Virus record (IMG/VR): IMGVR_UViG_3300027801_002517
Location: 1 to 64,000 of that record
DNA from: a virus
DNA length: 64,000 nt
Direction: 5' to 3' (one strand)
Positions 1 to 64,000 of the stretch are shown one piece after another; position 1 is the first letter of the stretch, and each line of letters begins with the position of its first letter. Position numbers and translations under genes: made by a program. The notes beneath the pieces are model-generated. The model was not told the DNA's origin, made no database searches, and saw only the letters and a program-made list of their open reading frames with translations.

Positions 1-168
1 CTGGTAATTCTACGACCAGTGGAACGCTTAACACCAGTGGAAATGTATTCTCCAACAGCGATACCTACACCGCTGGTAATTCTACGACCAGTGGAACGCT
101 TAATACCAGTGGAAATGTATTCTCCAATAGCGATACCTATACCGTTGGTAATGCTACAACCAGTGGTA
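1..168 (+). repeat. 72-bp tandem repeat encoding a 24-residue fibre unit
   Basis: Units begin at 1, 73 and 145, an exact 72-base period. The first two differ at only a few positions; the third diverges after about 20 bases. The array runs off the left edge, so the number of copies is unknown. Near-identity at the DNA level implies recent duplication or ongoing gene conversion of the shaft. Confidence 0.9.
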
Positions 169-2282
169 TGTTTAATGCAAGTGGAAACTCCACTTTTGAT
201 GGTAATATTACAGCTCAAAAGCAACTGTTTGTTACTGGAGATTCATACTTTATTGGTGCCACTACTACAAGTGGTAATCTAAATATCAGTGGTGTATCCA
301 TCTTTAATGAAGATGCATACTTTACAAGTAATGCTCCAGTTGTTATGAGTGGAACACTTGGCGTTTCCGGTGCGGCACAATTTGATAGTACTGTCGATGC
401 TTCTGGGGATGTCACACTTGGCAATGATCTTTGGGTAACTAATAATGCTACTGTTAGTGGTACATTAGGAGTCTCTGGTATTGTATCGTTTGATGATACA
501 TTACACTTTAGGAATAACGATATTAGAATTGGTGTTAATGCTGGATTAAATTATAGCGAACCAAGCGGAGGGGAAGGTTATCGGCCTATTAATATTGGTC
601 AGCTAGCTGGGCATTTGGGCAGTGGAAATAGTACAGTTAATGTTGGTAGCCAAGCTGGTACACAGGCGTCTGGTGAAGCCATGACCAATGTTGGTGTACG
701 AGCGGGTTATAGATCTATTGACTCTCTTCGCCTTTCGAACTATGGTAGTCATGCTGGTGCTCTGTCTTCCGGGTGTTGGTATTCTATCATGGGAGGTTAT
801 ACAGCCGGGTATGCTGCAGAGAATTGTGATTTTAGTACTTTTCTTGGTCCGTACGCTGGCTACTATGCCGGTGGATCAGGATTAGGGCAAGGTCTAAGTT
901 ACACACTGGCTGTTGGTAGTGGAGCTGGCTATCGAGCAAAAGGTAAGCACAATGTTATGGTTGGTGGAGATTGTGGTGCTTACTCTAGTGGCGTTGATAA
1001 TATCTTTATTGGTGTACGGGCGGGTTTTCACACCTCTGGTAATAACAATTTAGAGATTTCGACTTGTTGTGATACACTTTTACCTAGTGGCACTGTCACT
1101 TCTTATAAATTAAATATAAGTGAAACTATCGTTGGTGACATATCAACAAAACGCTTGGCTATTGGGAATGTAGATGCTACAAATCTTTCACCTAATGCTA
1201 CTTTAGAAATAGTCCCAAGTGGTACAGACGTGGCCTTGCTCGCTAGTGGTGATGTACATATTAGTGGTAATGTGTTGGTCGATGGTAACTTTACTTTGTT
1301 AAAATTCACCGATAACCATATTAGAATCGGCCAAGATGCTGGATCTAATTATACAGCAGTTACGTCTGTCTACCCACCTATTAATATTGGTAAGCGGGCT
1401 GGGTATTTTGGTAGTGGAATTAGTACAGTTAATGTTGGCAGCGAAGCTGGCACACAGGCGTCTGGTGAAGCCATGACCAATGTTGGTGTACGAGCGGGCT
1501 ATCGCTCTATTGACTCTCTTCGCCTTTCGACATATGGTAGTCATGCTGGTGCTCTGTCTTCTGGATGTACATATTCTCTTATGGGAGGCTACACAGCCGG
1601 ATATGCCTCAGAAAATTGTGATTTTAGTACTTTTCTTGGTCCATACGCCGGAAGTTATGCTGGTGGATCAGGATTAGGGCAAGGCTTAAGTTATACACTG
1701 GCTGTTGGTAGTGGAGCTGGCTATCGAGCAAAAGGTAAGCACAATGTTATGGTTGGTGGAGATTGTGGTGCCTTTTCCAGTGGTGTTGATAATATCTTCA
1801 TTGGTGTACGGGCGGGATATCATACCTCGGGTAATAACAATTTAGAGATTTCAACTTGTTGCGATACACTTATGCCTAGTGGAACCGTTACTTCTTATAA
1901 ATTAAATATAAGTGAAACTATCGTTGGTGACATATCAACAAAACGCTTGGCGATTGGTAATGTTAATGCTAGTCACCTTTCTCCAAATGCTACCTTAGAA
2001 GTCGTTCCAAATGGTGCAGATGTAGCGTTACTTGCTAGTGGTGATATAAGTGTTAGTGGCACAGCAACGCTCCACGGGGCATTAGAAACCTATAGTGGTG
2101 GATTACCAGTTAACACAATTATTAATTCTAGTGGTTTACTGACCATTCCGATATTCGCTTCCAAATCTGCAGTGGAAGCTGCCTTACCCGCTGCCCAGCA
2201 TAATAAGGGCGTAATAGCGGTTGGCGGTAACTACTTTATGGTATGTAATGGGACTGAATGGTTAGATGATGGTTTTAATTAA
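3..2282 (+). CDS. Trimeric tail-fibre-like protein, 5' partial
   Basis: The reading frame is open from the window edge, so the gene begins upstream; the first in-frame ATG (168) is internal to the repeats and is not the true start. The N-terminal part seen here is made of 24-residue Gly/Ser/Thr/Asn repeats with recurring TSG and SGN motifs, which suggests a beta-helical or beta-roll shaft. Two copies of a ~264-residue block follow, rich in short motifs such as NVGVRAG, GGYTAG, LGPYAG and VGSGAG. These resemble the left-handed beta-roll repeats of YadA-type trimeric adhesin heads. The last ~50 residues (SAVEAALPAAQ onward, ending in WLDDGFN) are not repetitive and may be a trimerising or receptor-binding tip. 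The likely role is a host-recognition or virion-decoration fibre. The fold is inferred from motif spacing only. Confidence 0.6.
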   Translation, partial: GNSTTSGTLNTSGNVFSNSDTYTAGNSTTSGTLNTSGNVFSNSDTYTVGNATTSGMFNASGNSTFDGNITAQKQLFVTGDSYFIGATTTSGNLNISGVSIFNEDAYFTSNAPVVMSGTLGVSGAAQFDSTVDASGDVTLGNDLWVTNNATVSGTLGVSGIVSFDDTLHFRNNDIRIGVNAGLNYSEPSGGEGYRPINIGQLAGHLGSGNSTVNVGSQAGTQASGEAMTNVGVRAGYRSIDSLRLSNYGSHAGALSSGCWYSIMGGYTAGYAAENCDFSTFLGPYAGYYAGGSGLGQGLSYTLAVGSGAGYRAKGKHNVMVGGDCGAYSSGVDNIFIGVRAGFHTSGNNNLEISTCCDTLLPSGTVTSYKLNISETIVGDISTKRLAIGNVDATNLSPNATLEIVPSGTDVALLASGDVHISGNVLVDGNFTLLKFTDNHIRIGQDAGSNYTAVTSVYPPINIGKRAGYFGSGISTVNVGSEAGTQASGEAMTNVGVRAGYRSIDSLRLSTYGSHAGALSSGCTYSLMGGYTAGYASENCDFSTFLGPYAGSYAGGSGLGQGLSYTLAVGSGAGYRAKGKHNVMVGGDCGAFSSGVDNIFIGVRAGYHTSGNNNLEISTCCDTLMPSGTVTSYKLNISETIVGDISTKRLAIGNVNASHLSPNATLEVVPNGADVALLASGDISVSGTATLHGALETYSGGLPVNTIINSSGLLTIPIFASKSAVEAALPAAQHNKGVIAVGGNYFMVCNGTEWLDDGFN
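505..2054 (+). repeat. Tandem duplication of the YadA-like beta-roll block
   Basis: Copy 1 (about 505-1262) and copy 2 (about 1303-2054) are offset by 798 bases at the start and 792 after a two-codon deletion in copy 2. The centres are close to identical at the protein level (for example GEAMTNVGVRAGYRSIDSL in both), while the N-terminal edge of each block is more variable. This is an internal gene duplication that lengthens the fibre. Confidence 0.9.
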
Positions 2283-2346
2283 GATGGTCGCGGTAGTGAA
2301 CACGAAATCGCATTTACTTAGGATAGAAGATATGGAAGGAAATACA

Positions 2347-2406
2347 ATGTCCAATAAAAAACTAAAGATAAGTAATTACTCTAATTGGAGAGATATAAAT
2401 GTCTGA
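2347..2406 (+). CDS. Possible 19-codon peptide overlapping the next gene
   Basis: ATG at 2347 is preceded by a GGAAGG ribosome-binding site. The frame encodes a short basic peptide beginning MSNKKLKISNYS and stops at 2404-2406, eight bases inside the next gene, whose ATG is at 2399. It may be a leader that couples translation, or chance. No family is recognised. Confidence 0.25.
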   Translation: MSNKKLKISNYSNWRDINV

Positions 2407-2599
2407 TGTAATGAAAGGTGCTCATTCTACTGAGATAAATATAAAGAATGGATCTATTATAGTTTCAACACCTGCAACTGGTAAGGTAGAAAAAAGAGAT
2501 CCTGATTTAAATAAATTTACTCCTTCTGGAACTTTTATCAGTAGATTAGAGACACGATTAGATGAACATTATGGTGGTCTTGCTAGTGGTCTTCCTTAA
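2399..2599 (+). CDS. Small hypothetical phage protein, 66 aa
   Basis: ATG follows a good Shine-Dalgarno sequence (GGAGAG). The product is a soluble 66-residue protein with no signal peptide or membrane segment and a Gly/Ser-rich C-terminus (GGLASGLP). It sits between the fibre gene and the head-tail joining candidates, 11 bases before the next start, so it is probably a minor virion or assembly protein. I do not recognise a family. Confidence 0.6.
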   Translation: MSDVMKGAHSTEINIKNGSIIVSTPATGKVEKRDPDLNKFTPSGTFISRLETRLDEHYGGLASGLP

Positions 2600-2610
2600 G
2601 GATAAATATA

Positions 2611-3093
2611 ATGCCAGTTACTATTCCAGAAAGTGTTTTTACTAAATACTATGATGTAATAGATTCTACATTTACTATTTTTGGCGTAACATGTCAATTG
2701 GTTTATATAGAAAAGGTAGAAGAAATATCTACTACCTATGATAATGTGCCAAGTAATAGGTCAATAAATCCCCATAGGAGAAATGGTCCTTCTCAATATA
2801 AAAGACAAAATAAAGTAATAAAAGAAGTAGAGAAACTTGAAGATATTAATCTCAAAGTATATTGGGATAGCAAGAGTTGGATCAAAGTAGGTGGAGACAT
2901 TGTAACACCTGAAAATGGTATACAAACAATTTTCTTTGCTACAGATTTAGACAAGATAAAAAAATCTAAAGAGCTTATCGTTCACAAGGGAATTAAAGAT
3001 TCTCAAGAAATGAGATTTAAAAGAGCGGGTGAACCGTTTCCAATGGGTTTAAGAAAAAATAGATACTTTGGGTGTTTTTGGGATAGATCATAA
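2611..3093 (+). CDS. Putative head-tail joining (stopper-like) protein
   Basis: This is a 160-residue protein. The N-terminal half carries a basic loop (NRSINPHRRNG) and the C-terminal half looks beta-rich, with a segment reading LKVYWDSKSWIKVGG and then DLDKIKKSKELIV. Small beta-barrel proteins at this position, before the tail terminator and tube genes, are often head-closure or stopper proteins in tailed phages. Its stop and the next start share one base (TAATG), so the two are translationally coupled. The function is inferred from position and size only. Confidence 0.4.
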   Translation: MPVTIPESVFTKYYDVIDSTFTIFGVTCQLVYIEKVEEISTTYDNVPSNRSINPHRRNGPSQYKRQNKVIKEVEKLEDINLKVYWDSKSWIKVGGDIVTPENGIQTIFFATDLDKIKKSKELIVHKGIKDSQEMRFKRAGEPFPMGLRKNRYFGCFWDRS

Positions 3094-3728
3094 TGCTAAG
3101 TATTAAGTTATTAGAGAGTGATAATGATATCATCAAAAAAATTAATACATCTATTGCTCGTAGGTGTAATTTATTAATTAAAAGAAGGGCAAAAATCGTT
3201 CAGAATGATATTAAAAGGGTCATTCCTTCTTGGATTTTAGAACAGCCAGAAATAATTAGTTTAAATGCTGATGGCGTGAATGGTTCTTTAAATGCACAAT
3301 TTGGTTTACTACCTGGTCAATCTTCAATAGTTATATCTGATATTATCAATGCTATTTCAGCATCTATATCTGTCAGTATTACTCCTGTCTCTCCAGTAAA
3401 TCTTTCTGGTGGGATATCTTTTTCTATTCAGCCTACGGATTTCAAGAATCTCATATCATTATCATCTGGTATAGTTGTAACTGAAAAACTACAACAACTT
3501 CACTGGTTAGATTGGTTATTGACCGAAGGGGACAAGGTTATTATAACTGGTTATCAGTATGTTCCCAGTGATGGTGGTAGGTCAGACGGAGGAACTATGA
3601 AACTGGGTCGTTCTTTTAGAGTAGAACCAAGTTATTCTGGAACAGTAGATGATAATTTTGTTACAAGGGCATTTGCTGGTAGGCAGAAACAATTAACTAC
3701 TTTATTAAGTAAGTTACTTAAGGCATAA
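3093..3728 (+). CDS. Putative tail completion or neck protein
   Basis: This is a 211-residue protein. The N-terminus is strongly basic and helical (RRCNLLIKRRAKIVQNDIKR); a central segment is Ser/Ile-rich, and the C-terminus has a short Gly/Asp-rich turn and a basic tail. The N-terminal pattern and gene position resemble HK97 gp10-type tail completion proteins, which bridge the head connector and the tail, but no diagnostic motif is present. The next gene starts one base after its stop codon. Confidence 0.35.
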   Translation: MLSIKLLESDNDIIKKINTSIARRCNLLIKRRAKIVQNDIKRVIPSWILEQPEIISLNADGVNGSLNAQFGLLPGQSSIVISDIINAISASISVSITPVSPVNLSGGISFSIQPTDFKNLISLSSGIVVTEKLQQLHWLDWLLTEGDKVIITGYQYVPSDGGRSDGGTMKLGRSFRVEPSYSGTVDDNFVTRAFAGRQKQLTTLLSKLLKA

Positions 3729-3729
3729 A

Positions 3730-4722
3730 ATGAGTCAGTATTTTCAAGAATTAAAAGGCTTTAATAGTGTATTCGATTCCACTCTAAATAATGATATTTT
3801 AGATGGAATAGTTGAATATTTTGATTGGGCTTTATTAGAAAAAGGTAACTACTTTAATACAACATCTGGTGAGTTATCACCTAATGGCAATGATTATAGT
3901 TTATTAAGACTTTCCTCAAATGAGCATTATGTGACTGGTCAAGCTTGGGAGGGATTCAGAAAAAATTGGGTTTGGCAGAGTGGTATAAGTTATTCTCCAA
4001 GTCCTTTAGTTGGTAATAATAATGATAAACCAGGTATTTCTGGTGTTTATGTTGATGGTGCCTTTAAAACTTCAGATATTACAGGTGAATATGCTCATCA
4101 TGTCGATCATTTTAATGGTAGGGTTATTTTTGACACAGCAATTCCCACAGGATCTACTGTACAAGTGGAACACAGTTATAAATGGATTAATGTAGCCTAT
4201 GCTGCTAATATACCTTGGTTAAGAGAAATACAAAAAGACACTTTAGAACCTGATGACACATTTAAGAATACTAATGATGGATCTTGGGATTTACCTCCTG
4301 AAATGAGAATGCAATTACCATCAATTGCTGTGGAGTTAGTTCCTCGTAGAACATTTAAAGGATATGGATTAGGTGGTGGACAATTCGTCTATACGGATAT
4401 TATTTTTCATTGTTTAGCGGAAGATTCTATCACAAGAAACAAATTAGTGGATATTGTATCATTACAGAGTGATAAAACAATTCATTTAATAGATACAAAT
4501 GCTATAAACTTAGCCTCCAGTCATCCTGATTCTGGATTTCCACTTGATTATCGAGGTGTTCCAATTTCTGGTGCATTGAGATATCCAGATTTAGTGTCAA
4601 CATATCCAGGTGGTAAAATGAGATTTTCTAATGTGAGAGTTCAAGAAATTAATACTTTTGGTAGTAATATTTATGGTGGTATAGTTAGAGTTACCACAGA
4701 GGGTGTTAAAACTAATATATAG
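3730..4722 (+). CDS. Virion structural protein, tail terminator candidate
   Basis: This is a 330-residue acidic protein without signal peptide or membrane segment. The C-terminal half contains a beta-rich run (GYGLGGGQFVYTDIIFHCLA), then a segment rich in D and I, and ends with VRVTTEGVKTNI. It lies directly upstream of the tail tube gene, the usual place of a tail terminator (or of the sheath in myophages; the sequence shows no sheath-like feature I recognise). A 56-base gap with a likely promoter separates it from the tube gene, so the two may be expressed at different levels. Confidence 0.4.
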   Translation: MSQYFQELKGFNSVFDSTLNNDILDGIVEYFDWALLEKGNYFNTTSGELSPNGNDYSLLRLSSNEHYVTGQAWEGFRKNWVWQSGISYSPSPLVGNNNDKPGISGVYVDGAFKTSDITGEYAHHVDHFNGRVIFDTAIPTGSTVQVEHSYKWINVAYAANIPWLREIQKDTLEPDDTFKNTNDGSWDLPPEMRMQLPSIAVELVPRRTFKGYGLGGGQFVYTDIIFHCLAEDSITRNKLVDIVSLQSDKTIHLIDTNAINLASSHPDSGFPLDYRGVPISGALRYPDLVSTYPGGKMRFSNVRVQEINTFGSNIYGGIVRVTTEGVKTNI

Positions 4723-4730
4723 CATTTTTA

Positions 4731-4738
4731 GTGTATAA
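4731..4738 (+). promoter_or_regulatory. Late-promoter-like element upstream of the tube gene
   Basis: GTGTATAA followed by ATTAA lies 48 bases upstream of the tube ATG. It is close to the T4-type late consensus TATAAATA, and GTGTATAA recurs upstream of the gene at 41,580. A strong Shine-Dalgarno (AAGGAGA, 4764-4770) follows. Promoter activity is inferred. Confidence 0.4.
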
Positions 4739-4778
4739 ATTAATAACAAGATCTTTTTTCTTAAAGGAGAGATTATAA

Positions 4779-5930
4779 ATGTCTAGTAACAATAGAATAT
4801 TCTACGCTTGCCAAGGTGTAGCCATTAGTAATATTGGTGACAGTGGAAACTACGAAACAGGTATTGGTGCCGCTAGTATGGTACATGGTGTACAAAGTGT
4901 ATCTATGACCACCACTTTTAATCCTGAACAAGCATTTGAACTTGGTCAAATTGAAATTTATGAAAACATCGAAGGTACTCCAGATATTGAAGTATCTATT
5001 GAAAAAGCTATTGATGGCTATCCTTTAGTATATCATATGGCAACCACTGGCGTTTCAGGGGGTTCAGCAGCGAACTCTGGTCTTACAAACAGATCTAAAC
5101 AACAGTGCGATTTAAGATTGGGTATTTTTGATGAAGGTTCTAACAATATTGGTTCAGCAACTGATAATGATGGTAGAGCAGAAGTAGAAGTTTATTGTTC
5201 TGGTATGTTTGTTGGTAGTGTGGGCTATACAATTCCAGTTGATGGATTTGCTACTGAGTCTGTTAGTCTTGTTGGTAATAACAAGCAGTGGTTAACTGGT
5301 AATAATGTTTGCATCAGCGGAGGTGCCAATGAATTTGATGGAAGTGATTCGCCTCTGGCTTTAGGTGTTCCTGGAGCACCATCTGGTGGTATCCAAAGAC
5401 GTGAAGATGTCATGATGAATAAATCTATCTTTCCAGTATCTGTTAGGGGTGTAGCTGGCTCTGGCGTTGGTAATGGACAGGTTGCTGTATCAGCAGGTCA
5501 AGTAGCGGGCGATAGTGGAAATGCTATTCATGTCCAGAATGTCTCCATTAATACAGACTTCTCACGAGAAGATATCTTCGAACTTGGTAAGAAGACTCCT
5601 TTCTATCGTCCTGCTGGTTTCCCAATCGAAGTAACATGTGAAATCGAAGCTATTACAGCATCTGGTGACTTTGTGTTTGCTTATGAAAATGGCGATCCGG
5701 CATTGGATGGTACTGTATCTTCTGGTAACAATACCCAAGAAGAAAATATCTTTATCGAATTACGAGGTGGACATGCATTTGACTTAGGTGCTAAAAACCG
5801 TTTGACAAGTGTTTCATATGGGGGAGGCGATGCTACTGGAGGCAATGTAAGTACATCGTATAGTTATACTAACTTCAATGATTTAGATGTACAGTTCCAC
5901 GGTGATTATATTGGATTTAATCAAATTTAA
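4779..5930 (+). CDS. Major tail tube protein, two tube-like domains
   Basis: This is a 383-residue protein with its own likely promoter and a strong ribosome-binding site, consistent with high expression. The two halves resemble each other. Near the start is VQSVSMTTTFNPEQAFELG followed by IEVSIEKAI; later comes VQNVSINTDFSREDIFELG followed by IEVTCEIEAI. Each half therefore carries the same strand-turn pattern (NVSxxTxFxxExxFELGxxxxY), suggesting two tail-tube-type beta-sandwich domains in one chain. The product would polymerise into the tail tube. Position before the chaperones and tape measure gene supports this; no sheath gene is adjacent. Confidence 0.65.
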   Translation: MSSNNRIFYACQGVAISNIGDSGNYETGIGAASMVHGVQSVSMTTTFNPEQAFELGQIEIYENIEGTPDIEVSIEKAIDGYPLVYHMATTGVSGGSAANSGLTNRSKQQCDLRLGIFDEGSNNIGSATDNDGRAEVEVYCSGMFVGSVGYTIPVDGFATESVSLVGNNKQWLTGNNVCISGGANEFDGSDSPLALGVPGAPSGGIQRREDVMMNKSIFPVSVRGVAGSGVGNGQVAVSAGQVAGDSGNAIHVQNVSINTDFSREDIFELGKKTPFYRPAGFPIEVTCEIEAITASGDFVFAYENGDPALDGTVSSGNNTQEENIFIELRGGHAFDLGAKNRLTSVSYGGGDATGGNVSTSYSYTNFNDLDVQFHGDYIGFNQI

Positions 5931-5933
5931 TAA

Positions 5934-6008
5934 TGGTAGGCTTTTACTACCAAGGAATAACACAACGACTTGCGATAGCTAATTTTGGATAGGAGCAAGT
6001 GTGTCGTT
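5934..6008 (+). other. Two RNA hairpins downstream of the tube gene
   Basis: Hairpin A pairs TGGTAG (5934-5939) with CTACCA (5947-5952). Hairpin B pairs AACGAC (5964-5969) with GTCGTT (6003-6008) and TTGC (5970-5973) with GCAA (5995-5998), with a four-base bulge. Neither has a U-tract, so they look like mRNA-stabilising or regulatory structures rather than terminators. Confidence 0.4.
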
Positions 6009-6027
6009 AGTGTAGGAAGGATTTATT

Positions 6028-6075
6028 ATGATATGTTACACTCCCGCTATGAGGTTTCGCTATGAAGCAGCATGA
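6028..6075 (+). CDS. Possible 15-residue leader peptide over the terminator hairpin
   Basis: ATG at 6028 has a strong Shine-Dalgarno (TAGGAAGG, 6013-6020) at good spacing, better than that of the annotated downstream gene. It encodes MICYTPAMRFRYEAA and stops at 6073-6075. The frame covers the left stem of the terminator hairpin and overlaps the downstream start at 6062, so a translating ribosome would open the hairpin. This is the arrangement of a leader-peptide attenuator or a translational coupler. The inference is from the sequence alone. Confidence 0.3.
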   Translation: MICYTPAMRFRYEAA

Positions 6076-6090
6076 GCGGGAGTTTTTTGT
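6040..6090 (+). terminator. GC-rich stem with U-tract overlapping the next gene start
   Basis: A perfect nine-base stem, ACTCCCGCT (6040-6048) with AGCGGGAGT (6075-6083), is followed directly by TTTTT. Its 26-base loop contains a small inner hairpin (GTTTC/GAAGC). It has the form of an intrinsic terminator but spans the start codon at 6062, so it would be partial or conditional. It could lower chaperone expression relative to the tube protein. Confidence 0.55.
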
Positions 6091-7102
6091 ATATAGGATT
6101 AGATCTGGTAAACATTTTATAGATTGTCAGAATTTTAAACTCAAAGTCGTTACACCAACAATCGATGAGCAGTTTGAAGCTGAAGATCTGTATGTTAGAT
6201 CCTTAAGTAAATCATTAGCGGATGGTATTAAAACTTCTGATCAAATGATAGAATGGATGATGGAAAGGGATTTGTGGACTGAGGCAGATGAAGAAAAATT
6301 ATCTGGACTAAAAAAAGATGTCGAAAAACTAAAGATAGAAATTTATAATCATAGAAATCAAGAAGGCCCAAGGGAAAAAATTAGGCAATATTTAAGGGCT
6401 GGTGAACAACAAATCGGTGAACATGCCAGTAAGAAGTTTTCACATCAAGATATTACTTGTGAGGGTATTGCCTTCTTGGAAAAGGCATTATTCTTAATAA
6501 AAGGATGTACCTTTCTTGGCTCAGATTCATATGATTTTTCTCATATATCCACTAGGGATGTATGGTTACGTTATCAAAATTTAGTATGTTCAGAAAGTAC
6601 TATTAGGGAGCTTGCAAGAGAAGATCCTTGGCGGTCATTTTGGATGTTAAAAGACTGTAATACATTTAATTTATTCGCTAATAAAGACAGGGAATTATCT
6701 ACAGATCAAAAAAACTTATTGGCATGGTCACGTATGTATGACAATATTTATGAATCGCCCGATGCTCCTGGTGAAGATGTTATTAATGATGATGATATAT
6801 TAGATGGTTGGACTATAACACAAAAGAAGAAACGAGAACGAGAAAGAGCACAAGCTGAACTGGAGAGTAGAATGAGTGATAAAGCACAAGGTGCTGGAGA
6901 AATCTTTTTAATGGCTGGATCGAATAACGATGCGGAACGCATTGAAAGTATGAATGATATAAACGCTACAATGACGAAAAAAGAAAGATTACATACTATT
7001 CGAAAATCTGACGGTCCATTGAATCAACAAGATTTTCCAGACGAACAATTGAAGATGAGAAATCAACTGAATCAACAATACAAGGATAAGTTTAGGAGAT
7101 AA
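6062..7102 (+). CDS. Putative tail assembly chaperone-like protein A
   Basis: This is a 346-residue protein between the tube and tape measure genes, where tail assembly chaperones are encoded. Its first ~100 residues align by eye with the 290-aa protein starting at 7465: ADGIKTSDQMIEWM versus IDGILTKTELHKMM, then a shared LW and a charged helix ending IEIYN versus KDLYL. The two are therefore paralogues. The C-terminal third is acidic and then highly charged and helical (KKKRERERAQAELESRM). The ATG at 6062 is the first in-frame start after a stop at 6050 and has a weak GAGG ribosome site. It lies inside a terminator-like hairpin, so initiation may be coupled to the upstream leader frame. Confidence 0.45.
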   Translation: MKQHEREFFVYRIRSGKHFIDCQNFKLKVVTPTIDEQFEAEDLYVRSLSKSLADGIKTSDQMIEWMMERDLWTEADEEKLSGLKKDVEKLKIEIYNHRNQEGPREKIRQYLRAGEQQIGEHASKKFSHQDITCEGIAFLEKALFLIKGCTFLGSDSYDFSHISTRDVWLRYQNLVCSESTIRELAREDPWRSFWMLKDCNTFNLFANKDRELSTDQKNLLAWSRMYDNIYESPDAPGEDVINDDDILDGWTITQKKKRERERAQAELESRMSDKAQGAGEIFLMAGSNNDAERIESMNDINATMTKKERLHTIRKSDGPLNQQDFPDEQLKMRNQLNQQYKDKFRR

Positions 7103-7104
7103 AT

Positions 7105-7452
7105 ATGGATCAATATGACAAGTTAATCAAACAGCAGAGCGAGTATAAGAAAACCAGGGAAGACAACTATAAATTTAATTCAAAGGAAAGGTTATCAAAG
7201 ATTTTAAAGAAAAAGGTGGAAACCACTATGATTGGTGCTTTGAGTTCTGTTGAGGAGCATTTTTCATTTTTATGGGAGTCTGACGGGGATTTATCAGAAC
7301 AGCAACAGACTATGTATGATACTTACCAGCAGGTTAGGTCTGAGATATTAGACAAAGGAAATACTCAGGCTAGAAATGTAGATGCTGAACTAAATCAGTA
7401 TGATGTAACTTGGTTGAAATATCAAGTGAATATACCAGTTAAGTCTAATTAA
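7105..7452 (+). CDS. Small helical protein in the chaperone cluster
   Basis: This is a 115-residue, highly charged, probably all-helical protein with one hydrophobic core segment (TMIGALSSVEEHFSFLW). It starts two bases after the previous stop with a TAGGAG ribosome-binding site. Its place between two paralogous chaperone-type genes, just before the tape measure gene, suggests a part in tail assembly. The family is not recognised. Confidence 0.45.
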   Translation: MDQYDKLIKQQSEYKKTREDNYKFNSKERLSKILKKKVETTMIGALSSVEEHFSFLWESDGDLSEQQQTMYDTYQQVRSEILDKGNTQARNVDAELNQYDVTWLKYQVNIPVKSN

Positions 7453-7464
7453 GGAAGGAATATT

Positions 7465-8337
7465 ATGTCTAGAGAATTAATCAAAGTGCCGCTCGTGGAA
7501 GAGGATGGAACAGAGAAGGAAGTTAATATTTTCATTAAAAATCCCTCTAATGAAATTATCTCTATGTCTGAAAGATATCGTGCTAAGGTATTTAATCAAT
7601 GCCTAATAGACGGTATTCTAACAAAGACTGAACTCCATAAAATGATGAATGATAGGGGTTTATGGTCTAAAGACAAGGATAAGCAATATGATGAATTAAC
7701 CCAGCAAATTATCGCCCTTGAGAAGGATTTATATTTAGGAAATGGTAAGCAAAAAATCAGAGATCTTGATGATGGTAGATCTATTGCTATCCAAATCAGG
7801 CAATTAAGACTAAAGCTAAAAGACCTAATTGCACAGAAAATTCAACTTGAGGAGAATACTGCTGAGTCAATTGGCGATAATGCAAAATTTGATTACTTAG
7901 TAGCATTCTGTACGCACTACGAAAATGGAGAAAAAGTGTATAAAAATATTGATGCTTATAATCTAAAATCTTCAGATAGTATCTCATTTATGGCTGCTGC
8001 TAAATTGGCAGAGATGATGTATAATTTAGACACTAGTTATGAAAAGGATTTGCCAGAAAACAGATGGTTAACTGATCATGAGTTAGCAAATGAATCTTTA
8101 AGCTTGGTTGGTGAAGAAGGTGAATTGGTTGACATTGATGGTCGAAAAATAGATGAAGATGGTAAATATATTAATGATAAAGGTGAATGGGTAGATAAAG
8201 AAGGTAACCGATTAAGTGACGATGGTTTATACATTTCTAATATACAGTATAAATCCAAGACTAAACCAAAGGCTAAGAAGAAAACTACCGCGACAAGATC
8301 TAGTAAAAGTATAGTAAAATCAGATAGTAATACATAG
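7465..8337 (+). CDS. Putative tail assembly chaperone-like protein B
   Basis: This is a 290-residue paralogue of the protein starting at 6062, with shared N-terminal fold and coiled-coil pattern. The C-terminus carries four short acidic repeats of the form D-x-D/E-G-x-x-I/V-D/N (VDIDGRKIDEDGKYINDKGEW). After these comes a basic Lys/Ser/Thr tail (KSKTKPKAKKKTTATRSSK). The repeats resemble beta-hairpin or choline-binding-like spacing but are too few to assign. A strong GGAAGG ribosome site fixes the start. Tape measure chaperones in other phages often have flexible C-terminal extensions that wrap the tape measure; the same role is inferred here. Confidence 0.45.
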   Translation: MSRELIKVPLVEEDGTEKEVNIFIKNPSNEIISMSERYRAKVFNQCLIDGILTKTELHKMMNDRGLWSKDKDKQYDELTQQIIALEKDLYLGNGKQKIRDLDDGRSIAIQIRQLRLKLKDLIAQKIQLEENTAESIGDNAKFDYLVAFCTHYENGEKVYKNIDAYNLKSSDSISFMAAAKLAEMMYNLDTSYEKDLPENRWLTDHELANESLSLVGEEGELVDIDGRKIDEDGKYINDKGEWVDKEGNRLSDDGLYISNIQYKSKTKPKAKKKTTATRSSKSIVKSDSNT

Positions 8338-8342
8338 GTCTT

Positions 8343-8372
8343 GGCTTAAACTATTTAGAAAGACTTTAAGTC
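8343..8372 (+). promoter_or_regulatory. AT-rich hairpin abutting the tape measure start codon
   Basis: GGCTTAAA (8343-8350) can pair with TTTAAGTC (8365-8372), including one G-U pair, ending one base before the ATG. The only purine-rich ribosome-site candidate (AGAAAG) falls in the loop. It may limit initiation of the tape measure gene. Confidence 0.3.
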
Positions 8373-8373
8373 A

Positions 8374-11300
8374 ATGGCTGAAAAATTTTCATTAGTAGCA
8401 CAGATACAACTACAAGCTCCTACAAATACCCGTCAAGTTGTCGATAGAATACGTCGAGACCTTTCGGGTGTTTCTGTGCAAATACACGCAAAGGGTGCCG
8501 CAAAAACTGCGAATGAAGTTGGTAAGGTTAGTAAACAACTAAAAAATGCTAGTAAGTCTGCTACCACTTTTGCTACTAATCTAAAAATAGCTACACAACG
8601 AGCCGCTGGTTTAGCACTTGCTACGCGAGCCGTTAGTGCATTGACTACTCGAATTAAGTCTGCTGTAGATGAATCTATTGCTTTTCAGAGAGAGTTAGTT
8701 AAGGTATCTCAGGTTACTGGTAAAACCCTTAATCAACTCAAAGGGTTGGCCAAAGAGGTTACTAATCTTTCTACGAGCTTGGGTGTGTCTTCTAGTGCAT
8801 TAATTGGCGTTTCGCGACAATTATCACAGGCTGGTTTTCAGGCTGCTGATTTACAGATTGCACTATCTTCATTAGCTAAAACTGCTTTAGCACCAACATT
8901 CGATGATATTACTCGAACCGCTGAAGGTGCTATTGCGATCTTTAATCAGTTTGGCAAAGGTGCTGCTGCTCTTGAAGGTCAGTTGGGTGCCATCAATGCT
9001 GTCGCTGGTCAGTTTGCTGTTGAGTCTGGTGACTTGATTGGTGTTGTTCAGCGTGTGGGCGGTGTCTTTAAATCTGCTGGTGGTAATCTAAATGAACTAC
9101 TTGCTTTATTCACGTCTGTTAGAGCAACGACTCGTGAGTCGTCCGAGTCTATCGCTACTGGTTTAAGAACAATCTTCACTCGTATTCAGCGTCCAAGAAC
9201 AATAGCATTCTTGAAAAGTCTTGGGGTTGAATTGACTGATGCTCAAGGAAGGTTTATTGGACCTATAAAGGCGGTAGAGGCATTAAACAAAGCATTTGCG
9301 GATCTACCTCAAGGTGATTTACGTTTCATTCGTATTGCTGAAGAGCTTGGTGGATTCCGACAAATTGGTAAAGTGATTCCATTGATCCAGCAGTTTGCTG
9401 TGGCACAGGAGGCATTAAAAACTGCCCAGGGTGGTCAAGATTCTTTAGCTAAAGATGCCGCAACGGCACAGCAATCTTTAGCGGTACAAATTGAAAAAGT
9501 AAGACAAGAATATCTTGCCTTGATTAGGGAGTTTACAGATAGCTCTTCGTTTAAATTAATTGTTGGTCTCGCTTTAAATTTTGCTTCGGCACTTGCGAAA
9601 GTCTTATCATCATTAAAAGATGTGCTACCCTTACTTGCTATATTTGGTGCTAGTCGTTTAGTGGCTGGTGTGGCTGGTGGAGGTTTAGGTGGATTATTTG
9701 GTGGTAGAGGTGCTGCTAAGAAAAATCAAGGTGGTCCCATAGGATTTGCCCGTGGTGGTGTTGTTCCTGGAACTGGCAATAGAGACACGGTTCCTGCCAT
9801 GTTGACTCCAGGTGAATTTGTAATTAAGAAGAGTAGTGTTGGTAAGATTGGTGCTGGTACTCTTGCTTCCATGAACGGGTATGCTGGTGGTGGTCAGATT
9901 AAAGACCAAAAGAAATTAGGGATGGCTGTTGCTGATGATATAAAAGATAAGCCAGGAGATGTATCTATTGATCTATTTACAAAAGGATCAGAAGGATCAG
10001 TATTAAGAAAAAAAACAGGATTTGGACCATTAAACAGTAAGACAATTGAGCAACTAAAAGCAATAAGTGGGAGCGGTAGTGCTAGGAAAAAAGATCTGGA
10101 AGAAGGTAAAATACCTTTAAATGATTTGAAAAAAATAGCTGGATCACATTCCTTTAAAGGTAAGAAAAAGTTTGGTACTTTAGCTGCTGGACTTGGAGAC
10201 ACAAAAAAAGATTTTGACAGCACAGTTAATAATGAATATAAGGATTTCTTAAAAAATGCATCAGCGAACTTTGCTCCATCTATCGGTATTACAAATTTTG
10301 ATAAGGAGAAGGTATCATTTGACAAAGATTTTAAAATAAACCAAGGTGAGCTTGGTACTATATTTGAAAATTTAATAGATGTATTCGATGGTAGACCACT
10401 TATAGAACAAGCTAAAGAAACTAGAAGACCTTTTGATTTTACTTCTGGTATTAAATTTGGTAAAGCTTTTTCAACATTAAAGGGTATCAATTTTATTGAT
10501 GCAAAGGTGAGTGGTGGGAAAAATATTGCAAGTGCTGAGTTTGAAAGGAAGGCTACCAATCAATTAGCCGATGACTTGATAAACAATCAAGGGTTTCTCA
10601 GTGCAATAGGTGTAAAAAATAAAGAATTAATAGCAGAGGGTAGGCAACAACCTGATAAAAAAGGTGTTACTAGCACTTCGGGCGTTAAACGTACAACTAA
10701 AGCATCTGGTGGTGGTATTTCTGGCTCTGATACTGTACCCGCTCTCCTCACTCCTGGTGAGTTTGTTATTAACAAGAAAGCCGCCAGTAGGATTGGTTCT
10801 TCTAGCCTTAATACAATGAATAAAAAGGGTGTTGTTGGATTTAACAAAGGTGGTATGGTTGGATTTAACAAGGGTGGTGGAGTGCTTGGTGGTGGAGGTG
10901 CAGGATTTGCTGCCCTCGCTTTAGCCTCTGGTGGCTTACAGACCATGTTTGGTCAAATGGGCGAAGAAGGTTCTGCATTAAATGATGGTTTTAATGCACT
11001 CACAGGAGCAGTTACTTCTGGGTTTATACAATTTCAAATAATGAACTCTATTATAGCTCAAAGTACTCAGAGAACTAAAGAAAATGCAGAAGCTAAAGCT
11101 AAAGAAAAACAAGCTAGTGATAAATTGAGCAAATCAATAGATAAAAGAAAACCTGGATTAGACAGAAAAACACATGCAACTACTCGGGTGCAACAAACAG
11201 CAGAAGCTAAAGAAATAGCAAATGCTAACTTAGTTAAAAAAGAGAGGGCTGCTCCAAGACTTAAAAGGGCCGCTCAAAGGGACACGGCAGCGTTCCACGC

Positions 11301-14202
11301 GACAACTGAGAAAAGAGAAGGATTGCGAGATACTGGTTCAATATTAGGAATTTCTAAGTTCCAAAGTGATAAGGAAGGACTCGCAGAAGCTAGAACATCT
11401 AGAGCTACTGCTAGAACAACTAAGCAGGAAAAAGATGTTGAACATGAGGCTGCAAAAGAACAAGCGGGGAGGAAAGATCTTGGTGGTGATGCGTCGATGA
11501 AAGCTAGGGAAAATCTTGAAAAAACTGAGAGAAAAGCCGCAGCAGCAACTGAGCAGTATCATAAGTCACTGGTGAAAGTAGGTAAAGCTAAATCGAATTT
11601 GAAACAAAGTACGAAAGAATTAACTACTGCACATGAAGCTCAGAAGAAAGCATATAGGAAAGCCGCTACATCCACTAATCTTTCCCGTAAGGCACAAGAA
11701 AAATTAACTGCAAGCAGAGTTAAGGCAAAAAGAGCTACAGCAAAAGCAATTGCAGCAGAAAAACAACTGGCAATGAGCAGAAAAGGAGGTGGAGGTCGAG
11801 GTGGTGGTGGTGGAATGGGTAAGGCAATGGGTTTTGCTACTAAAGCAATGCCAGCATTCGCGGCTGCTCTGGGTGTTGCAACTCAGGCGGCAGGATATTT
11901 TGCGGAACAAGCAAATAAAAGGTTACAGGGGTCAATTGAGGAAGGAGATGTGGAAGGAATCCGTGCTAATGCTCAATCAGCTCAAAATGCTGAAACTGCT
12001 GGATCAATGCTTTCTGGTGCTGGTCAAGGTGCTATGTTAGGTGCTGCTATTGGTTCAGTAGTTCCTGTAATAGGTACTGCGGTTGGTGGTTTTGTTGGTG
12101 CTTTAGCAGGTGCTGCGACTGCTTTCTTTTTTGCTGAGGATGCTGCTAAAAAAACCGCTGAAGCAATGGGGCAATTAAGTCAAAATCAACTTGCTAAAGC
12201 TACTCGTCAATTACAAGATTTTTCAGAAGGTCTTTCTGGCTCAAAGGGTATTTCAGAATTTGCTAACTCGTTTGGATCAACCTTAAAAGAGTCGGAAAAG
12301 TCATTTCTTGCGAGTGACGCTTCAACCGAAGAAAAACAGGCTAGAACTAAACAGAATAATCAATTAAGAGCACAGGCGGCAGGCGAAATAGCTCAAGAAA
12401 CTTTCGCACAAGGTGGCGATTTAAACGATGTTGCTACACATCTTCAAAAAATAACAGACTCTTCAGGAAAACTTACTGAGGCTCAAATTAAAGCAGCAGA
12501 ATCCGCCTTTAAAGTTGCGGCTGCTCAAGCTGAATTAATCAAAGTTAATCTTGATGCTGCGAGAATCGGAGGTGCTACTGCACGAGCAGGTACTGCCGTT
12601 GATAATATTTTAGCGACTTTTGAAACAGGTAGTAGTGCATTACAAGCTGCATTTAATACATTAGAAACAAGTACAACTACTTTTGGTGGAGCTGACGCTG
12701 GAAAAGCTGCTCTGGGTGCGATCAGTCAAAACATTAATGCTCAATTAGATAGTCTGGGTATTAATAGAGGGTCGGCAGGTAGACAGGCTGTTGACAGATC
12801 TGTTGCTTCTTCTGGTGCTGCTTTAGATTTTAGTGCTCAATTATCTGAACAGTTATCTGACCCAGAAATAACCAGGGGGGAAGATCCTAAAGCAGCAATT
12901 GAAGGTATTGTAACAAAGATTACCAGTAGTATAAATGATCCAAAAGTAACCGCGATTGTTCAAGGTTCTCTTAAGCAGGTTATTGAGGGGGCGACAGATA
13001 ATGGTCAAATTGATGGATCTAAAGTCGTAGAAGGTTTGACTCAAGCGGCAAATAAAGCTGGAGTGCCACTGAAACTCTTGGGTGAGGCATTAATCAAGCA
13101 ACAGAAAGTAATTAATAAAATAACTAATGAGCGTCGAGCACAGGAACAAAAATTAATGGCGGCACAAAGTAAAGCCATTGATCTCCAACTTGAGGGTGCC
13201 AGAGTCATAGAACAAGCTGGTGGTCCGAAATTAAACATGCAAGATAGATTGGGGGCAAGAGCTACACAAGCAAGTCTACAACTAAGAGATGCTGGTGTTT
13301 CTGGTTTGGCTGGTACTGATACATCAAGTGTTAGAGCTGCCAGTAGAAATATTGCTAATCGCAGTGCCGAATTAAATCAAACACGAGGACTTCAGAATAG
13401 GGATGATGACAGGCGACCTGAGTTGAAAAAGGCGAACGATGGATTGATTCAGTTTACACGACAGAGAATTAAATTAATCCAAGAGGAAATGAGCATTGTT
13501 AAACAGAAAAATGCTCTTGAGCGAAGTGCTATTGATGCATTGTTATCAGGTGATGCTGAAGCATTCTTTAAGAACCAAAGTGCGTCGGCAGCGGCATCAG
13601 CATTAAAGAGTGGTAATACAGCTTTAATTAGATCATTAGATGCCTCTTCTGTAGGGGCTGGATTAAAGAGTCTACAAGATCAAGGTACATCGTCTACTGA
13701 ATTATTTAGTGCTGCCAGAACTGCTGGTCTGTCACAACAACAAGCAAAAGTCTTCTCTGGAACTACAGAGGAAGAAACTTCTTTAAGAAGAGAATTAGCT
13801 GACAATGGTCGTACATTAGGTGATTTAGGTAATACTGGTGCAGAATTAGAAGCTCAAGGTATTCAGCCTATATTAGATAAATTCGCTGAAGTGCAAGATG
13901 CATTCCAAAAACAATTAATTGACGGTCTTAAAGATAACTCCGCAGATATAGCAGCCAGCCAACGAGAACTACAACAGTCGAACACAGACTTGAAAGCTTC
14001 ACTTGATGAGTTAAATAAAACTGTAGCAGGCAAAAATGAGAAAGTTGAGGTAACTGTTAATGGTAATAGTGCTGGTGGTGTAGGCGGTAAACCTTCTCAG
14101 GAACAAATTATTGCTGGAATAAAATATGCCCTTGGTGTTGGAGGTCCATTAGAACTAAAACATAATCAAGCTGGTAATCATACATTCGGAGCAAACGCAT
14201 AA
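8374..14202 (+). CDS. Tail tape measure protein with inserted domain
   Basis: This is a 1,942-residue protein. The N-terminus is a TP901-type tape measure core: long amphipathic helices with motifs such as TKTLNQLKGLAKEVTNLS-like spacing and RATTRESSESIATGLRTI. Residues ~460-500 hold the common tape measure motif RGGVVPGTGNRDTVPAMLT followed by PGEFVI (TPGEFVI at 478-484), and a second copy lies at 793-799. Between the copies is a ~280-residue insert with a nuclease-like signature (described separately). Residues ~950-1180 are charged coiled coil. A Gly/Ala-rich hydrophobic stretch at ~1213-1253 could span a membrane during DNA ejection. At the known ~0.15 nm per residue the tail would be roughly 240-290 nm, depending on whether the insert counts. 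This identification is secure. Confidence 0.92.
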   Translation: MAEKFSLVAQIQLQAPTNTRQVVDRIRRDLSGVSVQIHAKGAAKTANEVGKVSKQLKNASKSATTFATNLKIATQRAAGLALATRAVSALTTRIKSAVDESIAFQRELVKVSQVTGKTLNQLKGLAKEVTNLSTSLGVSSSALIGVSRQLSQAGFQAADLQIALSSLAKTALAPTFDDITRTAEGAIAIFNQFGKGAAALEGQLGAINAVAGQFAVESGDLIGVVQRVGGVFKSAGGNLNELLALFTSVRATTRESSESIATGLRTIFTRIQRPRTIAFLKSLGVELTDAQGRFIGPIKAVEALNKAFADLPQGDLRFIRIAEELGGFRQIGKVIPLIQQFAVAQEALKTAQGGQDSLAKDAATAQQSLAVQIEKVRQEYLALIREFTDSSSFKLIVGLALNFASALAKVLSSLKDVLPLLAIFGASRLVAGVAGGGLGGLFGGRGAAKKNQGGPIGFARGGVVPGTGNRDTVPAMLTPGEFVIKKSSVGKIGAGTLASMNGYAGGGQIKDQKKLGMAVADDIKDKPGDVSIDLFTKGSEGSVLRKKTGFGPLNSKTIEQLKAISGSGSARKKDLEEGKIPLNDLKKIAGSHSFKGKKKFGTLAAGLGDTKKDFDSTVNNEYKDFLKNASANFAPSIGITNFDKEKVSFDKDFKINQGELGTIFENLIDVFDGRPLIEQAKETRRPFDFTSGIKFGKAFSTLKGINFIDAKVSGGKNIASAEFERKATNQLADDLINNQGFLSAIGVKNKELIAEGRQQPDKKGVTSTSGVKRTTKASGGGISGSDTVPALLTPGEFVINKKAASRIGSSSLNTMNKKGVVGFNKGGMVGFNKGGGVLGGGGAGFAALALASGGLQTMFGQMGEEGSALNDGFNALTGAVTSGFIQFQIMNSIIAQSTQRTKENAEAKAKEKQASDKLSKSIDKRKPGLDRKTHATTRVQQTAEAKEIANANLVKKERAAPRLKRAAQRDTAAFHATTEKREGLRDTGSILGISKFQSDKEGLAEARTSRATARTTKQEKDVEHEAAKEQAGRKDLGGDASMKARENLEKTERKAAAATEQYHKSLVKVGKAKSNLKQSTKELTTAHEAQKKAYRKAATSTNLSRKAQEKLTASRVKAKRATAKAIAAEKQLAMSRKGGGGRGGGGGMGKAMGFATKAMPAFAAALGVATQAAGYFAEQANKRLQGSIEEGDVEGIRANAQSAQNAETAGSMLSGAGQGAMLGAAIGSVVPVIGTAVGGFVGALAGAATAFFFAEDAAKKTAEAMGQLSQNQLAKATRQLQDFSEGLSGSKGISEFANSFGSTLKESEKSFLASDASTEEKQARTKQNNQLRAQAAGEIAQETFAQGGDLNDVATHLQKITDSSGKLTEAQIKAAESAFKVAAAQAELIKVNLDAARIGGATARAGTAVDNILATFETGSSALQAAFNTLETSTTTFGGADAGKAALGAISQNINAQLDSLGINRGSAGRQAVDRSVASSGAALDFSAQLSEQLSDPEITRGEDPKAAIEGIVTKITSSINDPKVTAIVQGSLKQVIEGATDNGQIDGSKVVEGLTQAANKAGVPLKLLGEALIKQQKVINKITNERRAQEQKLMAAQSKAIDLQLEGARVIEQAGGPKLNMQDRLGARATQASLQLRDAGVSGLAGTDTSSVRAASRNIANRSAELNQTRGLQNRDDDRRPELKKANDGLIQFTRQRIKLIQEEMSIVKQKNALERSAIDALLSGDAEAFFKNQSASAAASALKSGNTALIRSLDASSVGAGLKSLQDQGTSSTELFSAARTAGLSQQQAKVFSGTTEEETSLRRELADNGRTLGDLGNTGAELEAQGIQPILDKFAEVQDAFQKQLIDGLKDNSADIAASQRELQQSNTDLKASLDELNKTVAGKNEKVEVTVNGNSAGGVGGKPSQEQIIAGIKYALGVGGPLELKHNQAGNHTFGANA
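10336..10590 (+). other. PD-(D/E)XK nuclease-like domain inserted in the tape measure protein
   Basis: The segment reads helix with Glu (LGTIFENLIDVF, E665), then a strand with Asp (RPFDFTSGI, D688), then a hydrophobic strand ending in D-A-K (GINFIDAKVS, D709 and K711), then a helix (EFERKATNQLADDL). This order and spacing match the E...D...(D/E)xK core of PD-(D/E)XK nucleases. It sits between two copies of the TPGEFVI tape measure motif, as if inserted with duplication of the flank. Catalytic activity is inferred. Confidence 0.5.
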
Positions 14203-14206
14203 TATA

Positions 14207-14569
14207 ATGAATTACACACATAATCTTAGCTCTTGTTTTTGCACGACGGCAGCATCTGGATATCCCACTGGTAGTGGCTCATTCCTCAAGGCTCAGTTGT
14301 CGGGTACATTTGGTGTATCTTCCAGTGGTACACTTGGCAGTGGAGTTTTGCATACCAGTATATACAAGTGCGAGTCACTTACATCCACTACTTCTCTATT
14401 ATTTGATATTGAAAACCTTTCTACGCCAGAACAACCAAATTCCACTTATCGTATTCTTATAAATGTGAATGATTTAGATGATGCACCTGTTGTTGGCGAT
14501 GAATTTATAGTAATTAATGTTGGCGGTATATCTTATGTTTATAATGTTTCAGCAGTGTCAATAGTTTAG
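14207..14569 (+). CDS. Small hypothetical tail protein, 120 aa
   Basis: This is a 120-residue protein with a Ser/Gly/Thr-rich N-terminal half (SGTFGVSSSGTLGSG), similar in flavour to the fibre repeats, and a beta-rich C-terminal half (YRILINVNDLDDAPVVGDE). There is no membrane segment. It starts four bases after the tape measure stop, with no clear ribosome site, and ends 11 bases before the giant gene. It may be a small distal tail or adaptor protein. The family is not recognised. Confidence 0.5.
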   Translation: MNYTHNLSSCFCTTAASGYPTGSGSFLKAQLSGTFGVSSSGTLGSGVLHTSIYKCESLTSTTSLLFDIENLSTPEQPNSTYRILINVNDLDDAPVVGDEFIVINVGGISYVYNVSAVSIV

Positions 14570-14580
14570 GGCGGATATAA

Positions 14581-17500
14581 ATGGCTTCATTCAATTTAGA
14601 GTTAAACTCTGATATTACCCCTGGATTTGGTAGCTATACTCAAGCTACACAGAATGCTGATGGAACACCAAACCTACGTCATTATCCAGAAGATGTTTGT
14701 GTTAATATTCCTGGTTCTTGTGGTGGAACTTATTTAGTTGGGGGTGATCAGAGTGCTGATCTTAAGATTGCTAAATATGGGTTTGAAAATATACCTCAAA
14801 CCGTTGGCGAATCTATCAAACGAGTAAAGGTTTGGTTTGCTAATCCATACACTGCCCAGATGGAGACACCTTTTGAGCCTAAAATCGCCGCAATTCAATC
14901 TGCTAAATTAACTATTAATGGTTCTCCTGTAGCTACTAGCGATGACCCAATAGTATATCCTTTACAGGGTGAGGGAGTTGGTGATAGAGTTACATGGTGG
15001 CATTATATTGAGTTTACTGGTTTAGATATAGATATAAGTTCTGCTGATACTATTTCTAACAGCATTGAAATGACTGTTGGTGATCATGCTGCTTTCAACG
15101 ATAACTGGGAGGTTTCTAATCTCTATCTTGAAGTAAATTCCGAGACTCCTAAGCCTTATACATCAATCAGAATTAATAATGTAACATCTGATATTGTTAG
15201 TACAGACCCCGCTCAGTCCTGCCTCACCAATTTTTCAAAGAATGAGGGTCAGACTTTTGAGGTAGAGTTGTATCATGATGGTACTGTTAATATTGGTACT
15301 ACTATTGATTTTACAATTGCGGCCTCTCCAAATGATGCGATCTGTTCAAACGGAGGATTTACACTTTCTGATATTGCCTCTGTAACTGTTGATGGTGTTT
15401 CTGCTACTTCAACATCTATAGAAGATTCTCAAAAAGCAAAAAAAATTGTAATTACTCTTGCTACCGATGCTCTTACTGAAGACGCGGAACTTTTCAGGTT
15501 GACATTTGCCACAACTGATAGCCTTGGTAATACTACTACTCTTGATGATCCAGGTAATTTCTCAGCTTGGAATCCAAGTCATCTCGCTCAAACTTGCGAT
15601 ATGCATATTACTGATGTTGTTCCCCTTAATGTTGTTTCGGTTAATCCAACTTACAGAACAGTCCTACCAGCATATATACCTCTTACTTTGCAAGCTAATG
15701 AAACTAATTCAGCAACATTTACATTTAAAAGAACAGGTAGTACAACTGATACATTGAATGTAAGTTATCGGCTGTTTGGAACTGCTCAAGCGGGTGTTGA
15801 TTATACAGGTTCTCAGGTTGGCACAGTCACCTTCGCACCAGGTATAACTGTTGTTCCCCTTTCGCTTCCGACTATAGCAGATAGTTTAGTTGATCCGGTT
15901 GAAATAGTACGGTTGCGAATTGATCCCACTGCTAACTATGATATTGCTGCTGGTAAACAATTTGCTGAAGTTACGATTGCATCCGATGATATTATAAGTA
16001 GTGAGATTAAAAGAGCAGGCTCGAATATTCATACATCTGTGCGAGGTGTGCCAGGCTCGACGGCTTTTGATTATAATCTCGGGGCATATTCAGTATTGAA
16101 AAAGGACGGCTCAGTCGTTAGTTGGGGGCAAGGTGCTTATGGTGCAGGCCAGTTGTATTTCAACGGTACTGGCCATACCGGCCTTGCCTTACATAATCGC
16201 AATGACATCGTCCAGATCTTCAGCAATCCTTATGCCTTTGCTGCAATAAAAGAGGACGGTACGGTTCTTACTTGGGGGGATTACAGGTTTGGTGGTGTTC
16301 AAAGAGTTATAACAGGTGACACAACCCCCGACGCTCATCATACCAGTACATCCGTACACTTCATCAGAGATGTGGACCGGATCTTCTCCACCCAAAAAGC
16401 ATTTGCATCGTTATCTTACGCTGGGACACAATTTGGTTTTGTTAAAACTTGGGGTCACGCAAGTCACGGCGGTGACAGCAACAGCGTGGCCACACAGATC
16501 GCCAATGGTGTCAGCCAAGTCTTCTCGACACGGTCTGCTTTTGCGGCGTTGAAAACAGACGGCTCGGTCGTCACCTGGGGGGATTCAGGCTACGGCGGTG
16601 ACAGTAGTAGTGTGGACTTGAGCGAAGGTGTCACCCAAATCTTTTCAAATTACAATGCCTTTGCAGCATTGAAAACGACTACGGGCCTTAGCCCCACTGC
16701 CGGTTCGGTCGTCACATGGGGGGGGAGTGGCGGTGACAGCAGCAGCGTGGCCACGCAGATCAGTAGTGGTGTTGTTCGAATTTTTTCCACAAGGTATGCC
16801 TTTGCTGCGTTGAAAGAAGACGGCTCCGTTGTCACTTGGGGTAATGCAGGTTATGGTGGAGACAGTAGTAGTGTGGATTGGAGCGGTGGTGTCACTCAGA
16901 TCTTCTCCACCGAAGGTGCCTTTGCAGCGTTGAAAACGGATGGCTCGGTCGTCACCTGGGGGGGGTCATGGAGTGGCGGCAACAGCAGCAGCAGCGTGGC
17001 CACACAGATCGCCAATGGTGTCATCCAGATCTTCTCGACACCAAGTGCCTTTGCGGCATTAAAAGAGGATGGCTCGGTTGTCACATGGGGAGAGGCAGGT
17101 AGCGGCGGTGCCAGTGGCAGCGTGGCAACACAACTAACCTCCGTAATCCATATCTTCTCAAATAGTCATGCATTTGCTGCACTCAAGGCGGATGGCTCGG
17201 TCGTCACTTGGGGAAATCCTGATAAGGGCGGTGATCAAGTAGTTGTTGGGGCCATAGGGGCAATCCCTGTTAGCGTGGCTACACAACTGAGCAGTGGTGT
17301 TGTCCGGATCTTCTCAACACCGGATTCATTTGCGGCATTGAAAGAAGACGGCTCAGTCGTTACGTGGGGAGGTGGTGGTGGCGGTAACAGCGGAAATTTA
17401 AATAGTTCTTACGCTGATTTACTAAATGTACGGACCTCAGTTAATTCAGATACATATGATATTTTAGATCCTGTTAATCCTGATGATAATCCTCCTACAT

Positions 17501-20500
17501 TAAATGCTATTGATCATATTATCCTTAATGAGGATGCTGATACACAAACCGTTAATTTAACAGGTATTAGTGATGGTGATTCGGGAACTCAACCGTTGCA
17601 GATTACGGTTACTAGCAGTAATCCCTCATTAATTCCGACTCCAACTGTAGCATATACATCACCTAATGTGTTCGGAAGTTTAAGTTTCACTCCTACTTTA
17701 GGATTAAGTGGTACATCTACAATTACAGTAACGGTTACAGATGGTGGGTTAGATAATGATCTAAGTGCAACAACTGACAACAAAACATTTAGTCGTACAT
17801 TTACAATAACGGTTAATTCGGTTAATGATCTACCGACATTAGATCCACTTGTAGACATGACTGTTGATAAGAATGCTTCCGCACAAACAGTTTCTCTTAC
17901 GGGTATCACTGATGGTGATGATGATACTCAAGCTTTAACTGTAACAGCCGTAAGTAGTGCTACAGGCACAATTCCAAATCCAACCGTAACATACACTTCA
18001 AACAATACAACTGGTAGTTTGGTTTTTACCCCTGTAACTAATCAAACTGGCACAGCTACTATTACTGTGACAGTACAAGATGATGGTGCTGGTACAATAG
18101 CTCGTTCATTCGATGTGACAGTAGTTGATTTTAACACTCCTCCAACATTAAATGCTATTTCTAATGTCACGATTGAGGAAAATGATCCTGAGCAAACTGT
18201 TAATTTAGCGGGAATTACTGCTGGGGGTAGTGATTCTCAAGCTTTACAGGTAACAGCTACCAGTAGTGATACAAGTATAATCCCAAATCCGGTTATTACT
18301 TATACATCCGCACAAACAACGGGTACTCTAAAATTTACACCAGTTACAAATCAGCATGGTACAGTTACAATCACTGTAACAGTAGAAGATGCGGGATTAG
18401 ATAATAATCTAAGCATCACTTCAGATAATCTCACCTTTAGTCAAACATTTACAGTCACTGTAAATCAAATTATAGTGCCATCATATTATGTGGTTGACAT
18501 TGAATTAGTATCACATGATGGTGTTGACGCAATAGATTTAGAGTCGTGTCAGACGGATGGTAATTGTTTCGCTCAAGTCTGCCATATAGATGATTATTTA
18601 AACCCTGTAGCAGAATACTTAACAGCATTTGGTCATATACCAAGTGATCCTTTGAATATTGAGTCTAGTGGTAGTATTAATTCTACATTGAGTGCTGAGA
18701 TAAGTGGCGTTGTAAATTTATTATCTACTACTGAAATTTCTAACTCTGGCTTATCTGTAGATTATAGTGTATCCCAGTCCGTTGATAGTTTAGGGGAACT
18801 ACAAGCTAAATATACCGATAAACTTTCTGGTGATTTTGGTGATTATAACTGTGCCCAAAAATTATATCCTATTGCCGATGTTTCTCATAGTTATTTTGTC
18901 ACCTCTAGTGGTACACATTCTGATTTATATAAATCAATTGATGAGGGTGTATTCTCTGGAGATGGCATAAAAGAAAATGGTGTTTCTACACTAATAGCAG
19001 ATTCTACTACATTTATTCATCCATCATCTATTCATACAGATGGTGAGTTTAGTTATAAATTTAAAGTTACTACTCCCATCGTAAGACCAGATTATACGAG
19101 ATTAAGAATTCGGGCAGCAGCACCATTATTTACCCACGAAGCCAAAATTCCTCCGAAGTATACTTTTACTGATATTAAATTCGAAGACCCAGATGGTGAC
19201 TTAGTTGTTGAATACAATGACATTGTGGTTTCTGGTGATTCTACATACATTGGGATGAGTGGTGACGCAAACTTTACAACATATTCCAGTTCTCCTAAAG
19301 TCAATTGGGATGACACTTATCCTGAGTTAAATGGCACTGAATATACATTATCATTTAATTTATTGAGTGAAGATGTCGGAGATGCTTTCAGTGTTGGTTT
19401 TGATACTGGCTTTGAAGAAGACTATGATATACCAGATCCACTACATAGTGGTGATGATTATCTTGCTTTACATGGTTCTCCATTATCTACTATGAGTCAG
19501 GGATTTTTAAATCCGACAGATACTATTAGAATATCTGCTATTGAGATTTGTAACAGTGGTAAATACGGTCCACGTATTGAAGATTCTATTAATCTTTTCT
19601 CGGAAGTACGTCCTACTGGTAATAAAGTACAGAGAACATTAATACCAACATTAATGCCATTAGTTGATTTTGATAGTACTATATATCCTACAGTAAGTAG
19701 TGTCTGGTATGCAAATGACGATGCTAATTTCTCAAATTATAATACTACAGGAACAAAGAGATTAATTCATAATATTAATAATAGTCTTGACTCAGACTTT
19801 ATTATTATGAACCATACATCTGGTGTAGCAGACTCTGGTAAATTAACATTAAAGATGAGTCATAATGCAGATCCTAATAATCTTAAAACCAGAACTCGTG
19901 GTGCATTTGATTTAGGCTTTGATGGAACTATTGGTGGTACATGTATTAGAAATGGTGCCTTTAATAGATTAAATATTGAAGATGATGATATCAATGATGG
20001 CTTCTTTGTCGCTGATCGTGATTGTATAACTCTACGAGTTAGGGCTAAAAAGCAATCTGATTCAAGGGATTATGTGCTTGATGTTGTAGGTTATAGTGAC
20101 GATTGTATTCTGAACATGACCAGTGCCGTTGGTGGATTCTTACAGGCTTCATCTGGTAATCCTATTGGAAATTATCCTGTCTCATCTGGATTTAGTGGAT
20201 CAGATGATCTTGCTCTTAGTGCCAAATCTCTATCTCAACGGGAAAACTATTTCCAAGTAAGTGGTGATAATAGTCACTTTGTTAATCTTGGGGAAGATCA
20301 TTATTCTCTTGTTGATGGACCGCTTGTCAATAGTACGGAATTTGCTTGGTATGAAATTCCACTAAAGATTTACGATGATAATGTTACTCTCGGTCGTTCT
20401 CGTGATTATCGAATGAGTTCATTACTTGAGAATCTATACTTAGATATCTATCCATTACCAAGTGGTGCAAGTATTTCTAAAGTAGAAATGTTGGTTACAT

Positions 20501-23500
20501 ATGCACCTCAAAATGCTTTACAAATAGTGACTGAGGGTGGTGAAGTTAGAAAGGTTACATCTGAGGACAGACCAGAACCTAAGATCTTCCCAAGCTCGAT
20601 GCAGCCTAATGATAGTTATTTAAATGCTGGATCTGGTTATGGTTCATTATCTTATATTAGTGGTATTCCTCAAGCTTATTCTACTAAGAACACCTCATTA
20701 AAAACCAATTATTCCAGAAGATGGCGGGGTATGGATGGTTTAACTGAAGGTCCGTATGACCAACAGTCATTCGGGTTTGGTTTCTATAATCCACAATTAG
20801 ATTATCCATTCTTATCTGGGTTTTATGGTTTTGACACAGAGACTGGTACTAGTGTTATACCTGATGTTGGTAATTTAACAGGAGTTATTTCAAGTACATA
20901 TTCTACATATAGAATTAAAAACTTAGGTTGGCGATTTAAAAATTCCACTTTGTTTACTAATCAATTGCCAGGACATACTGGTGCTTATGAAACTATTGAC
21001 TGGAGTTCATTGTCAAATGGTTCCAACAATTTCCATAATCATCCATTGTCTGGTCAAATTGCGGATGCATTTAACACTGCCATTAGAATATCTGGACATA
21101 ATTCCAGTATTAACTTTGGTGATATAAATATTGTTCCCGATTCTGGCTTTAGTATGTATGCCAGATTCTCTCCAGATGCTAATGTCTCTGGAGTAGGATA
21201 CGATCTATTCGAGAGTGGTTGCTTGTTCTCTAAATGGGATACAGGCAATGATCTTGAATTCGCTTTAGGTTATGCTAGTGGGTTCTTGCGTGGTTATGCT
21301 AGAGACAATGCTGGTGCTGTACATACAGTACAAGACCCCGCTATATGTTCTGGCTACCAGTATCCATTAAGTGTAATTCTCACTTACAATGATGATGGTC
21401 GTAGTGGTTTAAAACTGTATACCGATAATGAGTTTGAGCCTAATTGGCAAACTATGAGAGCAAGTTCTGTAGCACCATTTAAGTTGCACACTGCAGATAG
21501 TAATTTTGTTGTTGGAAATTCAACAGGTTCTGGTGTTGGTTTCAATATGTTCCTTACCGAATTGGGAATTTCTAATTCTGGTAATGTTGTATACTCTAAT
21601 CCAGATCCTACATATAAGCAAGTTACTGCTCAAAAATTCCTTGAAAATAATAGGTCGTTCTGGTGGGATAATACTGATACATCATCGAATGACGGCTATA
21701 CATTATGGCAGAATATTGATGAAGATACCCGAACTGATTGGGATTTGGGAGAATTCAAGTATCAACCATTTAGTCTTGCTTTTAAGCAGTACACAAAAAG
21801 AACTAATAGAGATCTTGTTAGCTTCAAAGTCTTCGGTGACGGTCAACCTTATTATGCTAAAACAGATCAAACTTTACCGTCTACAATTGATAGCGGTGTA
21901 GCATATCATAGTCAGATTGAAAATGACTTTTTAAGATTCCATTTAAGTGATACTCCTAATAATTTCTATTCTGTTTATCCACGAATCAGTAAAGATATAC
22001 CAAGGGGTTATAATTTTATAGATGATGCTTTAGTCGTAGAGACTGTTTTGGAGCACACTACTAATCACGATATTATATGGAGTGGCGGTCAAGTTGGGCC
22101 GAAATTAATTGTTAGTTTGTATACCAAAAAACAAGAACCATATTATGAAACTGCCAATCCTAACTGGGGATTAATTAATCGTAGTACTCATTATCTGGAA
22201 CCATCTGGTGGTATACATAGACTTGATAGTACATTTACATATGATGATGTGTGTGATAAATCTGAGGAATGGGCCACTTTCCCAATTGAAGCCACACTAA
22301 AAGAATTTAAAGAGAAATATTTTTCACAAGATGTGGATGATATGTTCTTACAGTATGATGTTGTATATCCGTCTGGTGGTTCATTTGAATCCAAAATTGA
22401 TATTCACACTGCACATGTCAGAATGGAAAATGCGTATGTGAATCCTACTGCTGATTCTGGAATACTTAATATTGCTACGAGTGGTGGTAATGTTGTAGAC
22501 GATAGAGACCTAATGTTGTCTCTCTATAATGGTCCATCACCAGCTAGTGGTGAATTCACACTATACACTATTGGTCCTATCCAGGTTGAAAATTCAGGGT
22601 TGCCACTCTATACTAGTGGGACATTGGTTAGCAGAGAAGAATTAAATTTATTCACCCATAATTTTGTTACCATTCAAGAATCTGGTCTGACTTTATCTAC
22701 TTCCGGTAAAATGCCGATTGAGCAATCTGGTGTTGTAAATCTACATACTTTAGGTAAGGGAGTCTTTACATCTGAAGTTAGCCGAACTGTAAATTCTACA
22801 ACTATAACTATCGGTACAGATTCTTCTACGATTGTATTCAATAATGAAAATAATACAATTCAATCAGAAGGGTTAAATTTAAAGGATGATTATAATTATC
22901 GGGTTGGTGGAACAATTACAATTGCTAATTCTGCTAATCCAGAAAACAATGGTACATATACCATTACAGAGATTAGTAATACATCTGGTACAAATGACAC
23001 ATTAACAATTGTCAATACAGATGGTAGTAATCCAGATTTAGTTACTGGATCAGATGACACAGAGGGTTTAACGGTTTCTGGCAATTATATTGATAGTATT
23101 GTTGGAATGGCTTTAACGGCAGTAAACACTGAAACTGCTGGTTTGATTAGCGGTATATTCAACTTAAATGCATTTGTTAGTCCAACTGCTGACACAGATG
23201 CTATACAAGCTAATATGCCAGTATTTGTGCTGAATGATTTTCAGACAGATCCAACTGATAATAGTGGTATTCTTAACTTAAGAACATTAGCTACATCGGC
23301 ATTAGTATCAATATATCCTACAGCATCAATGAACCTGTATTTAGAAACAGGTTATGCTTCTACTAATGCTGATATGAACCTTACATTGTATGGTGATAAT
23401 TATAGCACAACCGCATCTAGTGGTTCTATGAATCTATCAACTGCAAATTATGCTGGTCCATCAAATCCACTATCAACATATAATTATGCCAGTGTTGGTT

Positions 23501-26500
23501 CAGACTACTCGTTATGGTTCAATAATAATATTGGTACTGGTATTGATCTTTCTGATAATGATTATGCAACTCTACCTGCCGATGATGAACTTAGAGGTGT
23601 AGATTTAATTGGTTATGGATCTTGTACGGGAAATAGTCCAGATAAGGTAACCGATGCGGCTGTTGTAACAGATGATGTTGTTTGGCGTGAAGAGCAATGT
23701 GTCGAAGGCGGTATTATGAGAGCCGACAAGACATATACAAATCTTGAAGCTGGTTATAGTGGTAATTATTATGGTATAAGAAAATATACGGAATTAGTTC
23801 CTAGTTATTCTTACTTTGCTACATTAGAAATGAAAACTGGTAATACAGAAGCTATTAAAGTTCCGAGAGATTTAGAAGAATGGGAATATGGAATAAATTC
23901 TGATATCAATTATTCTGGTGTTAAATTGATTGGTGACGATCCTGCTTTAAGTGGAGATACATCTATTGAATATCCTTTACCAGACTCCGGAAGAAACCCA
24001 GAGGATAATTATGGTAAATCAGTTGCGGTCCACAAAGACTTAATGGTTGTTGGCTCTCCGTTTATAGATATTCCAGATGAATCTGGTTATAGGATGACCA
24101 ATGCCGGAACTGCTTTTGTATATAGAAGAAATACAGATGTGCCTGGACAAAAGGCGGCTTGGAATTTAGACACTCATTTAATACTTCCATCTGGATTTAA
24201 GAGAGATTTTGTTAGTAGAGAAGTTTCAAATGCTATAAGTGTGGGTGATTGGAGTATTGGTTCCAAAAAATGGAATGTTGGTCAAGAAGGTAGAGAGTTA
24301 GGTCATTCGGTAGATATTGCATCTTCTGGAGATACTGAAACTATTGTAATTGGTGCTCCCGGTGCTGGATGGGGTAGAACATTCGATACTATTACAGAAT
24401 CTGGTATTCCAGTATGTATGATGGTATTTACTGACCAATTTAATTATAAGGATGAAAATCTTGGAGCGGTTGGTAATGCTGCAGACAAGAATAAAATCTT
24501 GTATCGTTATTTCTCTGCTCCTTGGCGAGAAGATTTTCAACCTCGTGTAGATATTAAACTGTTAGTATTCCAATTAGCATATGATAGAGATGAAAAACCC
24601 GTAGTTAACTCTAATATTGAATGGTTTAAACACCAATATATGGAACGAGAAGATGACCAAGATTTACTTGAGCAAAATAGCAAAGAGGTTATTAGAAATG
24701 GAATAGTCAGTGGAATTCAAGATGCATTCTTGGAGATGTTCCCTCATAACACTACAAGTCCGCATAGTGGAATTCCTCCAATTGTTGGTATATTTAAAGA
24801 CAGTACTTTATCAACTAAATACACCCTTTCATTTAATGAATCTGTTAATAGATTTGTCAGTTATTATAATGATTATTCTTTTGTTAGTGGTGTAAATGAT
24901 CCATCAGATGCATCTCCACAGGCTGGTCATGTTAATACGATAAAAGGTGACTCAGCAAGCTTTGTATTATCAACAGTAGAATTACTTAATGAGACATTGG
25001 ATACTGGTCGATTAAATTCTGAAAATATCTTAAAATTTATAACCAGTGGTGTTGGTCAAGAGTGGGCTAATAGTAATGCCTATCAATTCCAAATACCTCC
25101 TGCATCTGGTGGTAGAGTATATATCTTTGAAAAAGAAAATAATGAGTTTAACTTAGTTCAAGAAATTAAATCCAAAACGGAAAAAGATTTTACATCAACA
25201 TTTTCTAACAATGGTATTGATGATTATGCTATTAATTTAGGTTCTATACCAAGTACAAGATTTGGGCATTCTGTTTCTATTAGCGATGAAAATGAAATTA
25301 TTACAGTTGGTAGTCCTTATGATGCAAATGCTATAGAAGTATTTGAAAGAAACCCATCTGAGCATACAAGGATGCTTAGTAACATTCGACCGTGGCTTGT
25401 TCACCAAGATAAAACTGAAGAAGTTACTAAATACGATTTACTATTAACTGCTTCTGGTTCAACACAAACTGCCCAACAAATCTACTATGATTTATCTGCA
25501 ACTGATAAGTTTTTACTTAGAATAGATGAGTCATATTGGATTAATCGTCCAATTGAGTTATATAAGAATATTTACACTTATGGTTATGGTAATATTCCTT
25601 ATCGTGGAACTTGGGGCTTTATTCCTGATGAGTTTGCCGGAACATCTAGGCTTGGTTATAGCACAGCAGTTTCATCCAGTGGTAAAACTATTGCTGTAGG
25701 TGCTCCAACAGATTCATTTAATGAATTTGACGACAATAATATTTGGTATGGTGGACAAAGCAGTTATAATACTTGGGCTTCTTATACAAATGCTGGTGCT
25801 GTTCGAGTATTTGGATCAAGAAACTATTATCCTCATAATCGTGTAGTAGAGTTTTATAAGTTTGGTAACTTGGATAAAACAATGCATCCAAGTGTAGTGG
25901 ATCAGGGTTTCTACGATCAATGGGATTTATTCTATGGGTCTGAGCGTCCGTTTACAAGAACTGCATTTAGTGATATTGAAATCCCACAAGATGCTGGGTT
26001 AGCATTTATTATTACTCCAGAAGTAGATGCTGCAAGTGATGAAATTATTCAGAATATTAAAGATTGGTTAGCACTTGGTGATAGAACATTGGTACTGGTT
26101 GGTAATGATCCAGTTTACGAGGAAAATGGATTATATAGAGGCTCTAATGTTATTGTCAATAAAATTCTTGAAAAACTTGGTTCAAGAATGAGTATTCATC
26201 CGGCAAGAAATGCACATGAATCTTTAGCTGGTGCTAGAAATGAGAGCCAAGTATTTGATAAGAAATATAATGTTGTAGCATCTAAAGTGCCTTCATATGC
26301 TACATCGACTAGGATCTCTAACGCAAGTATATTTGCAAGTGGCGTTGGTGATATTAGGATTAATGTCTCTAGCGATTTGGGTCCAAATTATCTTGCACAT
26401 GAACCTTGTGATGAGTTCAATGCGGGATGTGGGTTACCACAAATGCATAACGGTGATTTACGTGCTGAATGGACTGAAAAGTGTGAGAAAACTATTCCAG

Positions 26501-29500
26501 GTGTTGGTGCATTTGATGTGTATTACCAAAATAGCTGGCCGTTTCAGTTTGGAAATCCAAATCCATCAGATGAATGTGATAATCCTCCAGAGGGATCAAT
26601 CAATCGACCTAATCAAGATATACGTCCTATTCTTGTTGCTGCTGAAGATGTTCCAGAAAGCGGTTATATCATTCCCGCAACCGATCCGGGATCAGGTTTA
26701 ATAGAAGAACAACTCTTTAGAACATCAACAACCAATGAAACATATTTTTATCGCGAATTTGCTGAACAACAAATTGATGAAGTAGCATTTTCTGTATATG
26801 AAGACGCTAATTCTAATGTTACTGGTGTGAATGTTAATCACTTCGGTATTGGCACTTTTGATGATCCAGACTCATTTACGACTTCTGATGGAAGTGTAAG
26901 GGATGGTCTGTTATATGCTACGGGGGTTAATACAGCTTCATCAGATTTTAATGAAGTTGTAATATTAGCTGAAGAAACAATAGCTGCAACAAAAGAACAA
27001 TATTTTGATGATGAAAATAACCCTAAAGGTAGTGTTTATTTGATCGCTAATATGACTCTTGAGTCAGCAGTGGCTCTTGGTGTGGGCGGTGTATCGACTC
27101 CTAATAGTGATCAAAATATCGCATTTTATAATAATTTAGTTATGAAAGATTGTAGCAATGCTGGACAAGTTTATCAGTTAGGTGGCTGGACTGGACATTC
27201 ATCCTTTACTTCGGCATATTCTAAATCAAAAATCAATCAAGTTTGGGGTGACTTTGAGCAATCCTATACTGAAAATGTAATTCTTGGTAATGGCGATGAT
27301 GAAATACAGCAAATTCCAAACGCTGTAAATGTATTATGGATTGCCAATCCTCAAGGCTTGCCAACTCCAGCAGATCTTAATGTTATAAAAAACTGGTTAC
27401 ATGCTGATCCTGAAAATCTGGGAGACACAGAAAATCCTGATTTTGTGGAGAAGAAAATTGTTATTACTTATGGCACAAATGCAGAAATAGCACAAAATGT
27501 AAGAAGTATTTGTGAAAGTTTAAATTTAACTACAAAACCTCGACGTTCTGACAATCCTCATTACTTTGAAGATGATCTGGAGGAGACTGGGTTTTTCTCA
27601 AGAAAGTCTCATGGTAGAGATGGTGATATATATCAATATCAGAATGTCGGTTTAGATATATCTACAGTTGGTTGTGATGAAGGTTATGTTTTTGCTGGAT
27701 TGGGATCTAGTGATGGTTCAACATCTACTGAAGTAGATGATTTATATGTACCTGTATCGTATCTTGTTTCAGATGCTGCAAATTCGGTTACAGGATTATT
27801 CTTTTCTATAGAACTGGGTTCCAATACTACTAAACTGTTATATTTTGATGGTCCTGAAGATAATATAACGGAAACATTATATACGGCAGCTCCAGATAGT
27901 TGGTATGTTCCTGGTGATGGTGCATCTGCTACATTTAATGTTGAGAGAGGTTCAGGATATAGATTATTCATTAATAGAGTTTCTGAAAATCCGAATGAAA
28001 TAATTGGTTTACATTATAGTACAGAGAATGTGGCATTCCCAGGAGAAACTTGGTCATTAGAGCAAGACGAAGATGATCCAACCATTTACACAGATCAGGT
28101 ATCTATAAGTCCAAATAATTACTATCGTACTTTATCAGGAACTACAACCAATAATGTTGAAACTATACAATTAGATTTTTATGTTCCATCAGGTGATGTA
28201 CTTAGTACAACTACTGTTAAACTTAATTTCCAAACTCCACAAATTTTTGCTGGTCCAAATAGTGTCCCAGGTGGAAGACTTGGTGGTAGTTTAATAGCAC
28301 CAGGTACAGAGTTTCATGACTATCTTCTTGATAGGAATACCTTCCCAGCTACACCAAGGCTATTATCTATGTCTGGTTGTTTATTGCCAGTTATTAATAC
28401 TAGTCAGACAATTTCTTCGACAGGTGAAGTGCCTGATGGTCAGAGGTATTATTGGTCTGAGCCAACTGCGGGCACACCCGAACGGGAAGTTATAATTCCA
28501 GCTACATTTAGAACCATTATGAATGACAATACTCAGTATTGTGATCCAAATAATAATCCTACAGGAGCTGAAAATACAGATCCAGACCAAGAAATATTTA
28601 ATATATTAGATGGAGTATCAGATAAGGAGTGTATTGGTGGTTCATTAATTCAAGATGGTCCGGTAGTTTGTGCTGTAGAACAAGAGACATTTACTGGTTT
28701 TGTTAATGGGTTAAACAGATCGACTATTGTAGTAATATCTGATTCTACAATCGTGCAGGGTCAAAATGCTTATTACAGAAATGATACTAATGCTGGTAAT
28801 CAGGCATTTGTGAGAAGTTTATATCCAGTAAGTCCAGGAGATCCTGATGATGATGGTAACTTCTTTACAAAAGGTAGAAATTATGAGCAGGTTCAGAAAT
28901 TATTATCACCAGAACGTGGTAGTCCTGGTAAATATCGTGCATTGAGTGGTGGTATTGCTAATACAACACTTAAGTTTGGTTCATCTTATTCTACACCAAG
29001 TGTTAATGTCTTTTCTGATACTGAAAATAGTTTACATCCAAATGATGTAGCTAGATTGCCAACTCCAACTGGTAGTAAGAGATTGAAAGATGAGACCTCA
29101 CTCTTTGAAACTGGAGTTATCAAGAATTATGGTGCATATCCGAGATACAGTGGTAGTATTGATGGTGTTGAATATATGGATGCTGGTAGAGGAGGGGGTG
29201 TTCCAGATCTACTGAAGAAAACGGGTAAAGATTATCTCGATTTAGATGTATATAGTACTGGTTATCCAGGTGATTTGTTTGGATATGATGTCAGTATTCA
29301 TGAAGACAAATTAGTAGTTGGTTCTCCGTTTAATGCATTTGAATCTGGGTATCCTGCTATAAGCTGGCCTTCTGTACTTAATCATTACAATAGCGGAATT
29401 GATCCGACTAAGATATCAGGTAATGGTGGAGTTGGTTCGGTATTCTACTTTGAGAACACTGGTAAAGGTGTTAATGCAACTGGTTCATTCTTATCTTGGG

Positions 29501-30729
29501 AATATAAAGATAAAATCAAAGCTGGTTGTTTAAGTTTAGGTTTTGATAATCCACCATCATGGTCGGTTGCTCTTATTGCTCATAAGGGTGATCATAATCT
29601 TCCTGGTCCATTCGTGGCTGCTCATGCTCACAGGAATGATGAGTTTGGCAGGTCTGTAGCTATTGCTTCTGATATGGTGGTTGTTGGTGCTCCATGTCAT
29701 GACTTTGAAACACTGCACGATCACATTTTTGAGTCAGATACAGCTTTCATTAGAAAAGATTTTAATTCTGAATTTAAGATTCACCAACATATTTCTACTG
29801 ATTTAGGATGTTCTGGTGTTCGTGTAGATGATCTTGGTAATGATGGTACTCCTCCAGATAGTGGTATAATGGTGTTGAATAATGGTGCGGTATTCACCTT
29901 TAAACATCGAATCACTGACTGGCCAAATAGAATTAAAACATGGGAAGAAGCTGATAAGATCAGTGCCCAAGGGTATTCAGACAGAAATAAAGTTGGTGAA
30001 TTATCTGCTACTTCTGGAACTGAAAATGATTACTTTGGTACATCTGTCGCATTACATAGAGCCAAGCGTGGTGATAGTGATTATACATTAGCTGTTGGTT
30101 CTCCTAATCATAAGTATTCTACAAGTGGCAATCATATCACAAGTGAAGATATGTACAATGCTGGAGCAGCATATACATTCGATGCGATGCTTCGAGAACA
30201 ATTACCAACTATTCCTAATTCTAATAGTTATATGATTGCAAGAGTATTTGGAGATCGTGAAGCTGATCACTTAAATACATTAACACTAAATGTCAGTCAA
30301 AATACTATTGGAGATCCAATCACATACATTACCAGTGGTATAGTTAATAGTAATTCCAAGGGTCATATCTTCTTAGAAGCATCGGGATATGATGCTTCAA
30401 GTAAAGGATTTGCGATACAGAGACCATATGTGGTATCAGTTAGAGGTAATTTACTACCTGGCACACCAGACTCTGGTAGTATTGGTTTATTCACTACTGG
30501 AAAACCAGTTGATATGAGTGGCAATATGAATCTGATGTTATCTGGTGCTCCATCTGCAAATGTGTATAATAATATGACTTTATACAATCGTGGTGTCCTT
30601 GGTTTGGATAGTGGTAATTTACAAATGTTCTTAAAAACTGTAAGTGGTGTCGAACAAGAACAAGTCACTCTGTATGTTGAGAATGAAATTCTCACAGAGA
30701 ATTTAAATCTAAGGGTAAGGGGTATATAA
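14581..30729 (+). CDS. Giant multidomain tail/virion protein, 5,382 aa
   Basis: One uninterrupted frame of 16.1 kb starts after GGGCGG at an ATATAAATG start. Rough domain order: N-terminal unique region (1-200); two Calx-beta-like beta-sandwiches (~205-475); ten RCC1-like repeats (~499-940); three Ig/cadherin-like repeats (~970-1300); long beta-rich region with a LamG/concanavalin-like stretch (~2160-2340). Then come short SG-L-x-L-Y/S-T-x-G repeats (~2620-2960), four FG-GAP repeats (~3142-3715), two Rossmann-like segments (~3804-3879 and ~4250-4322), three more FG-GAP repeats (~4898-5180), and terminal SG repeats. There is no signal peptide or membrane segment. The content is adhesin-like; with the location after the tape measure gene, this suggests a tail-tip or side-fibre protein that binds host surface sugars or proteins. 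The next ATG follows its stop directly. Confidence 0.7.
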   Translation: MASFNLELNSDITPGFGSYTQATQNADGTPNLRHYPEDVCVNIPGSCGGTYLVGGDQSADLKIAKYGFENIPQTVGESIKRVKVWFANPYTAQMETPFEPKIAAIQSAKLTINGSPVATSDDPIVYPLQGEGVGDRVTWWHYIEFTGLDIDISSADTISNSIEMTVGDHAAFNDNWEVSNLYLEVNSETPKPYTSIRINNVTSDIVSTDPAQSCLTNFSKNEGQTFEVELYHDGTVNIGTTIDFTIAASPNDAICSNGGFTLSDIASVTVDGVSATSTSIEDSQKAKKIVITLATDALTEDAELFRLTFATTDSLGNTTTLDDPGNFSAWNPSHLAQTCDMHITDVVPLNVVSVNPTYRTVLPAYIPLTLQANETNSATFTFKRTGSTTDTLNVSYRLFGTAQAGVDYTGSQVGTVTFAPGITVVPLSLPTIADSLVDPVEIVRLRIDPTANYDIAAGKQFAEVTIASDDIISSEIKRAGSNIHTSVRGVPGSTAFDYNLGAYSVLKKDGSVVSWGQGAYGAGQLYFNGTGHTGLALHNRNDIVQIFSNPYAFAAIKEDGTVLTWGDYRFGGVQRVITGDTTPDAHHTSTSVHFIRDVDRIFSTQKAFASLSYAGTQFGFVKTWGHASHGGDSNSVATQIANGVSQVFSTRSAFAALKTDGSVVTWGDSGYGGDSSSVDLSEGVTQIFSNYNAFAALKTTTGLSPTAGSVVTWGGSGGDSSSVATQISSGVVRIFSTRYAFAALKEDGSVVTWGNAGYGGDSSSVDWSGGVTQIFSTEGAFAALKTDGSVVTWGGSWSGGNSSSSVATQIANGVIQIFSTPSAFAALKEDGSVVTWGEAGSGGASGSVATQLTSVIHIFSNSHAFAALKADGSVVTWGNPDKGGDQVVVGAIGAIPVSVATQLSSGVVRIFSTPDSFAALKEDGSVVTWGGGGGGNSGNLNSSYADLLNVRTSVNSDTYDILDPVNPDDNPPTLNAIDHIILNEDADTQTVNLTGISDGDSGTQPLQITVTSSNPSLIPTPTVAYTSPNVFGSLSFTPTLGLSGTSTITVTVTDGGLDNDLSATTDNKTFSRTFTITVNSVNDLPTLDPLVDMTVDKNASAQTVSLTGITDGDDDTQALTVTAVSSATGTIPNPTVTYTSNNTTGSLVFTPVTNQTGTATITVTVQDDGAGTIARSFDVTVVDFNTPPTLNAISNVTIEENDPEQTVNLAGITAGGSDSQALQVTATSSDTSIIPNPVITYTSAQTTGTLKFTPVTNQHGTVTITVTVEDAGLDNNLSITSDNLTFSQTFTVTVNQIIVPSYYVVDIELVSHDGVDAIDLESCQTDGNCFAQVCHIDDYLNPVAEYLTAFGHIPSDPLNIESSGSINSTLSAEISGVVNLLSTTEISNSGLSVDYSVSQSVDSLGELQAKYTDKLSGDFGDYNCAQKLYPIADVSHSYFVTSSGTHSDLYKSIDEGVFSGDGIKENGVSTLIADSTTFIHPSSIHTDGEFSYKFKVTTPIVRPDYTRLRIRAAAPLFTHEAKIPPKYTFTDIKFEDPDGDLVVEYNDIVVSGDSTYIGMSGDANFTTYSSSPKVNWDDTYPELNGTEYTLSFNLLSEDVGDAFSVGFDTGFEEDYDIPDPLHSGDDYLALHGSPLSTMSQGFLNPTDTIRISAIEICNSGKYGPRIEDSINLFSEVRPTGNKVQRTLIPTLMPLVDFDSTIYPTVSSVWYANDDANFSNYNTTGTKRLIHNINNSLDSDFIIMNHTSGVADSGKLTLKMSHNADPNNLKTRTRGAFDLGFDGTIGGTCIRNGAFNRLNIEDDDINDGFFVADRDCITLRVRAKKQSDSRDYVLDVVGYSDDCILNMTSAVGGFLQASSGNPIGNYPVSSGFSGSDDLALSAKSLSQRENYFQVSGDNSHFVNLGEDHYSLVDGPLVNSTEFAWYEIPLKIYDDNVTLGRSRDYRMSSLLENLYLDIYPLPSGASISKVEMLVTYAPQNALQIVTEGGEVRKVTSEDRPEPKIFPSSMQPNDSYLNAGSGYGSLSYISGIPQAYSTKNTSLKTNYSRRWRGMDGLTEGPYDQQSFGFGFYNPQLDYPFLSGFYGFDTETGTSVIPDVGNLTGVISSTYSTYRIKNLGWRFKNSTLFTNQLPGHTGAYETIDWSSLSNGSNNFHNHPLSGQIADAFNTAIRISGHNSSINFGDINIVPDSGFSMYARFSPDANVSGVGYDLFESGCLFSKWDTGNDLEFALGYASGFLRGYARDNAGAVHTVQDPAICSGYQYPLSVILTYNDDGRSGLKLYTDNEFEPNWQTMRASSVAPFKLHTADSNFVVGNSTGSGVGFNMFLTELGISNSGNVVYSNPDPTYKQVTAQKFLENNRSFWWDNTDTSSNDGYTLWQNIDEDTRTDWDLGEFKYQPFSLAFKQYTKRTNRDLVSFKVFGDGQPYYAKTDQTLPSTIDSGVAYHSQIENDFLRFHLSDTPNNFYSVYPRISKDIPRGYNFIDDALVVETVLEHTTNHDIIWSGGQVGPKLIVSLYTKKQEPYYETANPNWGLINRSTHYLEPSGGIHRLDSTFTYDDVCDKSEEWATFPIEATLKEFKEKYFSQDVDDMFLQYDVVYPSGGSFESKIDIHTAHVRMENAYVNPTADSGILNIATSGGNVVDDRDLMLSLYNGPSPASGEFTLYTIGPIQVENSGLPLYTSGTLVSREELNLFTHNFVTIQESGLTLSTSGKMPIEQSGVVNLHTLGKGVFTSEVSRTVNSTTITIGTDSSTIVFNNENNTIQSEGLNLKDDYNYRVGGTITIANSANPENNGTYTITEISNTSGTNDTLTIVNTDGSNPDLVTGSDDTEGLTVSGNYIDSIVGMALTAVNTETAGLISGIFNLNAFVSPTADTDAIQANMPVFVLNDFQTDPTDNSGILNLRTLATSALVSIYPTASMNLYLETGYASTNADMNLTLYGDNYSTTASSGSMNLSTANYAGPSNPLSTYNYASVGSDYSLWFNNNIGTGIDLSDNDYATLPADDELRGVDLIGYGSCTGNSPDKVTDAAVVTDDVVWREEQCVEGGIMRADKTYTNLEAGYSGNYYGIRKYTELVPSYSYFATLEMKTGNTEAIKVPRDLEEWEYGINSDINYSGVKLIGDDPALSGDTSIEYPLPDSGRNPEDNYGKSVAVHKDLMVVGSPFIDIPDESGYRMTNAGTAFVYRRNTDVPGQKAAWNLDTHLILPSGFKRDFVSREVSNAISVGDWSIGSKKWNVGQEGRELGHSVDIASSGDTETIVIGAPGAGWGRTFDTITESGIPVCMMVFTDQFNYKDENLGAVGNAADKNKILYRYFSAPWREDFQPRVDIKLLVFQLAYDRDEKPVVNSNIEWFKHQYMEREDDQDLLEQNSKEVIRNGIVSGIQDAFLEMFPHNTTSPHSGIPPIVGIFKDSTLSTKYTLSFNESVNRFVSYYNDYSFVSGVNDPSDASPQAGHVNTIKGDSASFVLSTVELLNETLDTGRLNSENILKFITSGVGQEWANSNAYQFQIPPASGGRVYIFEKENNEFNLVQEIKSKTEKDFTSTFSNNGIDDYAINLGSIPSTRFGHSVSISDENEIITVGSPYDANAIEVFERNPSEHTRMLSNIRPWLVHQDKTEEVTKYDLLLTASGSTQTAQQIYYDLSATDKFLLRIDESYWINRPIELYKNIYTYGYGNIPYRGTWGFIPDEFAGTSRLGYSTAVSSSGKTIAVGAPTDSFNEFDDNNIWYGGQSSYNTWASYTNAGAVRVFGSRNYYPHNRVVEFYKFGNLDKTMHPSVVDQGFYDQWDLFYGSERPFTRTAFSDIEIPQDAGLAFIITPEVDAASDEIIQNIKDWLALGDRTLVLVGNDPVYEENGLYRGSNVIVNKILEKLGSRMSIHPARNAHESLAGARNESQVFDKKYNVVASKVPSYATSTRISNASIFASGVGDIRINVSSDLGPNYLAHEPCDEFNAGCGLPQMHNGDLRAEWTEKCEKTIPGVGAFDVYYQNSWPFQFGNPNPSDECDNPPEGSINRPNQDIRPILVAAEDVPESGYIIPATDPGSGLIEEQLFRTSTTNETYFYREFAEQQIDEVAFSVYEDANSNVTGVNVNHFGIGTFDDPDSFTTSDGSVRDGLLYATGVNTASSDFNEVVILAEETIAATKEQYFDDENNPKGSVYLIANMTLESAVALGVGGVSTPNSDQNIAFYNNLVMKDCSNAGQVYQLGGWTGHSSFTSAYSKSKINQVWGDFEQSYTENVILGNGDDEIQQIPNAVNVLWIANPQGLPTPADLNVIKNWLHADPENLGDTENPDFVEKKIVITYGTNAEIAQNVRSICESLNLTTKPRRSDNPHYFEDDLEETGFFSRKSHGRDGDIYQYQNVGLDISTVGCDEGYVFAGLGSSDGSTSTEVDDLYVPVSYLVSDAANSVTGLFFSIELGSNTTKLLYFDGPEDNITETLYTAAPDSWYVPGDGASATFNVERGSGYRLFINRVSENPNEIIGLHYSTENVAFPGETWSLEQDEDDPTIYTDQVSISPNNYYRTLSGTTTNNVETIQLDFYVPSGDVLSTTTVKLNFQTPQIFAGPNSVPGGRLGGSLIAPGTEFHDYLLDRNTFPATPRLLSMSGCLLPVINTSQTISSTGEVPDGQRYYWSEPTAGTPEREVIIPATFRTIMNDNTQYCDPNNNPTGAENTDPDQEIFNILDGVSDKECIGGSLIQDGPVVCAVEQETFTGFVNGLNRSTIVVISDSTIVQGQNAYYRNDTNAGNQAFVRSLYPVSPGDPDDDGNFFTKGRNYEQVQKLLSPERGSPGKYRALSGGIANTTLKFGSSYSTPSVNVFSDTENSLHPNDVARLPTPTGSKRLKDETSLFETGVIKNYGAYPRYSGSIDGVEYMDAGRGGGVPDLLKKTGKDYLDLDVYSTGYPGDLFGYDVSIHEDKLVVGSPFNAFESGYPAISWPSVLNHYNSGIDPTKISGNGGVGSVFYFENTGKGVNATGSFLSWEYKDKIKAGCLSLGFDNPPSWSVALIAHKGDHNLPGPFVAAHAHRNDEFGRSVAIASDMVVVGAPCHDFETLHDHIFESDTAFIRKDFNSEFKIHQHISTDLGCSGVRVDDLGNDGTPPDSGIMVLNNGAVFTFKHRITDWPNRIKTWEEADKISAQGYSDRNKVGELSATSGTENDYFGTSVALHRAKRGDSDYTLAVGSPNHKYSTSGNHITSEDMYNAGAAYTFDAMLREQLPTIPNSNSYMIARVFGDREADHLNTLTLNVSQNTIGDPITYITSGIVNSNSKGHIFLEASGYDASSKGFAIQRPYVVSVRGNLLPGTPDSGSIGLFTTGKPVDMSGNMNLMLSGAPSANVYNNMTLYNRGVLGLDSGNLQMFLKTVSGVEQEQVTLYVENEILTENLNLRVRGI
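16075..17400 (+). repeat. Ten RCC1-like repeats, GC-richer than the rest of the gene
   Basis: Units of about 38-55 residues carry the core AFAALKxDGSVVTWG and end in a VxxIFS strand; ten can be counted, the first three degenerate. The pattern is that of RCC1-type beta-propeller blades. A hand count of line 16,981 gives 33/60 G+C, against 21/60 at line 19,201 in the same gene. This points to separate origin or recent expansion. Confidence 0.8.
17488..18471 (+). repeat. Three Ig/cadherin-like repeats
   Basis: Each ~105-residue unit begins PPTLNAI or LPTLDPL, has QTVNLTGI or QTVSLTGI, a GSLxFTP or GTLKFTP strand, and ends TITVTV...FTVTV. The pattern matches Ig-like or cadherin-like domains found in bacterial and phage surface proteins. 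They probably act as a spacer between the RCC1-like part and the rest of the protein. Confidence 0.75.
22430..23480 (+). repeat. Short SG-L-x-LYTSG repeats
   Basis: Motifs such as ADSGILNIATSG, SGEFTLYTIG, NSGLPLYTSG, ESGLTLSTSG and QSGVVNLHTLG occur every ~20-25 residues. They return further on (NSGILNLRTLA, SGSMNLSTAN) and again at the C-terminus (SGNMNLMLSG, SGNLQMFLKT, near 30,500-30,680). They look like short beta-solenoid or beta-hairpin units. Confidence 0.6.
24004..25725 (+). repeat. FG-GAP (integrin-type) repeats 1-4
   Basis: Four blades carry the FG-S-V...VVGSP/GAP pattern: YGKSVAVHKDLMVVGSP, LGHSVDIAS...IVIGAPGAG, FGHSVSISDENEIITVGSP and LGYSTAVSSSGKTIAVGAP. The spacing between them varies from ~95 to ~320 residues, so loops or extra domains are inserted between blades. 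Confidence 0.75.
25990..26215 (+). other. Rossmann/GATase-like segment A inside the giant protein
   Basis: The segment LAFIITPEVD...IIQNIKDWLALGDRTLVLVG...VNKILEKLG has a strand, helix, then strand pattern (hydrophobic strand, helix with W, LGDRTLVLVG). It is like the glutamine-amidotransferase-like folds that end a helix with a glycine turn and a strand. A second, similar segment lies at 27,328-27,545. The function is unknown. Confidence 0.4.
27328..27545 (+). other. Rossmann/GATase-like segment B inside the giant protein
   Basis: NVLWIANPQGLPTPADLNVI, then KNWLH, a longer loop, KKIVITYG, and IAQNVRSICESLNL repeats the pattern of segment A: strand, helix with NW/DW, strand ending in G, helix ending in L-G/N. 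It is probably a duplicate of the same domain with an expanded loop. Confidence 0.4.
29272..30120 (+). repeat. FG-GAP (integrin-type) repeats 5-7
   Basis: Three further blades follow: LFGYDVSIHEDKLVVGSP, FGRSVAIASDMVVVGAP and FGTSVALHRAKRGDSDY followed by TLAVGSP. With the four blades upstream they total seven, the number of a closed integrin-alpha-type propeller. A ~1,180-residue insertion separates the two groups. Confidence 0.75.
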
Positions 30730-32448
30730 ATGCCTATTAGAGTAAGATACAAAAACGATCCTGGTCAAGAGTGTACTGTTAGACCAACTCCATTGGTTAA
30801 TATTGGTACTCAAATCCTGAAGAATGGTGCTGGAGAGGCATTTGGTGTTACCTATAGTATCACTTTAACGGGCACATTATTGGCTGATCAAGGCACTCCT
30901 TATGCTATAGAACATGGTGGTATTACAGCTTTACGTCATCCATCTACTGATAAATATGCATTTCATGAAACAGCACCATCAGCTTTTACTGGTCCATACG
31001 GAGCATTTGATAGTGTGCTTAGTCATACTGGTTTAAATAGACCTCCCAAACAACAAATTGAACCTAATTTAGCTGCTACAGCACTTATCACAAAACAGAG
31101 AGCATTACGTGCATTATTTGCTCAAGATGGGCAAAGAGTAGAAATCACTGATTTTAATTATGATAATCCGGCTGTTATATGTTATCCAAGATTAGTAGAT
31201 ATTCAATTTTCGGAAGGTATTTGGGTTGATAAATGTGATTTTACAATAACTCTTGAGGCCGATACATTACTTCATGGAGACAAAGTTGACAATGAAGGAA
31301 CCTTTATTATTCCTAATAATGGAGAAACTCAAGAGAATACAACAGAAACAGCATTGTTAGGTTCTTTAAGTGGTGCATTTATTAATGATTACTCTGAAGA
31401 TTGGTCTATTGAAGTTGATGAATCTACTGGGGAAAGTCCCGATCTTCCATTTTCATATCGAATCACTCATAGTTTAAATGCCACTGGTAAAACACATTAT
31501 ACACCAGGAGAAGAAAGATTAGTAGCTTGGGAGCAAGCTCGAAAATTTGTAACCGATAGATTATCTGATGATGTTACTGACTATCCTAATATTATGGGTC
31601 AAATTGGTAGCGGTACTATTAATTTAGTAGATAGCTTTGGTGGATTTAGTCATGTTAGAAATGAGTCTATAGGTCAATCCGCTGGTACATATACTGTTAC
31701 AGAAACTTGGCTGCTCGCAAGTGGAACTGCTTATGAGAATTATTCTTCATCAGTTTCTTCTGATACTTCATCTGCTTTTGTCGGTGTGAATATAGATGGA
31801 ACTATTAAAGGTTTAAGTCAAATATCTCCAAGTGGACATGGCTCTGAGGATAAACCATCAGCATTTGATAATGCGATGTCTAAATATATTGCTGTTAGTA
31901 ATAGTGGTCAGTTTGGTTTAATTAGTGATATTTATAAACGTGCAAATAATCTTGTTGCTGTAGAGCTTAATTCTCAACCATTAAGCATATCGGTTGGTAC
32001 TAATGATTATTTAGGAGAAATAACTTATTCTACACAATTCGATAATAGACCAAGTAATATCATCTCTGGTGTTTTAACTGAAAGTATATCTGTAAACGAT
32101 ACTTATCCTGGTGATGTTTTTGCCATCATTCCTGTTCTGGGTAGAAAAACTGGTCCAGTATTACAATATATCGGCGGGAGAACTGAATACACAAGAGATC
32201 TTTCAATTAATCTTTTAATGGATTATACAAAGATTCCTTATGGTAGTGGTAGAAATCCACTGTTACTCAAGAAACCAAGTGTCATTGAGCCATCTGCCAC
32301 ACAGATAGGTAATTTAATTAAAGAACTGTCTCCTCAAAATGAGCCTGGAATTAGAAAGTATTTCGTTAATCCTCCGTCAGAAAGTTGGGAACCAAAAACT
32401 GGATCATATTCTTTCAATCTTACTTGGACATATGAGCTTGATAAATGA
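30730..32448 (+). CDS. Virion structural protein, tail-tip or baseplate candidate
   Basis: This is a 572-residue soluble protein whose ATG directly follows the giant gene's stop; AAGGGG serves as ribosome site inside the upstream gene. The N-terminal ~200 residues look like one beta-rich domain (FGVTYSITLTGTLLADQGTP, later ITDFNYDNPAVICYPRLVD). The second half repeats a similar pattern (SFSITHSL-like strands, HYTPGEERLVAWEQARKFV). Its place between the giant protein and two more large proteins suggests a tail-tip or baseplate subunit. There are no catalytic motifs and the family is not recognised. Confidence 0.45.
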   Translation: MPIRVRYKNDPGQECTVRPTPLVNIGTQILKNGAGEAFGVTYSITLTGTLLADQGTPYAIEHGGITALRHPSTDKYAFHETAPSAFTGPYGAFDSVLSHTGLNRPPKQQIEPNLAATALITKQRALRALFAQDGQRVEITDFNYDNPAVICYPRLVDIQFSEGIWVDKCDFTITLEADTLLHGDKVDNEGTFIIPNNGETQENTTETALLGSLSGAFINDYSEDWSIEVDESTGESPDLPFSYRITHSLNATGKTHYTPGEERLVAWEQARKFVTDRLSDDVTDYPNIMGQIGSGTINLVDSFGGFSHVRNESIGQSAGTYTVTETWLLASGTAYENYSSSVSSDTSSAFVGVNIDGTIKGLSQISPSGHGSEDKPSAFDNAMSKYIAVSNSGQFGLISDIYKRANNLVAVELNSQPLSISVGTNDYLGEITYSTQFDNRPSNIISGVLTESISVNDTYPGDVFAIIPVLGRKTGPVLQYIGGRTEYTRDLSINLLMDYTKIPYGSGRNPLLLKKPSVIEPSATQIGNLIKELSPQNEPGIRKYFVNPPSESWEPKTGSYSFNLTWTYELDK

Positions 32449-32849
32449 CAAATGAACCTTTAACAGATGAACAAAAAGTTTTGGGTTCTGGACAGGTTTT
32501 GCCCTCTGGAGAATCCAACTTTTATGATTATTCCCAAGACCATTCTTACAATGATGGTTCTGGTATTAATGTCAATTTTCCAAGTCCAAGTAATTTTATA
32601 GATGCTTCAGGTACAATTAGGACATATGCTCCTAGTGGAAATGTTATAGAGACTTCCGGTATTTTTGCTGCTAATGAATTGAAGACATCTTTTTCTAATT
32701 CTATGGATGCGGCATTATCAGGTATCACAGACTTTACTATTTTTAATGATTATATCCATCATACTACAGGTGTAGATAGTGTATCTATACAGATACCATA
32801 TCTTTCAGATTATACAATATCTAGCGGTTTTAATCCATACGGAATTTAA
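32445..32849 (+). CDS. Hypothetical 134-aa tail protein
   Basis: Its ATG overlaps the previous stop in an ATGA junction, so translation is coupled. The product is acidic and rich in Ser, Gly, Asn and Tyr (GSGQVLPSGESNFYDYSQDH), with short SG motifs (DASGTIRTYAPSG, ETSGIFAANEL) like those of the fibre and giant proteins. There is no membrane segment. It is probably a small structural or adaptor protein of the tail tip. The family is not recognised. Confidence 0.45.
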   Translation: MTNEPLTDEQKVLGSGQVLPSGESNFYDYSQDHSYNDGSGINVNFPSPSNFIDASGTIRTYAPSGNVIETSGIFAANELKTSFSNSMDAALSGITDFTIFNDYIHHTTGVDSVSIQIPYLSDYTISSGFNPYGI

Positions 32850-32860
32850 GGTAGGGAAAA

Positions 32861-35800
32861 ATGAGTGATTATTCGGTAATACCTCCATCAGCAGTGTATG
32901 GCAACGATTGGCCTGATCACCATGTGTTACCACAGGGTAAAGGCGGATCTATTTCCCAAGCTGGATGGACTGAGGAAACACAGGGATTCCCCCAGCAAAC
33001 TTTCTTGGGTGCTTCTATTAGAAGTTTTAATATAAGTGCTGGCTTTGGTGATACTTCATCTCAACTAAGTGTAGATTTAGTTAATGATGAATACAACAAA
33101 TCTGATGGCTTACCGGCTGGTCAAGGAGATGATGTCTACCATAGTGGTTTGCTTGATACATTTAGACCTCCTGTAGTCGGTACTCCTGTGTATTTTAAAT
33201 TTGGTAAAAACTTTGCTACGATAGATCAATCTTACAGAAAAACCTTAGATGATACATATAACGAGAGTACTATTCCATCCGTTATTGATTTTCCCACCGT
33301 GACAACTAATGGTGATATCACACAGATTCCTGGTGATAATTACTTCTTAAGAGATACTACTGGTACTGGTGCCAACACAGTTCATACATGGGTTGATAAA
33401 AGTTCATTGCTTGATGCCACTAATAATTCCCGTGGTAAAGATCATTTTGTGTTTGGGGGTATTTTACAGAGTTATACTCAAACTAAAGGTCCAAATGGTA
33501 ATCCATTATACAGTCTAAATGTAACCGACCCAAGAGAAATTTTATCAAATGCTTCTGTGATCTTGAATAATTACCAAGGAACTACTTTTAATAATAAGAA
33601 CCTATTTAATGTATATGGTTTTCTTGAGTATGATGTTAGTGATGAATTGAAAGAAGAAATTGAAGGTACTGATGTTTTACCAAATACTGATTTAGAGTCT
33701 AAAAATATACTCACAAAAAATGTGGATGCACAAGGTATCATTACATATACGGGCGATGATACATATAGTTTTAATAGTTTACCATTTTCTATCAGTAATC
33801 TTCCTCCTTCATTTCCTATTACTGGTCAGGGGTTTGCTAGACGTGGTGATCAAGGTATTCCTTGGTATAGAGTCGATCAGGCATTAACAGCTTTGTTTGG
33901 ATTTAATGGTGCTTTACCAGATGAGTATGTCAATGCTGGATTTGGAGGAACTATTGATTTTAGGGGTTATAAATATGTAGTTGATTTTACTGGTATTCCA
34001 CTCGAAAAAATACCTCAAATGTATTTTATGGATTTCGATCAGTTGACATTAATGGACTTAGCACAAGAGCTTGCTGATGTTATTAGTCATGATTTATTTG
34101 TTAGTCTGTTGCCCGTCATTGATCATCCAGCATATTCTTGGTTGTATAATCTTAATCAGTATAATATTGATAATGGGAATACTACAGATGTTATTACTGG
34201 AGTTATTCGTATAGATGCTATTGATAGATCCGTTCAGCCAGATTATGGTTCAATTAAGTCTTATATTGATGATCTTGCGGTGAATGGTGTTGAGGTTGAA
34301 AATCAAGATGTTGGTTTTGAATTATCTAATGTGACAACTGACAAGTTTGTTGTCGGTGCAAATGAAGTTGACATGTTCTATTTTACAAATCATAGGGATA
34401 GGAACAATTTACAGCTTAGAAGAAAAAATAATGGACTACCTAATGATTTTGAATTATTAGAGGAAACACAGTGGGATTTAGAAACTTCACTCAAACAACA
34501 AATCCTTCCGTTTTATGGTTTCTTAGGTAAAAGTGCTGTCACTATTCCAAGAGGATTTGGTGCATATCAACAGATATTATTAGACACTTCTAAACTGAAT
34601 GCTTATGGAGTTGGTAATTATTATATTACTACTGAACTTGAATTAAGAAATGCATTAAGCAGTTATCAAGATTGGGCTAAATTTTTAACTGATTATAGTG
34701 AATTGTATATTGAAGATCTCTCTGCCGATCAACAGTTCTATAAAGGTTATGCTGGTGCTGCTTTAGTGAATTTACAAGATGATGCTTCAATGCAGTCATT
34801 ATTAGATAAATACTCAGAGACAAGTGATAGAAACAGATTGGCACTTGAGGCTATAAAGAATGGTAATTATGGTGTTACGGTTCCACGTTGTTTATTCAAT
34901 TCTGATAAAGACTTTATGGGTAACGATGGTTATCCCGCAAGCCCTTGTTCTCCTCCTTATGGATATCCATTGTACTACAAACGTGCAGAGAAAATAGGTA
35001 TCTTTCAAGCCGCATCGGCGGATTTTGGGGCACCATATCTAAAAATACAAAGTAATTATGAAGAACTGAAAAAACGTCTAGCAGACAAATTGGATAATGG
35101 TTCTATAGTTGTCGAAGAAGATGATTTATCTGATGTTCTTGAAGATATTATTTCTGGAACAATGGATGATATTGATATATCTAGTTTATCTGCGGGTTCT
35201 TTAAAATCTCTTTATGGTGAATTTGAAGAAGGACGTAAAATTACTAAAGATTACAAGAATTTTTATCAACTGGTTGGTCAAACTGTTAGAGCTGCTAATG
35301 TATTAACAAGTAATAAAAGTTATATAGCTGCTGTTACAGATATTGGTTTAGATGGTGAAAAGAATGCTAAAAAAGTATATGCTTTTCTAAAACGAATTGC
35401 AGAAGAAAATTTAGGTAAGAAATTTTTAGTGAAAATTCCCAAGGCTTGTAATTTATCTTATGATAGTAAATTTGAATTTGATACAAGTGAAGTTGAGATC
35501 GAAAAAGGTCCATTTGGATTTAAGCCACAGCCGATTAATTTCGACGCTGGTTATTCTTCATCTACTGAATTTAATATAGAGATTAGTGGATTATTAACTC
35601 AAATACAAACAATAGATGTTAATCAAGGAACATCAGCAATGAGTAGTAGGGAATTGTTTAATCATTATTTAGATAAGGATGCTAAGGCAGAATATACATA
35701 TGGTGCATTGAAGAATAATTACAATCCCGTTTCTGAAAAGTGGGAGTTTAATTATCAACCTGCTACTAATGGTGGGTTTTTTAACTTTGCTTTACATAAT

Positions 35801-37720
35801 AGAAATTTATCTTTTACAGAATCTTCTGCTCTTAGTGAATCAGAATTACCTTTGTCAACTCAATTTCTTTTAGCCCCAAAAGATTTAAGCACTATCGTTG
35901 ATTACAATGGTAGAATGAAATGTTATGTTAGATATGACAATAGTCAATTTTTGGATATGAGTACAGTATCTAAAGATAAGATCGTACAGCAGTCACAAGG
36001 GGATAGAGGTTTTATCCCTGATATTATGGAGGAATTAGAAAATACAAATCCTGCTCATGTTAATAAAATTAAAATGAATAGAGAGAAGAATTTGAATGCA
36101 ATAGATACTCCAAAAACTGTTACATTTGTTTCGTGTGATATTGATGCTCAATTGTATATGTGTCCAAAGCCCTCTGGTTCACAAGTTACTGTTTATGGCA
36201 GGAATGTAGAATATGTAGCAAATGAAAGACCATTACAATTTAAAGAGGAATCTTCTGGATGTTATAAACCAGTCATTCAAAATCAATATAGAATATATTC
36301 GCCAAGTACCAATGGTGGTGCTGATGGTCAGGTTGTAGAAAATACAGATTTCCAAAGAACATATAATGAATATTTAGATGCTCATTTAATCGATACTGAA
36401 AAAGAAAATCTTGATCCAGATCATGTATATGCCTTAATTACTATACCTGGTAGAATTAAGCCTATCATAGATTCTAGATACAACGATGCAGAACTTTATG
36501 CTGTCAATGCACCCGTGATTAAACATAATTTGACTCAAGATGTGGTGCGAGGCCCGAAGGGTTTTGAAAAACCAGCACCTGCTGTAAATAGGGATGAATT
36601 TACTTTTGACTGTCCATTAGCATTAAGTGATTTTAACAAATTGGATGAAGCGGGAATAACTAATGCAGAAAAAGCAAAAACACTTTTAAATTGGCAAAAA
36701 CAGGAGTTTAAACAGTTCAATGCCGGTATAAGAGCACAACGAGAAGTTATGAATTCTGCATCTCAAGGGAATGAAGATTTTAATGTAAGCAAGTCACAGC
36801 CTTCACCAGTATATCCAGATTTAGTTGCTATGCCATTACTTTCTAACGAAAGGTGCTATGGACCTTGGATGTCTGCGAGTATTATAGATTCCAATGCTTC
36901 AGTAAGATACTCAAATATAGGTGGTAAAGTAGAATTTGTCAAGGATGAAAATCTTGCTCCTTGGAATTTTGCTGGTTATCAATTAATGAACGAGGCTGGG
37001 TCGTTACAGGCTCAATTTTCTAATAGCCTATTATTGTTTGGTGAAAAGGGTAGTTTCTCTATGCCTGAAGCACCAACTGGATTATCTATTGCTGCAGCAT
37101 TAAAAGCTGGTGGTCCTCTTGTCACTTCTATTAATGTTTCTGTTGGTGATTCAAGTATTCGTACCAGTGTAAATATGGATCTATATACTTCACGGTTTGG
37201 TAAATTACAGAAACAAAAAGAAGAATTAATCGGCAAAATTTCGAGAGAAAGACAAAAAATTATTGATCAGAATAATAGTATGGTTCGTCAAGGAATTGGT
37301 AAATCATTTTCGAATGTTAACTTAGCGGCTCCACTATTACAAACAGGGGAAATTTTAGAGAGGGCTGCGGAAGATATGGATACTGTATTTAATCAATTAA
37401 TGTCGAATCAAACGGTGTCTTTTAAGTCTCGTGTTGATGTTACGTCAGCTAGGGGTATAAATGGTAGTCCAACAACAGTACTGAATCGTGGGCAAAGTGC
37501 TGCGACTGAGGGTGATTCAGATGGAATAAGAACAGAGGCTAATTTATCTTCAGCGGCAAGACATTCACGAAAAGATAAAAGGTTTAATAAACGCCCTGGT
37601 GATGACACAGAAATATTCTCCGCAGATGGGAGGAGTAGTTCTCAATTTATTGATGGTGAAGGAATGGATAATATGGACCTAAATGATGTTAGTGATTTAT
37701 TCGGTGAACAAGTTGTATAG
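32861..37720 (+). CDS. Large tail-tip/baseplate hub candidate, 1,619 aa
   Basis: The N-terminal ~250 residues look beta-rich, with FNISAGFGDTSSQLSVDLVN, GTPVYFKFG and FGGILQSYTQ then YSLNVTDPREIL. This order resembles hub proteins of the gpD/gp27 type (strand-rich barrel with a V-F-x-G-x-I/V-x-S-x motif). The middle part is alpha/beta without recognisable catalytic residues. Near the C-terminus is a short coiled coil (KLQKQKEELIGKISRERQ), followed by a Ser/Arg/Asp-rich, probably disordered tail. It probably organises the tail tip around the tube end. Assignment is by analogy and position. Confidence 0.4.
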   Translation: MSDYSVIPPSAVYGNDWPDHHVLPQGKGGSISQAGWTEETQGFPQQTFLGASIRSFNISAGFGDTSSQLSVDLVNDEYNKSDGLPAGQGDDVYHSGLLDTFRPPVVGTPVYFKFGKNFATIDQSYRKTLDDTYNESTIPSVIDFPTVTTNGDITQIPGDNYFLRDTTGTGANTVHTWVDKSSLLDATNNSRGKDHFVFGGILQSYTQTKGPNGNPLYSLNVTDPREILSNASVILNNYQGTTFNNKNLFNVYGFLEYDVSDELKEEIEGTDVLPNTDLESKNILTKNVDAQGIITYTGDDTYSFNSLPFSISNLPPSFPITGQGFARRGDQGIPWYRVDQALTALFGFNGALPDEYVNAGFGGTIDFRGYKYVVDFTGIPLEKIPQMYFMDFDQLTLMDLAQELADVISHDLFVSLLPVIDHPAYSWLYNLNQYNIDNGNTTDVITGVIRIDAIDRSVQPDYGSIKSYIDDLAVNGVEVENQDVGFELSNVTTDKFVVGANEVDMFYFTNHRDRNNLQLRRKNNGLPNDFELLEETQWDLETSLKQQILPFYGFLGKSAVTIPRGFGAYQQILLDTSKLNAYGVGNYYITTELELRNALSSYQDWAKFLTDYSELYIEDLSADQQFYKGYAGAALVNLQDDASMQSLLDKYSETSDRNRLALEAIKNGNYGVTVPRCLFNSDKDFMGNDGYPASPCSPPYGYPLYYKRAEKIGIFQAASADFGAPYLKIQSNYEELKKRLADKLDNGSIVVEEDDLSDVLEDIISGTMDDIDISSLSAGSLKSLYGEFEEGRKITKDYKNFYQLVGQTVRAANVLTSNKSYIAAVTDIGLDGEKNAKKVYAFLKRIAEENLGKKFLVKIPKACNLSYDSKFEFDTSEVEIEKGPFGFKPQPINFDAGYSSSTEFNIEISGLLTQIQTIDVNQGTSAMSSRELFNHYLDKDAKAEYTYGALKNNYNPVSEKWEFNYQPATNGGFFNFALHNRNLSFTESSALSESELPLSTQFLLAPKDLSTIVDYNGRMKCYVRYDNSQFLDMSTVSKDKIVQQSQGDRGFIPDIMEELENTNPAHVNKIKMNREKNLNAIDTPKTVTFVSCDIDAQLYMCPKPSGSQVTVYGRNVEYVANERPLQFKEESSGCYKPVIQNQYRIYSPSTNGGADGQVVENTDFQRTYNEYLDAHLIDTEKENLDPDHVYALITIPGRIKPIIDSRYNDAELYAVNAPVIKHNLTQDVVRGPKGFEKPAPAVNRDEFTFDCPLALSDFNKLDEAGITNAEKAKTLLNWQKQEFKQFNAGIRAQREVMNSASQGNEDFNVSKSQPSPVYPDLVAMPLLSNERCYGPWMSASIIDSNASVRYSNIGGKVEFVKDENLAPWNFAGYQLMNEAGSLQAQFSNSLLLFGEKGSFSMPEAPTGLSIAAALKAGGPLVTSINVSVGDSSIRTSVNMDLYTSRFGKLQKQKEELIGKISRERQKIIDQNNSMVRQGIGKSFSNVNLAAPLLQTGEILERAAEDMDTVFNQLMSNQTVSFKSRVDVTSARGINGSPTTVLNRGQSAATEGDSDGIRTEANLSSAARHSRKDKRFNKRPGDDTEIFSADGRSSSQFIDGEGMDNMDLNDVSDLFGEQVV

Positions 37721-37734
37721 TTAGGATTAATATT

Positions 37735-40700
37735 ATGGCAGATACACATACAATTACAACTACAAATCCCATAATGATCGATATTGGACTTGGGTCTTTT
37801 ACGACGGGTGTCTTGTATAATTGGGTTACTGATGAAAATGGTGCTAATTTAATTAATATTACACCAGATTACTGGGATGCTTTCTTTGACCAGCCCAATG
37901 ATCCTCTCGCTGCGATGCGACATATTCTAACACAAAATGTTCCAGCGGGAAGTGATAATCAGTTTTATATTAAAACCACCAGACCAAAAGATAGGACATT
38001 TGAAAATAAAATCTATACTAATCTCGATGCTGATACTACATATATTTCTAACTGGAAGTATAATGTAAACAATTTAAGCTATTCTTTTAATAGTCTCAGG
38101 ATTGGTGATTTTTCATCTGGTGCTGGAGAATATGCGGATAAGATAACTCCTATCATCCAGATGAGCGAGTGGGTGAATGACAAAAGACATATAAATGAAA
38201 CTACATATCCTGCTCGTGCTGTATTCTTTAGAGATATTCGTCTAAGTAAATCTAAAGGGATTACTTGGACTAACAATGTAGATATTCGTCTACCCGGATC
38301 TGATCAAGTATGTACTATTCCAGTTGAATGGAAACTTGTTTTACAGCAAAAGAAACCTCGTAGAAGTCATGTAGCTGCTACTAAAAATCCAGTTTTTTCT
38401 ATCTCTAATCAAAATTCATTAGGTCAACAATCTGGTGGTAGAGATGACGATGGTCGTCAAATCGGTAGTAAACGAGCTGCTGGTGAATTATCTATGTGGA
38501 GAGATCCTGTTTCTGGTAAAATGCGTGCTGGAAATAAATTGGTTATGGCTGTAATGACTACTGATCTTGCTTCTGCTCCAGCACCTGAAAATGGAGTTGA
38601 AGCTACTCCCAAGGATTCTCAAGATCCCGTCAAAGGGCAAGGGAAAACCTTTGGAAGAGCAAGACCCATTGTTATGAAGGATGGTAATGCTTTTGATTGG
38701 GGTCCAGAATACAAATATAAAAACTCTTGTGGACTTACTACTGATGAAAAAAATGAATTATATGATGTTCAAGTAATAAATGTATTTTCAAATGTTTCCT
38801 TCGTTAAGGGTGAACAGGTAATGTTGACCGATAACGGTGCGGAGGGGGTTTGGCAACCTTTAAAAATAGGTACTACAGATGCCGCTGGAGTTACGCCAGA
38901 GGTCAATGGGTGGGAATTTATGTATTTAGCATCAAATTCAACTCATTATTTTCGCACTGCACCTGTTTTCTCCGTCCTTGGTACACCTGTTGGAGGAGGG
39001 ACTCTCCTTAATTTTTCATCTTATGAAAGTGCTATATATGATTTATATTATGATATCAATAGACATGACAGTATAATTTTAAATGTAGCCGATAGAATAA
39101 TTGCGGTAGGTACAGCAAATGTCGCAGAAAATGGCTATGTACAGTTAACATCTTTTGATTTTATGGGAGATAGTGTTGGGGGTTTAAGAGGTGCTAAACA
39201 CGCATTGTCAAATACTCAATTTGGAGCAAGAGTAGATAAAGAAGAAATACACGCAATTAATGATAGATTACCAGGCAATACAACTTCTCCGTTTTTTGGT
39301 TGTGTATTTCCAGGTGGATATACTGGTGGTGAAAAGTATACAAGTTATAATACCCAGCTTAATACTCCTCTTGTAGCCACAAATTCAAATTACATAAAAA
39401 CTGTTCCTATTGGGGAAACACCATTTAGTGCTGGCAACTCTGCTAGAACTGGTAATAATTTGGAAACACCGGGGGATATGTTTTCGTCATTTACTGATGA
39501 AACACTTAAAAATCTACCAGCAGATATAGCATTAAATGCTAATTCTGCCAGTACAAATGGTGCTCCAATTCCTATATTAACAGAATTACACCACGCAGCA
39601 AAATATAGAGACAATTATTTACCAGCTACCAGTGACAATGGTGGTTCATTTAAAAGCCGTTTTAATACTTTTTTATCTGATGAATCCAAAAGATGGGCGT
39701 GGTTAAAGACCGCAGATGAAACACCTGCTTATGATTTTGTACCTTTAGATAAAACAACTATACAATTTCGCCCATTAAAAGCAGAGGTTTATGCTTCTCT
39801 TGAGGTTAATGGTGTAGCTTTTCCAAATCTATTTGCTAAAGAATTAGGTAGATTTGGTAGTCAAGAGTGGAAATTATTAGATGATAATTTAGGACCAATA
39901 TCAGATGCAGTGTTGACTCGTGCTGGAACTGGTGGAATTATTGGTCCTCATGGGCAAGGTGCTATAGACTCTTTTGCTTATGGAGTTAAAGACGGTCTTC
40001 TTAATTTACCACCAGATTCAACTGATTATCCATTTCCATATTGGGTTTGGACTAATCAAGGTGACTGGTTGACTTTTGACGAACGACCTGCTGGTGCGGT
40101 TGGTGTTATTGGTGCTAAATGTACAGTTACTGCTACTAATGTTATTACATTCCAAACGGAAAATAATTATGGTATGGATGATTATAAATCAGAGGGAACG
40201 ATTACAAATCCAGCCGGTATAAATCATTCATCGTTTCGTAATGGTACTTATTCTGATTTAAATTGTACAGAAATGTTTGTAAGAATATATCACGCACATC
40301 CTCGACATCTAACTATTTACGACCCAAGATACTTCGCCATACATCATTTTGCTGATGGACCAGGAGATACTGTAATTGGGAAAACTTATTATAACGGCTC
40401 CAGTGAAATCGAATACGCCGACACACCAATAGATCTGCTCAATGCCACTTTTGGAGACCCACCCGAAGAGTATACACAAGCCGCTGATGATAATACTATT
40501 GGTTATCCAAATAACTATTATATATCTGACTCACTAACATATGACGGTGGTGTTGATGTTAGAGTGCCCACATTAATTGGGAACCTTGGTGGGGACCAAG
40601 AACTTGGTGTTATACCTAATATAGGCGAAGAGGTCTATTCAGATTCTCCGTATAGAGAATATAATGACTGGCAGGTTCAAGGTGCTCATCGTGGCAATTT

Positions 40701-41517
40701 ATTGCCTTCTATATCTACAGCAAGGACTATTGGTTTAGGGGGTTGGGGAATTGAATATGATGATACTAGTGGCAGTACAGGAGGCACAGGTTATAGTGAA
40801 TCTGATAGATTTACTACGGACGGTGGCAATGGTACTGGTATTCTTCTAAAACCAATTCTTAATAATGGCTCTATTACCACTTTTGAAGTTGTTGATGGAA
40901 AATTAGGTTATAATTTTAGACCTGGTGATTTCTTTTCTGAAGAAATTTTACAGAATGATGAACATAGTTGGGATTCAGCTCAAGTGAAAATTGTTCCAAC
41001 TGGTACTGTGACTGGAAAAGATCTCAAAGCTTATATTGCTTTTGGTATAATCACTGATTCTCCAACTACTATTAATAGACCCGCAGAAGCTTCGAGTTCT
41101 TCATTTACTAAAATAACTGGTAGTGTTCCTACACATCCTTCGTTTAGCCCTATATTTAACCAAATGTATACTGGCACAGATTCAGTACCAGTAGAAATTA
41201 CTAATCCCAGCTCAGACAATAAATATGATGTATTTTTACATTTTCATAATGATATTTCACACACATTTGGGCAAACTATGACTGCAGCTTTTGTACCTAC
41301 TGCTATAGACCAAGTAATTCAACTTAAGATGATACCAGATGGTTCAGCGAGTAGTGCAGCATCCGCTTCTAGCAGTGCCAGTTCAAGTTCAAGTTATGCT
41401 GATAGTAATGCTGCTACAAGTTCTGCTGTCTCTAACATTCGATCTCAAGCATTTCAGAATACTCTAACTGGTGGAAATGCTGGTGTTGTAAGGTCTACTA
41501 GCCTCTTTGGTTTTTAA
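37735..41517 (+). CDS. Large tail structural protein with serine/alanine tail, 1,260 aa
   Basis: This is a 1,260-residue protein with no signal peptide or membrane segment. The first ~230 residues form a beta-rich unit (IMIDIGLGSFTTGVLYNW), followed by a basic linker (QQKKPRRSHVAA). The long middle part is Gly/Tyr/Asn-rich. The C-terminal ~60 residues include a low-complexity Ser/Ala run (SASSAASASSSASSSSS), probably a flexible linker or glycosylation-prone segment. A late-promoter-like site follows the gene. It is likely a tail-tip or fibre-attachment protein; the family is not recognised. Confidence 0.45.
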   Translation: MADTHTITTTNPIMIDIGLGSFTTGVLYNWVTDENGANLINITPDYWDAFFDQPNDPLAAMRHILTQNVPAGSDNQFYIKTTRPKDRTFENKIYTNLDADTTYISNWKYNVNNLSYSFNSLRIGDFSSGAGEYADKITPIIQMSEWVNDKRHINETTYPARAVFFRDIRLSKSKGITWTNNVDIRLPGSDQVCTIPVEWKLVLQQKKPRRSHVAATKNPVFSISNQNSLGQQSGGRDDDGRQIGSKRAAGELSMWRDPVSGKMRAGNKLVMAVMTTDLASAPAPENGVEATPKDSQDPVKGQGKTFGRARPIVMKDGNAFDWGPEYKYKNSCGLTTDEKNELYDVQVINVFSNVSFVKGEQVMLTDNGAEGVWQPLKIGTTDAAGVTPEVNGWEFMYLASNSTHYFRTAPVFSVLGTPVGGGTLLNFSSYESAIYDLYYDINRHDSIILNVADRIIAVGTANVAENGYVQLTSFDFMGDSVGGLRGAKHALSNTQFGARVDKEEIHAINDRLPGNTTSPFFGCVFPGGYTGGEKYTSYNTQLNTPLVATNSNYIKTVPIGETPFSAGNSARTGNNLETPGDMFSSFTDETLKNLPADIALNANSASTNGAPIPILTELHHAAKYRDNYLPATSDNGGSFKSRFNTFLSDESKRWAWLKTADETPAYDFVPLDKTTIQFRPLKAEVYASLEVNGVAFPNLFAKELGRFGSQEWKLLDDNLGPISDAVLTRAGTGGIIGPHGQGAIDSFAYGVKDGLLNLPPDSTDYPFPYWVWTNQGDWLTFDERPAGAVGVIGAKCTVTATNVITFQTENNYGMDDYKSEGTITNPAGINHSSFRNGTYSDLNCTEMFVRIYHAHPRHLTIYDPRYFAIHHFADGPGDTVIGKTYYNGSSEIEYADTPIDLLNATFGDPPEEYTQAADDNTIGYPNNYYISDSLTYDGGVDVRVPTLIGNLGGDQELGVIPNIGEEVYSDSPYREYNDWQVQGAHRGNLLPSISTARTIGLGGWGIEYDDTSGSTGGTGYSESDRFTTDGGNGTGILLKPILNNGSITTFEVVDGKLGYNFRPGDFFSEEILQNDEHSWDSAQVKIVPTGTVTGKDLKAYIAFGIITDSPTTINRPAEASSSSFTKITGSVPTHPSFSPIFNQMYTGTDSVPVEITNPSSDNKYDVFLHFHNDISHTFGQTMTAAFVPTAIDQVIQLKMIPDGSASSAASASSSASSSSSYADSNAATSSAVSNIRSQAFQNTLTGGNAGVVRSTSLFGF

Positions 41518-41537
41518 ATTAATAAATAACATTTTCC

Positions 41538-41545
41538 GTGTATAA
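41538..41545 (+). promoter_or_regulatory. Late-promoter-like element before the last structural gene
   Basis: GTGTATAA, followed by TACAATATAAT, lies 42 bases upstream of the ATG at 41,580 and is the same octamer as that before the tube gene. A TAGGAGA ribosome site follows. The AT-rich 60-base gap is unusual in this tightly packed module, which supports a regulatory role. Confidence 0.4.
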
Positions 41546-41579
41546 TACAATATAATGACCTTCTTTTAGGAGAATTTAA

Positions 41580-42320
41580 ATGGCAGCTATTACATTTCAT
41601 ATAAATAACTTTGAAGCGGCAGCAAATCAGACTACTGAAGCTACATTGATTCGACATGACCTTGGTTCAGGTCTTGGTTTCTATGGTGGTGGATTTGGTA
41701 TTTCCGTGCCTGTTGCTGGCTATCAAGATACAACTTTCGTCACCAGTGCTGATGGTACTACTCAGGCGGTTCAGACGCAGAATACAAAATATGTTTCAGA
41801 AAGTGGCTTATCTTTCAATAGTGCTGGTTCTGCTGGTACATCTGGTATTCCTAACTTTAAAGCACCACTCAATATTAGATTTACTCATGATTCTGCTGTT
41901 AGTGTTCAGAATTGTAAATTGAGAATTTTTGATAGAAGTGATATTGGAACTCATGCTACTGAGGTTACTACTAAAGCTTATGAATTGAGACATCCTAATC
42001 CTCTTGATGGACATAGTGCTGATAAAGGACATTTAGCACATCGTGGTTCAGCTAATCACGGCTGGACAGAATATGACCCTACAGAAGGTGGCACTCCACC
42101 CGATTTGACTTTAACAGCATCTCCTGGTACAAGTGGATTAAATACTACAGCGGGTGATGTACTACCTACAGGTGATGGGTCTTATTTCAATCATCTGACT
42201 AAAGAAGGTGCAGCCCACCAAGCTACAAGGCACGATTGGTATTTAGCATTATCTGCTTCTCCAACTACCATTGGTAGTAAAACAAACTATGGATTATACT
42301 TCACTTTAGAGTATATTTAA
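41580..42320 (+). CDS. Virion structural protein, likely abundant
   Basis: This is a 246-residue protein rich in Gly, Ser, Thr and His, beta-rich in appearance (FYGGGFGISVPVAGYQ, KAPLNIRFTHDSAV), with no membrane segment. It has its own promoter-like site and strong ribosome site and is directly followed by a terminator, so it is probably an independently regulated, highly expressed virion component such as a decoration or tail-tip protein. The family is not recognised. Confidence 0.5.
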   Translation: MAAITFHINNFEAAANQTTEATLIRHDLGSGLGFYGGGFGISVPVAGYQDTTFVTSADGTTQAVQTQNTKYVSESGLSFNSAGSAGTSGIPNFKAPLNIRFTHDSAVSVQNCKLRIFDRSDIGTHATEVTTKAYELRHPNPLDGHSADKGHLAHRGSANHGWTEYDPTEGGTPPDLTLTASPGTSGLNTTAGDVLPTGDGSYFNHLTKEGAAHQATRHDWYLALSASPTTIGSKTNYGLYFTLEYI

Positions 42321-42360
42321 GCCGTCACCATTATTTCTTATTATTCGACGGTCATTATTA

Positions 42361-42390
42361 AACCCCCGCCCATGAGGACGGGGGTTTTTT
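42361..42390. terminator. Intrinsic terminator at the convergent gene boundary
   Basis: AACCCCCG (42361-42368) pairs with CGGGGGTT (42379-42386), followed by a T-run on the + strand; the - strand side has a weaker T-tract (TTTAATAAT). It can end transcription of the virion module and, less strongly, of the opposing operon. A smaller CCGTC/GACGG hairpin lies just before it (42322-42351). Confidence 0.85.
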
Positions 42391-42397
42391 ATTTGGT

Positions 42398-42733
42398 CTA
42401 TTCGTTCTTCTCAGTCTTTGGATTCCACTTGGTCCATCCACCATCAGGTAGCCAGTTACCCTCAACATCTTTACGACGTGGGAACAATCCACCACCCTTC
42501 TTGTGGGAACCAAATGCAAGTTTAGCACCACAATCCATACAACGAACTTCGTAATATAGGTTGTCGTCCACATTCCTCACTACAAATCGTACATTCTCTG
42601 ATCCGCATTTGCCACACTTGGTTTCTTCAAAAACCTCCTGAAACTTAGATAGATCTTCGAATACATTCTTTGCAGAATCACCTTCTAATTCTACTGTTAA
42701 TCTACCATTTCCCGTTGTGTAATTTACTCTCAT
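42398..42733 (-). CDS. Zinc-ribbon protein
   Basis: This is a 111-residue protein with a CxxC...CxxC ribbon (C40, C43, C65, C68) and a conserved-looking basic Gly-rich stretch with W (GGGLFPRRKDVEGNWLPDGGW). It is the last gene of the leftward operon, directly after the Rad52-like gene, so it may work in DNA recombination or single-strand binding. That role is inferred from context; the sequence itself shows only a metal-binding ribbon. Confidence 0.5.
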   Translation of the reverse strand: MRVNYTTGNGRLTVELEGDSAKNVFEDLSKFQEVFEETKCGKCGSENVRFVVRNVDDNLYYEVRCMDCGAKLAFGSHKKGGGLFPRRKDVEGNWLPDGGWTKWNPKTEKNE

Positions 42734-43501
42734 TTAATTTCTCCAGTCACTGTTATAGCCAATAATAGACTTAGGGATTGACGATGCATCACGTTGGAAG
42801 GAATTTAACTTTTCGATAGCCGCACTGGCTTGTTTCTTAGTTACTTTTCTACTCACAGATACACTAAACACTTCTTTAAATAAATTGCTTGCATTAATGT
42901 CTAATTGCTTACATTTTACATTAATATGATTACTTTGTGGATCAGTCATTCTTGACGAATCTTGATATTCACCAGCGGTTGGTTCCTCAACCGTTTTTCC
43001 ACGACTAATACTACGTACTACTTGTGCAGTATCTTTCTTGGTTACCTCTTCAGCAGCCACAGCACGTAGTCTGAGAGCCTTCCTCAAAGCTCTGGCTTCT
43101 GCACGGGTTCCAGCCGTAGCGACTGAGAAGGCACAAAATGTATCGTCTGTGTTGCCCTCCCAGCAATCTGCTACATCACCAAAAGATTGTCCGTTCATAA
43201 ACTCGATTTTCCATACTACAGTAGCACGTCCATGAGAATGGTCATCTTTAGGTGGGAACACCTGTACAGGTCCACTACTTCTTACTGGTCCTAAAATTAA
43301 CTCTGCTACTCGTCGTAAGCCAGCAGATAATGGCATACCATCGATTAGCTCGTTAGATTCGAACAAACTGATCACATAATCATTCCATTCTGGAGATGTT
43401 ATATGTGGTGCATCTTCCAATACAATGTCCGTTACAGATGTATCAGTATTCATTGGTGAATCTAATGTAACACTATCAAATAAATCTCTTTCCTCATTCA
43501 T
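42734..43501 (-). CDS. Putative Rad52-like single-strand annealing protein
   Basis: This is a 255-residue protein. Residues ~92-147 run strand-strand-helix: GRATVVWKIEFMNGQSFGDV, then CAFSVATAGTRAEARALRKA. This resembles the Rad52/Sak core, where a strand ending in D-G and a D-V-G-type strand are followed by a helix with A-T/D-x-x-x-R-A-L-R. The C-terminus is basic and helical (RKVTKKQASAAIEKL). Phage annealing proteins work with an exonuclease and a single-strand-binding protein in recombination; the zinc-ribbon gene next door may be a partner. The match is by pattern only. Confidence 0.4.
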   Translation of the reverse strand: MNEERDLFDSVTLDSPMNTDTSVTDIVLEDAPHITSPEWNDYVISLFESNELIDGMPLSAGLRRVAELILGPVRSSGPVQVFPPKDDHSHGRATVVWKIEFMNGQSFGDVADCWEGNTDDTFCAFSVATAGTRAEARALRKALRLRAVAAEEVTKKDTAQVVRSISRGKTVEEPTAGEYQDSSRMTDPQSNHINVKCKQLDINASNLFKEVFSVSVSRKVTKKQASAAIEKLNSFQRDASSIPKSIIGYNSDWRN

Positions 43502-44265
43502 AATTCAACCTCAATAAAGCGTTTAGATTTAGACGGAAAACTTTCCTTAATAGACTCTAAATGTTCAATAATATTATCAAGCAGTTTTTTAGTTCTACTT
43601 AACGATGCAGCATTTAATGCCTTAACTCTTATAACAACAAATCCTCTTGATAGCAATGTTCCATTTTTCTTTAGATCAAACTTTTCTTGTTTTCTTAAAT
43701 GATCATCTCCCCATATTGGTAAAAAATGTGATGGACCGTCTACCTCTATTATAGTCTTCAAATCAGGAATGTACATATCTATTTCTAATTTTTCCATAGG
43801 AATTAAATTTTCGTTATGGAAGTCTACTGAGTATCCTGCTGAAGATAATCCCTTCAAAATTTCTTTTTCAAGCTTTGACCCTTCTTTAGCTGTCCTACGA
43901 ATTGCATTAATGCCAGATGAGATCATTTTTTGTTTGTCTTCTTCTGATCTGGATTCCCATCTTTTTCGGGCTTCTTCTGCTCTTCTCTGTTTGACATCTA
44001 CATCCATATCATCCCAATAACCCTCCATGCTACTGCTGATTTTTAATTTTTCAGCTTCGGTTCTAATTTTCCCCTTTGTTGGGTGTGTAGACGTACCCTT
44101 TTCCAAAGAAACCTTTTGAGCTTCACTGGCATTTCTGGTTTCAATACCATTTTTTATTAATGTCCTTCGGATTTTATTGGGGTATGTCTGTAGCTTTTTT
44201 GCTATTTCGTGTGTACTGTGACCATCTTCATACATAGTGATGATTTTATTATCTATTTTGCTCAT
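43498..44265 (-). CDS. Vsr/DUF559-type homing endonuclease
   Basis: This is a 255-residue protein. The N-terminus is a helix-turn-helix (DGHSTHEIAKKLQTYPNKIR), followed by a NUMOD3-like DNA-binding segment (KGKIRTEAEKLKIS). The C-terminal nuclease domain shows the Vsr/DUF559 pattern: E133/E135, D163 (LEIDMYIPDLKT), E174-V-D176-G, and H180 (GPSHFLPIW). This architecture is that of free-standing phage homing endonucleases such as I-Bth0305I. Unusually, it overlaps both neighbours by 4 bases (ATGA), so it is embedded in the operon's translation rather than sitting in its own gap. Confidence 0.75.
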   Translation of the reverse strand: MSKIDNKIITMYEDGHSTHEIAKKLQTYPNKIRRTLIKNGIETRNASEAQKVSLEKGTSTHPTKGKIRTEAEKLKISSSMEGYWDDMDVDVKQRRAEEARKRWESRSEEDKQKMISSGINAIRRTAKEGSKLEKEILKGLSSAGYSVDFHNENLIPMEKLEIDMYIPDLKTIIEVDGPSHFLPIWGDDHLRKQEKFDLKKNGTLLSRGFVVIRVKALNAASLSRTKKLLDNIIEHLESIKESFPSKSKRFIEVEL

Positions 44266-44708
44266 GTTAACACCTCTAATAATTCTATAGCATCAATGTG
44301 CTCAAATTGGTGTACTGGTTTCTTACCAGTAATTCTGTAAAATTCCTTTGAATCCTCTTCGTCTTCGGTAATAACGTCTATAGTATTTGAAACTTCTAAA
44401 ACTTTTAGTATATCTTTATCATCCCATCTATTGTAGATATGGAAGAGTTTAAATTTGTTCACAATTTTATTGGCACTAAATGCATTATTCAGTGATGTTG
44501 TGAACAATGTTCCCGTGAAGTTCCACATATCCGCAGCGTTAAACATCCCAAAAGCTGGAATTAGAGGATTGTAATCAATATCATTATAGAACAGACTAGC
44601 ATCCTTTATTTTTCTACGTCGAATACTGCTATTGAGAGTTTTGAAAATATCTATGTTGCGATTTTCCGTATTTACTTTGTCTATATAAAAACCAATATTC
44701 TTAAGCAT
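44262..44708 (-). CDS. Hypothetical protein of the sugar cassette, 148 aa
   Basis: This is a 148-residue alpha/beta protein without membrane segment. The segments MWNFTGTLFTTSLNNA and KLFHIYNRWDDKDILKVLE alternate strands and helices in a way that could be half of a GT-B glycosyltransferase, but no sugar-nucleotide motif is visible. Its start lies eight bases before the stop of the reductase gene upstream (44,701-45,630), so translation is coupled. The function is unknown. Confidence 0.45.
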   Translation of the reverse strand: MLKNIGFYIDKVNTENRNIDIFKTLNSSIRRRKIKDASLFYNDIDYNPLIPAFGMFNAADMWNFTGTLFTTSLNNAFSANKIVNKFKLFHIYNRWDDKDILKVLEVSNTIDVITEDEEDSKEFYRITGKKPVHQFEHIDAIELLEVLT

Positions 44709-45630
44709 TCTTATTCTCCATATACCAATTAATTGTTGTTTGTAAACCTTCTTTGAGTTCTACCTGAGCTTCGAATCCCAATCGTTCTTTAGCACGAGAT
44801 GTATCTAAACATCGACGCGGTTGACCGTCTGGCTTGGATGGGTCATAAATAATATCTCCTTTATATCCCATAATATTTGTAATCTCTTTTACAAGATCCT
44901 TGATTTTAATTTCCTTGCCAGTACCAATATTAATAGGCTCTGGACTTAAGTTATCACTATTGATGGCCTTGACAATTGCTTGTCCACAATCTTCAACAAA
45001 TAAGAATTCACGAGAAGCTTCACCAGTTCCCCATAAAGTAATTGATGGATCACCATTTTCTATTGCTTGATGAACTTTCAAGATAAGTGCGGGAATTACG
45101 TGACTAGAAGTCAGATTGAAATGGTCGTGAGGTCCGTACATATTTACTGGAATTAAATTAACACCATTAAAATCGTATTGCTCATGATATGCTTCCACCA
45201 GTCTCATAAGAGTCTTTTTGGCAATACCATAAGGTGCATTAGTTTCTTCTGGATAACCATTCCATAAATCTTCTTCCTTAAAAGGTACAGGTGTGAATTT
45301 GGGATATGCACAAACTGTTCCAAGTAAAATAAACTTAGGGACTTTTGCTTTCATCGCTGAATGAATTATGTTTGTACCCATGATTAGATTGTCATACATA
45401 AACTTTCCGGGATTTTCCTGATTTGCACCAATACCTCCCACACTTCCAGCAGTATGTATAATGACATCTGGAACACTTCTACTGATAACAGTATCAGTGC
45501 ATCTACATTTACGTAAATCATAAGGCTTACTGCCTATTGACCTAACTTGGCTACTGCCAAATGTTTCTTGTAAAATTTTGGTCAGGTTTGTTCCCAAAAA
45601 TCCCGTACCACCTGTTAGTAATATTCTCAC
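44701..45630 (-). CDS. fcl: GDP-L-fucose synthase / GDP-colitose synthase-type epimerase-reductase
   Basis: This is a 309-residue extended SDR enzyme; the start is GTG with a GAGGAG ribosome site. Nucleotide motif TGGTGFLG near the N-terminus; catalytic Y134xxxK138 (APYGIAKK). The epimerase residues of the GDP-fucose synthase family are kept: C107 (GTVCAYP) and H177 (SSHVIPAL); the usual Ser of GSSC is Thr105. GDP-fucose synthase and colitose synthase (ColC) are homologous and both epimerise and reduce a GDP-4-keto-deoxy sugar. The ColD-like enzyme at 55,133 in the same operon makes the ColC reading attractive, but the sequence does not decide between the two. Gmd is not in the window. Confidence 0.8.
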   Translation of the reverse strand: MRILLTGGTGFLGTNLTKILQETFGSSQVRSIGSKPYDLRKCRCTDTVISRSVPDVIIHTAGSVGGIGANQENPGKFMYDNLIMGTNIIHSAMKAKVPKFILLGTVCAYPKFTPVPFKEEDLWNGYPEETNAPYGIAKKTLMRLVEAYHEQYDFNGVNLIPVNMYGPHDHFNLTSSHVIPALILKVHQAIENGDPSITLWGTGEASREFLFVEDCGQAIVKAINSDNLSPEPINIGTGKEIKIKDLVKEITNIMGYKGDIIYDPSKPDGQPRRCLDTSRAKERLGFEAQVELKEGLQTTINWYMENKNA

Positions 45631-45653
45631 TAGTAATAATCTCCTCTAAAATA

Positions 45654-46358
45654 TTATAATCCCTTTGCTAACCAACCACCATCAACGTATATATCTTGTC
45701 CTGTTATATAGGAAGATGCGTCGGATGCAAGAAAAACAAAAGTACCAACCAGATCCTTGGGTGTTCCCCATCTATTTAGCATTGTTTTTTGAGATCTCTG
45801 CTTGTATGTTTTTTCGTCTTGCCAACTATTCTTTGTCATCTCTGTAATAAAGTATCCAGGTCCAACATTATTAACTCGAATACCATATTTACCTAAATCT
45901 AGTGCGGCTGATTTCGTTAGCTGCTTTAAAGCACCTTTAAATGCAACATAAGCAGGATTGTTTGGAAAGGCCAGTTCTGCATTTAGACTAGTGACATTAA
46001 TAATTGATCCTCCACCAGCACTTTGCATTTTAGGAGTAATGTATTGTATTAATTTATATGGAGCTTTTAAATTTACTTCATATGTTTGATTCCAAAATTT
46101 ATCAGGATAGTCCACGAAATCTGAAACATGTGTGACTCCTGCATTGTTAACTAAAATATCAATTGTATCAAATTTATCAAGATGTGTTTTCACTTGATCG
46201 TGATTTGTTATATCACACAGAATTGTATCATCACTTTCAATGATATCCAACCCGATAACATTAGCACCAAATTCTCTTAATCCATCTGCAATAGCTTTGC
46301 CGTTTCCTCTAGCGGCACCAGTGACAATAGCCACTTTATGTTCCAATGAAAATATCAT
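45654..46358 (-). CDS. Short-chain dehydrogenase/reductase
   Basis: This is a 234-residue classical SDR with all core motifs: TG-AARGNG at 13-20 (cofactor binding), NNAG at 71-74, Ser124, Y137xxxK141 (NPAYVAFK), and a C-terminal DGG. It is probably NAD(P)-dependent. The substrate is unknown; in this operon it may reduce a keto group on a sugar precursor or a lipid/aldehyde substrate linked to the class III aminotransferase further up. Its 5' end overlaps the VOC gene by 4 bases. Confidence 0.8.
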   Translation of the reverse strand: MIFSLEHKVAIVTGAARGNGKAIADGLREFGANVIGLDIIESDDTILCDITNHDQVKTHLDKFDTIDILVNNAGVTHVSDFVDYPDKFWNQTYEVNLKAPYKLIQYITPKMQSAGGGSIINVTSLNAELAFPNNPAYVAFKGALKQLTKSAALDLGKYGIRVNNVGPGYFITEMTKNSWQDEKTYKQRSQKTMLNRWGTPKDLVGTFVFLASDASSYITGQDIYVDGGWLAKGL

Positions 46359-46786
46359 AGTTCTTCTACCAATTCGATTAGAGTTCCATCTGGGTCTTTA
46401 CAAAATGTAAGCATAACAGGAAAATCTGGAGATTTTTGTGGTTCGCATATAACAGTTACGTCATTTTCTAATAGCTTGTCATATAATTCCGAAAGGTTTT
46501 CTACAGTAACTGCGAAATGAGAACAACCAATATAGGTTATATCCTTATTTAATGTAATGACACCCTCGTGAGATTTATAATGTAATAACTCTACAAGCCC
46601 TCCATCATTATCTGTCATTTTAACAGTCCTGACATTCACTCCTTTTAGCCCAGAAAAGTTATCGATGTGCTGTCCAGACTCATCTGCTTCTACTATAATA
46701 GAGAATCCTAAAATGTTTGTATAAAAATGAATAGATTTTTCCAAATCTCCAACAGTTATTCCCACATGTCTAAATTTAACACTCAT
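46355..46786 (-). CDS. VOC (glyoxalase-fold) metalloprotein
   Basis: This is a 143-residue protein with two beta-alpha-beta-beta-beta modules and all four metal ligands in place: H7 (FRHVGITV), E66 (LVELLHY), H90 (SHFAVTV) and E138 (TLIELVEEL). Members of this superfamily include glyoxalases, epimerases and dioxygenases. Within a sugar operon it may be an epimerase or isomerase, but the reaction is not evident. It overlaps both neighbours by 4 bases. Confidence 0.8.
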   Translation of the reverse strand: MSVKFRHVGITVGDLEKSIHFYTNILGFSIIVEADESGQHIDNFSGLKGVNVRTVKMTDNDGGLVELLHYKSHEGVITLNKDITYIGCSHFAVTVENLSELYDKLLENDVTVICEPQKSPDFPVMLTFCKDPDGTLIELVEEL

Positions 46787-47493
46787 TTATTTTTCCTCGC
46801 AATTGAAAACAACATCGGTTCTTTTGAGAATCTAACTAATACATTAAACCAATGTGAAACTTCTAGTGGTGTGTCGTAATTTGGTTTGTATGGTATAGGC
46901 AACTTTCGGAATAATTTTATCAAAGGTTTCAGATAAGGGTATTTCCATAAAAAGGGTAACTGAAAAAAGTGTTCCACATAAATGTCTTCAAATCCTGCTA
47001 ATAACAGTGCTTCAGCAAGTGATTGTTTAGTCCAAGGTGTTACATGGGTATGATCACAATAGAATGGTCCCCAGTACGTATATTCCCATGCAGGTGTCAT
47101 CATTACAGCAGTGCCTCCTGGTTTTAAAGCCTCATAGGTCGCATTCATCAATCCCATAGGATTTTTCATATGTTCAATTACTGATTTAGTAAAAATCAAA
47201 TCATATTGCCCAGCATATTCTGGAGGTAAACTTTCAGATTCCAAATCAATTATTAAACTTTTGTGACCTTCAACCATATGAGTCATTAAATCAAATCCTG
47301 TGACATCAAATCCCATATCAGAGAAAACGTCTAAATATTCTCCTCTACCACATCCTAAGTCTAAAAACTTACCAGATGTCTTGCCTGTTCTTTTTACTAA
47401 TTCCTTTCCAAGTGCATATGGATATTGTGTTTTAGGAGTTTTTTTATCGGAATAAGTGATATCTAAATATTTTTCATTATTCATTATACTCAT
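46783..47493 (-). CDS. SAM-dependent methyltransferase
   Basis: This is a 236-residue class I methyltransferase. Motif I is LDLGCGRGEY at 44-53, followed by an acidic motif II region (GFDLM) and a motif IV-like FTKSVIEHM. The C-terminal third is rich in aromatic and Pro residues. The target may be a sugar hydroxyl or carboxyl, or a lipid, in the surface-sugar pathway. An internal ATG at 47,484 is an alternative start. Confidence 0.8.
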   Translation of the reverse strand: MSIMNNEKYLDITYSDKKTPKTQYPYALGKELVKRTGKTSGKFLDLGCGRGEYLDVFSDMGFDVTGFDLMTHMVEGHKSLIIDLESESLPPEYAGQYDLIFTKSVIEHMKNPMGLMNATYEALKPGGTAVMMTPAWEYTYWGPFYCDHTHVTPWTKQSLAEALLLAGFEDIYVEHFFQLPFLWKYPYLKPLIKLFRKLPIPYKPNYDTPLEVSHWFNVLVRFSKEPMLFSIARKNK

Positions 47494-48743
47494 TGTAGCA
47501 CTCCTTCCAAGACATCAAATGCCTCATTTATTGCTTCTACTGTTATAGTGAGAGGTGGTCCTAGCTTGATAGATTTACTCCAAGTATTGACTGGAAATAT
47601 ACCATTGTTGAAACAAAACTCAACCACTTCATCTGCTGTTTGTTTATCTTTAAAGATTATACCTGCAACCATTCCTTTAACATTTACATAAGAAATGGAA
47701 TCATATTTTTCTAATGTTCTCAGTCTGTCTTCAAATACTTCCACTCTTTTAGACAAGTCTTCTTGAAATTGTTTGCTTGTTAAGTAGTTTAAATTAGCTA
47801 ATCCTGCTGCACAACACAAAGCATTGCCTGCATGAGTACTACTCAAGTTAGTATCGACATCAATAATTTCTTTAGTAGATAGAACAGCAGACATTGGCAA
47901 TGAAGAAGTTATAGCTTTACCCAAACAAATAATATCTGGTTCATAGTCACCATATGTCATATATCCGTACAGTTTTCCCATTCTATAAAATCCAGATTGA
48001 ATTTCATCAAAGCAAACCAATGCACCATTATCTCTAGCAAATTTGTATAAATTTTGCAGGTATGATTGTGGATACATTTGTGCGGTTGGTCCTTGATATG
48101 TTTCAATAAAGAATGCGGCAATTTGTTCTGGTGGTGGTAATAAACTTGCATCGAATGCCTCGTCTTTATCGTATGGAAAATCAATAAATATAATATCGTC
48201 ATCAACAAGATTGGACCACTTAGTGCTATCCTTGTTGCCACAGATTAGATCAGAGCCAACAGTCCTACCATGATAACTACCATTGAAACTGACAATATAT
48301 TTTTTGTCATTCTTTTTAGCCCATATCTTTATTAACCTATAGGCAGCATCAGTGGCTTCACTACCTGAATTTAATAGAACAACTTTTTCAAAATGGTCAG
48401 GCGAACAATCTAAAAGTTTTTCTGCAAATTGTTTTCTAATATGCGTATAGTACTGATATGAGTATACTAAATCATCATCCAATTGTTTCTTAATTGCATT
48501 ATTTATTTCAGAATTAGAGTGTCCTGCATTAGATACAAAAATACCCGAAGAAAAATCTATCCATTTGTTTCCATCTTCGTCAAAAATAGAAAAGTCTTTT
48601 GCTCTATTCCACCAGATAGGAGATTGAGGATTTATAGAAGTAGATTCATAGTTATACCTTATACTATCTCGTTCCTCATTATAAAGTTTAAAGTCATTTC
48701 TAATAATTCGATGTTTAGTTTCTATCAGATTTACACTCGGCAT
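47490..48743 (-). CDS. Class III PLP-dependent aminotransferase
   Basis: This is a 417-residue enzyme of the ornithine/GABA/glutamate-semialdehyde type. Features: SGSEATDAA at ~126-134, the D-E-I/V-Q motif with D246 (CFDEIQSGF), and the PLP lysine K276 (CLGKAITSSLP). The substrate is unknown. In some polysaccharide clusters such enzymes aminate a keto sugar or make an amino-acid substituent; the neighbouring CMP-sugar synthetase, methyltransferase and VOC genes suggest a shared pathway. Length is normal for the class. Confidence 0.85.
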   Translation of the reverse strand: MPSVNLIETKHRIIRNDFKLYNEERDSIRYNYESTSINPQSPIWWNRAKDFSIFDEDGNKWIDFSSGIFVSNAGHSNSEINNAIKKQLDDDLVYSYQYYTHIRKQFAEKLLDCSPDHFEKVVLLNSGSEATDAAYRLIKIWAKKNDKKYIVSFNGSYHGRTVGSDLICGNKDSTKWSNLVDDDIIFIDFPYDKDEAFDASLLPPPEQIAAFFIETYQGPTAQMYPQSYLQNLYKFARDNGALVCFDEIQSGFYRMGKLYGYMTYGDYEPDIICLGKAITSSLPMSAVLSTKEIIDVDTNLSSTHAGNALCCAAGLANLNYLTSKQFQEDLSKRVEVFEDRLRTLEKYDSISYVNVKGMVAGIIFKDKQTADEVVEFCFNNGIFPVNTWSKSIKLGPPLTITVEAINEAFDVLEGVLQ

Positions 48744-49459
48744 TTATTTAAGCTTTCTAGCAAAACATTTTCTTGGATTTCCAACTGATGAGTTAATAAA
48801 TCAAATTCATACTGGGCATCGACTTCAGTAATAAATTCTGATTCATATGGAAGGATTTTGGTTGAAAAGGCAGAATTGCCAGACTCTATAGTTTCCCTTT
48901 TAGTAATATCTAAATAACCATTAGGTTGATATGCTTTAGGAAATTTTTGTCTTGGTAAATTTGTATAATCTTTTATACCATCAAAATCCTCAAAGAATCC
49001 TTCGCAATATCCTTCTTCACCTAATTTAAAAACCTTATAGGGAGATTCTGGTAATTCATGCATTGACCTCAATGCACTCATTCGGTGCCTGTTATCAAAA
49101 TAAAACTCTATACAATTGTCTATGTTCTCTGGATTCCGCAAAGGCGTTGTTGGTCTGACATATGCAACATCATTAACATCGTATAACTGAAAAAAGTGAT
49201 TAATAACTTGCCAATCTGATGAGTTATCCTGAGCATATTCTTCTGGTCTCTTTAAAATCTCTGCCCCATAAGATTTGGCAACCTCTGCAATTTCATCGTC
49301 TTCTGTTGAGACAACAATTTTATCAATTAAAGAACTCATCTTACATGCTGTAATACTATAAGATATGAGAGGATGTCCTTGTAATAGTTTAATGTTTTTT
49401 CTTGGAACACCTTTACTACCACCTCTAGCGGGAATCAATGCAATCAATTTTTTAGACAT
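48731..49459 (-). CDS. neuA: CMP-nonulosonate (sialic/legionaminic acid) cytidylyltransferase
   Basis: This is a 242-residue protein with the N-terminal CTP-binding signature of the family (IPARGGSKGVPRKNIK). A later YVRPTTPLRNPENID segment resembles the RPTSPLR motif, and QPNGYLDI follows the family pattern near the C-terminus. It couples CTP to a nonulosonic acid to give CMP-sugar, the donor for sialyltransferases. It lies beside the NeuB-type synthase gene and in the same operon as a GT29-type transferase, giving synthase, activation and transfer steps. Confidence 0.85.
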   Translation of the reverse strand: MSKKLIALIPARGGSKGVPRKNIKLLQGHPLISYSITACKMSSLIDKIVVSTEDDEIAEVAKSYGAEILKRPEEYAQDNSSDWQVINHFFQLYDVNDVAYVRPTTPLRNPENIDNCIEFYFDNRHRMSALRSMHELPESPYKVFKLGEEGYCEGFFEDFDGIKDYTNLPRQKFPKAYQPNGYLDITKRETIESGNSAFSTKILPYESEFITEVDAQYEFDLLTHQLEIQENVLLESLNKCRV

Positions 49460-50273
49460 TTACTGTTTTCCTTAATTTCTTTGCGATTGGGATCTCTGAA
49501 TCATACACTACCTTCTTACCATCACCCAACATCAATTCAATTTTACGAATTGCCTTACATAGTGCGTCAGCATTCTCGATAGAAGCAGCTTGATCGGAAC
49601 CATAGTCTGCTCTATCGTGTGTAATATGGAACTCTATACATTCTGCACCTATTGCAGTTGCGGCAACACATGCGTCGTGACCATTATAGTGGTTGGAAAA
49701 TCCAACCTTACATGACGGATGTTGTTGCTTTAGAGTTTTAATGTGAAGAAGATTTAATTCTTCTGCTTTGGTAGGGTAGGTACTAGTACAAGCAAGAATA
49801 AATTCTATGTTATCTAAAATAGACATAGCAATATTTATTTCTTCCTCTGTACACATCCCAACCGATAAAATAATAGGCTTTCCTGTTTCGTTTAGCTTGT
49901 TCAAAAAATTAGTGTTTGTTACAAGTGCAGATGCCACTTTGTGATATTTCACATCAAGGCATTGTACATCATCTATACTTTTCACATCCCAACAGGAAAC
50001 AATAAAATCTAATCCCATATCTTCAGAATACTGTTTAAGACCTTTATATTGTTCAATAGAAAATTCTAATCCTTCTTTTTGATCTCTATTAGTATCTCCC
50101 CAAGGTGACTCTCTTGGTGTATCTAATTCTTCTTTAGTATAAACACTTTCAATATCTCTCTTTTGAAATTTTACAGCATCCGCCCCTGCTTGATATGCTT
50201 GTTTAATTAATCGTTTGGCCAGTTTAATACTTCCATTATGATTAATTCCAATTTCCGCAATGATATAAGTCAT
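49452..50273 (-). CDS. neuB: NeuB-type nonulosonic acid synthase, lacking SAF domain
   Basis: NeuB enzymes condense phosphoenolpyruvate with a six-carbon amino sugar to a nonulosonate. The ATG at 50,273 is preferred over 50,324: it has AGGAAA upstream, begins MTYIIAEIGINHNG as in the family, and avoids most overlap with the SDR gene. The 273-residue chain covers the TIM barrel (IIAEIGINHNG, KFQKRD, GFSNHYNGHDA, IEFHITHDRADYG). It stops where the C-terminal SAF (antifreeze-like) domain of typical ~345-residue NeuB proteins should begin. That domain normally closes the active site of the partner subunit, so activity may need another protein. Confidence 0.75.
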   Translation of the reverse strand: MTYIIAEIGINHNGSIKLAKRLIKQAYQAGADAVKFQKRDIESVYTKEELDTPRESPWGDTNRDQKEGLEFSIEQYKGLKQYSEDMGLDFIVSCWDVKSIDDVQCLDVKYHKVASALVTNTNFLNKLNETGKPIILSVGMCTEEEINIAMSILDNIEFILACTSTYPTKAEELNLLHIKTLKQQHPSCKVGFSNHYNGHDACVAATAIGAECIEFHITHDRADYGSDQAASIENADALCKAIRKIELMLGDGKKVVYDSEIPIAKKLRKTVNV

Positions 50274-50295
50274 AACATTTCCTATTGTTTTTGGT

Positions 50296-50943
50296 TTATA
50301 AGACATAATTTGATTTTCCGCCATCGAAATTAATGGTTACACCCGTGAGATATTTAATGTCTTTATCTACAATAGAAGATATAAAATCACCTATTTCTTT
50401 TGTTGTACCAACTCGTTTAACTGGTATTCTATCCTCAAGTTTAGGAATATCCTTACACAAAGTTTTCAATCTATCTGTGTATATTGGACCCGGTGCAATG
50501 TTGATACAAGTAATTCCTCTATCACCTAAAATTTTGCTCAAGCATTTAAAAACACTAACAAATGCAATTCGGTACGCATTTGACAACATAAGTTTAGTAT
50601 CTGGCTCTTTAATGTTGTATGATGTTATCAGAAAAATATATCCGTTATCGTTTATTTGTGCCTCTTGGATAATTTTCAAAAACCCATAGAACAGTTGATT
50701 ATGGTATAAATCACAATCTTCTTTAGTAATTTCATGAAATGGTTTGGAGGGTGGACCACCAGTATTTAATACTAAAATGTCTATAGGATCTTGATCATTT
50801 AGAAAAGATTCTATTTGTTCTATATTAGATGTATTCAATTCTTTAGAAGAAGTTGCTTTAACATCACAACCTATAGATACTAAAGAATCTGTAATTCCTT
50901 TTCCTATGCCTCTACTACCAGCAGTAACTAATGCTTTTTTCAT
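50296..50943 (-). CDS. Atypical SDR without the YxxxK motif
   Basis: This is a 215-residue Rossmann protein with TAGSRGIG at 7-14, a DGGKS C-terminus and NTGGP in place of NNAG. The classical catalytic YxxxK is absent: Y124 is followed by RIAF. The pattern is like FabG-like SDRs with KEPDTKLMLSNAYR-type helices (LSNxxR), in which catalysis uses other residues. It sits between two NeuB-type synthase genes, so a nonulosonate-related role is inferred. It overlaps the upstream gene by 4 bases. Confidence 0.65.
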   Translation of the reverse strand: MKKALVTAGSRGIGKGITDSLVSIGCDVKATSSKELNTSNIEQIESFLNDQDPIDILVLNTGGPPSKPFHEITKEDCDLYHNQLFYGFLKIIQEAQINDNGYIFLITSYNIKEPDTKLMLSNAYRIAFVSVFKCLSKILGDRGITCINIAPGPIYTDRLKTLCKDIPKLEDRIPVKRVGTTKEIGDFISSIVDKDIKYLTGVTINFDGGKSNYVL

Positions 50944-51656
50944 TTTAAAACTCCATTGCCACAGGCACTCTTACATATGTTTATATTTTCAATTAGTTCC
51001 TCGACAGTATCTATACCTACTGCCCAAATATTATCTGGAAACTCTACATCTGAATTATCATCTTTAACATAAAAAAGCATATCGGTTGGATCGTAACAAG
51101 ACGCTAAAAGTAAATTGATTGGATTGTCACAATGACTGCCATATCCTACATGGTCCCAGTAATTTCTAAGAGTTTTTATAATAGATAAATTTGTTTCTTC
51201 TAATTCTACAGAATCTCGATTTGTATATATTAGCCTAATATCACCCTCAATATCAGATAACAACTCAGATAATTCTAATATATCTTTTTCAGAACACAAA
51301 CCCACGGAAACCAGAATGGGTTTTTTAGTTTTTGCTAATGTAGTAATGAGATTCTTATTAAAGACTCCATCTCGTATTACTTTATAAAAGTCTACCTGAA
51401 GTTCTTCAAAAAAATCAATTAGCTCTTCGTTTGTGATAGCAACACCAAAAAGTTTCCCTTCACTCTTAGTCATTCCATATAAATCATCATAATGACTCCA
51501 ATCAAAATATAGATGTGATTTTCGTTGTCTATGATCTTCTTCTCTGATTTGAAATGTCAATCCATCCAGCCCTTCAACAGAACATAAATTCCTGACATAC
51601 TTTTTTGCCAATTCATAGTCACCTAAATGATTTTGTCCAATCTCTGCAATTATCAT
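50940..51656 (-). CDS. Divergent NeuB-like TIM-barrel protein
   Basis: This 238-residue protein begins MIIAEIGQNHLGDYELAKKY, the NeuB signature, but several later motifs differ: FQIREED for FQKRD, and no SDHT/EKHxT motifs. It too lacks the SAF domain. It is a paralogue of the protein at 49,452. It could be a second synthase for a different nonulosonate, or a partner or regulator of the first. Confidence 0.6.
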   Translation of the reverse strand: MIIAEIGQNHLGDYELAKKYVRNLCSVEGLDGLTFQIREEDHRQRKSHLYFDWSHYDDLYGMTKSEGKLFGVAITNEELIDFFEELQVDFYKVIRDGVFNKNLITTLAKTKKPILVSVGLCSEKDILELSELLSDIEGDIRLIYTNRDSVELEETNLSIIKTLRNYWDHVGYGSHCDNPINLLLASCYDPTDMLFYVKDDNSDVEFPDNIWAVGIDTVEELIENINICKSACGNGVLK

Positions 51657-51670
51657 AATACATTTCCTTA

Positions 51671-52375
51671 TTAATTATTAAGTATTAATTCTTTTAATCG
51701 CTCATCAACTGTTAGTATGTCGTCTCTTTCCAAAAGATTTTTAAAAGCAAAAATTTGTTTTTTAATTGCCATATCACCATGTGTTCCTCCAGTTGGTGGA
51801 GGAGGTCCATCTAAAGGATTGTAAAAACCATCGGCATATGCTTTATCTGTTTGGTAAAAGTCAAATCCAGTGACGTATAGCTCTGCAACTGGACACTCTA
51901 TCAACATAAGAACACTCAAAGTGCCAGTATATGGCTGACAACCTATCATATTATATATCTCTTGATATTTTTTTACACCTATCCACTCAAAGGGAATATC
52001 GTTTGTATTAATGGATTCTGCATTATGAACAACATCACCAATATGATCTTCAGCCCAAGACATATAATTATCTTCTTTGATTCTCGTACCATATATCAAA
52101 GGACATACTAACATTTTAAGAGCATCAAAATCTTCTTTATAATTTTCAATGTTATCCTTCAGTCCGGGAATCCAATCAGTTCCAAAGTTATGAAACAATA
52201 TATCAGTTCTTGACCCATAATCATTGTTCAGTTCATCATTTGTCCAAAAGTGATTTGGTCTACATACTACATCAAATGAATCAATAAGCTCCCCATCATT
52301 ACTACCTTTAAGACCAGTCGATGGACCTACAATTACTACTCTTTTATCGCCTACAAAATTACATAACACAGACAT
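51671..52375 (-). CDS. GT29-type sialyltransferase-like glycosyltransferase
   Basis: This is a 234-residue protein with the marks of family GT29, best known from eukaryotic sialyltransferases. The L-motif region is residues 13-41 (VVIVGPSTGLKGSN..., then IDSFDVVCRPN); YGSRTDILFHN follows at 53-63. An S-motif-like stretch lies at 148-173 (PYTGTLSVLMLIECP, then YVTGFDFY), with a late His (H199). There is no signal peptide or membrane anchor, unlike Golgi enzymes. With the CMP-nonulosonate synthetase and synthases in the same operon, it probably transfers the activated sugar to a virion or host-surface acceptor. Confidence 0.65.
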   Translation of the reverse strand: MSVLCNFVGDKRVVIVGPSTGLKGSNDGELIDSFDVVCRPNHFWTNDELNNDYGSRTDILFHNFGTDWIPGLKDNIENYKEDFDALKMLVCPLIYGTRIKEDNYMSWAEDHIGDVVHNAESINTNDIPFEWIGVKKYQEIYNMIGCQPYTGTLSVLMLIECPVAELYVTGFDFYQTDKAYADGFYNPLDGPPPPTGGTHGDMAIKKQIFAFKNLLERDDILTVDERLKELILNN

Positions 52376-52378
52376 GTT

Positions 52379-53116
52379 TTAGTTTCCTTGGTAGATGGGA
52401 ATTGGAATCATCTTGTGTTTGTTTTGATTGTGTAGTCTGTTGTAGATTTCTGTAACTTCCTTCTGTCTATCTGTCAATTCAGACACACCATCATATTCCA
52501 TAACCCATTCCAGTTCCTCATAGGTGGCACCAATTTGATCTTCATCTGTCCTACCATCATCCCACAAACCATCAGTCGGAGAAGCAACCAGAATCTCTTC
52601 ACATACACCAAGTTGTTTTGCCATTTCACGAACATCTGTCTTAGTAAGATTAGCAATCGGTGAAATGTCAACTCCTCCATCGCCATACTTTGTGAAGAAT
52701 CCAACGCCAAAGTCTTCTACTTTATTTCCTGTCCCGACTACAATACCATTATGTACTTGTGCAATTTGATACAACGTAGTCATACGAAGTCTTGCCCTAC
52801 TATTTGCTAATGCAAGGTCGTCACATTCAATCGCATCTAAACCAGAGATGAAAACATCATACATAGCAGAAAGATTGATATCTCTATGAGACACATTCGG
52901 ATGGCTATCTTTTAACCATTCAATATGGTTCAACCCACGAAGATGCTGATCAGGTGCTTGATGAATAGGCATAGTGAGTAGAATTGTGTCGATATCGGTT
53001 AAAGCACAAATCTTTGAAGTAAGAGCGGAGTCAATTCCTCCTGATACTCCAACAACTAAACTCTTGATGCCATACTGATCACAATATTGCTTAATCCATT
53101 CAGAAATCTTATTCAT
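52379..53116 (-). CDS. nadE: NAD synthetase (ammonia-dependent)
   Basis: This is a 245-residue PP-loop enzyme with SGGIDSA at 25-31, GTGNKVEDF, and KYGDGGVDISP, followed by a GLWDDGRTDEDQIG segment, all typical of NadE. It amidates nicotinic acid adenine dinucleotide to NAD. In this operon it may supply cofactor for the UDP-sugar dehydrogenase and SDRs, or restore NAD during infection. It overlaps the dehydrogenase gene by 4 bases. Confidence 0.85.
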   Translation of the reverse strand: MNKISEWIKQYCDQYGIKSLVVGVSGGIDSALTSKICALTDIDTILLTMPIHQAPDQHLRGLNHIEWLKDSHPNVSHRDINLSAMYDVFISGLDAIECDDLALANSRARLRMTTLYQIAQVHNGIVVGTGNKVEDFGVGFFTKYGDGGVDISPIANLTKTDVREMAKQLGVCEEILVASPTDGLWDDGRTDEDQIGATYEELEWVMEYDGVSELTDRQKEVTEIYNRLHNQNKHKMIPIPIYQGN

Positions 53117-54360
53117 CTTGCAGTGTCTCCAACAGAAATTAGTTCAACACCATCTTGTTCTGACATCATTCTCCACGGATCAATTACAACTGATCCTTCA
53201 GGAAACTTATAATCAAGGAACTTGTCATGATTTGTTCCAATAAAGAATACGGCTTTCTCATTGAGTGGTGGTTTACCAGCATCAACCCACGGATCATACA
53301 TCTCAGCATCAACATCATGTTCCTTCATCATATTCTTCATTAGAACTGATGGACTTCCTACAGTTAGATTTGTTTCTTTTTTGAAACACTTACCAAGAAT
53401 AATAGGCTTCAGTCCAGTTTCCTTCGACTTAGCAATTAGCATATTTCCCAACCATTCGGTTTGTTTTTCTCGACAAACCATCATACTATCATACCAGTCA
53501 TAACTGAGATCAAGTTCTTGAGCCATCCACGACAGTGCGATATTGTCTCTTGGATGACAACCGCCACCGTCTCCCATCCCACCTAAAAGATACTTAGTGC
53601 TAATAAGTCTATCACTAGCAAGGAACATACCTCTCATAACATTGTCGCAGTTAACATTATCGAGTTTATGTGCTGCTTCCATGATAACATTAGCAAGATT
53701 AATCTTCATAGTAATGTAAGTATTATAAGAGACCTTGATCATTTCCGCTTCTTCAATGGAGCACTCATACACTGGTCTGTCGTGTATGGTTGCATAGAAA
53801 CTTTTAACTGTTTCTACGGCTTCTTTATCGTCAACACCCAAAAGAACAAACTCTGGCTCAGTAAAGTCCTTAATCGTAGTTCCCATTGCAATAAAGAATG
53901 GATTATAACACAGCTTAATATGCTCACTTAATAGAGGCTTAATTTCCTTTCGGACTGTGCCAGGCAGAACCGTTGAGATGATAACGACAATTTTGTCCTC
54001 ACCGTTTCTATCGATTGCCTCTGACAAAGTTTTTAATCCTGACTTCAACCATGCATAGTTAAAGTTTACTCTTTCTTCGGGAAGTCGAGTTGTTCCTTCG
54101 TAACGAGGTTCGTGAGGAGTCTGAATAGGAACAAAGATAATATCACTTTTTTCAACAACGTCATCTACATTAGTGAAGTTAATATTATGATTTTGTAAGC
54201 GTTCCGGAGCACCCTCTTCTCGATATGGCAGTTGCTTTGTATCGAGAATAGTTTTAACACCATCATTAACGTCATAACCATATACAGTATGTCCTTGCTC
54301 GTCAATAGCTAAAGCACAAGGTAGTCCTAATTTTCCCAGTCCAATAAAACCTATGTTCAT
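53113..54360 (-). CDS. UDP-sugar (glucose/ManNAc-type) 6-dehydrogenase
   Basis: This is a 415-residue enzyme: Rossmann start MNIGFIGLGKLGLP, middle domain with K209 and N213 (AEMIKVSYNTYITMKINLAN), and catalytic C268 (GGGCHPRDN). It oxidises a UDP-hexose to a UDP-hexuronate with two NAD. The exact sugar (Glc, ManNAc, GlcNAc) is not clear by eye. It shares one base with the glycosyltransferase gene upstream (TAATG). Confidence 0.85.
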   Translation of the reverse strand: MNIGFIGLGKLGLPCALAIDEQGHTVYGYDVNDGVKTILDTKQLPYREEGAPERLQNHNINFTNVDDVVEKSDIIFVPIQTPHEPRYEGTTRLPEERVNFNYAWLKSGLKTLSEAIDRNGEDKIVVIISTVLPGTVRKEIKPLLSEHIKLCYNPFFIAMGTTIKDFTEPEFVLLGVDDKEAVETVKSFYATIHDRPVYECSIEEAEMIKVSYNTYITMKINLANVIMEAAHKLDNVNCDNVMRGMFLASDRLISTKYLLGGMGDGGGCHPRDNIALSWMAQELDLSYDWYDSMMVCREKQTEWLGNMLIAKSKETGLKPIILGKCFKKETNLTVGSPSVLMKNMMKEHDVDAEMYDPWVDAGKPPLNEKAVFFIGTNHDKFLDYKFPEGSVVIDPWRMMSEQDGVELISVGDTAR

Positions 54361-55112
54361 TACATAATTCCTTTCACTTTAACTGCATCTTCGTACCTAA
54401 GATTGCGATATTTTGGTTGATCAAATTCTGGTCGAGAAACTTGAAACATCTCTGTTCTTTCATTCCATGTTTCACGATCTACTTCTTCTGTATCCATTGA
54501 TCCTGTATAGTCCGGGTTGTCCGGTCTATCATGAAAAATTACGATTCGATTTTCTACCCTTTCAATACCTAGCATAGCACCAACCTCTGAGACCCATGTA
54601 TCATTATGGGCCTGAAGAGAGAAGTGTCCAGTGACTTCATACATTTTTCTGGATATAATTGGAAATGTGTTGATGTCTTTTGCGTCGTCATTTCCTGTCG
54701 ATGGATTTAAAACGACAATATCATTTTGATATTCGGCCAGAATGTCATCCCAGCCGCTTTCAGCCATTGTAGTATCATCATTAAACAAAAATAACATATC
54801 CCCTCTAGAAACATCACAACACTCATTAACATACTTGTTTAGATCGATATATCCTCTAAAACGCTCACCTATTATAACGTAAATGTCCACTTTATCGAAA
54901 GGTAATTCTGTGATCCTAGAGATACTATCAACATCATCAGAATCAAATCTAATTATGATTTCAGCTCGACTTGCATCAGTGGCTGTTTCTGCAATCGAGC
55001 TACAAGTATTAAGGAGATTACTAAACCTTTTACGAGACGGAACTAAAAAAGAAACCAGTTTAGCTTTCCCTCTTTTTAAAATTCTACGTTCATTATCGTC
55101 AATGACTGACAT
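54360..55112 (-). CDS. GT2-like glycosyltransferase
   Basis: This is a 250-residue GT-A-type protein: VSFLVPSRKRFSNLL start, RFDSDD, and a DxD-like NDD at 111-113 (FLFNDDTT). The C-terminal part contains HDRPDNPDY. Family 2 transferases use nucleotide sugars to extend glycans. Its partner sugar is unknown; the neighbouring genes make UDP-hexuronate and GDP-deoxyhexoses. Confidence 0.65.
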   Translation of the reverse strand: MSVIDDNERRILKRGKAKLVSFLVPSRKRFSNLLNTCSSIAETATDASRAEIIIRFDSDDVDSISRITELPFDKVDIYVIIGERFRGYIDLNKYVNECCDVSRGDMLFLFNDDTTMAESGWDDILAEYQNDIVVLNPSTGNDDAKDINTFPIISRKMYEVTGHFSLQAHNDTWVSEVGAMLGIERVENRIVIFHDRPDNPDYTGSMDTEEVDRETWNERTEMFQVSRPEFDQPKYRNLRYEDAVKVKGIM

Positions 55113-55132
55113 TTAAATTCTCCTAAATTATA

Positions 55133-56272
55133 TCAATTAAATTTGTTAACTATTGATGAGACCATCTTGATCTCTGATTCTGTTAAATTGTGATTATTGG
55201 GTAGATAAAATCCATAATCGCTAACGGTATCTGCATTTGGTAAACGTACTTCTCCGTACCTCTTAATCCAAAACGGTTGTCGTCCAAGAGACCCACATAT
55301 AAGTGGTCTTGTTTCTATGTCATTTTTTATAAGCTCACTAACTATTTCAGATCTATTCTGACTTATTACTGGGTAGGCAAAATTTGAAATAAACTTACTA
55401 TCGGTAGACTTTGGGGGATTCCAAAATGGGTTATCTATTAACTCCCTATATAGGTTATAATTATTATTTCGTATTCTGACAATTTCATCAGAGGTCTTCA
55501 GTTGATTAATACCCAAGAAAGCCTGGAGGTCAGTAGACCTGAAGTTAAATCCCATATAGTGAAACCTATATAAAGCATCAAATGTGTCTTCTTTATCTAT
55601 ACGAAACTCTGGATCAACATCTCTTTCCCAGCCATGACTCCTAATAGCCTTCAGTATATTATAAAGATGGGAATCATTAGTTGAAATAATACCACCTTCT
55701 ATAGTTGATAAGTGATGTCCGAAGTATGTGGAGAAACATGACATTTCTCCTGTAGTACCTAATTTTCGACCTCCATAAGATGAACCAAAAGACTCACAAG
55801 CATCTTCTAGTAATGTAATGTTGTATTTTTTACATGTATTAACAATGAGATCCATTTCAGGAACAAGACCAAGTACAGATACTAATATAGCACATTTTAT
55901 ATTATGTGTCAATGCCAATTGTTCAAAATAAGATAAGTCTAATGATAGATCTTTCATATTGCAGTCACACAATATAGGAGTTAGTCCAAGTTGCACAACT
56001 GGAGCTAGATCAGTAGCCCATGAAACAGCAGGTACAATTACTGAGTCACCTTTATTAAGAGTGCCTTTTTCCAACAATGCTTGCAACATCATCATTACAG
56101 CAGAAGATCCAGAATTTACTGATACACAATGTTTATTGCCTAAGTAATTCGACCATCCTTCTTCGTAATCAACTGTTAAACGACCTTGAGTCAACTTAGG
56201 ATGTGTACGTAGCCAATCCGCTAAAGTATCCATTTCTTCATTATTTATTGTATCTCTAACCAATGGTATCAT
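55133..56272 (-). CDS. colD: ColD-like GDP-sugar 3-dehydratase (PLP lysine replaced by His)
   Basis: This is a 379-residue DegT/AHBA-fold protein that lacks the PLP-anchoring lysine: the region reads STYFGHHLSTIEGG, with His186-His187 where aminotransferases have Asn-Lys. This replacement is the signature of sugar 3-dehydratases such as ColD (GDP-4-keto-6-deoxymannose 3-dehydratase) and E1, which use PMP/PLP without a Schiff-base lysine to remove the 3-hydroxyl. The likely product is GDP-4-keto-3,6-dideoxymannose, precursor of colitose. The epimerase/reductase at 44,701 could finish the pathway. Confidence 0.75.
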   Translation of the reverse strand: MIPLVRDTINNEEMDTLADWLRTHPKLTQGRLTVDYEEGWSNYLGNKHCVSVNSGSSAVMMMLQALLEKGTLNKGDSVIVPAVSWATDLAPVVQLGLTPILCDCNMKDLSLDLSYFEQLALTHNIKCAILVSVLGLVPEMDLIVNTCKKYNITLLEDACESFGSSYGGRKLGTTGEMSCFSTYFGHHLSTIEGGIISTNDSHLYNILKAIRSHGWERDVDPEFRIDKEDTFDALYRFHYMGFNFRSTDLQAFLGINQLKTSDEIVRIRNNNYNLYRELIDNPFWNPPKSTDSKFISNFAYPVISQNRSEIVSELIKNDIETRPLICGSLGRQPFWIKRYGEVRLPNADTVSDYGFYLPNNHNLTESEIKMVSSIVNKFN

Positions 56273-56274
56273 TT

Positions 56275-57369
56275 TCAGCCTTCTATGAAATATTCGTTAA
56301 TCGTATGAATAATATAAGTCTGTTCTTCGTCTGTCAAGCAATATGCTGATGGAAGAGATATACCCATATCAAAAGCCTTATTACTCACTGGCAAATTCTT
56401 ATCAGCAAAATTCATATGTTTATAACACGGCTGCTGGTTTAGTGGATAAAAGAACTCCCTTGTTTGAATGCCTCTTTTTAAAAGATGATTCATTAGTTCT
56501 GACTTTTTAGATGTCAAAAATGATGTAAACCACCAAACAGGACTACAAAAATCATTCACTGTTATTTTAGTTAAACTGTTGTCAAGCTCATTGTTGTACC
56601 TATCATAAATATGTTTTTTCTTAGTCTTTATTCTATCAAGTTTATTCATCTGAGCAATACCAATGGCGGCTTGCATCTCAGTAAAAGCAAAATTATAACC
56701 TATAGCATCATGCTTGAATCGACCTTTGACTAATCTTCCGTGATTCTTTAGTTGGTAAACCTTATTGCGTATTTTTGTAGAATCAGTTAATACAATTCCG
56801 CCTTCGCCACATGTGATAGTTTTGTTTCCGTAAAAAGAAAGTATACCACATTCTCCAAAGGTTCCAACATGACGACCTTTCCATTTTACTCCCACGCCCT
56901 GTGCCGCATCTTCAATTACAGCAAGGTTATTTTCTTCAGCAATTTTAGTAATAGCATCCATATCACAGGACTGACCATATAAATGAACGGGCATAATAGC
57001 CTTAGTTCTATGGCTGATTAATTCCTCTATTAACGAGGTGTCAATACAAAGATTTTCAGGACTAATGTCACATAGAACTGGTGTTGCACCAGCCAACAAG
57101 ACAGCATTCGAAGATGCTATAAATGTCATATCTGGAACAATAACCTCGTCACCCGGACCTATACTAAGTGCCTTTAAGCAACAATATAATGACATTGTCC
57201 CATTAGTTATAGCAATAGCATATTTAGCTCCAGTAAGATCTCGAATCATCTGTTCGAATTCTTCAGTTAGATTATGTTCTGTAACATAAGTACTGTCAAT
57301 CACCCTAGTAAGCTGTTCTAGCTCTTCACCATCTATCCAAGGCTCAATCTGCGGTATAAAGTCCCTCAT
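56275..57369 (-). CDS. GDP-perosamine synthase-like aminotransferase
   Basis: This is a 364-residue DegT-family enzyme with the PLP lysine K183 (SFYGNKTITCGEGG) and VIEDAAQGVG at 151-160. The NKTITxGEGG form is typical of perosamine synthases, which aminate C4 of GDP-4-keto-6-deoxymannose. It would share that substrate with the ColD-like enzyme next door, so the phage could direct the same intermediate to two sugars. The start overlaps the upstream gene by 26 bases but has an AAAGGA ribosome site. Confidence 0.75.
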   Translation of the reverse strand: MRDFIPQIEPWIDGEELEQLTRVIDSTYVTEHNLTEEFEQMIRDLTGAKYAIAITNGTMSLYCCLKALSIGPGDEVIVPDMTFIASSNAVLLAGATPVLCDISPENLCIDTSLIEELISHRTKAIMPVHLYGQSCDMDAITKIAEENNLAVIEDAAQGVGVKWKGRHVGTFGECGILSFYGNKTITCGEGGIVLTDSTKIRNKVYQLKNHGRLVKGRFKHDAIGYNFAFTEMQAAIGIAQMNKLDRIKTKKKHIYDRYNNELDNSLTKITVNDFCSPVWWFTSFLTSKKSELMNHLLKRGIQTREFFYPLNQQPCYKHMNFADKNLPVSNKAFDMGISLPSAYCLTDEEQTYIIHTINEYFIEG

Positions 57370-57727
57370 AAGACTTTTGTTCCTTTACTACTGATTTAGA
57401 AATATTGTTTATTTCATTTTTAATAAGAAATCTATTATCATTAAGTATAGCATCTAAGCGAGCATGTTTAATAAACTCATCACCAAAAGTTTCATTGTCC
57501 TCCATATCCCTAATGATATCTTCAGTATCCCAAAGCTCTGTATTTATTTGCAACAATTTATCATAAAGTTCTGTAGGAACATCGTGATCCTGCATATTAG
57601 ATTTTAGAATTTTTAGTTCTTGGTTGATATAATACAATTTTGTTTCATCTGTGATGTGATCTCTTTTTATCTCAAGTATTGTAACCTTGTCAACAAGCTC
57701 ACCTACTGATACTTCAATTTTTGGCAT
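57344..57727 (-). CDS. DUF6165-like protein
   Basis: This is a 127-residue, all-helical acidic protein beginning KIEVSVGELVDKVTILEIKR, the pattern of the DUF6165 family. Members are small, commonly sit in polysaccharide gene clusters and are of unknown function. It overlaps both neighbours (14 and 26 bases), so it is tightly coupled to the glycosyltransferase and aminotransferase genes. Confidence 0.65.
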   Translation of the reverse strand: MPKIEVSVGELVDKVTILEIKRDHITDETKLYYINQELKILKSNMQDHDVPTELYDKLLQINTELWDTEDIIRDMEDNETFGDEFIKHARLDAILNDNRFLIKNEINNISKSVVKEQKSYEGLYTAD

Positions 57728-58568
57728 ATTCTAAAATCCTTTTCTTGTGAAAATCTATATTCAAGAAATTATCATCCCAAGATATATTTGTACTATCCAA
57801 CTGTGGTTTATAGGTAGCAAACCAATCATGAATAATGAAATGTGGTAAGGAATAGTGCTTGAATAATCTAACCATATTTGGCGTTATAACAGGAATTGAA
57901 TTAACTAATAGAGCCTCATAGTTTCTATGAGTATCATACCCAGCACCCTCTAAGCATATCGTGTACCTAAATTTATTAAGTTGTGATAAATAGTCTATAA
58001 AGGATAATTTATTTTTTTCACTATAAACAAAATCTAAAGATTTCAAATGATCAATAAATCTCTGTCTTTCAGGATTAGTCGATGCAGTATGAAATGGAAG
58101 ATAGAACATATCTAATTTATCTTCCCATCTTGACTTTAACGATTGTTGATTTTTCAAGACTGCTTGATTACCACCATCACGTTCTATCTCTTCAAACCCA
58201 ATTGGTATTGGAATTATTTTGTCATTATGAACAGACGGTGGATTTGTACAGAACCAGTATTTTAAATTTGTATTATTTAATATATCAAGGTAGGATTGAT
58301 CACCATTACGACCAACTGTGTATGAAGAAATACCACTAATAAGTGTAAATTTATTTTTTATATTAGGAAGTACATTCTTCTGAAAGACTCCGTTGTAGAT
58401 CTCGTCCGTTTTAACGAATATTATGTCATTTTCTTTAACAGTGGATGGGTCTATAGAATCAACATTGTGTAGACGCGAAACTCCAGCAGATCTATAGAAG
58501 TCTGCAGAGTGGTCAATAATATGATCTGCCACAGTTGGCATCCAATTGTAATTAATTAAGTCAATCAT
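57714..58568 (-). CDS. Exostosin-like glycosyltransferase
   Basis: This is a 284-residue protein. The C-terminal half holds FRYTICLEGAGYDTHRNYE and then ALLVNSIPVI, the exostosin/GT47-type pattern in which a conserved E-A and S-I-P-V-I follow an R/H-N nucleotide-sugar segment. The N-terminal half is alpha/beta. It probably adds a sugar to a surface glycan. The donor is unknown. Confidence 0.55.
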   Translation of the reverse strand: MIDLINYNWMPTVADHIIDHSADFYRSAGVSRLHNVDSIDPSTVKENDIIFVKTDEIYNGVFQKNVLPNIKNKFTLISGISSYTVGRNGDQSYLDILNNTNLKYWFCTNPPSVHNDKIIPIPIGFEEIERDGGNQAVLKNQQSLKSRWEDKLDMFYLPFHTASTNPERQRFIDHLKSLDFVYSEKNKLSFIDYLSQLNKFRYTICLEGAGYDTHRNYEALLVNSIPVITPNMVRLFKHYSLPHFIIHDWFATYKPQLDSTNISWDDNFLNIDFHKKRILEYAKN

Positions 58569-59274
58569 ATTTAATAACTTTCCATGTGTTCAAACTGTTC
58601 TGACCCAAAGGTTGATTTCTAAAATCGTGATAAAATATTTTATCTTGTTTGGCGTATATATCTATCAGGGTCTTAAAAGAACTCTCCATGCAATGAATCT
58701 CTTCTGCTTCTTCAATAATCTTAATGAAATGAAAAACATTTTCAGAGATATCATTTTCTACAATATGTAATGATCTATCTATAAAGTGCTTTCTGTCAAG
58801 CTCAAATCCCCTGTCTACATCTTCATGAACAAATATGTAAGGCTCATTATTAGGGTTTAACTTATTAAAAACTCTTTCTTCTTCTTTTGGATCTCGTTCA
58901 AGATAGAAATATTCATGTCTCACATCATAAGGTATATTTACTTGTTCATAGAAAAATTCCCAACAATTCTTGTTTAGTTCTTTCTCAGCGGCTGGGCCTG
59001 GATAGTACTGATGCCCAACAGTTAACATATACTCAGGCTTCTCTGTCTCTATAATTTTTTTTACATCTTCGTATTCATTATCCTTACTTATTTCCCAAAC
59101 CTCAATATCATCGTTGTCTCTATACATATATTCTATCATATTAAAATAATTCGATTTTGAAAATACCGCTATTTTTTCATAAGCAGTATTTTTGCCGATA
59201 TATCGAACCATTCCATTGCAATCAAAATGATCGCCTAAGCCTAAGTGATGATGGATAAATAACTTACTCAACAT
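58561..59274 (-). CDS. Hypothetical protein, possible GT-B-type sugar enzyme
   Basis: This is a ~237-residue protein. The ATG at 59,274 is preferred over a TTG at 59,286: it gives MLSKLFIHHHLGLGDHFDCN, a start like GT-B nucleotide-sugar enzymes (G-L-G-D-H loop), with GGAGA just upstream. Later motifs (YIFVHEDVDRGF, AEEIHCMESSFKTLIDIY) also fit the second half of a GT-B fold. No family is certain. It sits between two glycosyltransferase genes. Confidence 0.45.
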   Translation of the reverse strand: MLSKLFIHHHLGLGDHFDCNGMVRYIGKNTAYEKIAVFSKSNYFNMIEYMYRDNDDIEVWEISKDNEYEDVKKIIETEKPEYMLTVGHQYYPGPAAEKELNKNCWEFFYEQVNIPYDVRHEYFYLERDPKEEERVFNKLNPNNEPYIFVHEDVDRGFELDRKHFIDRSLHIVENDISENVFHFIKIIEEAEEIHCMESSFKTLIDIYAKQDKIFYHDFRNQPLGQNSLNTWKVIKYD

Positions 59275-60088
59275 ATTCTCCACCAAAGGTAGCTAATTCT
59301 GGTTTGAAATTCTGCTTTATAAATTCAAGATATCCCTTGCTATTTTCTATATCATCATATACAGCAGGGTCAAATTCTATACCGTCTATTATATCAATAG
59401 GAGTCGGAGTGTCATTAAAGTTTAAATTATTAACAACTGGGTCATATCTTTCATTAATGTAATCATTAGCGTGATTCCAAGTAACACTTTCATAATGCTT
59501 ATACCATAATTGCTTGAGAGCATAAAATCTTTTATTAATAGATTGTAAATGTATAACACCAACGTCTTTGGTCCACACTTTAGGTAAATTTATAGTTGGA
59601 AGCCTTGGTGTGTGATATTTATAAAGAGACATATCAAACTTTTCACAGTGCTCCAACGATACAAAAAATGTTCTATAATTGTCTACATACATAGGGTCTT
59701 GACGGATAGTATCTAAATTTCCCACAACATTAAACCAGTACAACTGGAGATCGTGCGACACACAAAGATTGGTTACCTCCTCCCAATTGGTTAACAAGTT
59801 AGTACTAAGTAGCTCATCAGCGTCTATAGCAAGGACTAAATCTGCTCCCTGCTCTCTGGAATATTCCAGCATAGTAGATCTATTCCTTGACTCACTAAAC
59901 TTTGATTCCTGCCCCTCAAATACCATAGCATGATCTTGGAAGTTTTCCTTAATTACATTTGTAGTATTGTCTGTAGAGTTATCATTATAGAACACCCATT
60001 TATCTACAGGGTATTGATTCCAATATTTAAAAACATGTGGTAATATAATACTTTCGTCTTTTACCATTACATTAGCATGAACGATCAT
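59264..60088 (-). CDS. GT2/GT92-like glycosyltransferase
   Basis: The start at 60,088 (MIVHANVMVKDESIIL) is chosen over 60,133 because the longer N-terminus only repeats the tail of the gene upstream and lacks a family match. Core motifs: YNDNSTDNT at 34-42 and DAD at 89-91 (VLAIDADELL), the DxD that binds the nucleotide sugar with a metal. There is no membrane anchor. It probably transfers a sugar in the surface-glycan pathway. Confidence 0.65.
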   Translation of the reverse strand: MIVHANVMVKDESIILPHVFKYWNQYPVDKWVFYNDNSTDNTTNVIKENFQDHAMVFEGQESKFSESRNRSTMLEYSREQGADLVLAIDADELLSTNLLTNWEEVTNLCVSHDLQLYWFNVVGNLDTIRQDPMYVDNYRTFFVSLEHCEKFDMSLYKYHTPRLPTINLPKVWTKDVGVIHLQSINKRFYALKQLWYKHYESVTWNHANDYINERYDPVVNNLNFNDTPTPIDIIDGIEFDPAVYDDIENSKGYLEFIKQNFKPELATFGGEYVE

Positions 60089-60755
60089 AGCCCGCTTCCG
60101 TTTTAATGTAGTCGAAAAAATACCCAGAATCATCTAAAATCTTGTCATTACCATCATATGCCTGACCTACAAAAAACTGTGGATGTCTAGATATACGAGG
60201 AAAATTATTTAATAGATAATGGTCATGCTCTAGTGCTTTGTTTTTAACTAAAGGATATATTATTTCCTTTAAGAACATTTGATCGACTTGCCATTTGTTA
60301 TCCAGTTCACCTTTATCATAATCTTCTATCATAGCTTTAATTCCGGCCAATAAGCTATTTCTACATCCCCACATACCACCTAATATTTCTGTTTGATGAT
60401 ATGGATGATCTCTCATAATATGAAAATCTTTATCACTGTTGAGCCATTCATCAACTGCTGCCTTTTCTCGGTATCCTAACCTAGAATCTGCATCCCGCGA
60501 AATCATTACATCTGGACTATCTGCCGCATAAAAACGCCAAAACATACCGTTCCAACCGACTGTTTCCATTAATACACATTCTGATCCTAAATCTGTCAAC
60601 TGTTTGATAATATCTGATGACACATCTATTCCACAATAAAACCTACATATCCAATCTGGATATATTGACCTAGCCAATTGAGCATTTCTAATAGCTCCTA
60701 TTATATACCTTGAAGATTGTCCCCACAAACTAAAAGCAATGATTTTTTGAGTCAT
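60072..60755 (-). CDS. GT-A-type glycosyltransferase-like protein
   Basis: This is a 227-residue protein beginning MTQKIIAFSLWGQSSRYIIG with a D-x-D (SRDADSR, D88 and D90) after a WNGMFWRFYAADS segment. The pattern is one I associate with phage and bacterial sugar-transferase relatives in polysaccharide clusters. The acceptor is unknown. It overlaps the downstream transferase gene, so the two are co-translated. Confidence 0.5.
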   Translation of the reverse strand: MTQKIIAFSLWGQSSRYIIGAIRNAQLARSIYPDWICRFYCGIDVSSDIIKQLTDLGSECVLMETVGWNGMFWRFYAADSPDVMISRDADSRLGYREKAAVDEWLNSDKDFHIMRDHPYHQTEILGGMWGCRNSLLAGIKAMIEDYDKGELDNKWQVDQMFLKEIIYPLVKNKALEHDHYLLNNFPRISRHPQFFVGQAYDGNDKILDDSGYFFDYIKTEAGYDRSC

Positions 60756-60764
60756 AATAGTTCC

Positions 60765-61526
60765 TCAATCTGTAGTGATTCTCTCCGTTGGAAATCTACG
60801 CTGTTTTCTTTCGTTGAACACTTGATTGTCCCTACCAGAAAAATAGAGAGTCTTTTGTGCAGAATAATCACAATCTCCAGAGTTAGAATTACCTTCTTCG
60901 GCATAGTGTTCATGTTTAATAATTATTTTATCAATATATGTAACCTTATCTAACCTCTTGACTTCTTCTGTAAATTCTTGATCAGAATATAGACTCTTGT
61001 AGTCTGGATGGTAGATATACCCAAAGTGGTCATACAACTTTCTTCCCAAAATAGAAAATGTTATTAGTCCATCCTTATCAGCATGTCCATCGTCAAATGA
61101 GATACAACCATCTAAATCGGGATAATGCTCCTCCATAGCCTGTACGATTTCATCATCCCAATTATTCACTTGTGGAATCATATCATCTGAAATAACAATT
61201 ACAATATCCCAGTTCGTTGATCCCTCTATAAGAGCATTATCGATATTGCCATTTACAGCACTAATTTTAGTTGTATGTTTTTCAAAGCACACGGCTCCAG
61301 AACAAAAGTGATCGTGCCATTTATCTTGATTGTTCCTAGTTTGATAATCAAATGCTTCTTGGATCATATCTTGAACTTCTGTGCAGTTCATAGTCGTATC
61401 ATCAATGTCGCAATTAATGTTGAAAAAGATATCATGCCGACCACTGGTGGTATTGAGATACTTCTTCAAGCAAGACAAAAACTTTTCAGGTCTTGCTAAT
61501 GTTGGAAATTGAGCTAATATTTTCAT
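60765..61526 (-). CDS. GT2-like glycosyltransferase
   Basis: This is a 253-residue GT-A protein: MKILAQFPTLARPEKFLSCL start, D-I-D-D near 40, and VISDDM (D114, D115) as the nucleotide-sugar-binding DD motif. The C-terminal part (IIIKHEHYAEEGN) gives a His/Glu-rich segment like the catalytic end of GT2 enzymes. It is probably part of the glycan assembly line. It overlaps the upstream gene by 4 bases. Confidence 0.6.
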   Translation of the reverse strand: MKILAQFPTLARPEKFLSCLKKYLNTTSGRHDIFFNINCDIDDTTMNCTEVQDMIQEAFDYQTRNNQDKWHDHFCSGAVCFEKHTTKISAVNGNIDNALIEGSTNWDIVIVISDDMIPQVNNWDDEIVQAMEEHYPDLDGCISFDDGHADKDGLITFSILGRKLYDHFGYIYHPDYKSLYSDQEFTEEVKRLDKVTYIDKIIIKHEHYAEEGNSNSGDCDYSAQKTLYFSGRDNQVFNERKQRRFPTERITTD

Positions 61527-62392
61527 AACTGTTCCTCTAAGCTTTTAACCTTATTGGCTTCGTCTGTACATTCAATAGCCTTTAATAGTCTAATAGTTCT
61601 ATTAAAACATGTGTGCTTACGTTTGATTTGTCCTTTTATAGCCTCGGAAATGTTATCAGCTTCTTGCTCGTGGAACAATGTTGCTAAAATTTTGTTCAAA
61701 GTTTCTTTTTGATTGTCTGGAACCTGTAGTATAGTGGAGGGACATCTAAAAGTAGCTTCAAAAAATAATTGAGAAAACACAACATGTAAATCGTCAACCA
61801 GTAAAGCTTTACTATATCTGTCAACTATACTGATAAAACTCGAAATGTCAATATTAAAATCAAAATCTTTTTCATCAGTTCCAATTCCTATTGTGTGATA
61901 TGATTCTTCCTTGTCTGTAAAACTTTTAATTGTATCTGTGCTACCACTCGTAACAATGCAGGTTGGTAAATTGAATGGTGTAACTTCTTGTTTAGGGACA
62001 AAAATATCCAATCCTGGTAGTATGTTAATCAATTTGGTCTGTGATTTATTTAATGGACTCATTAACTCGTGAGTGTTTGTAAACAATAATTTTGATTTAA
62101 TTTTTCTTGATGTAAATTCTTGTTCAATCTGATTAATCATTTGATTATCTGCACCTGTGATATTCAAAACCACCTCAATATTACTGCCACTTAAATATTT
62201 CATAATGTCTTGTGTAATGAACCGAAAGTGAGTCAGGAAAACATCTGGGCTGGTGGCATCGAAAATATCAAATGTACTAATATTCTTATCAGCCCAAAAC
62301 ACTGCATCACATTTAGACTCAACCATACACCTATGTAAATACAATGATTCAGTAGAAAGAGGTGTTGAATAATTTTGTAGTAACATTTTCAT
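61523..62392 (-). CDS. Hypothetical protein, possible glycosyltransferase relative
   Basis: This is a 289-residue alpha/beta protein with two Rossmann-like halves: VVLNITGADNQMINQIEQEF, then LPTCIVTSGSTDTIKSF. This resembles the layout of GT-B proteins of the CgeB/GT1 type, but no diagnostic motif is clear. Its last ~80 residues are helical and charged. It lies between a nucleotidyltransferase-like and a GT2-like gene with 4-base overlaps on both sides. Confidence 0.4.
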   Translation of the reverse strand: MKMLLQNYSTPLSTESLYLHRCMVESKCDAVFWADKNISTFDIFDATSPDVFLTHFRFITQDIMKYLSGSNIEVVLNITGADNQMINQIEQEFTSRKIKSKLLFTNTHELMSPLNKSQTKLINILPGLDIFVPKQEVTPFNLPTCIVTSGSTDTIKSFTDKEESYHTIGIGTDEKDFDFNIDISSFISIVDRYSKALLVDDLHVVFSQLFFEATFRCPSTILQVPDNQKETLNKILATLFHEQEADNISEAIKGQIKRKHTCFNRTIRLLKAIECTDEANKVKSLEEQL

Positions 62393-63138
62393 AATTTTGT
62401 GGTCTTTCTTAAAACCTTGATGTTATCAATTTTTCTTATTGGTTTATTTACAGTATTTGGTTGAATATTTAAAGTCTTTTTTTTACATAATTCATTAATT
62501 GCCTCAAACATAAACTTGTTTTTATATTCTGTTGTAGATACAATTTTGTAAAAGGCATCTATTAAATTTAAATCGTTCAGATATAGAATTTCCGTCCAAT
62601 ATTTACTCTTTATTCCTAACGACAATCTTTGTAACTTTTGTTGTCTTTCTTCTATAATTCCTATTTCGAAGTTGGAATCATCTATTTGATTTTGTACAAC
62701 AACACAAGAACTGTTTAAATCCATCATATCTAAATGTGATGAATAAAACAAAACTCCTCCACCAAAAAAAATAATCTTATCATTCATTATTGTATTCAAG
62801 CACAGTCTGATACTTTCGCAACAATTCGAGTTGTAATACATTTGATTTTCAACAACTTTGATATTTACATTTGAGAATTTGCTTTTCAAAAAATGTACAA
62901 TTTTTATAGATTCAAATCCAACACAAACAATAATTTCAAAATTCTGGAAGCTCGCTTTAATGCTTTCTATTTGTTTCTCTAGAACTGTTTTTCCGTTCTC
63001 CATCTTTAGCATAGAGATTGGTCCATAACTTTTCATCCTATATCCATGATTTTCACCCAGCAAGACTACGGTCATAAAGTCTTTTTTCTTGGCAGTCTTC
63101 CCTTTTTTCGGACTAGTAATGAAATTCTTATTTCTCAT
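62389..63138 (-). CDS. Sugar-1-phosphate nucleotidyltransferase-like protein
   Basis: This is a 249-residue protein with a basic N-terminus (SPKKGKTAKKKDF) and then VVLLGENHGYRM (residues 24-35), a variant of the LAAGxGxRM nucleotidyltransferase motif. GKTVLEKQIESI, NSNCCESIRLCLN and IIFFGGGVLF match the family's later core (ESxRxxL). The glycine loop is non-standard, so activity is uncertain. It may activate a sugar phosphate or be a choline/phosphate-sugar relative. Confidence 0.55.
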   Translation of the reverse strand: MRNKNFITSPKKGKTAKKKDFMTVVLLGENHGYRMKSYGPISMLKMENGKTVLEKQIESIKASFQNFEIIVCVGFESIKIVHFLKSKFSNVNIKVVENQMYYNSNCCESIRLCLNTIMNDKIIFFGGGVLFYSSHLDMMDLNSSCVVVQNQIDDSNFEIGIIEERQQKLQRLSLGIKSKYWTEILYLNDLNLIDAFYKIVSTTEYKNKFMFEAINELCKKKTLNIQPNTVNKPIRKIDNIKVLRKTTKL

Positions 63139-63896
63139 AAATTTTTAACCATATTATTCAATTCAGCGATAGTTTCAATTTCTTGAATTGTCTTGTTGAA
63201 ATCATTGTGTTTTAAATACTCATTATTAATAGCTGAAAATAACGAACAAGTTATATTCCCCTGTTTGAAGATTATATTCTTATCTAAATCATAATTAAGT
63301 GATGTATCTATTTTAGAGAATAGATCAGGATTGATAATGTCTCCAGCATGTAGTTTACTTAAATAGTTACTACCATACAAATTGGAAAAACAACTGAAAT
63401 CACGAACTCGTGCTTCTTTAACCCCTGTCAAAACTAATCGAGAATTTTTAAATCCATTATTAATTAATGCGTTAGTAAGATGTGCCATTTTTGATACATC
63501 TTTAGTTGTGAATGAACTGATAATTACTTTTATTTTATCGGGTGGATATTGAGTGTCTAAAATTGAGCTGATAGTTTTTTCTACTTTATCGGGAGTACCT
63601 TCGTCGTATATGGCTATCCCGAAAGTAGGCTTAATTTCATTCTGTGCCTCTTCAAGTGTAATTTCAGTGTCTTCATCCCTATATAGATTACAAAGCCGTG
63701 TGAGTCCATATAGTGTGCCTGTGGCTTCTCTAACAACCAAGCACTCTTGACGTTCTTTAAAACTTTTTATTCTTTTACCCCTACAACCTATCTGTAAATT
63801 ACCAATATGCTCACCTTCAAGTTTTTTAGCAAATTTACAACCCTTACAGGTCATAGCCACTTTATCGTTCTGCGGTGATTTCATAATATATACCAT
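63135..63896 (-). CDS. Cysteine-rich, GT-A-like protein
   Basis: This is a 253-residue protein. The first ~70 residues hold five cysteines (17, 20, 38, 52, 69; MTCKGCKFAKKL start), a possible metal-binding module. Then FGIAIYDEGTPDKVEKTISS and KIKVIISSFTTKD follow the GT2 N-terminal pattern (strand, D/E, helix, strand). No clear DxD is visible. Neither ATG at 63,896 nor at 63,884 has a strong ribosome site; the start is probably coupled to the upstream gene. Confidence 0.5.
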   Translation of the reverse strand: MVYIMKSPQNDKVAMTCKGCKFAKKLEGEHIGNLQIGCRGKRIKSFKERQECLVVREATGTLYGLTRLCNLYRDEDTEITLEEAQNEIKPTFGIAIYDEGTPDKVEKTISSILDTQYPPDKIKVIISSFTTKDVSKMAHLTNALINNGFKNSRLVLTGVKEARVRDFSCFSNLYGSNYLSKLHAGDIINPDLFSKIDTSLNYDLDKNIIFKQGNITCSLFSAINNEYLKHNDFNKTIQEIETIAELNNMVKNL

Positions 63897-64000
63897 TAAT
63901 TTGAGTAGTTATAACTTTTAAATCAAGTTGGGATATCATATCTGCAGTTTGTGTTACATCTGACATAGACTTACAATTTGCAACTACTTCGGATGCATCT
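63862..64000 (-). CDS. C-terminal end of an upstream gene running off the window
   Basis: Reading leftward from the window edge, an open frame of 45 codons (…SEVVANCKSMSDVTQTADM…) ends with TAA at 63,862-63,864, ending VITTQINGIYYEITAER. It overlaps the start of the next gene by 35 bases, as do other junctions in this operon. Too little is seen to name it. Confidence 0.55.
   Translation of the reverse strand, partial: DASEVVANCKSMSDVTQTADMISQLDLKVITTQINGIYYEITAER

What the first reader, a model, noticed from the sequence alone, without database searches (positions are those of the whole stretch)
51671..52375. GT29 sialyltransferase-like enzyme in a phage operon with its donor pathway
L-motif and S-motif regions can be placed by eye (residues 13-41 and 148-173), with a late His. 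GT29 is best known from eukaryotic Golgi enzymes. Here a soluble form sits in one operon with CMP-nonulosonate synthetase and synthase, giving a complete make-and-transfer set. Sialylation by a phage of its virion or host could hide receptors or mimic host surface.
Basis: partly seen in the sequence, partly recalled or inferred. Interest (0 to 1): 0.77.

Follow-up and report, generated by a model that had tools for sequence, protein, structure and literature searches.

The report
Phage sialic-acid-type sugar transfer cassette
A large tailed phage from an environmental metagenome carries a small sialyltransferase-like enzyme next to the genes that make and activate its sugar, in a gene block that another phage has swapped for a different acidic-sugar block, which suggests that phages exchange the outer sugars they build.

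Summary
The 234-aa ORF at 51671-52375 is on the MINUS strand and is a real GT29-like transferase. It passes Pfam PF00777. A 50-member profile matches only CMP-sialic acid transferases in the PDB. Its AlphaFold model (pLDDT 95.5) has GT29 enzymes as its first 28 PDB neighbours. It lies three genes from NeuB and four from NeuA. Across viral contigs the link is strong: 39 of 45 well-flanked loci have NeuA/NeuB within 8 kb. In 26 loci sharing another gene of this operon, GT29 and NeuA/NeuB go together (p = 9e-5).

Corrections: the set is not 'complete' (no hexosamine 2-epimerase in the 157-kb record). The first L-motif Asn is Pro in most of this subfamily. NeuB lacks the SAF domain, so the sugar is probably not plain Neu5Ac. 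Bacterial GT29s are already published, and an uncultured phage protein already carries the GT29 name.

Virion, host envelope or DNA as target is untested. New variant of a known kind.

The parts
51671..52375 (-). GT29-like CMP-ulosonate transferase, 234 aa, no membrane anchor
   Evidence: PF00777 30.9 bits; profile A3 hits only GT29/GT42 structures, best 6.6e-12; AF2 pLDDT 95.5 and Foldseek top 28 all GT29; no TM-like segment
49452..50324 (-). NeuB-type nonulosonate synthase without SAF domain, 290 aa
   Evidence: PF03102 214 bits; PDB NeuB 9e-29; K52, K129, H212, H233 kept
48731..49459 (-). CMP-nonulosonate synthetase (NeuA/PseF type), 242 aa
   Evidence: PF02348 82.8 bits; PDB CMP-NeuNAc synthetase 1.9e-30; NCBIfam PseF 116 bits, below cut-off
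50940..51656 (-). Short NeuB-like protein, probably not a working synthase by itself (first Lys to Thr, second His to Tyr)
   Evidence: PF03102 52 bits; residues
50296..50943 (-). SDR oxidoreductase next to the short NeuB
   Evidence: PF13561
47490..48743 (-). Class III aminotransferase, recurring beside NeuA in related loci
   Evidence: PF00202 239 bits; synteny
46783..47493 (-). SAM methyltransferase of the cassette
   Evidence: PF13489; synteny
46355..46786 (-). VOC/glyoxalase-like protein of the cassette
   Evidence: NCBIfam glyox_I-type match, below cut-off; synteny
45654..46358 (-). SDR-like oxidoreductase of the cassette
   Evidence: ORF; synteny
52379..53116 (-). NAD-synthase-family protein, directly upstream of the GT29-like gene
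   Evidence: PF02540 169 bits, TIGR00552 above cut-off; same order in L002
53113..54360 (-). Nucleotide-sugar (UDP-glucose type) dehydrogenase
   Evidence: PF03721, TIGR03026 above cut-off
54360..55112 (-). GT2-like glycosyltransferase, upstream end of the replaced cassette
   Evidence: PF00535 weak; absent from sister record
45337..55149 (-). Replaceable cassette: this stretch has no nucleotide counterpart in the collinear sister phage record G001
   Evidence: blastn breakpoints, blastp table
55133..60755 (-). Conserved flank: DegT aminotransferases, exostosin-like and other glycosyltransferases, about 92% nt identical to G001 (55149-60487)
44701..45630 (-). GDP-fucose-synthase-like epimerase, conserved flank on the other side (59% aa in G001)
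   Evidence: NCBIfam GDPFucSynFcl 296 bits, below cut-off

Best explanation
The ORF encodes a soluble, cytosolic GT-A (variant 2) transferase of the GT29/GT42 sialyltransferase group. It uses a CMP-activated nonulosonic acid as donor and probably caps a glycan that the neighbouring phage glycosyltransferases build. The donor is made by the adjacent NeuB (condenses a host-derived hexosamine with phosphoenolpyruvate) and NeuA (adds CMP); the aminotransferase, methyltransferase and SDR genes probably tailor the sugar. The cassette as a whole is exchangeable between phages, so related phages carry different acidic sugars, apparently including an eight-carbon (KdsA-based) version. Shown: family and fold, intact NeuB core residues, conserved linkage, cassette replacement, absence of membrane exporters in the operon. 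Inferred: catalytic activity, the exact sugar (probably not plain Neu5Ac), acceptor and role. My guess at the target: virion proteins (0.45), host envelope glycan (0.4), DNA or other (0.15). The confidence below is for the enzyme family and the CMP-nonulosonate donor, not for the target.
For: PF00777 above cut-off in the query and PF00777 matched by 41 of 50 relatives at E <= 0.01. Profile search of the PDB returns only sialyltransferases: ST3Gal1 6.6e-12, ST6Gal1 1.7e-9, CstII 3.2e-7, ST8Sia3 1.5e-6, ST6GalNAc2 2e-6. Structure model pLDDT 95.5, pTM 0.93; the first 28 Foldseek PDB hits are GT29 enzymes (best E 3.8e-7), then GT42. Counterparts of CstII N31, N51, Y156 and Y162 are present as N41, N63, Y174, Y180 (alignment). 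NeuA or NeuB within 8 kb in 39 of 45 GT29 loci with good flanks, often touching or overlapping. In 26 loci fetched by a different gene of the same operon, GT29 and NeuA/NeuB occur together in 5, neither in 20, NeuA-like alone in 1, Fisher p = 9e-5; that one exception has a divergent GT29-like protein (A3 profile E = 2.5e-5). NeuB keeps K52, K129, H212, H233. Replacement of the cassette in record G001, with KdsA (PDB 9e-51) and a cytidylyltransferase. No operon protein has more than one TM-like segment.
Against: No activity, product or host is known. The first L-motif Asn (CstII Asn9, 'VGN' in ST3Gal1) is Pro18 here and Pro in 51 of 65 relatives. No hexosamine 2-epimerase of PF02350 in the record. 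NeuB scores below the NCBIfam equivalog cut-offs for both Neu5Ac and pseudaminic acid synthase, lacks the C-terminal SAF domain, and has Leu at the position of the Glu in NmeNeuB's 'SGE'. 16 of 62 GT29 loci show no NeuA/NeuB, some because the fragment is short. Foldseek TM-scores are moderate (about 0.5-0.6).
Confidence: 0.8

Rival explanations
1. It is a CMP-Kdo or other CMP-ulosonate transferase rather than a nonulosonate (sialic-acid-type) transferase; the nearby NeuB/NeuA serve another transferase of the operon.
For: GT29 includes a plant enzyme with genetic evidence as CMP-Kdo transferase (PMC11288761). The sister phage pairs a divergent GT29-like protein with KdsA. The phage NeuB is not an assured Neu5Ac synthase.
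Against: In the window no KdsA-type gene was seen in the cassette, while NeuB is three genes away; the GT29-NeuA-NeuB link recurs across many contigs.
Confidence: 0.12
2. The enzyme and its glycan modify the host cell surface (LPS, capsule), for example to block superinfection, rather than the virion. (An alternative about the target only; compatible with the enzyme assignment above.)
For: Nonulosonic acids are common in bacterial envelopes (established knowledge); the operon makes several nucleotide sugars that host machinery could use.
Against: No flippase, polymerase or exporter-like membrane protein in the operon, so export would rest wholly on the host.
Confidence: 0.4
3. The sugar pathway serves glycosylation of phage DNA.
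For: Phage glycosyltransferases are known to glucosylate DNA (discussed in PMC12619734).
Against: By eye over the ORF list, no hydroxymethylase-type base-modifying gene was recognised (not searched systematically); the thymidylate synthase matched is the ordinary ThyX; the GT29/GT42 group is known for glycan acceptors.
Confidence: 0.05
4. It belongs to the Maf/MptE-like (DUF115) group of nonulosonate transferases rather than to GT29.
For: MptE-like phage proteins appear lower in the structure search (E about 0.008 to 0.3), one fused GT29 relative also carries a weak MptE-like match, and an MptE-like gene follows the GT29 gene in Prochlorococcus L052.
Against: GT29 proteins score far better in sequence and structure; no PF01973 match in the window protein.
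Confidence: 0.03

Closest known systems
GT29 sialyltransferases of eukaryotes (ST3Gal1, ST6Gal1, ST8Sia3, ST6GalNAc2)
   Same: L- and S-motif order, fold, late His; best profile and structure matches
   Different: About 234 aa, no anchor, Pro for the first L-motif Asn; the L-S disulphide pattern of animal enzymes was not seen at the aligned positions
Bacterial GT29 proteins of Petit et al. 2018 (PMC5811610)
   Same: GT29 motifs, no transmembrane anchor or disulphide cysteines
   Different: Those are bacterial and were described without phage context; bacterial rows here with the canonical Asn (L161-L167) fall outside the phage clade. Whether they are the same proteins as Petit's was not tested
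GT42 sialyltransferases (CstII of Campylobacter jejuni)
   Same: Small soluble enzyme, long collinear alignment, four active-site positions shared
   Different: Lower profile and structure scores than GT29; Asn9 replaced by Pro; no PF06002 match
'Glycosyl transferase family 29' of an uncultured Caudovirales phage (A0A6J5NLG3, BFVD)
   Same: Phage protein already named GT29, structure match E 9.6e-6
   Different: 492 aa and 18% identity; its gene neighbourhood was not examined here
GT29 gene listed in a coccolithovirus table (PMC5371807)
   Same: Large DNA virus with a GT29 gene
   Different: Eukaryotic-algal virus; no such cassette examined
Virion glycosylation of mycobacteriophages (Freeman 2023, cited in PMC12619734)
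   Same: Phage-encoded glycosyltransferases that decorate virion proteins
   Different: No nonulosonic acid pathway described there, to my knowledge

Membership tests
GT29 (PF00777) | L-sialylmotif | tested here: met
   Residues 12-63, 30.9 bits over cut-off 23
GT29 (PF00777) | S-sialylmotif in the right place | tested here: met
   Collinear in the ST3Gal1 second stretch and in the A3 profile alignment, which reaches the S-motif; weak score on its own
GT29 (PF00777) | Catalytic His of motif VS | tested here: inconclusive
   H199 in GGTHGD lies one column from the ST3Gal1 His in 'GVHDGD'; a His is kept in this region in 57 of 65; no mutation or structure overlay
GT29 (PF00777) | First L-motif Asn (VGN), donor-binding by established knowledge | tested here: not met
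   Pro18; 51 of 65 relatives Pro, 10 Ser, 2 Asn
GT29 (PF00777) | GT-A variant 2 fold | tested here: met
   Model pLDDT 95.5; first 28 Foldseek PDB hits GT29
GT29 (PF00777) | Membrane anchor (animal enzymes; absent from bacterial GT29 per PMC5811610) | tested here: not met
   No TM-like segment
GT29 (PF00777) | CMP-sialic acid donor, inverting transfer | not testable with these tools
   Needs an enzyme assay
GT42 (CstII type, PF06002) | Family profile match | tested here: not met
   No PF06002 match up to E = 1, though CstII is matched at 7e-4 by sequence
N-acetylneuraminate synthase (NeuB) | PEP/metal site Lys and His residues | tested here: met
   K52, K129, H212, H233, aligned to NmeNeuB
N-acetylneuraminate synthase (NeuB) | Score above equivalog cut-off and SAF domain | tested here: not met
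   TIGR03569 234.6 of 399.65 bits; match ends before the C-terminal domain
Complete sialic acid pathway | UDP-HexNAc 2-epimerase (NeuC/LegG, PF02350) | tested here: not met
   No match in the 157-kb record, which may be incomplete

The most novel reading that the evidence does not exclude
Phages keep an exchangeable 'outer acidic sugar' cassette inside a conserved glycan operon, and swap nine-carbon (NeuB/NeuA/GT29-like) and eight-carbon (KdsA/cytidylyltransferase/GT29-like) versions between lineages, so that a virus varies its own glycan coat in the way bacteria vary O-antigens.
Probability: 0.3. Interest if true: 0.75.

Novelty: new variant of a known kind. Interest (0 to 1): 0.55.

Why it matters
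It would extend sialic-acid-type chemistry to phages as a made-and-transferred product and offer a small soluble enzyme group, with a Pro-for-Asn change in the donor motif, that sits between the GT29 and GT42 sialyltransferases. The cassette replacement makes a testable case that phages diversify surface glycans by recombination.

Tried and rejected
INPHARED tblastn with the GT29-like protein gave no match. PHROGs has no family for it. A GT2-gene control scan found only one relative and an 8-sequence exostosin alignment was too divergent to scan; a 4-sequence alignment worked. The sister's 232-aa protein has no other viral relatives and folded badly without an alignment (pLDDT 36.3), so its GT29-like status rests only on the profile match and a weak hhalign match. 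A weak Ktr-protein match in the S-motif region was dismissed because its two short stretches have poor independent E-values. The animal-sialyltransferase clade could not be placed in the tree because no eukaryotic sequences could be fetched. No close relative was found in bacterial genomes: 7 distant loci in the genome collection and PF00777 matches in 3 of 296, 5 of 292 and 4 of 294 genomes of three phyla (each set includes the genome used as centre).

Full report
Observation. The ORF at 51671-52375 is open on the minus strand only, 234 aa. It lies in a run of minus-strand genes, 3 bases after a NAD-synthase-family gene and 14 bases before a short NeuB-like gene. The 157,369-base record that holds it is viral: terminase, a major head protein match, tape measure, UvsX-like recombinase and ThyX were matched.

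Family. Pfam gives GT29 at 30.9 bits against a cut-off of 23, over residues 12-63, and none of 14 control genomes has a PF00777 match. As a single sequence its best PDB matches are GT42 CstII (7e-4, residues 11-181). With ten relatives the order is ST3Gal1 9e-6, ST8Sia3, ST6Gal1, then CstII. With fifty relatives the sialyltransferases of GT29 and GT42 are the only significant hits (ST3Gal1 6.6e-12). The structure model is confident and its first 28 PDB neighbours are GT29 enzymes, followed by GT42. The alignment with CstII places N41, N63, Y174 and Y180 on CstII N31, N51, Y156 and Y162; that these bind the donor is established knowledge, not tested here. The first L-motif Asn is Pro18 here, and Pro in 51 of 65 relatives. 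Canonical-Asn bacterial proteins (L161-L167) fall outside the viral clade: the query sits in a 13-row all-viral clade with support 100/99. So I file it as a divergent GT29-like subfamily, not as a canonical GT29.

Linkage. Of 62 viral loci with a GT29-like gene, 46 have NeuA or NeuB; of 45 with more than 11 kb of DNA, 39 do. As a control I fetched loci by a different gene of the same operon (the exostosin-like protein). Among those 26, GT29 and NeuA/NeuB occur together in 5, neither in 20, and NeuA-like alone in 1 (p = 9e-5; one of the five was credited from a neighbouring locus of the same contig, and some contigs are near-duplicates, so the p-value is optimistic). Distances are often zero or a few bases.

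Donor pathway. NeuB keeps the two Lys and two His of the active site but lacks the SAF domain, scores below both NeuB and PseI equivalog cut-offs, and has Leu where NmeNeuB has Glu in 'SGE'. NeuA matches CMP-NeuNAc synthetases and PseF (below cut-off). The second NeuB-like gene has lost the first Lys and second His; two distant phages (L020, L055) carry similarly degenerate copies beside an SDR (synteny). No PF02350 2-epimerase is in the record. The sugar is therefore a nonulosonic acid of unknown kind, probably made from a host hexosamine.

Cassette replacement. Record G001 (IMGVR_UViG_3300034407_003109) is collinear with the window on both sides: 91.9% nt over 55149-60487, 83% over the next kilobase, and about 65-72% over the other matched stretches, including 44724-45337 and 64145 onward. 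Between about 45.3 and 55.1 kb there is no nucleotide match, and of the twelve window proteins in that stretch only NeuA has a protein hit, at 29% to the sister's cytidylyltransferase. G001 has instead a 232-aa protein that the GT29-like profile recognises at 2.5e-5, far ahead of all other non-GT29 ORFs (19.8 against 6.8 bits), a DHDPS-family protein, KdsA (9e-51) and a cytidylyltransferase. The assignment of the 232-aa protein is tentative. The sharp fall from 92% to none at the end of the DegT gene suggests recombination; mis-assembly is not excluded.

Role. No operon protein looks like a flippase or polymerase, so the glycan is probably built in the cytosol on virion protein, or handed to host machinery. 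Both remain open; DNA is less likely.

Known before. Bacterial GT29 was described in 2018 as a basal group without anchor or disulphide (PMC5811610). Plant GT29 includes a Kdo transferase supported by genetics (PMC11288761). A phage protein is already named GT29 in BFVD. My searches of open papers for phage sialyltransferase with NeuA/NeuB found no description, but most subscription papers are not held. The coupled phage cassette and its replacement appear not to be described in what I could read.

Noticed in passing
50940-51656 (also L020:13482-14297, L055:9367-10113): A second, shorter NeuB-like protein with the first active-site Lys and second metal His lost, beside an SDR gene; found in three distinct phages, perhaps a partner or regulatory subunit.
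   Followed up: partly
52379-54360: A nucleotide-sugar dehydrogenase and a NAD-synthase-family protein overlap by 4 bases and keep this order in L002; could make and amidate a uronic acid (guess).
   Followed up: no
G000:C1:83405-84694 (L117:405-1694): A DUF1501 protein with a Tat-like N-terminus (PF07394, 311 bits) in a phage; from memory this family is common in Planctomycetes, a possible host hint.
   Followed up: partly
14581-30729: A 5382-aa protein among structural genes, with repeats that look by eye like RCC1-type units, possibly a giant tail or fibre protein.
   Followed up: no
G000:C1:68457-72328: Three adjacent ORFs that look by eye like a split DNA polymerase III alpha chain with an exonuclease between the parts.
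   Followed up: no
L065:6375-9512, L069, L072, L098, L046: GT29-like domains occur doubled (L065; L046 as three tandem genes), fused to GT2 domains (L069, L072), or in one frame with a 2-hydroxyacid dehydrogenase domain (L098).
   Followed up: partly
44701-45630 and G000:C1:126386-127492: A GDP-fucose-synthase-like gene in the operon and a GMD-like gene (by eye) near the structural genes, suggesting a split GDP-fucose pathway.
   Followed up: no
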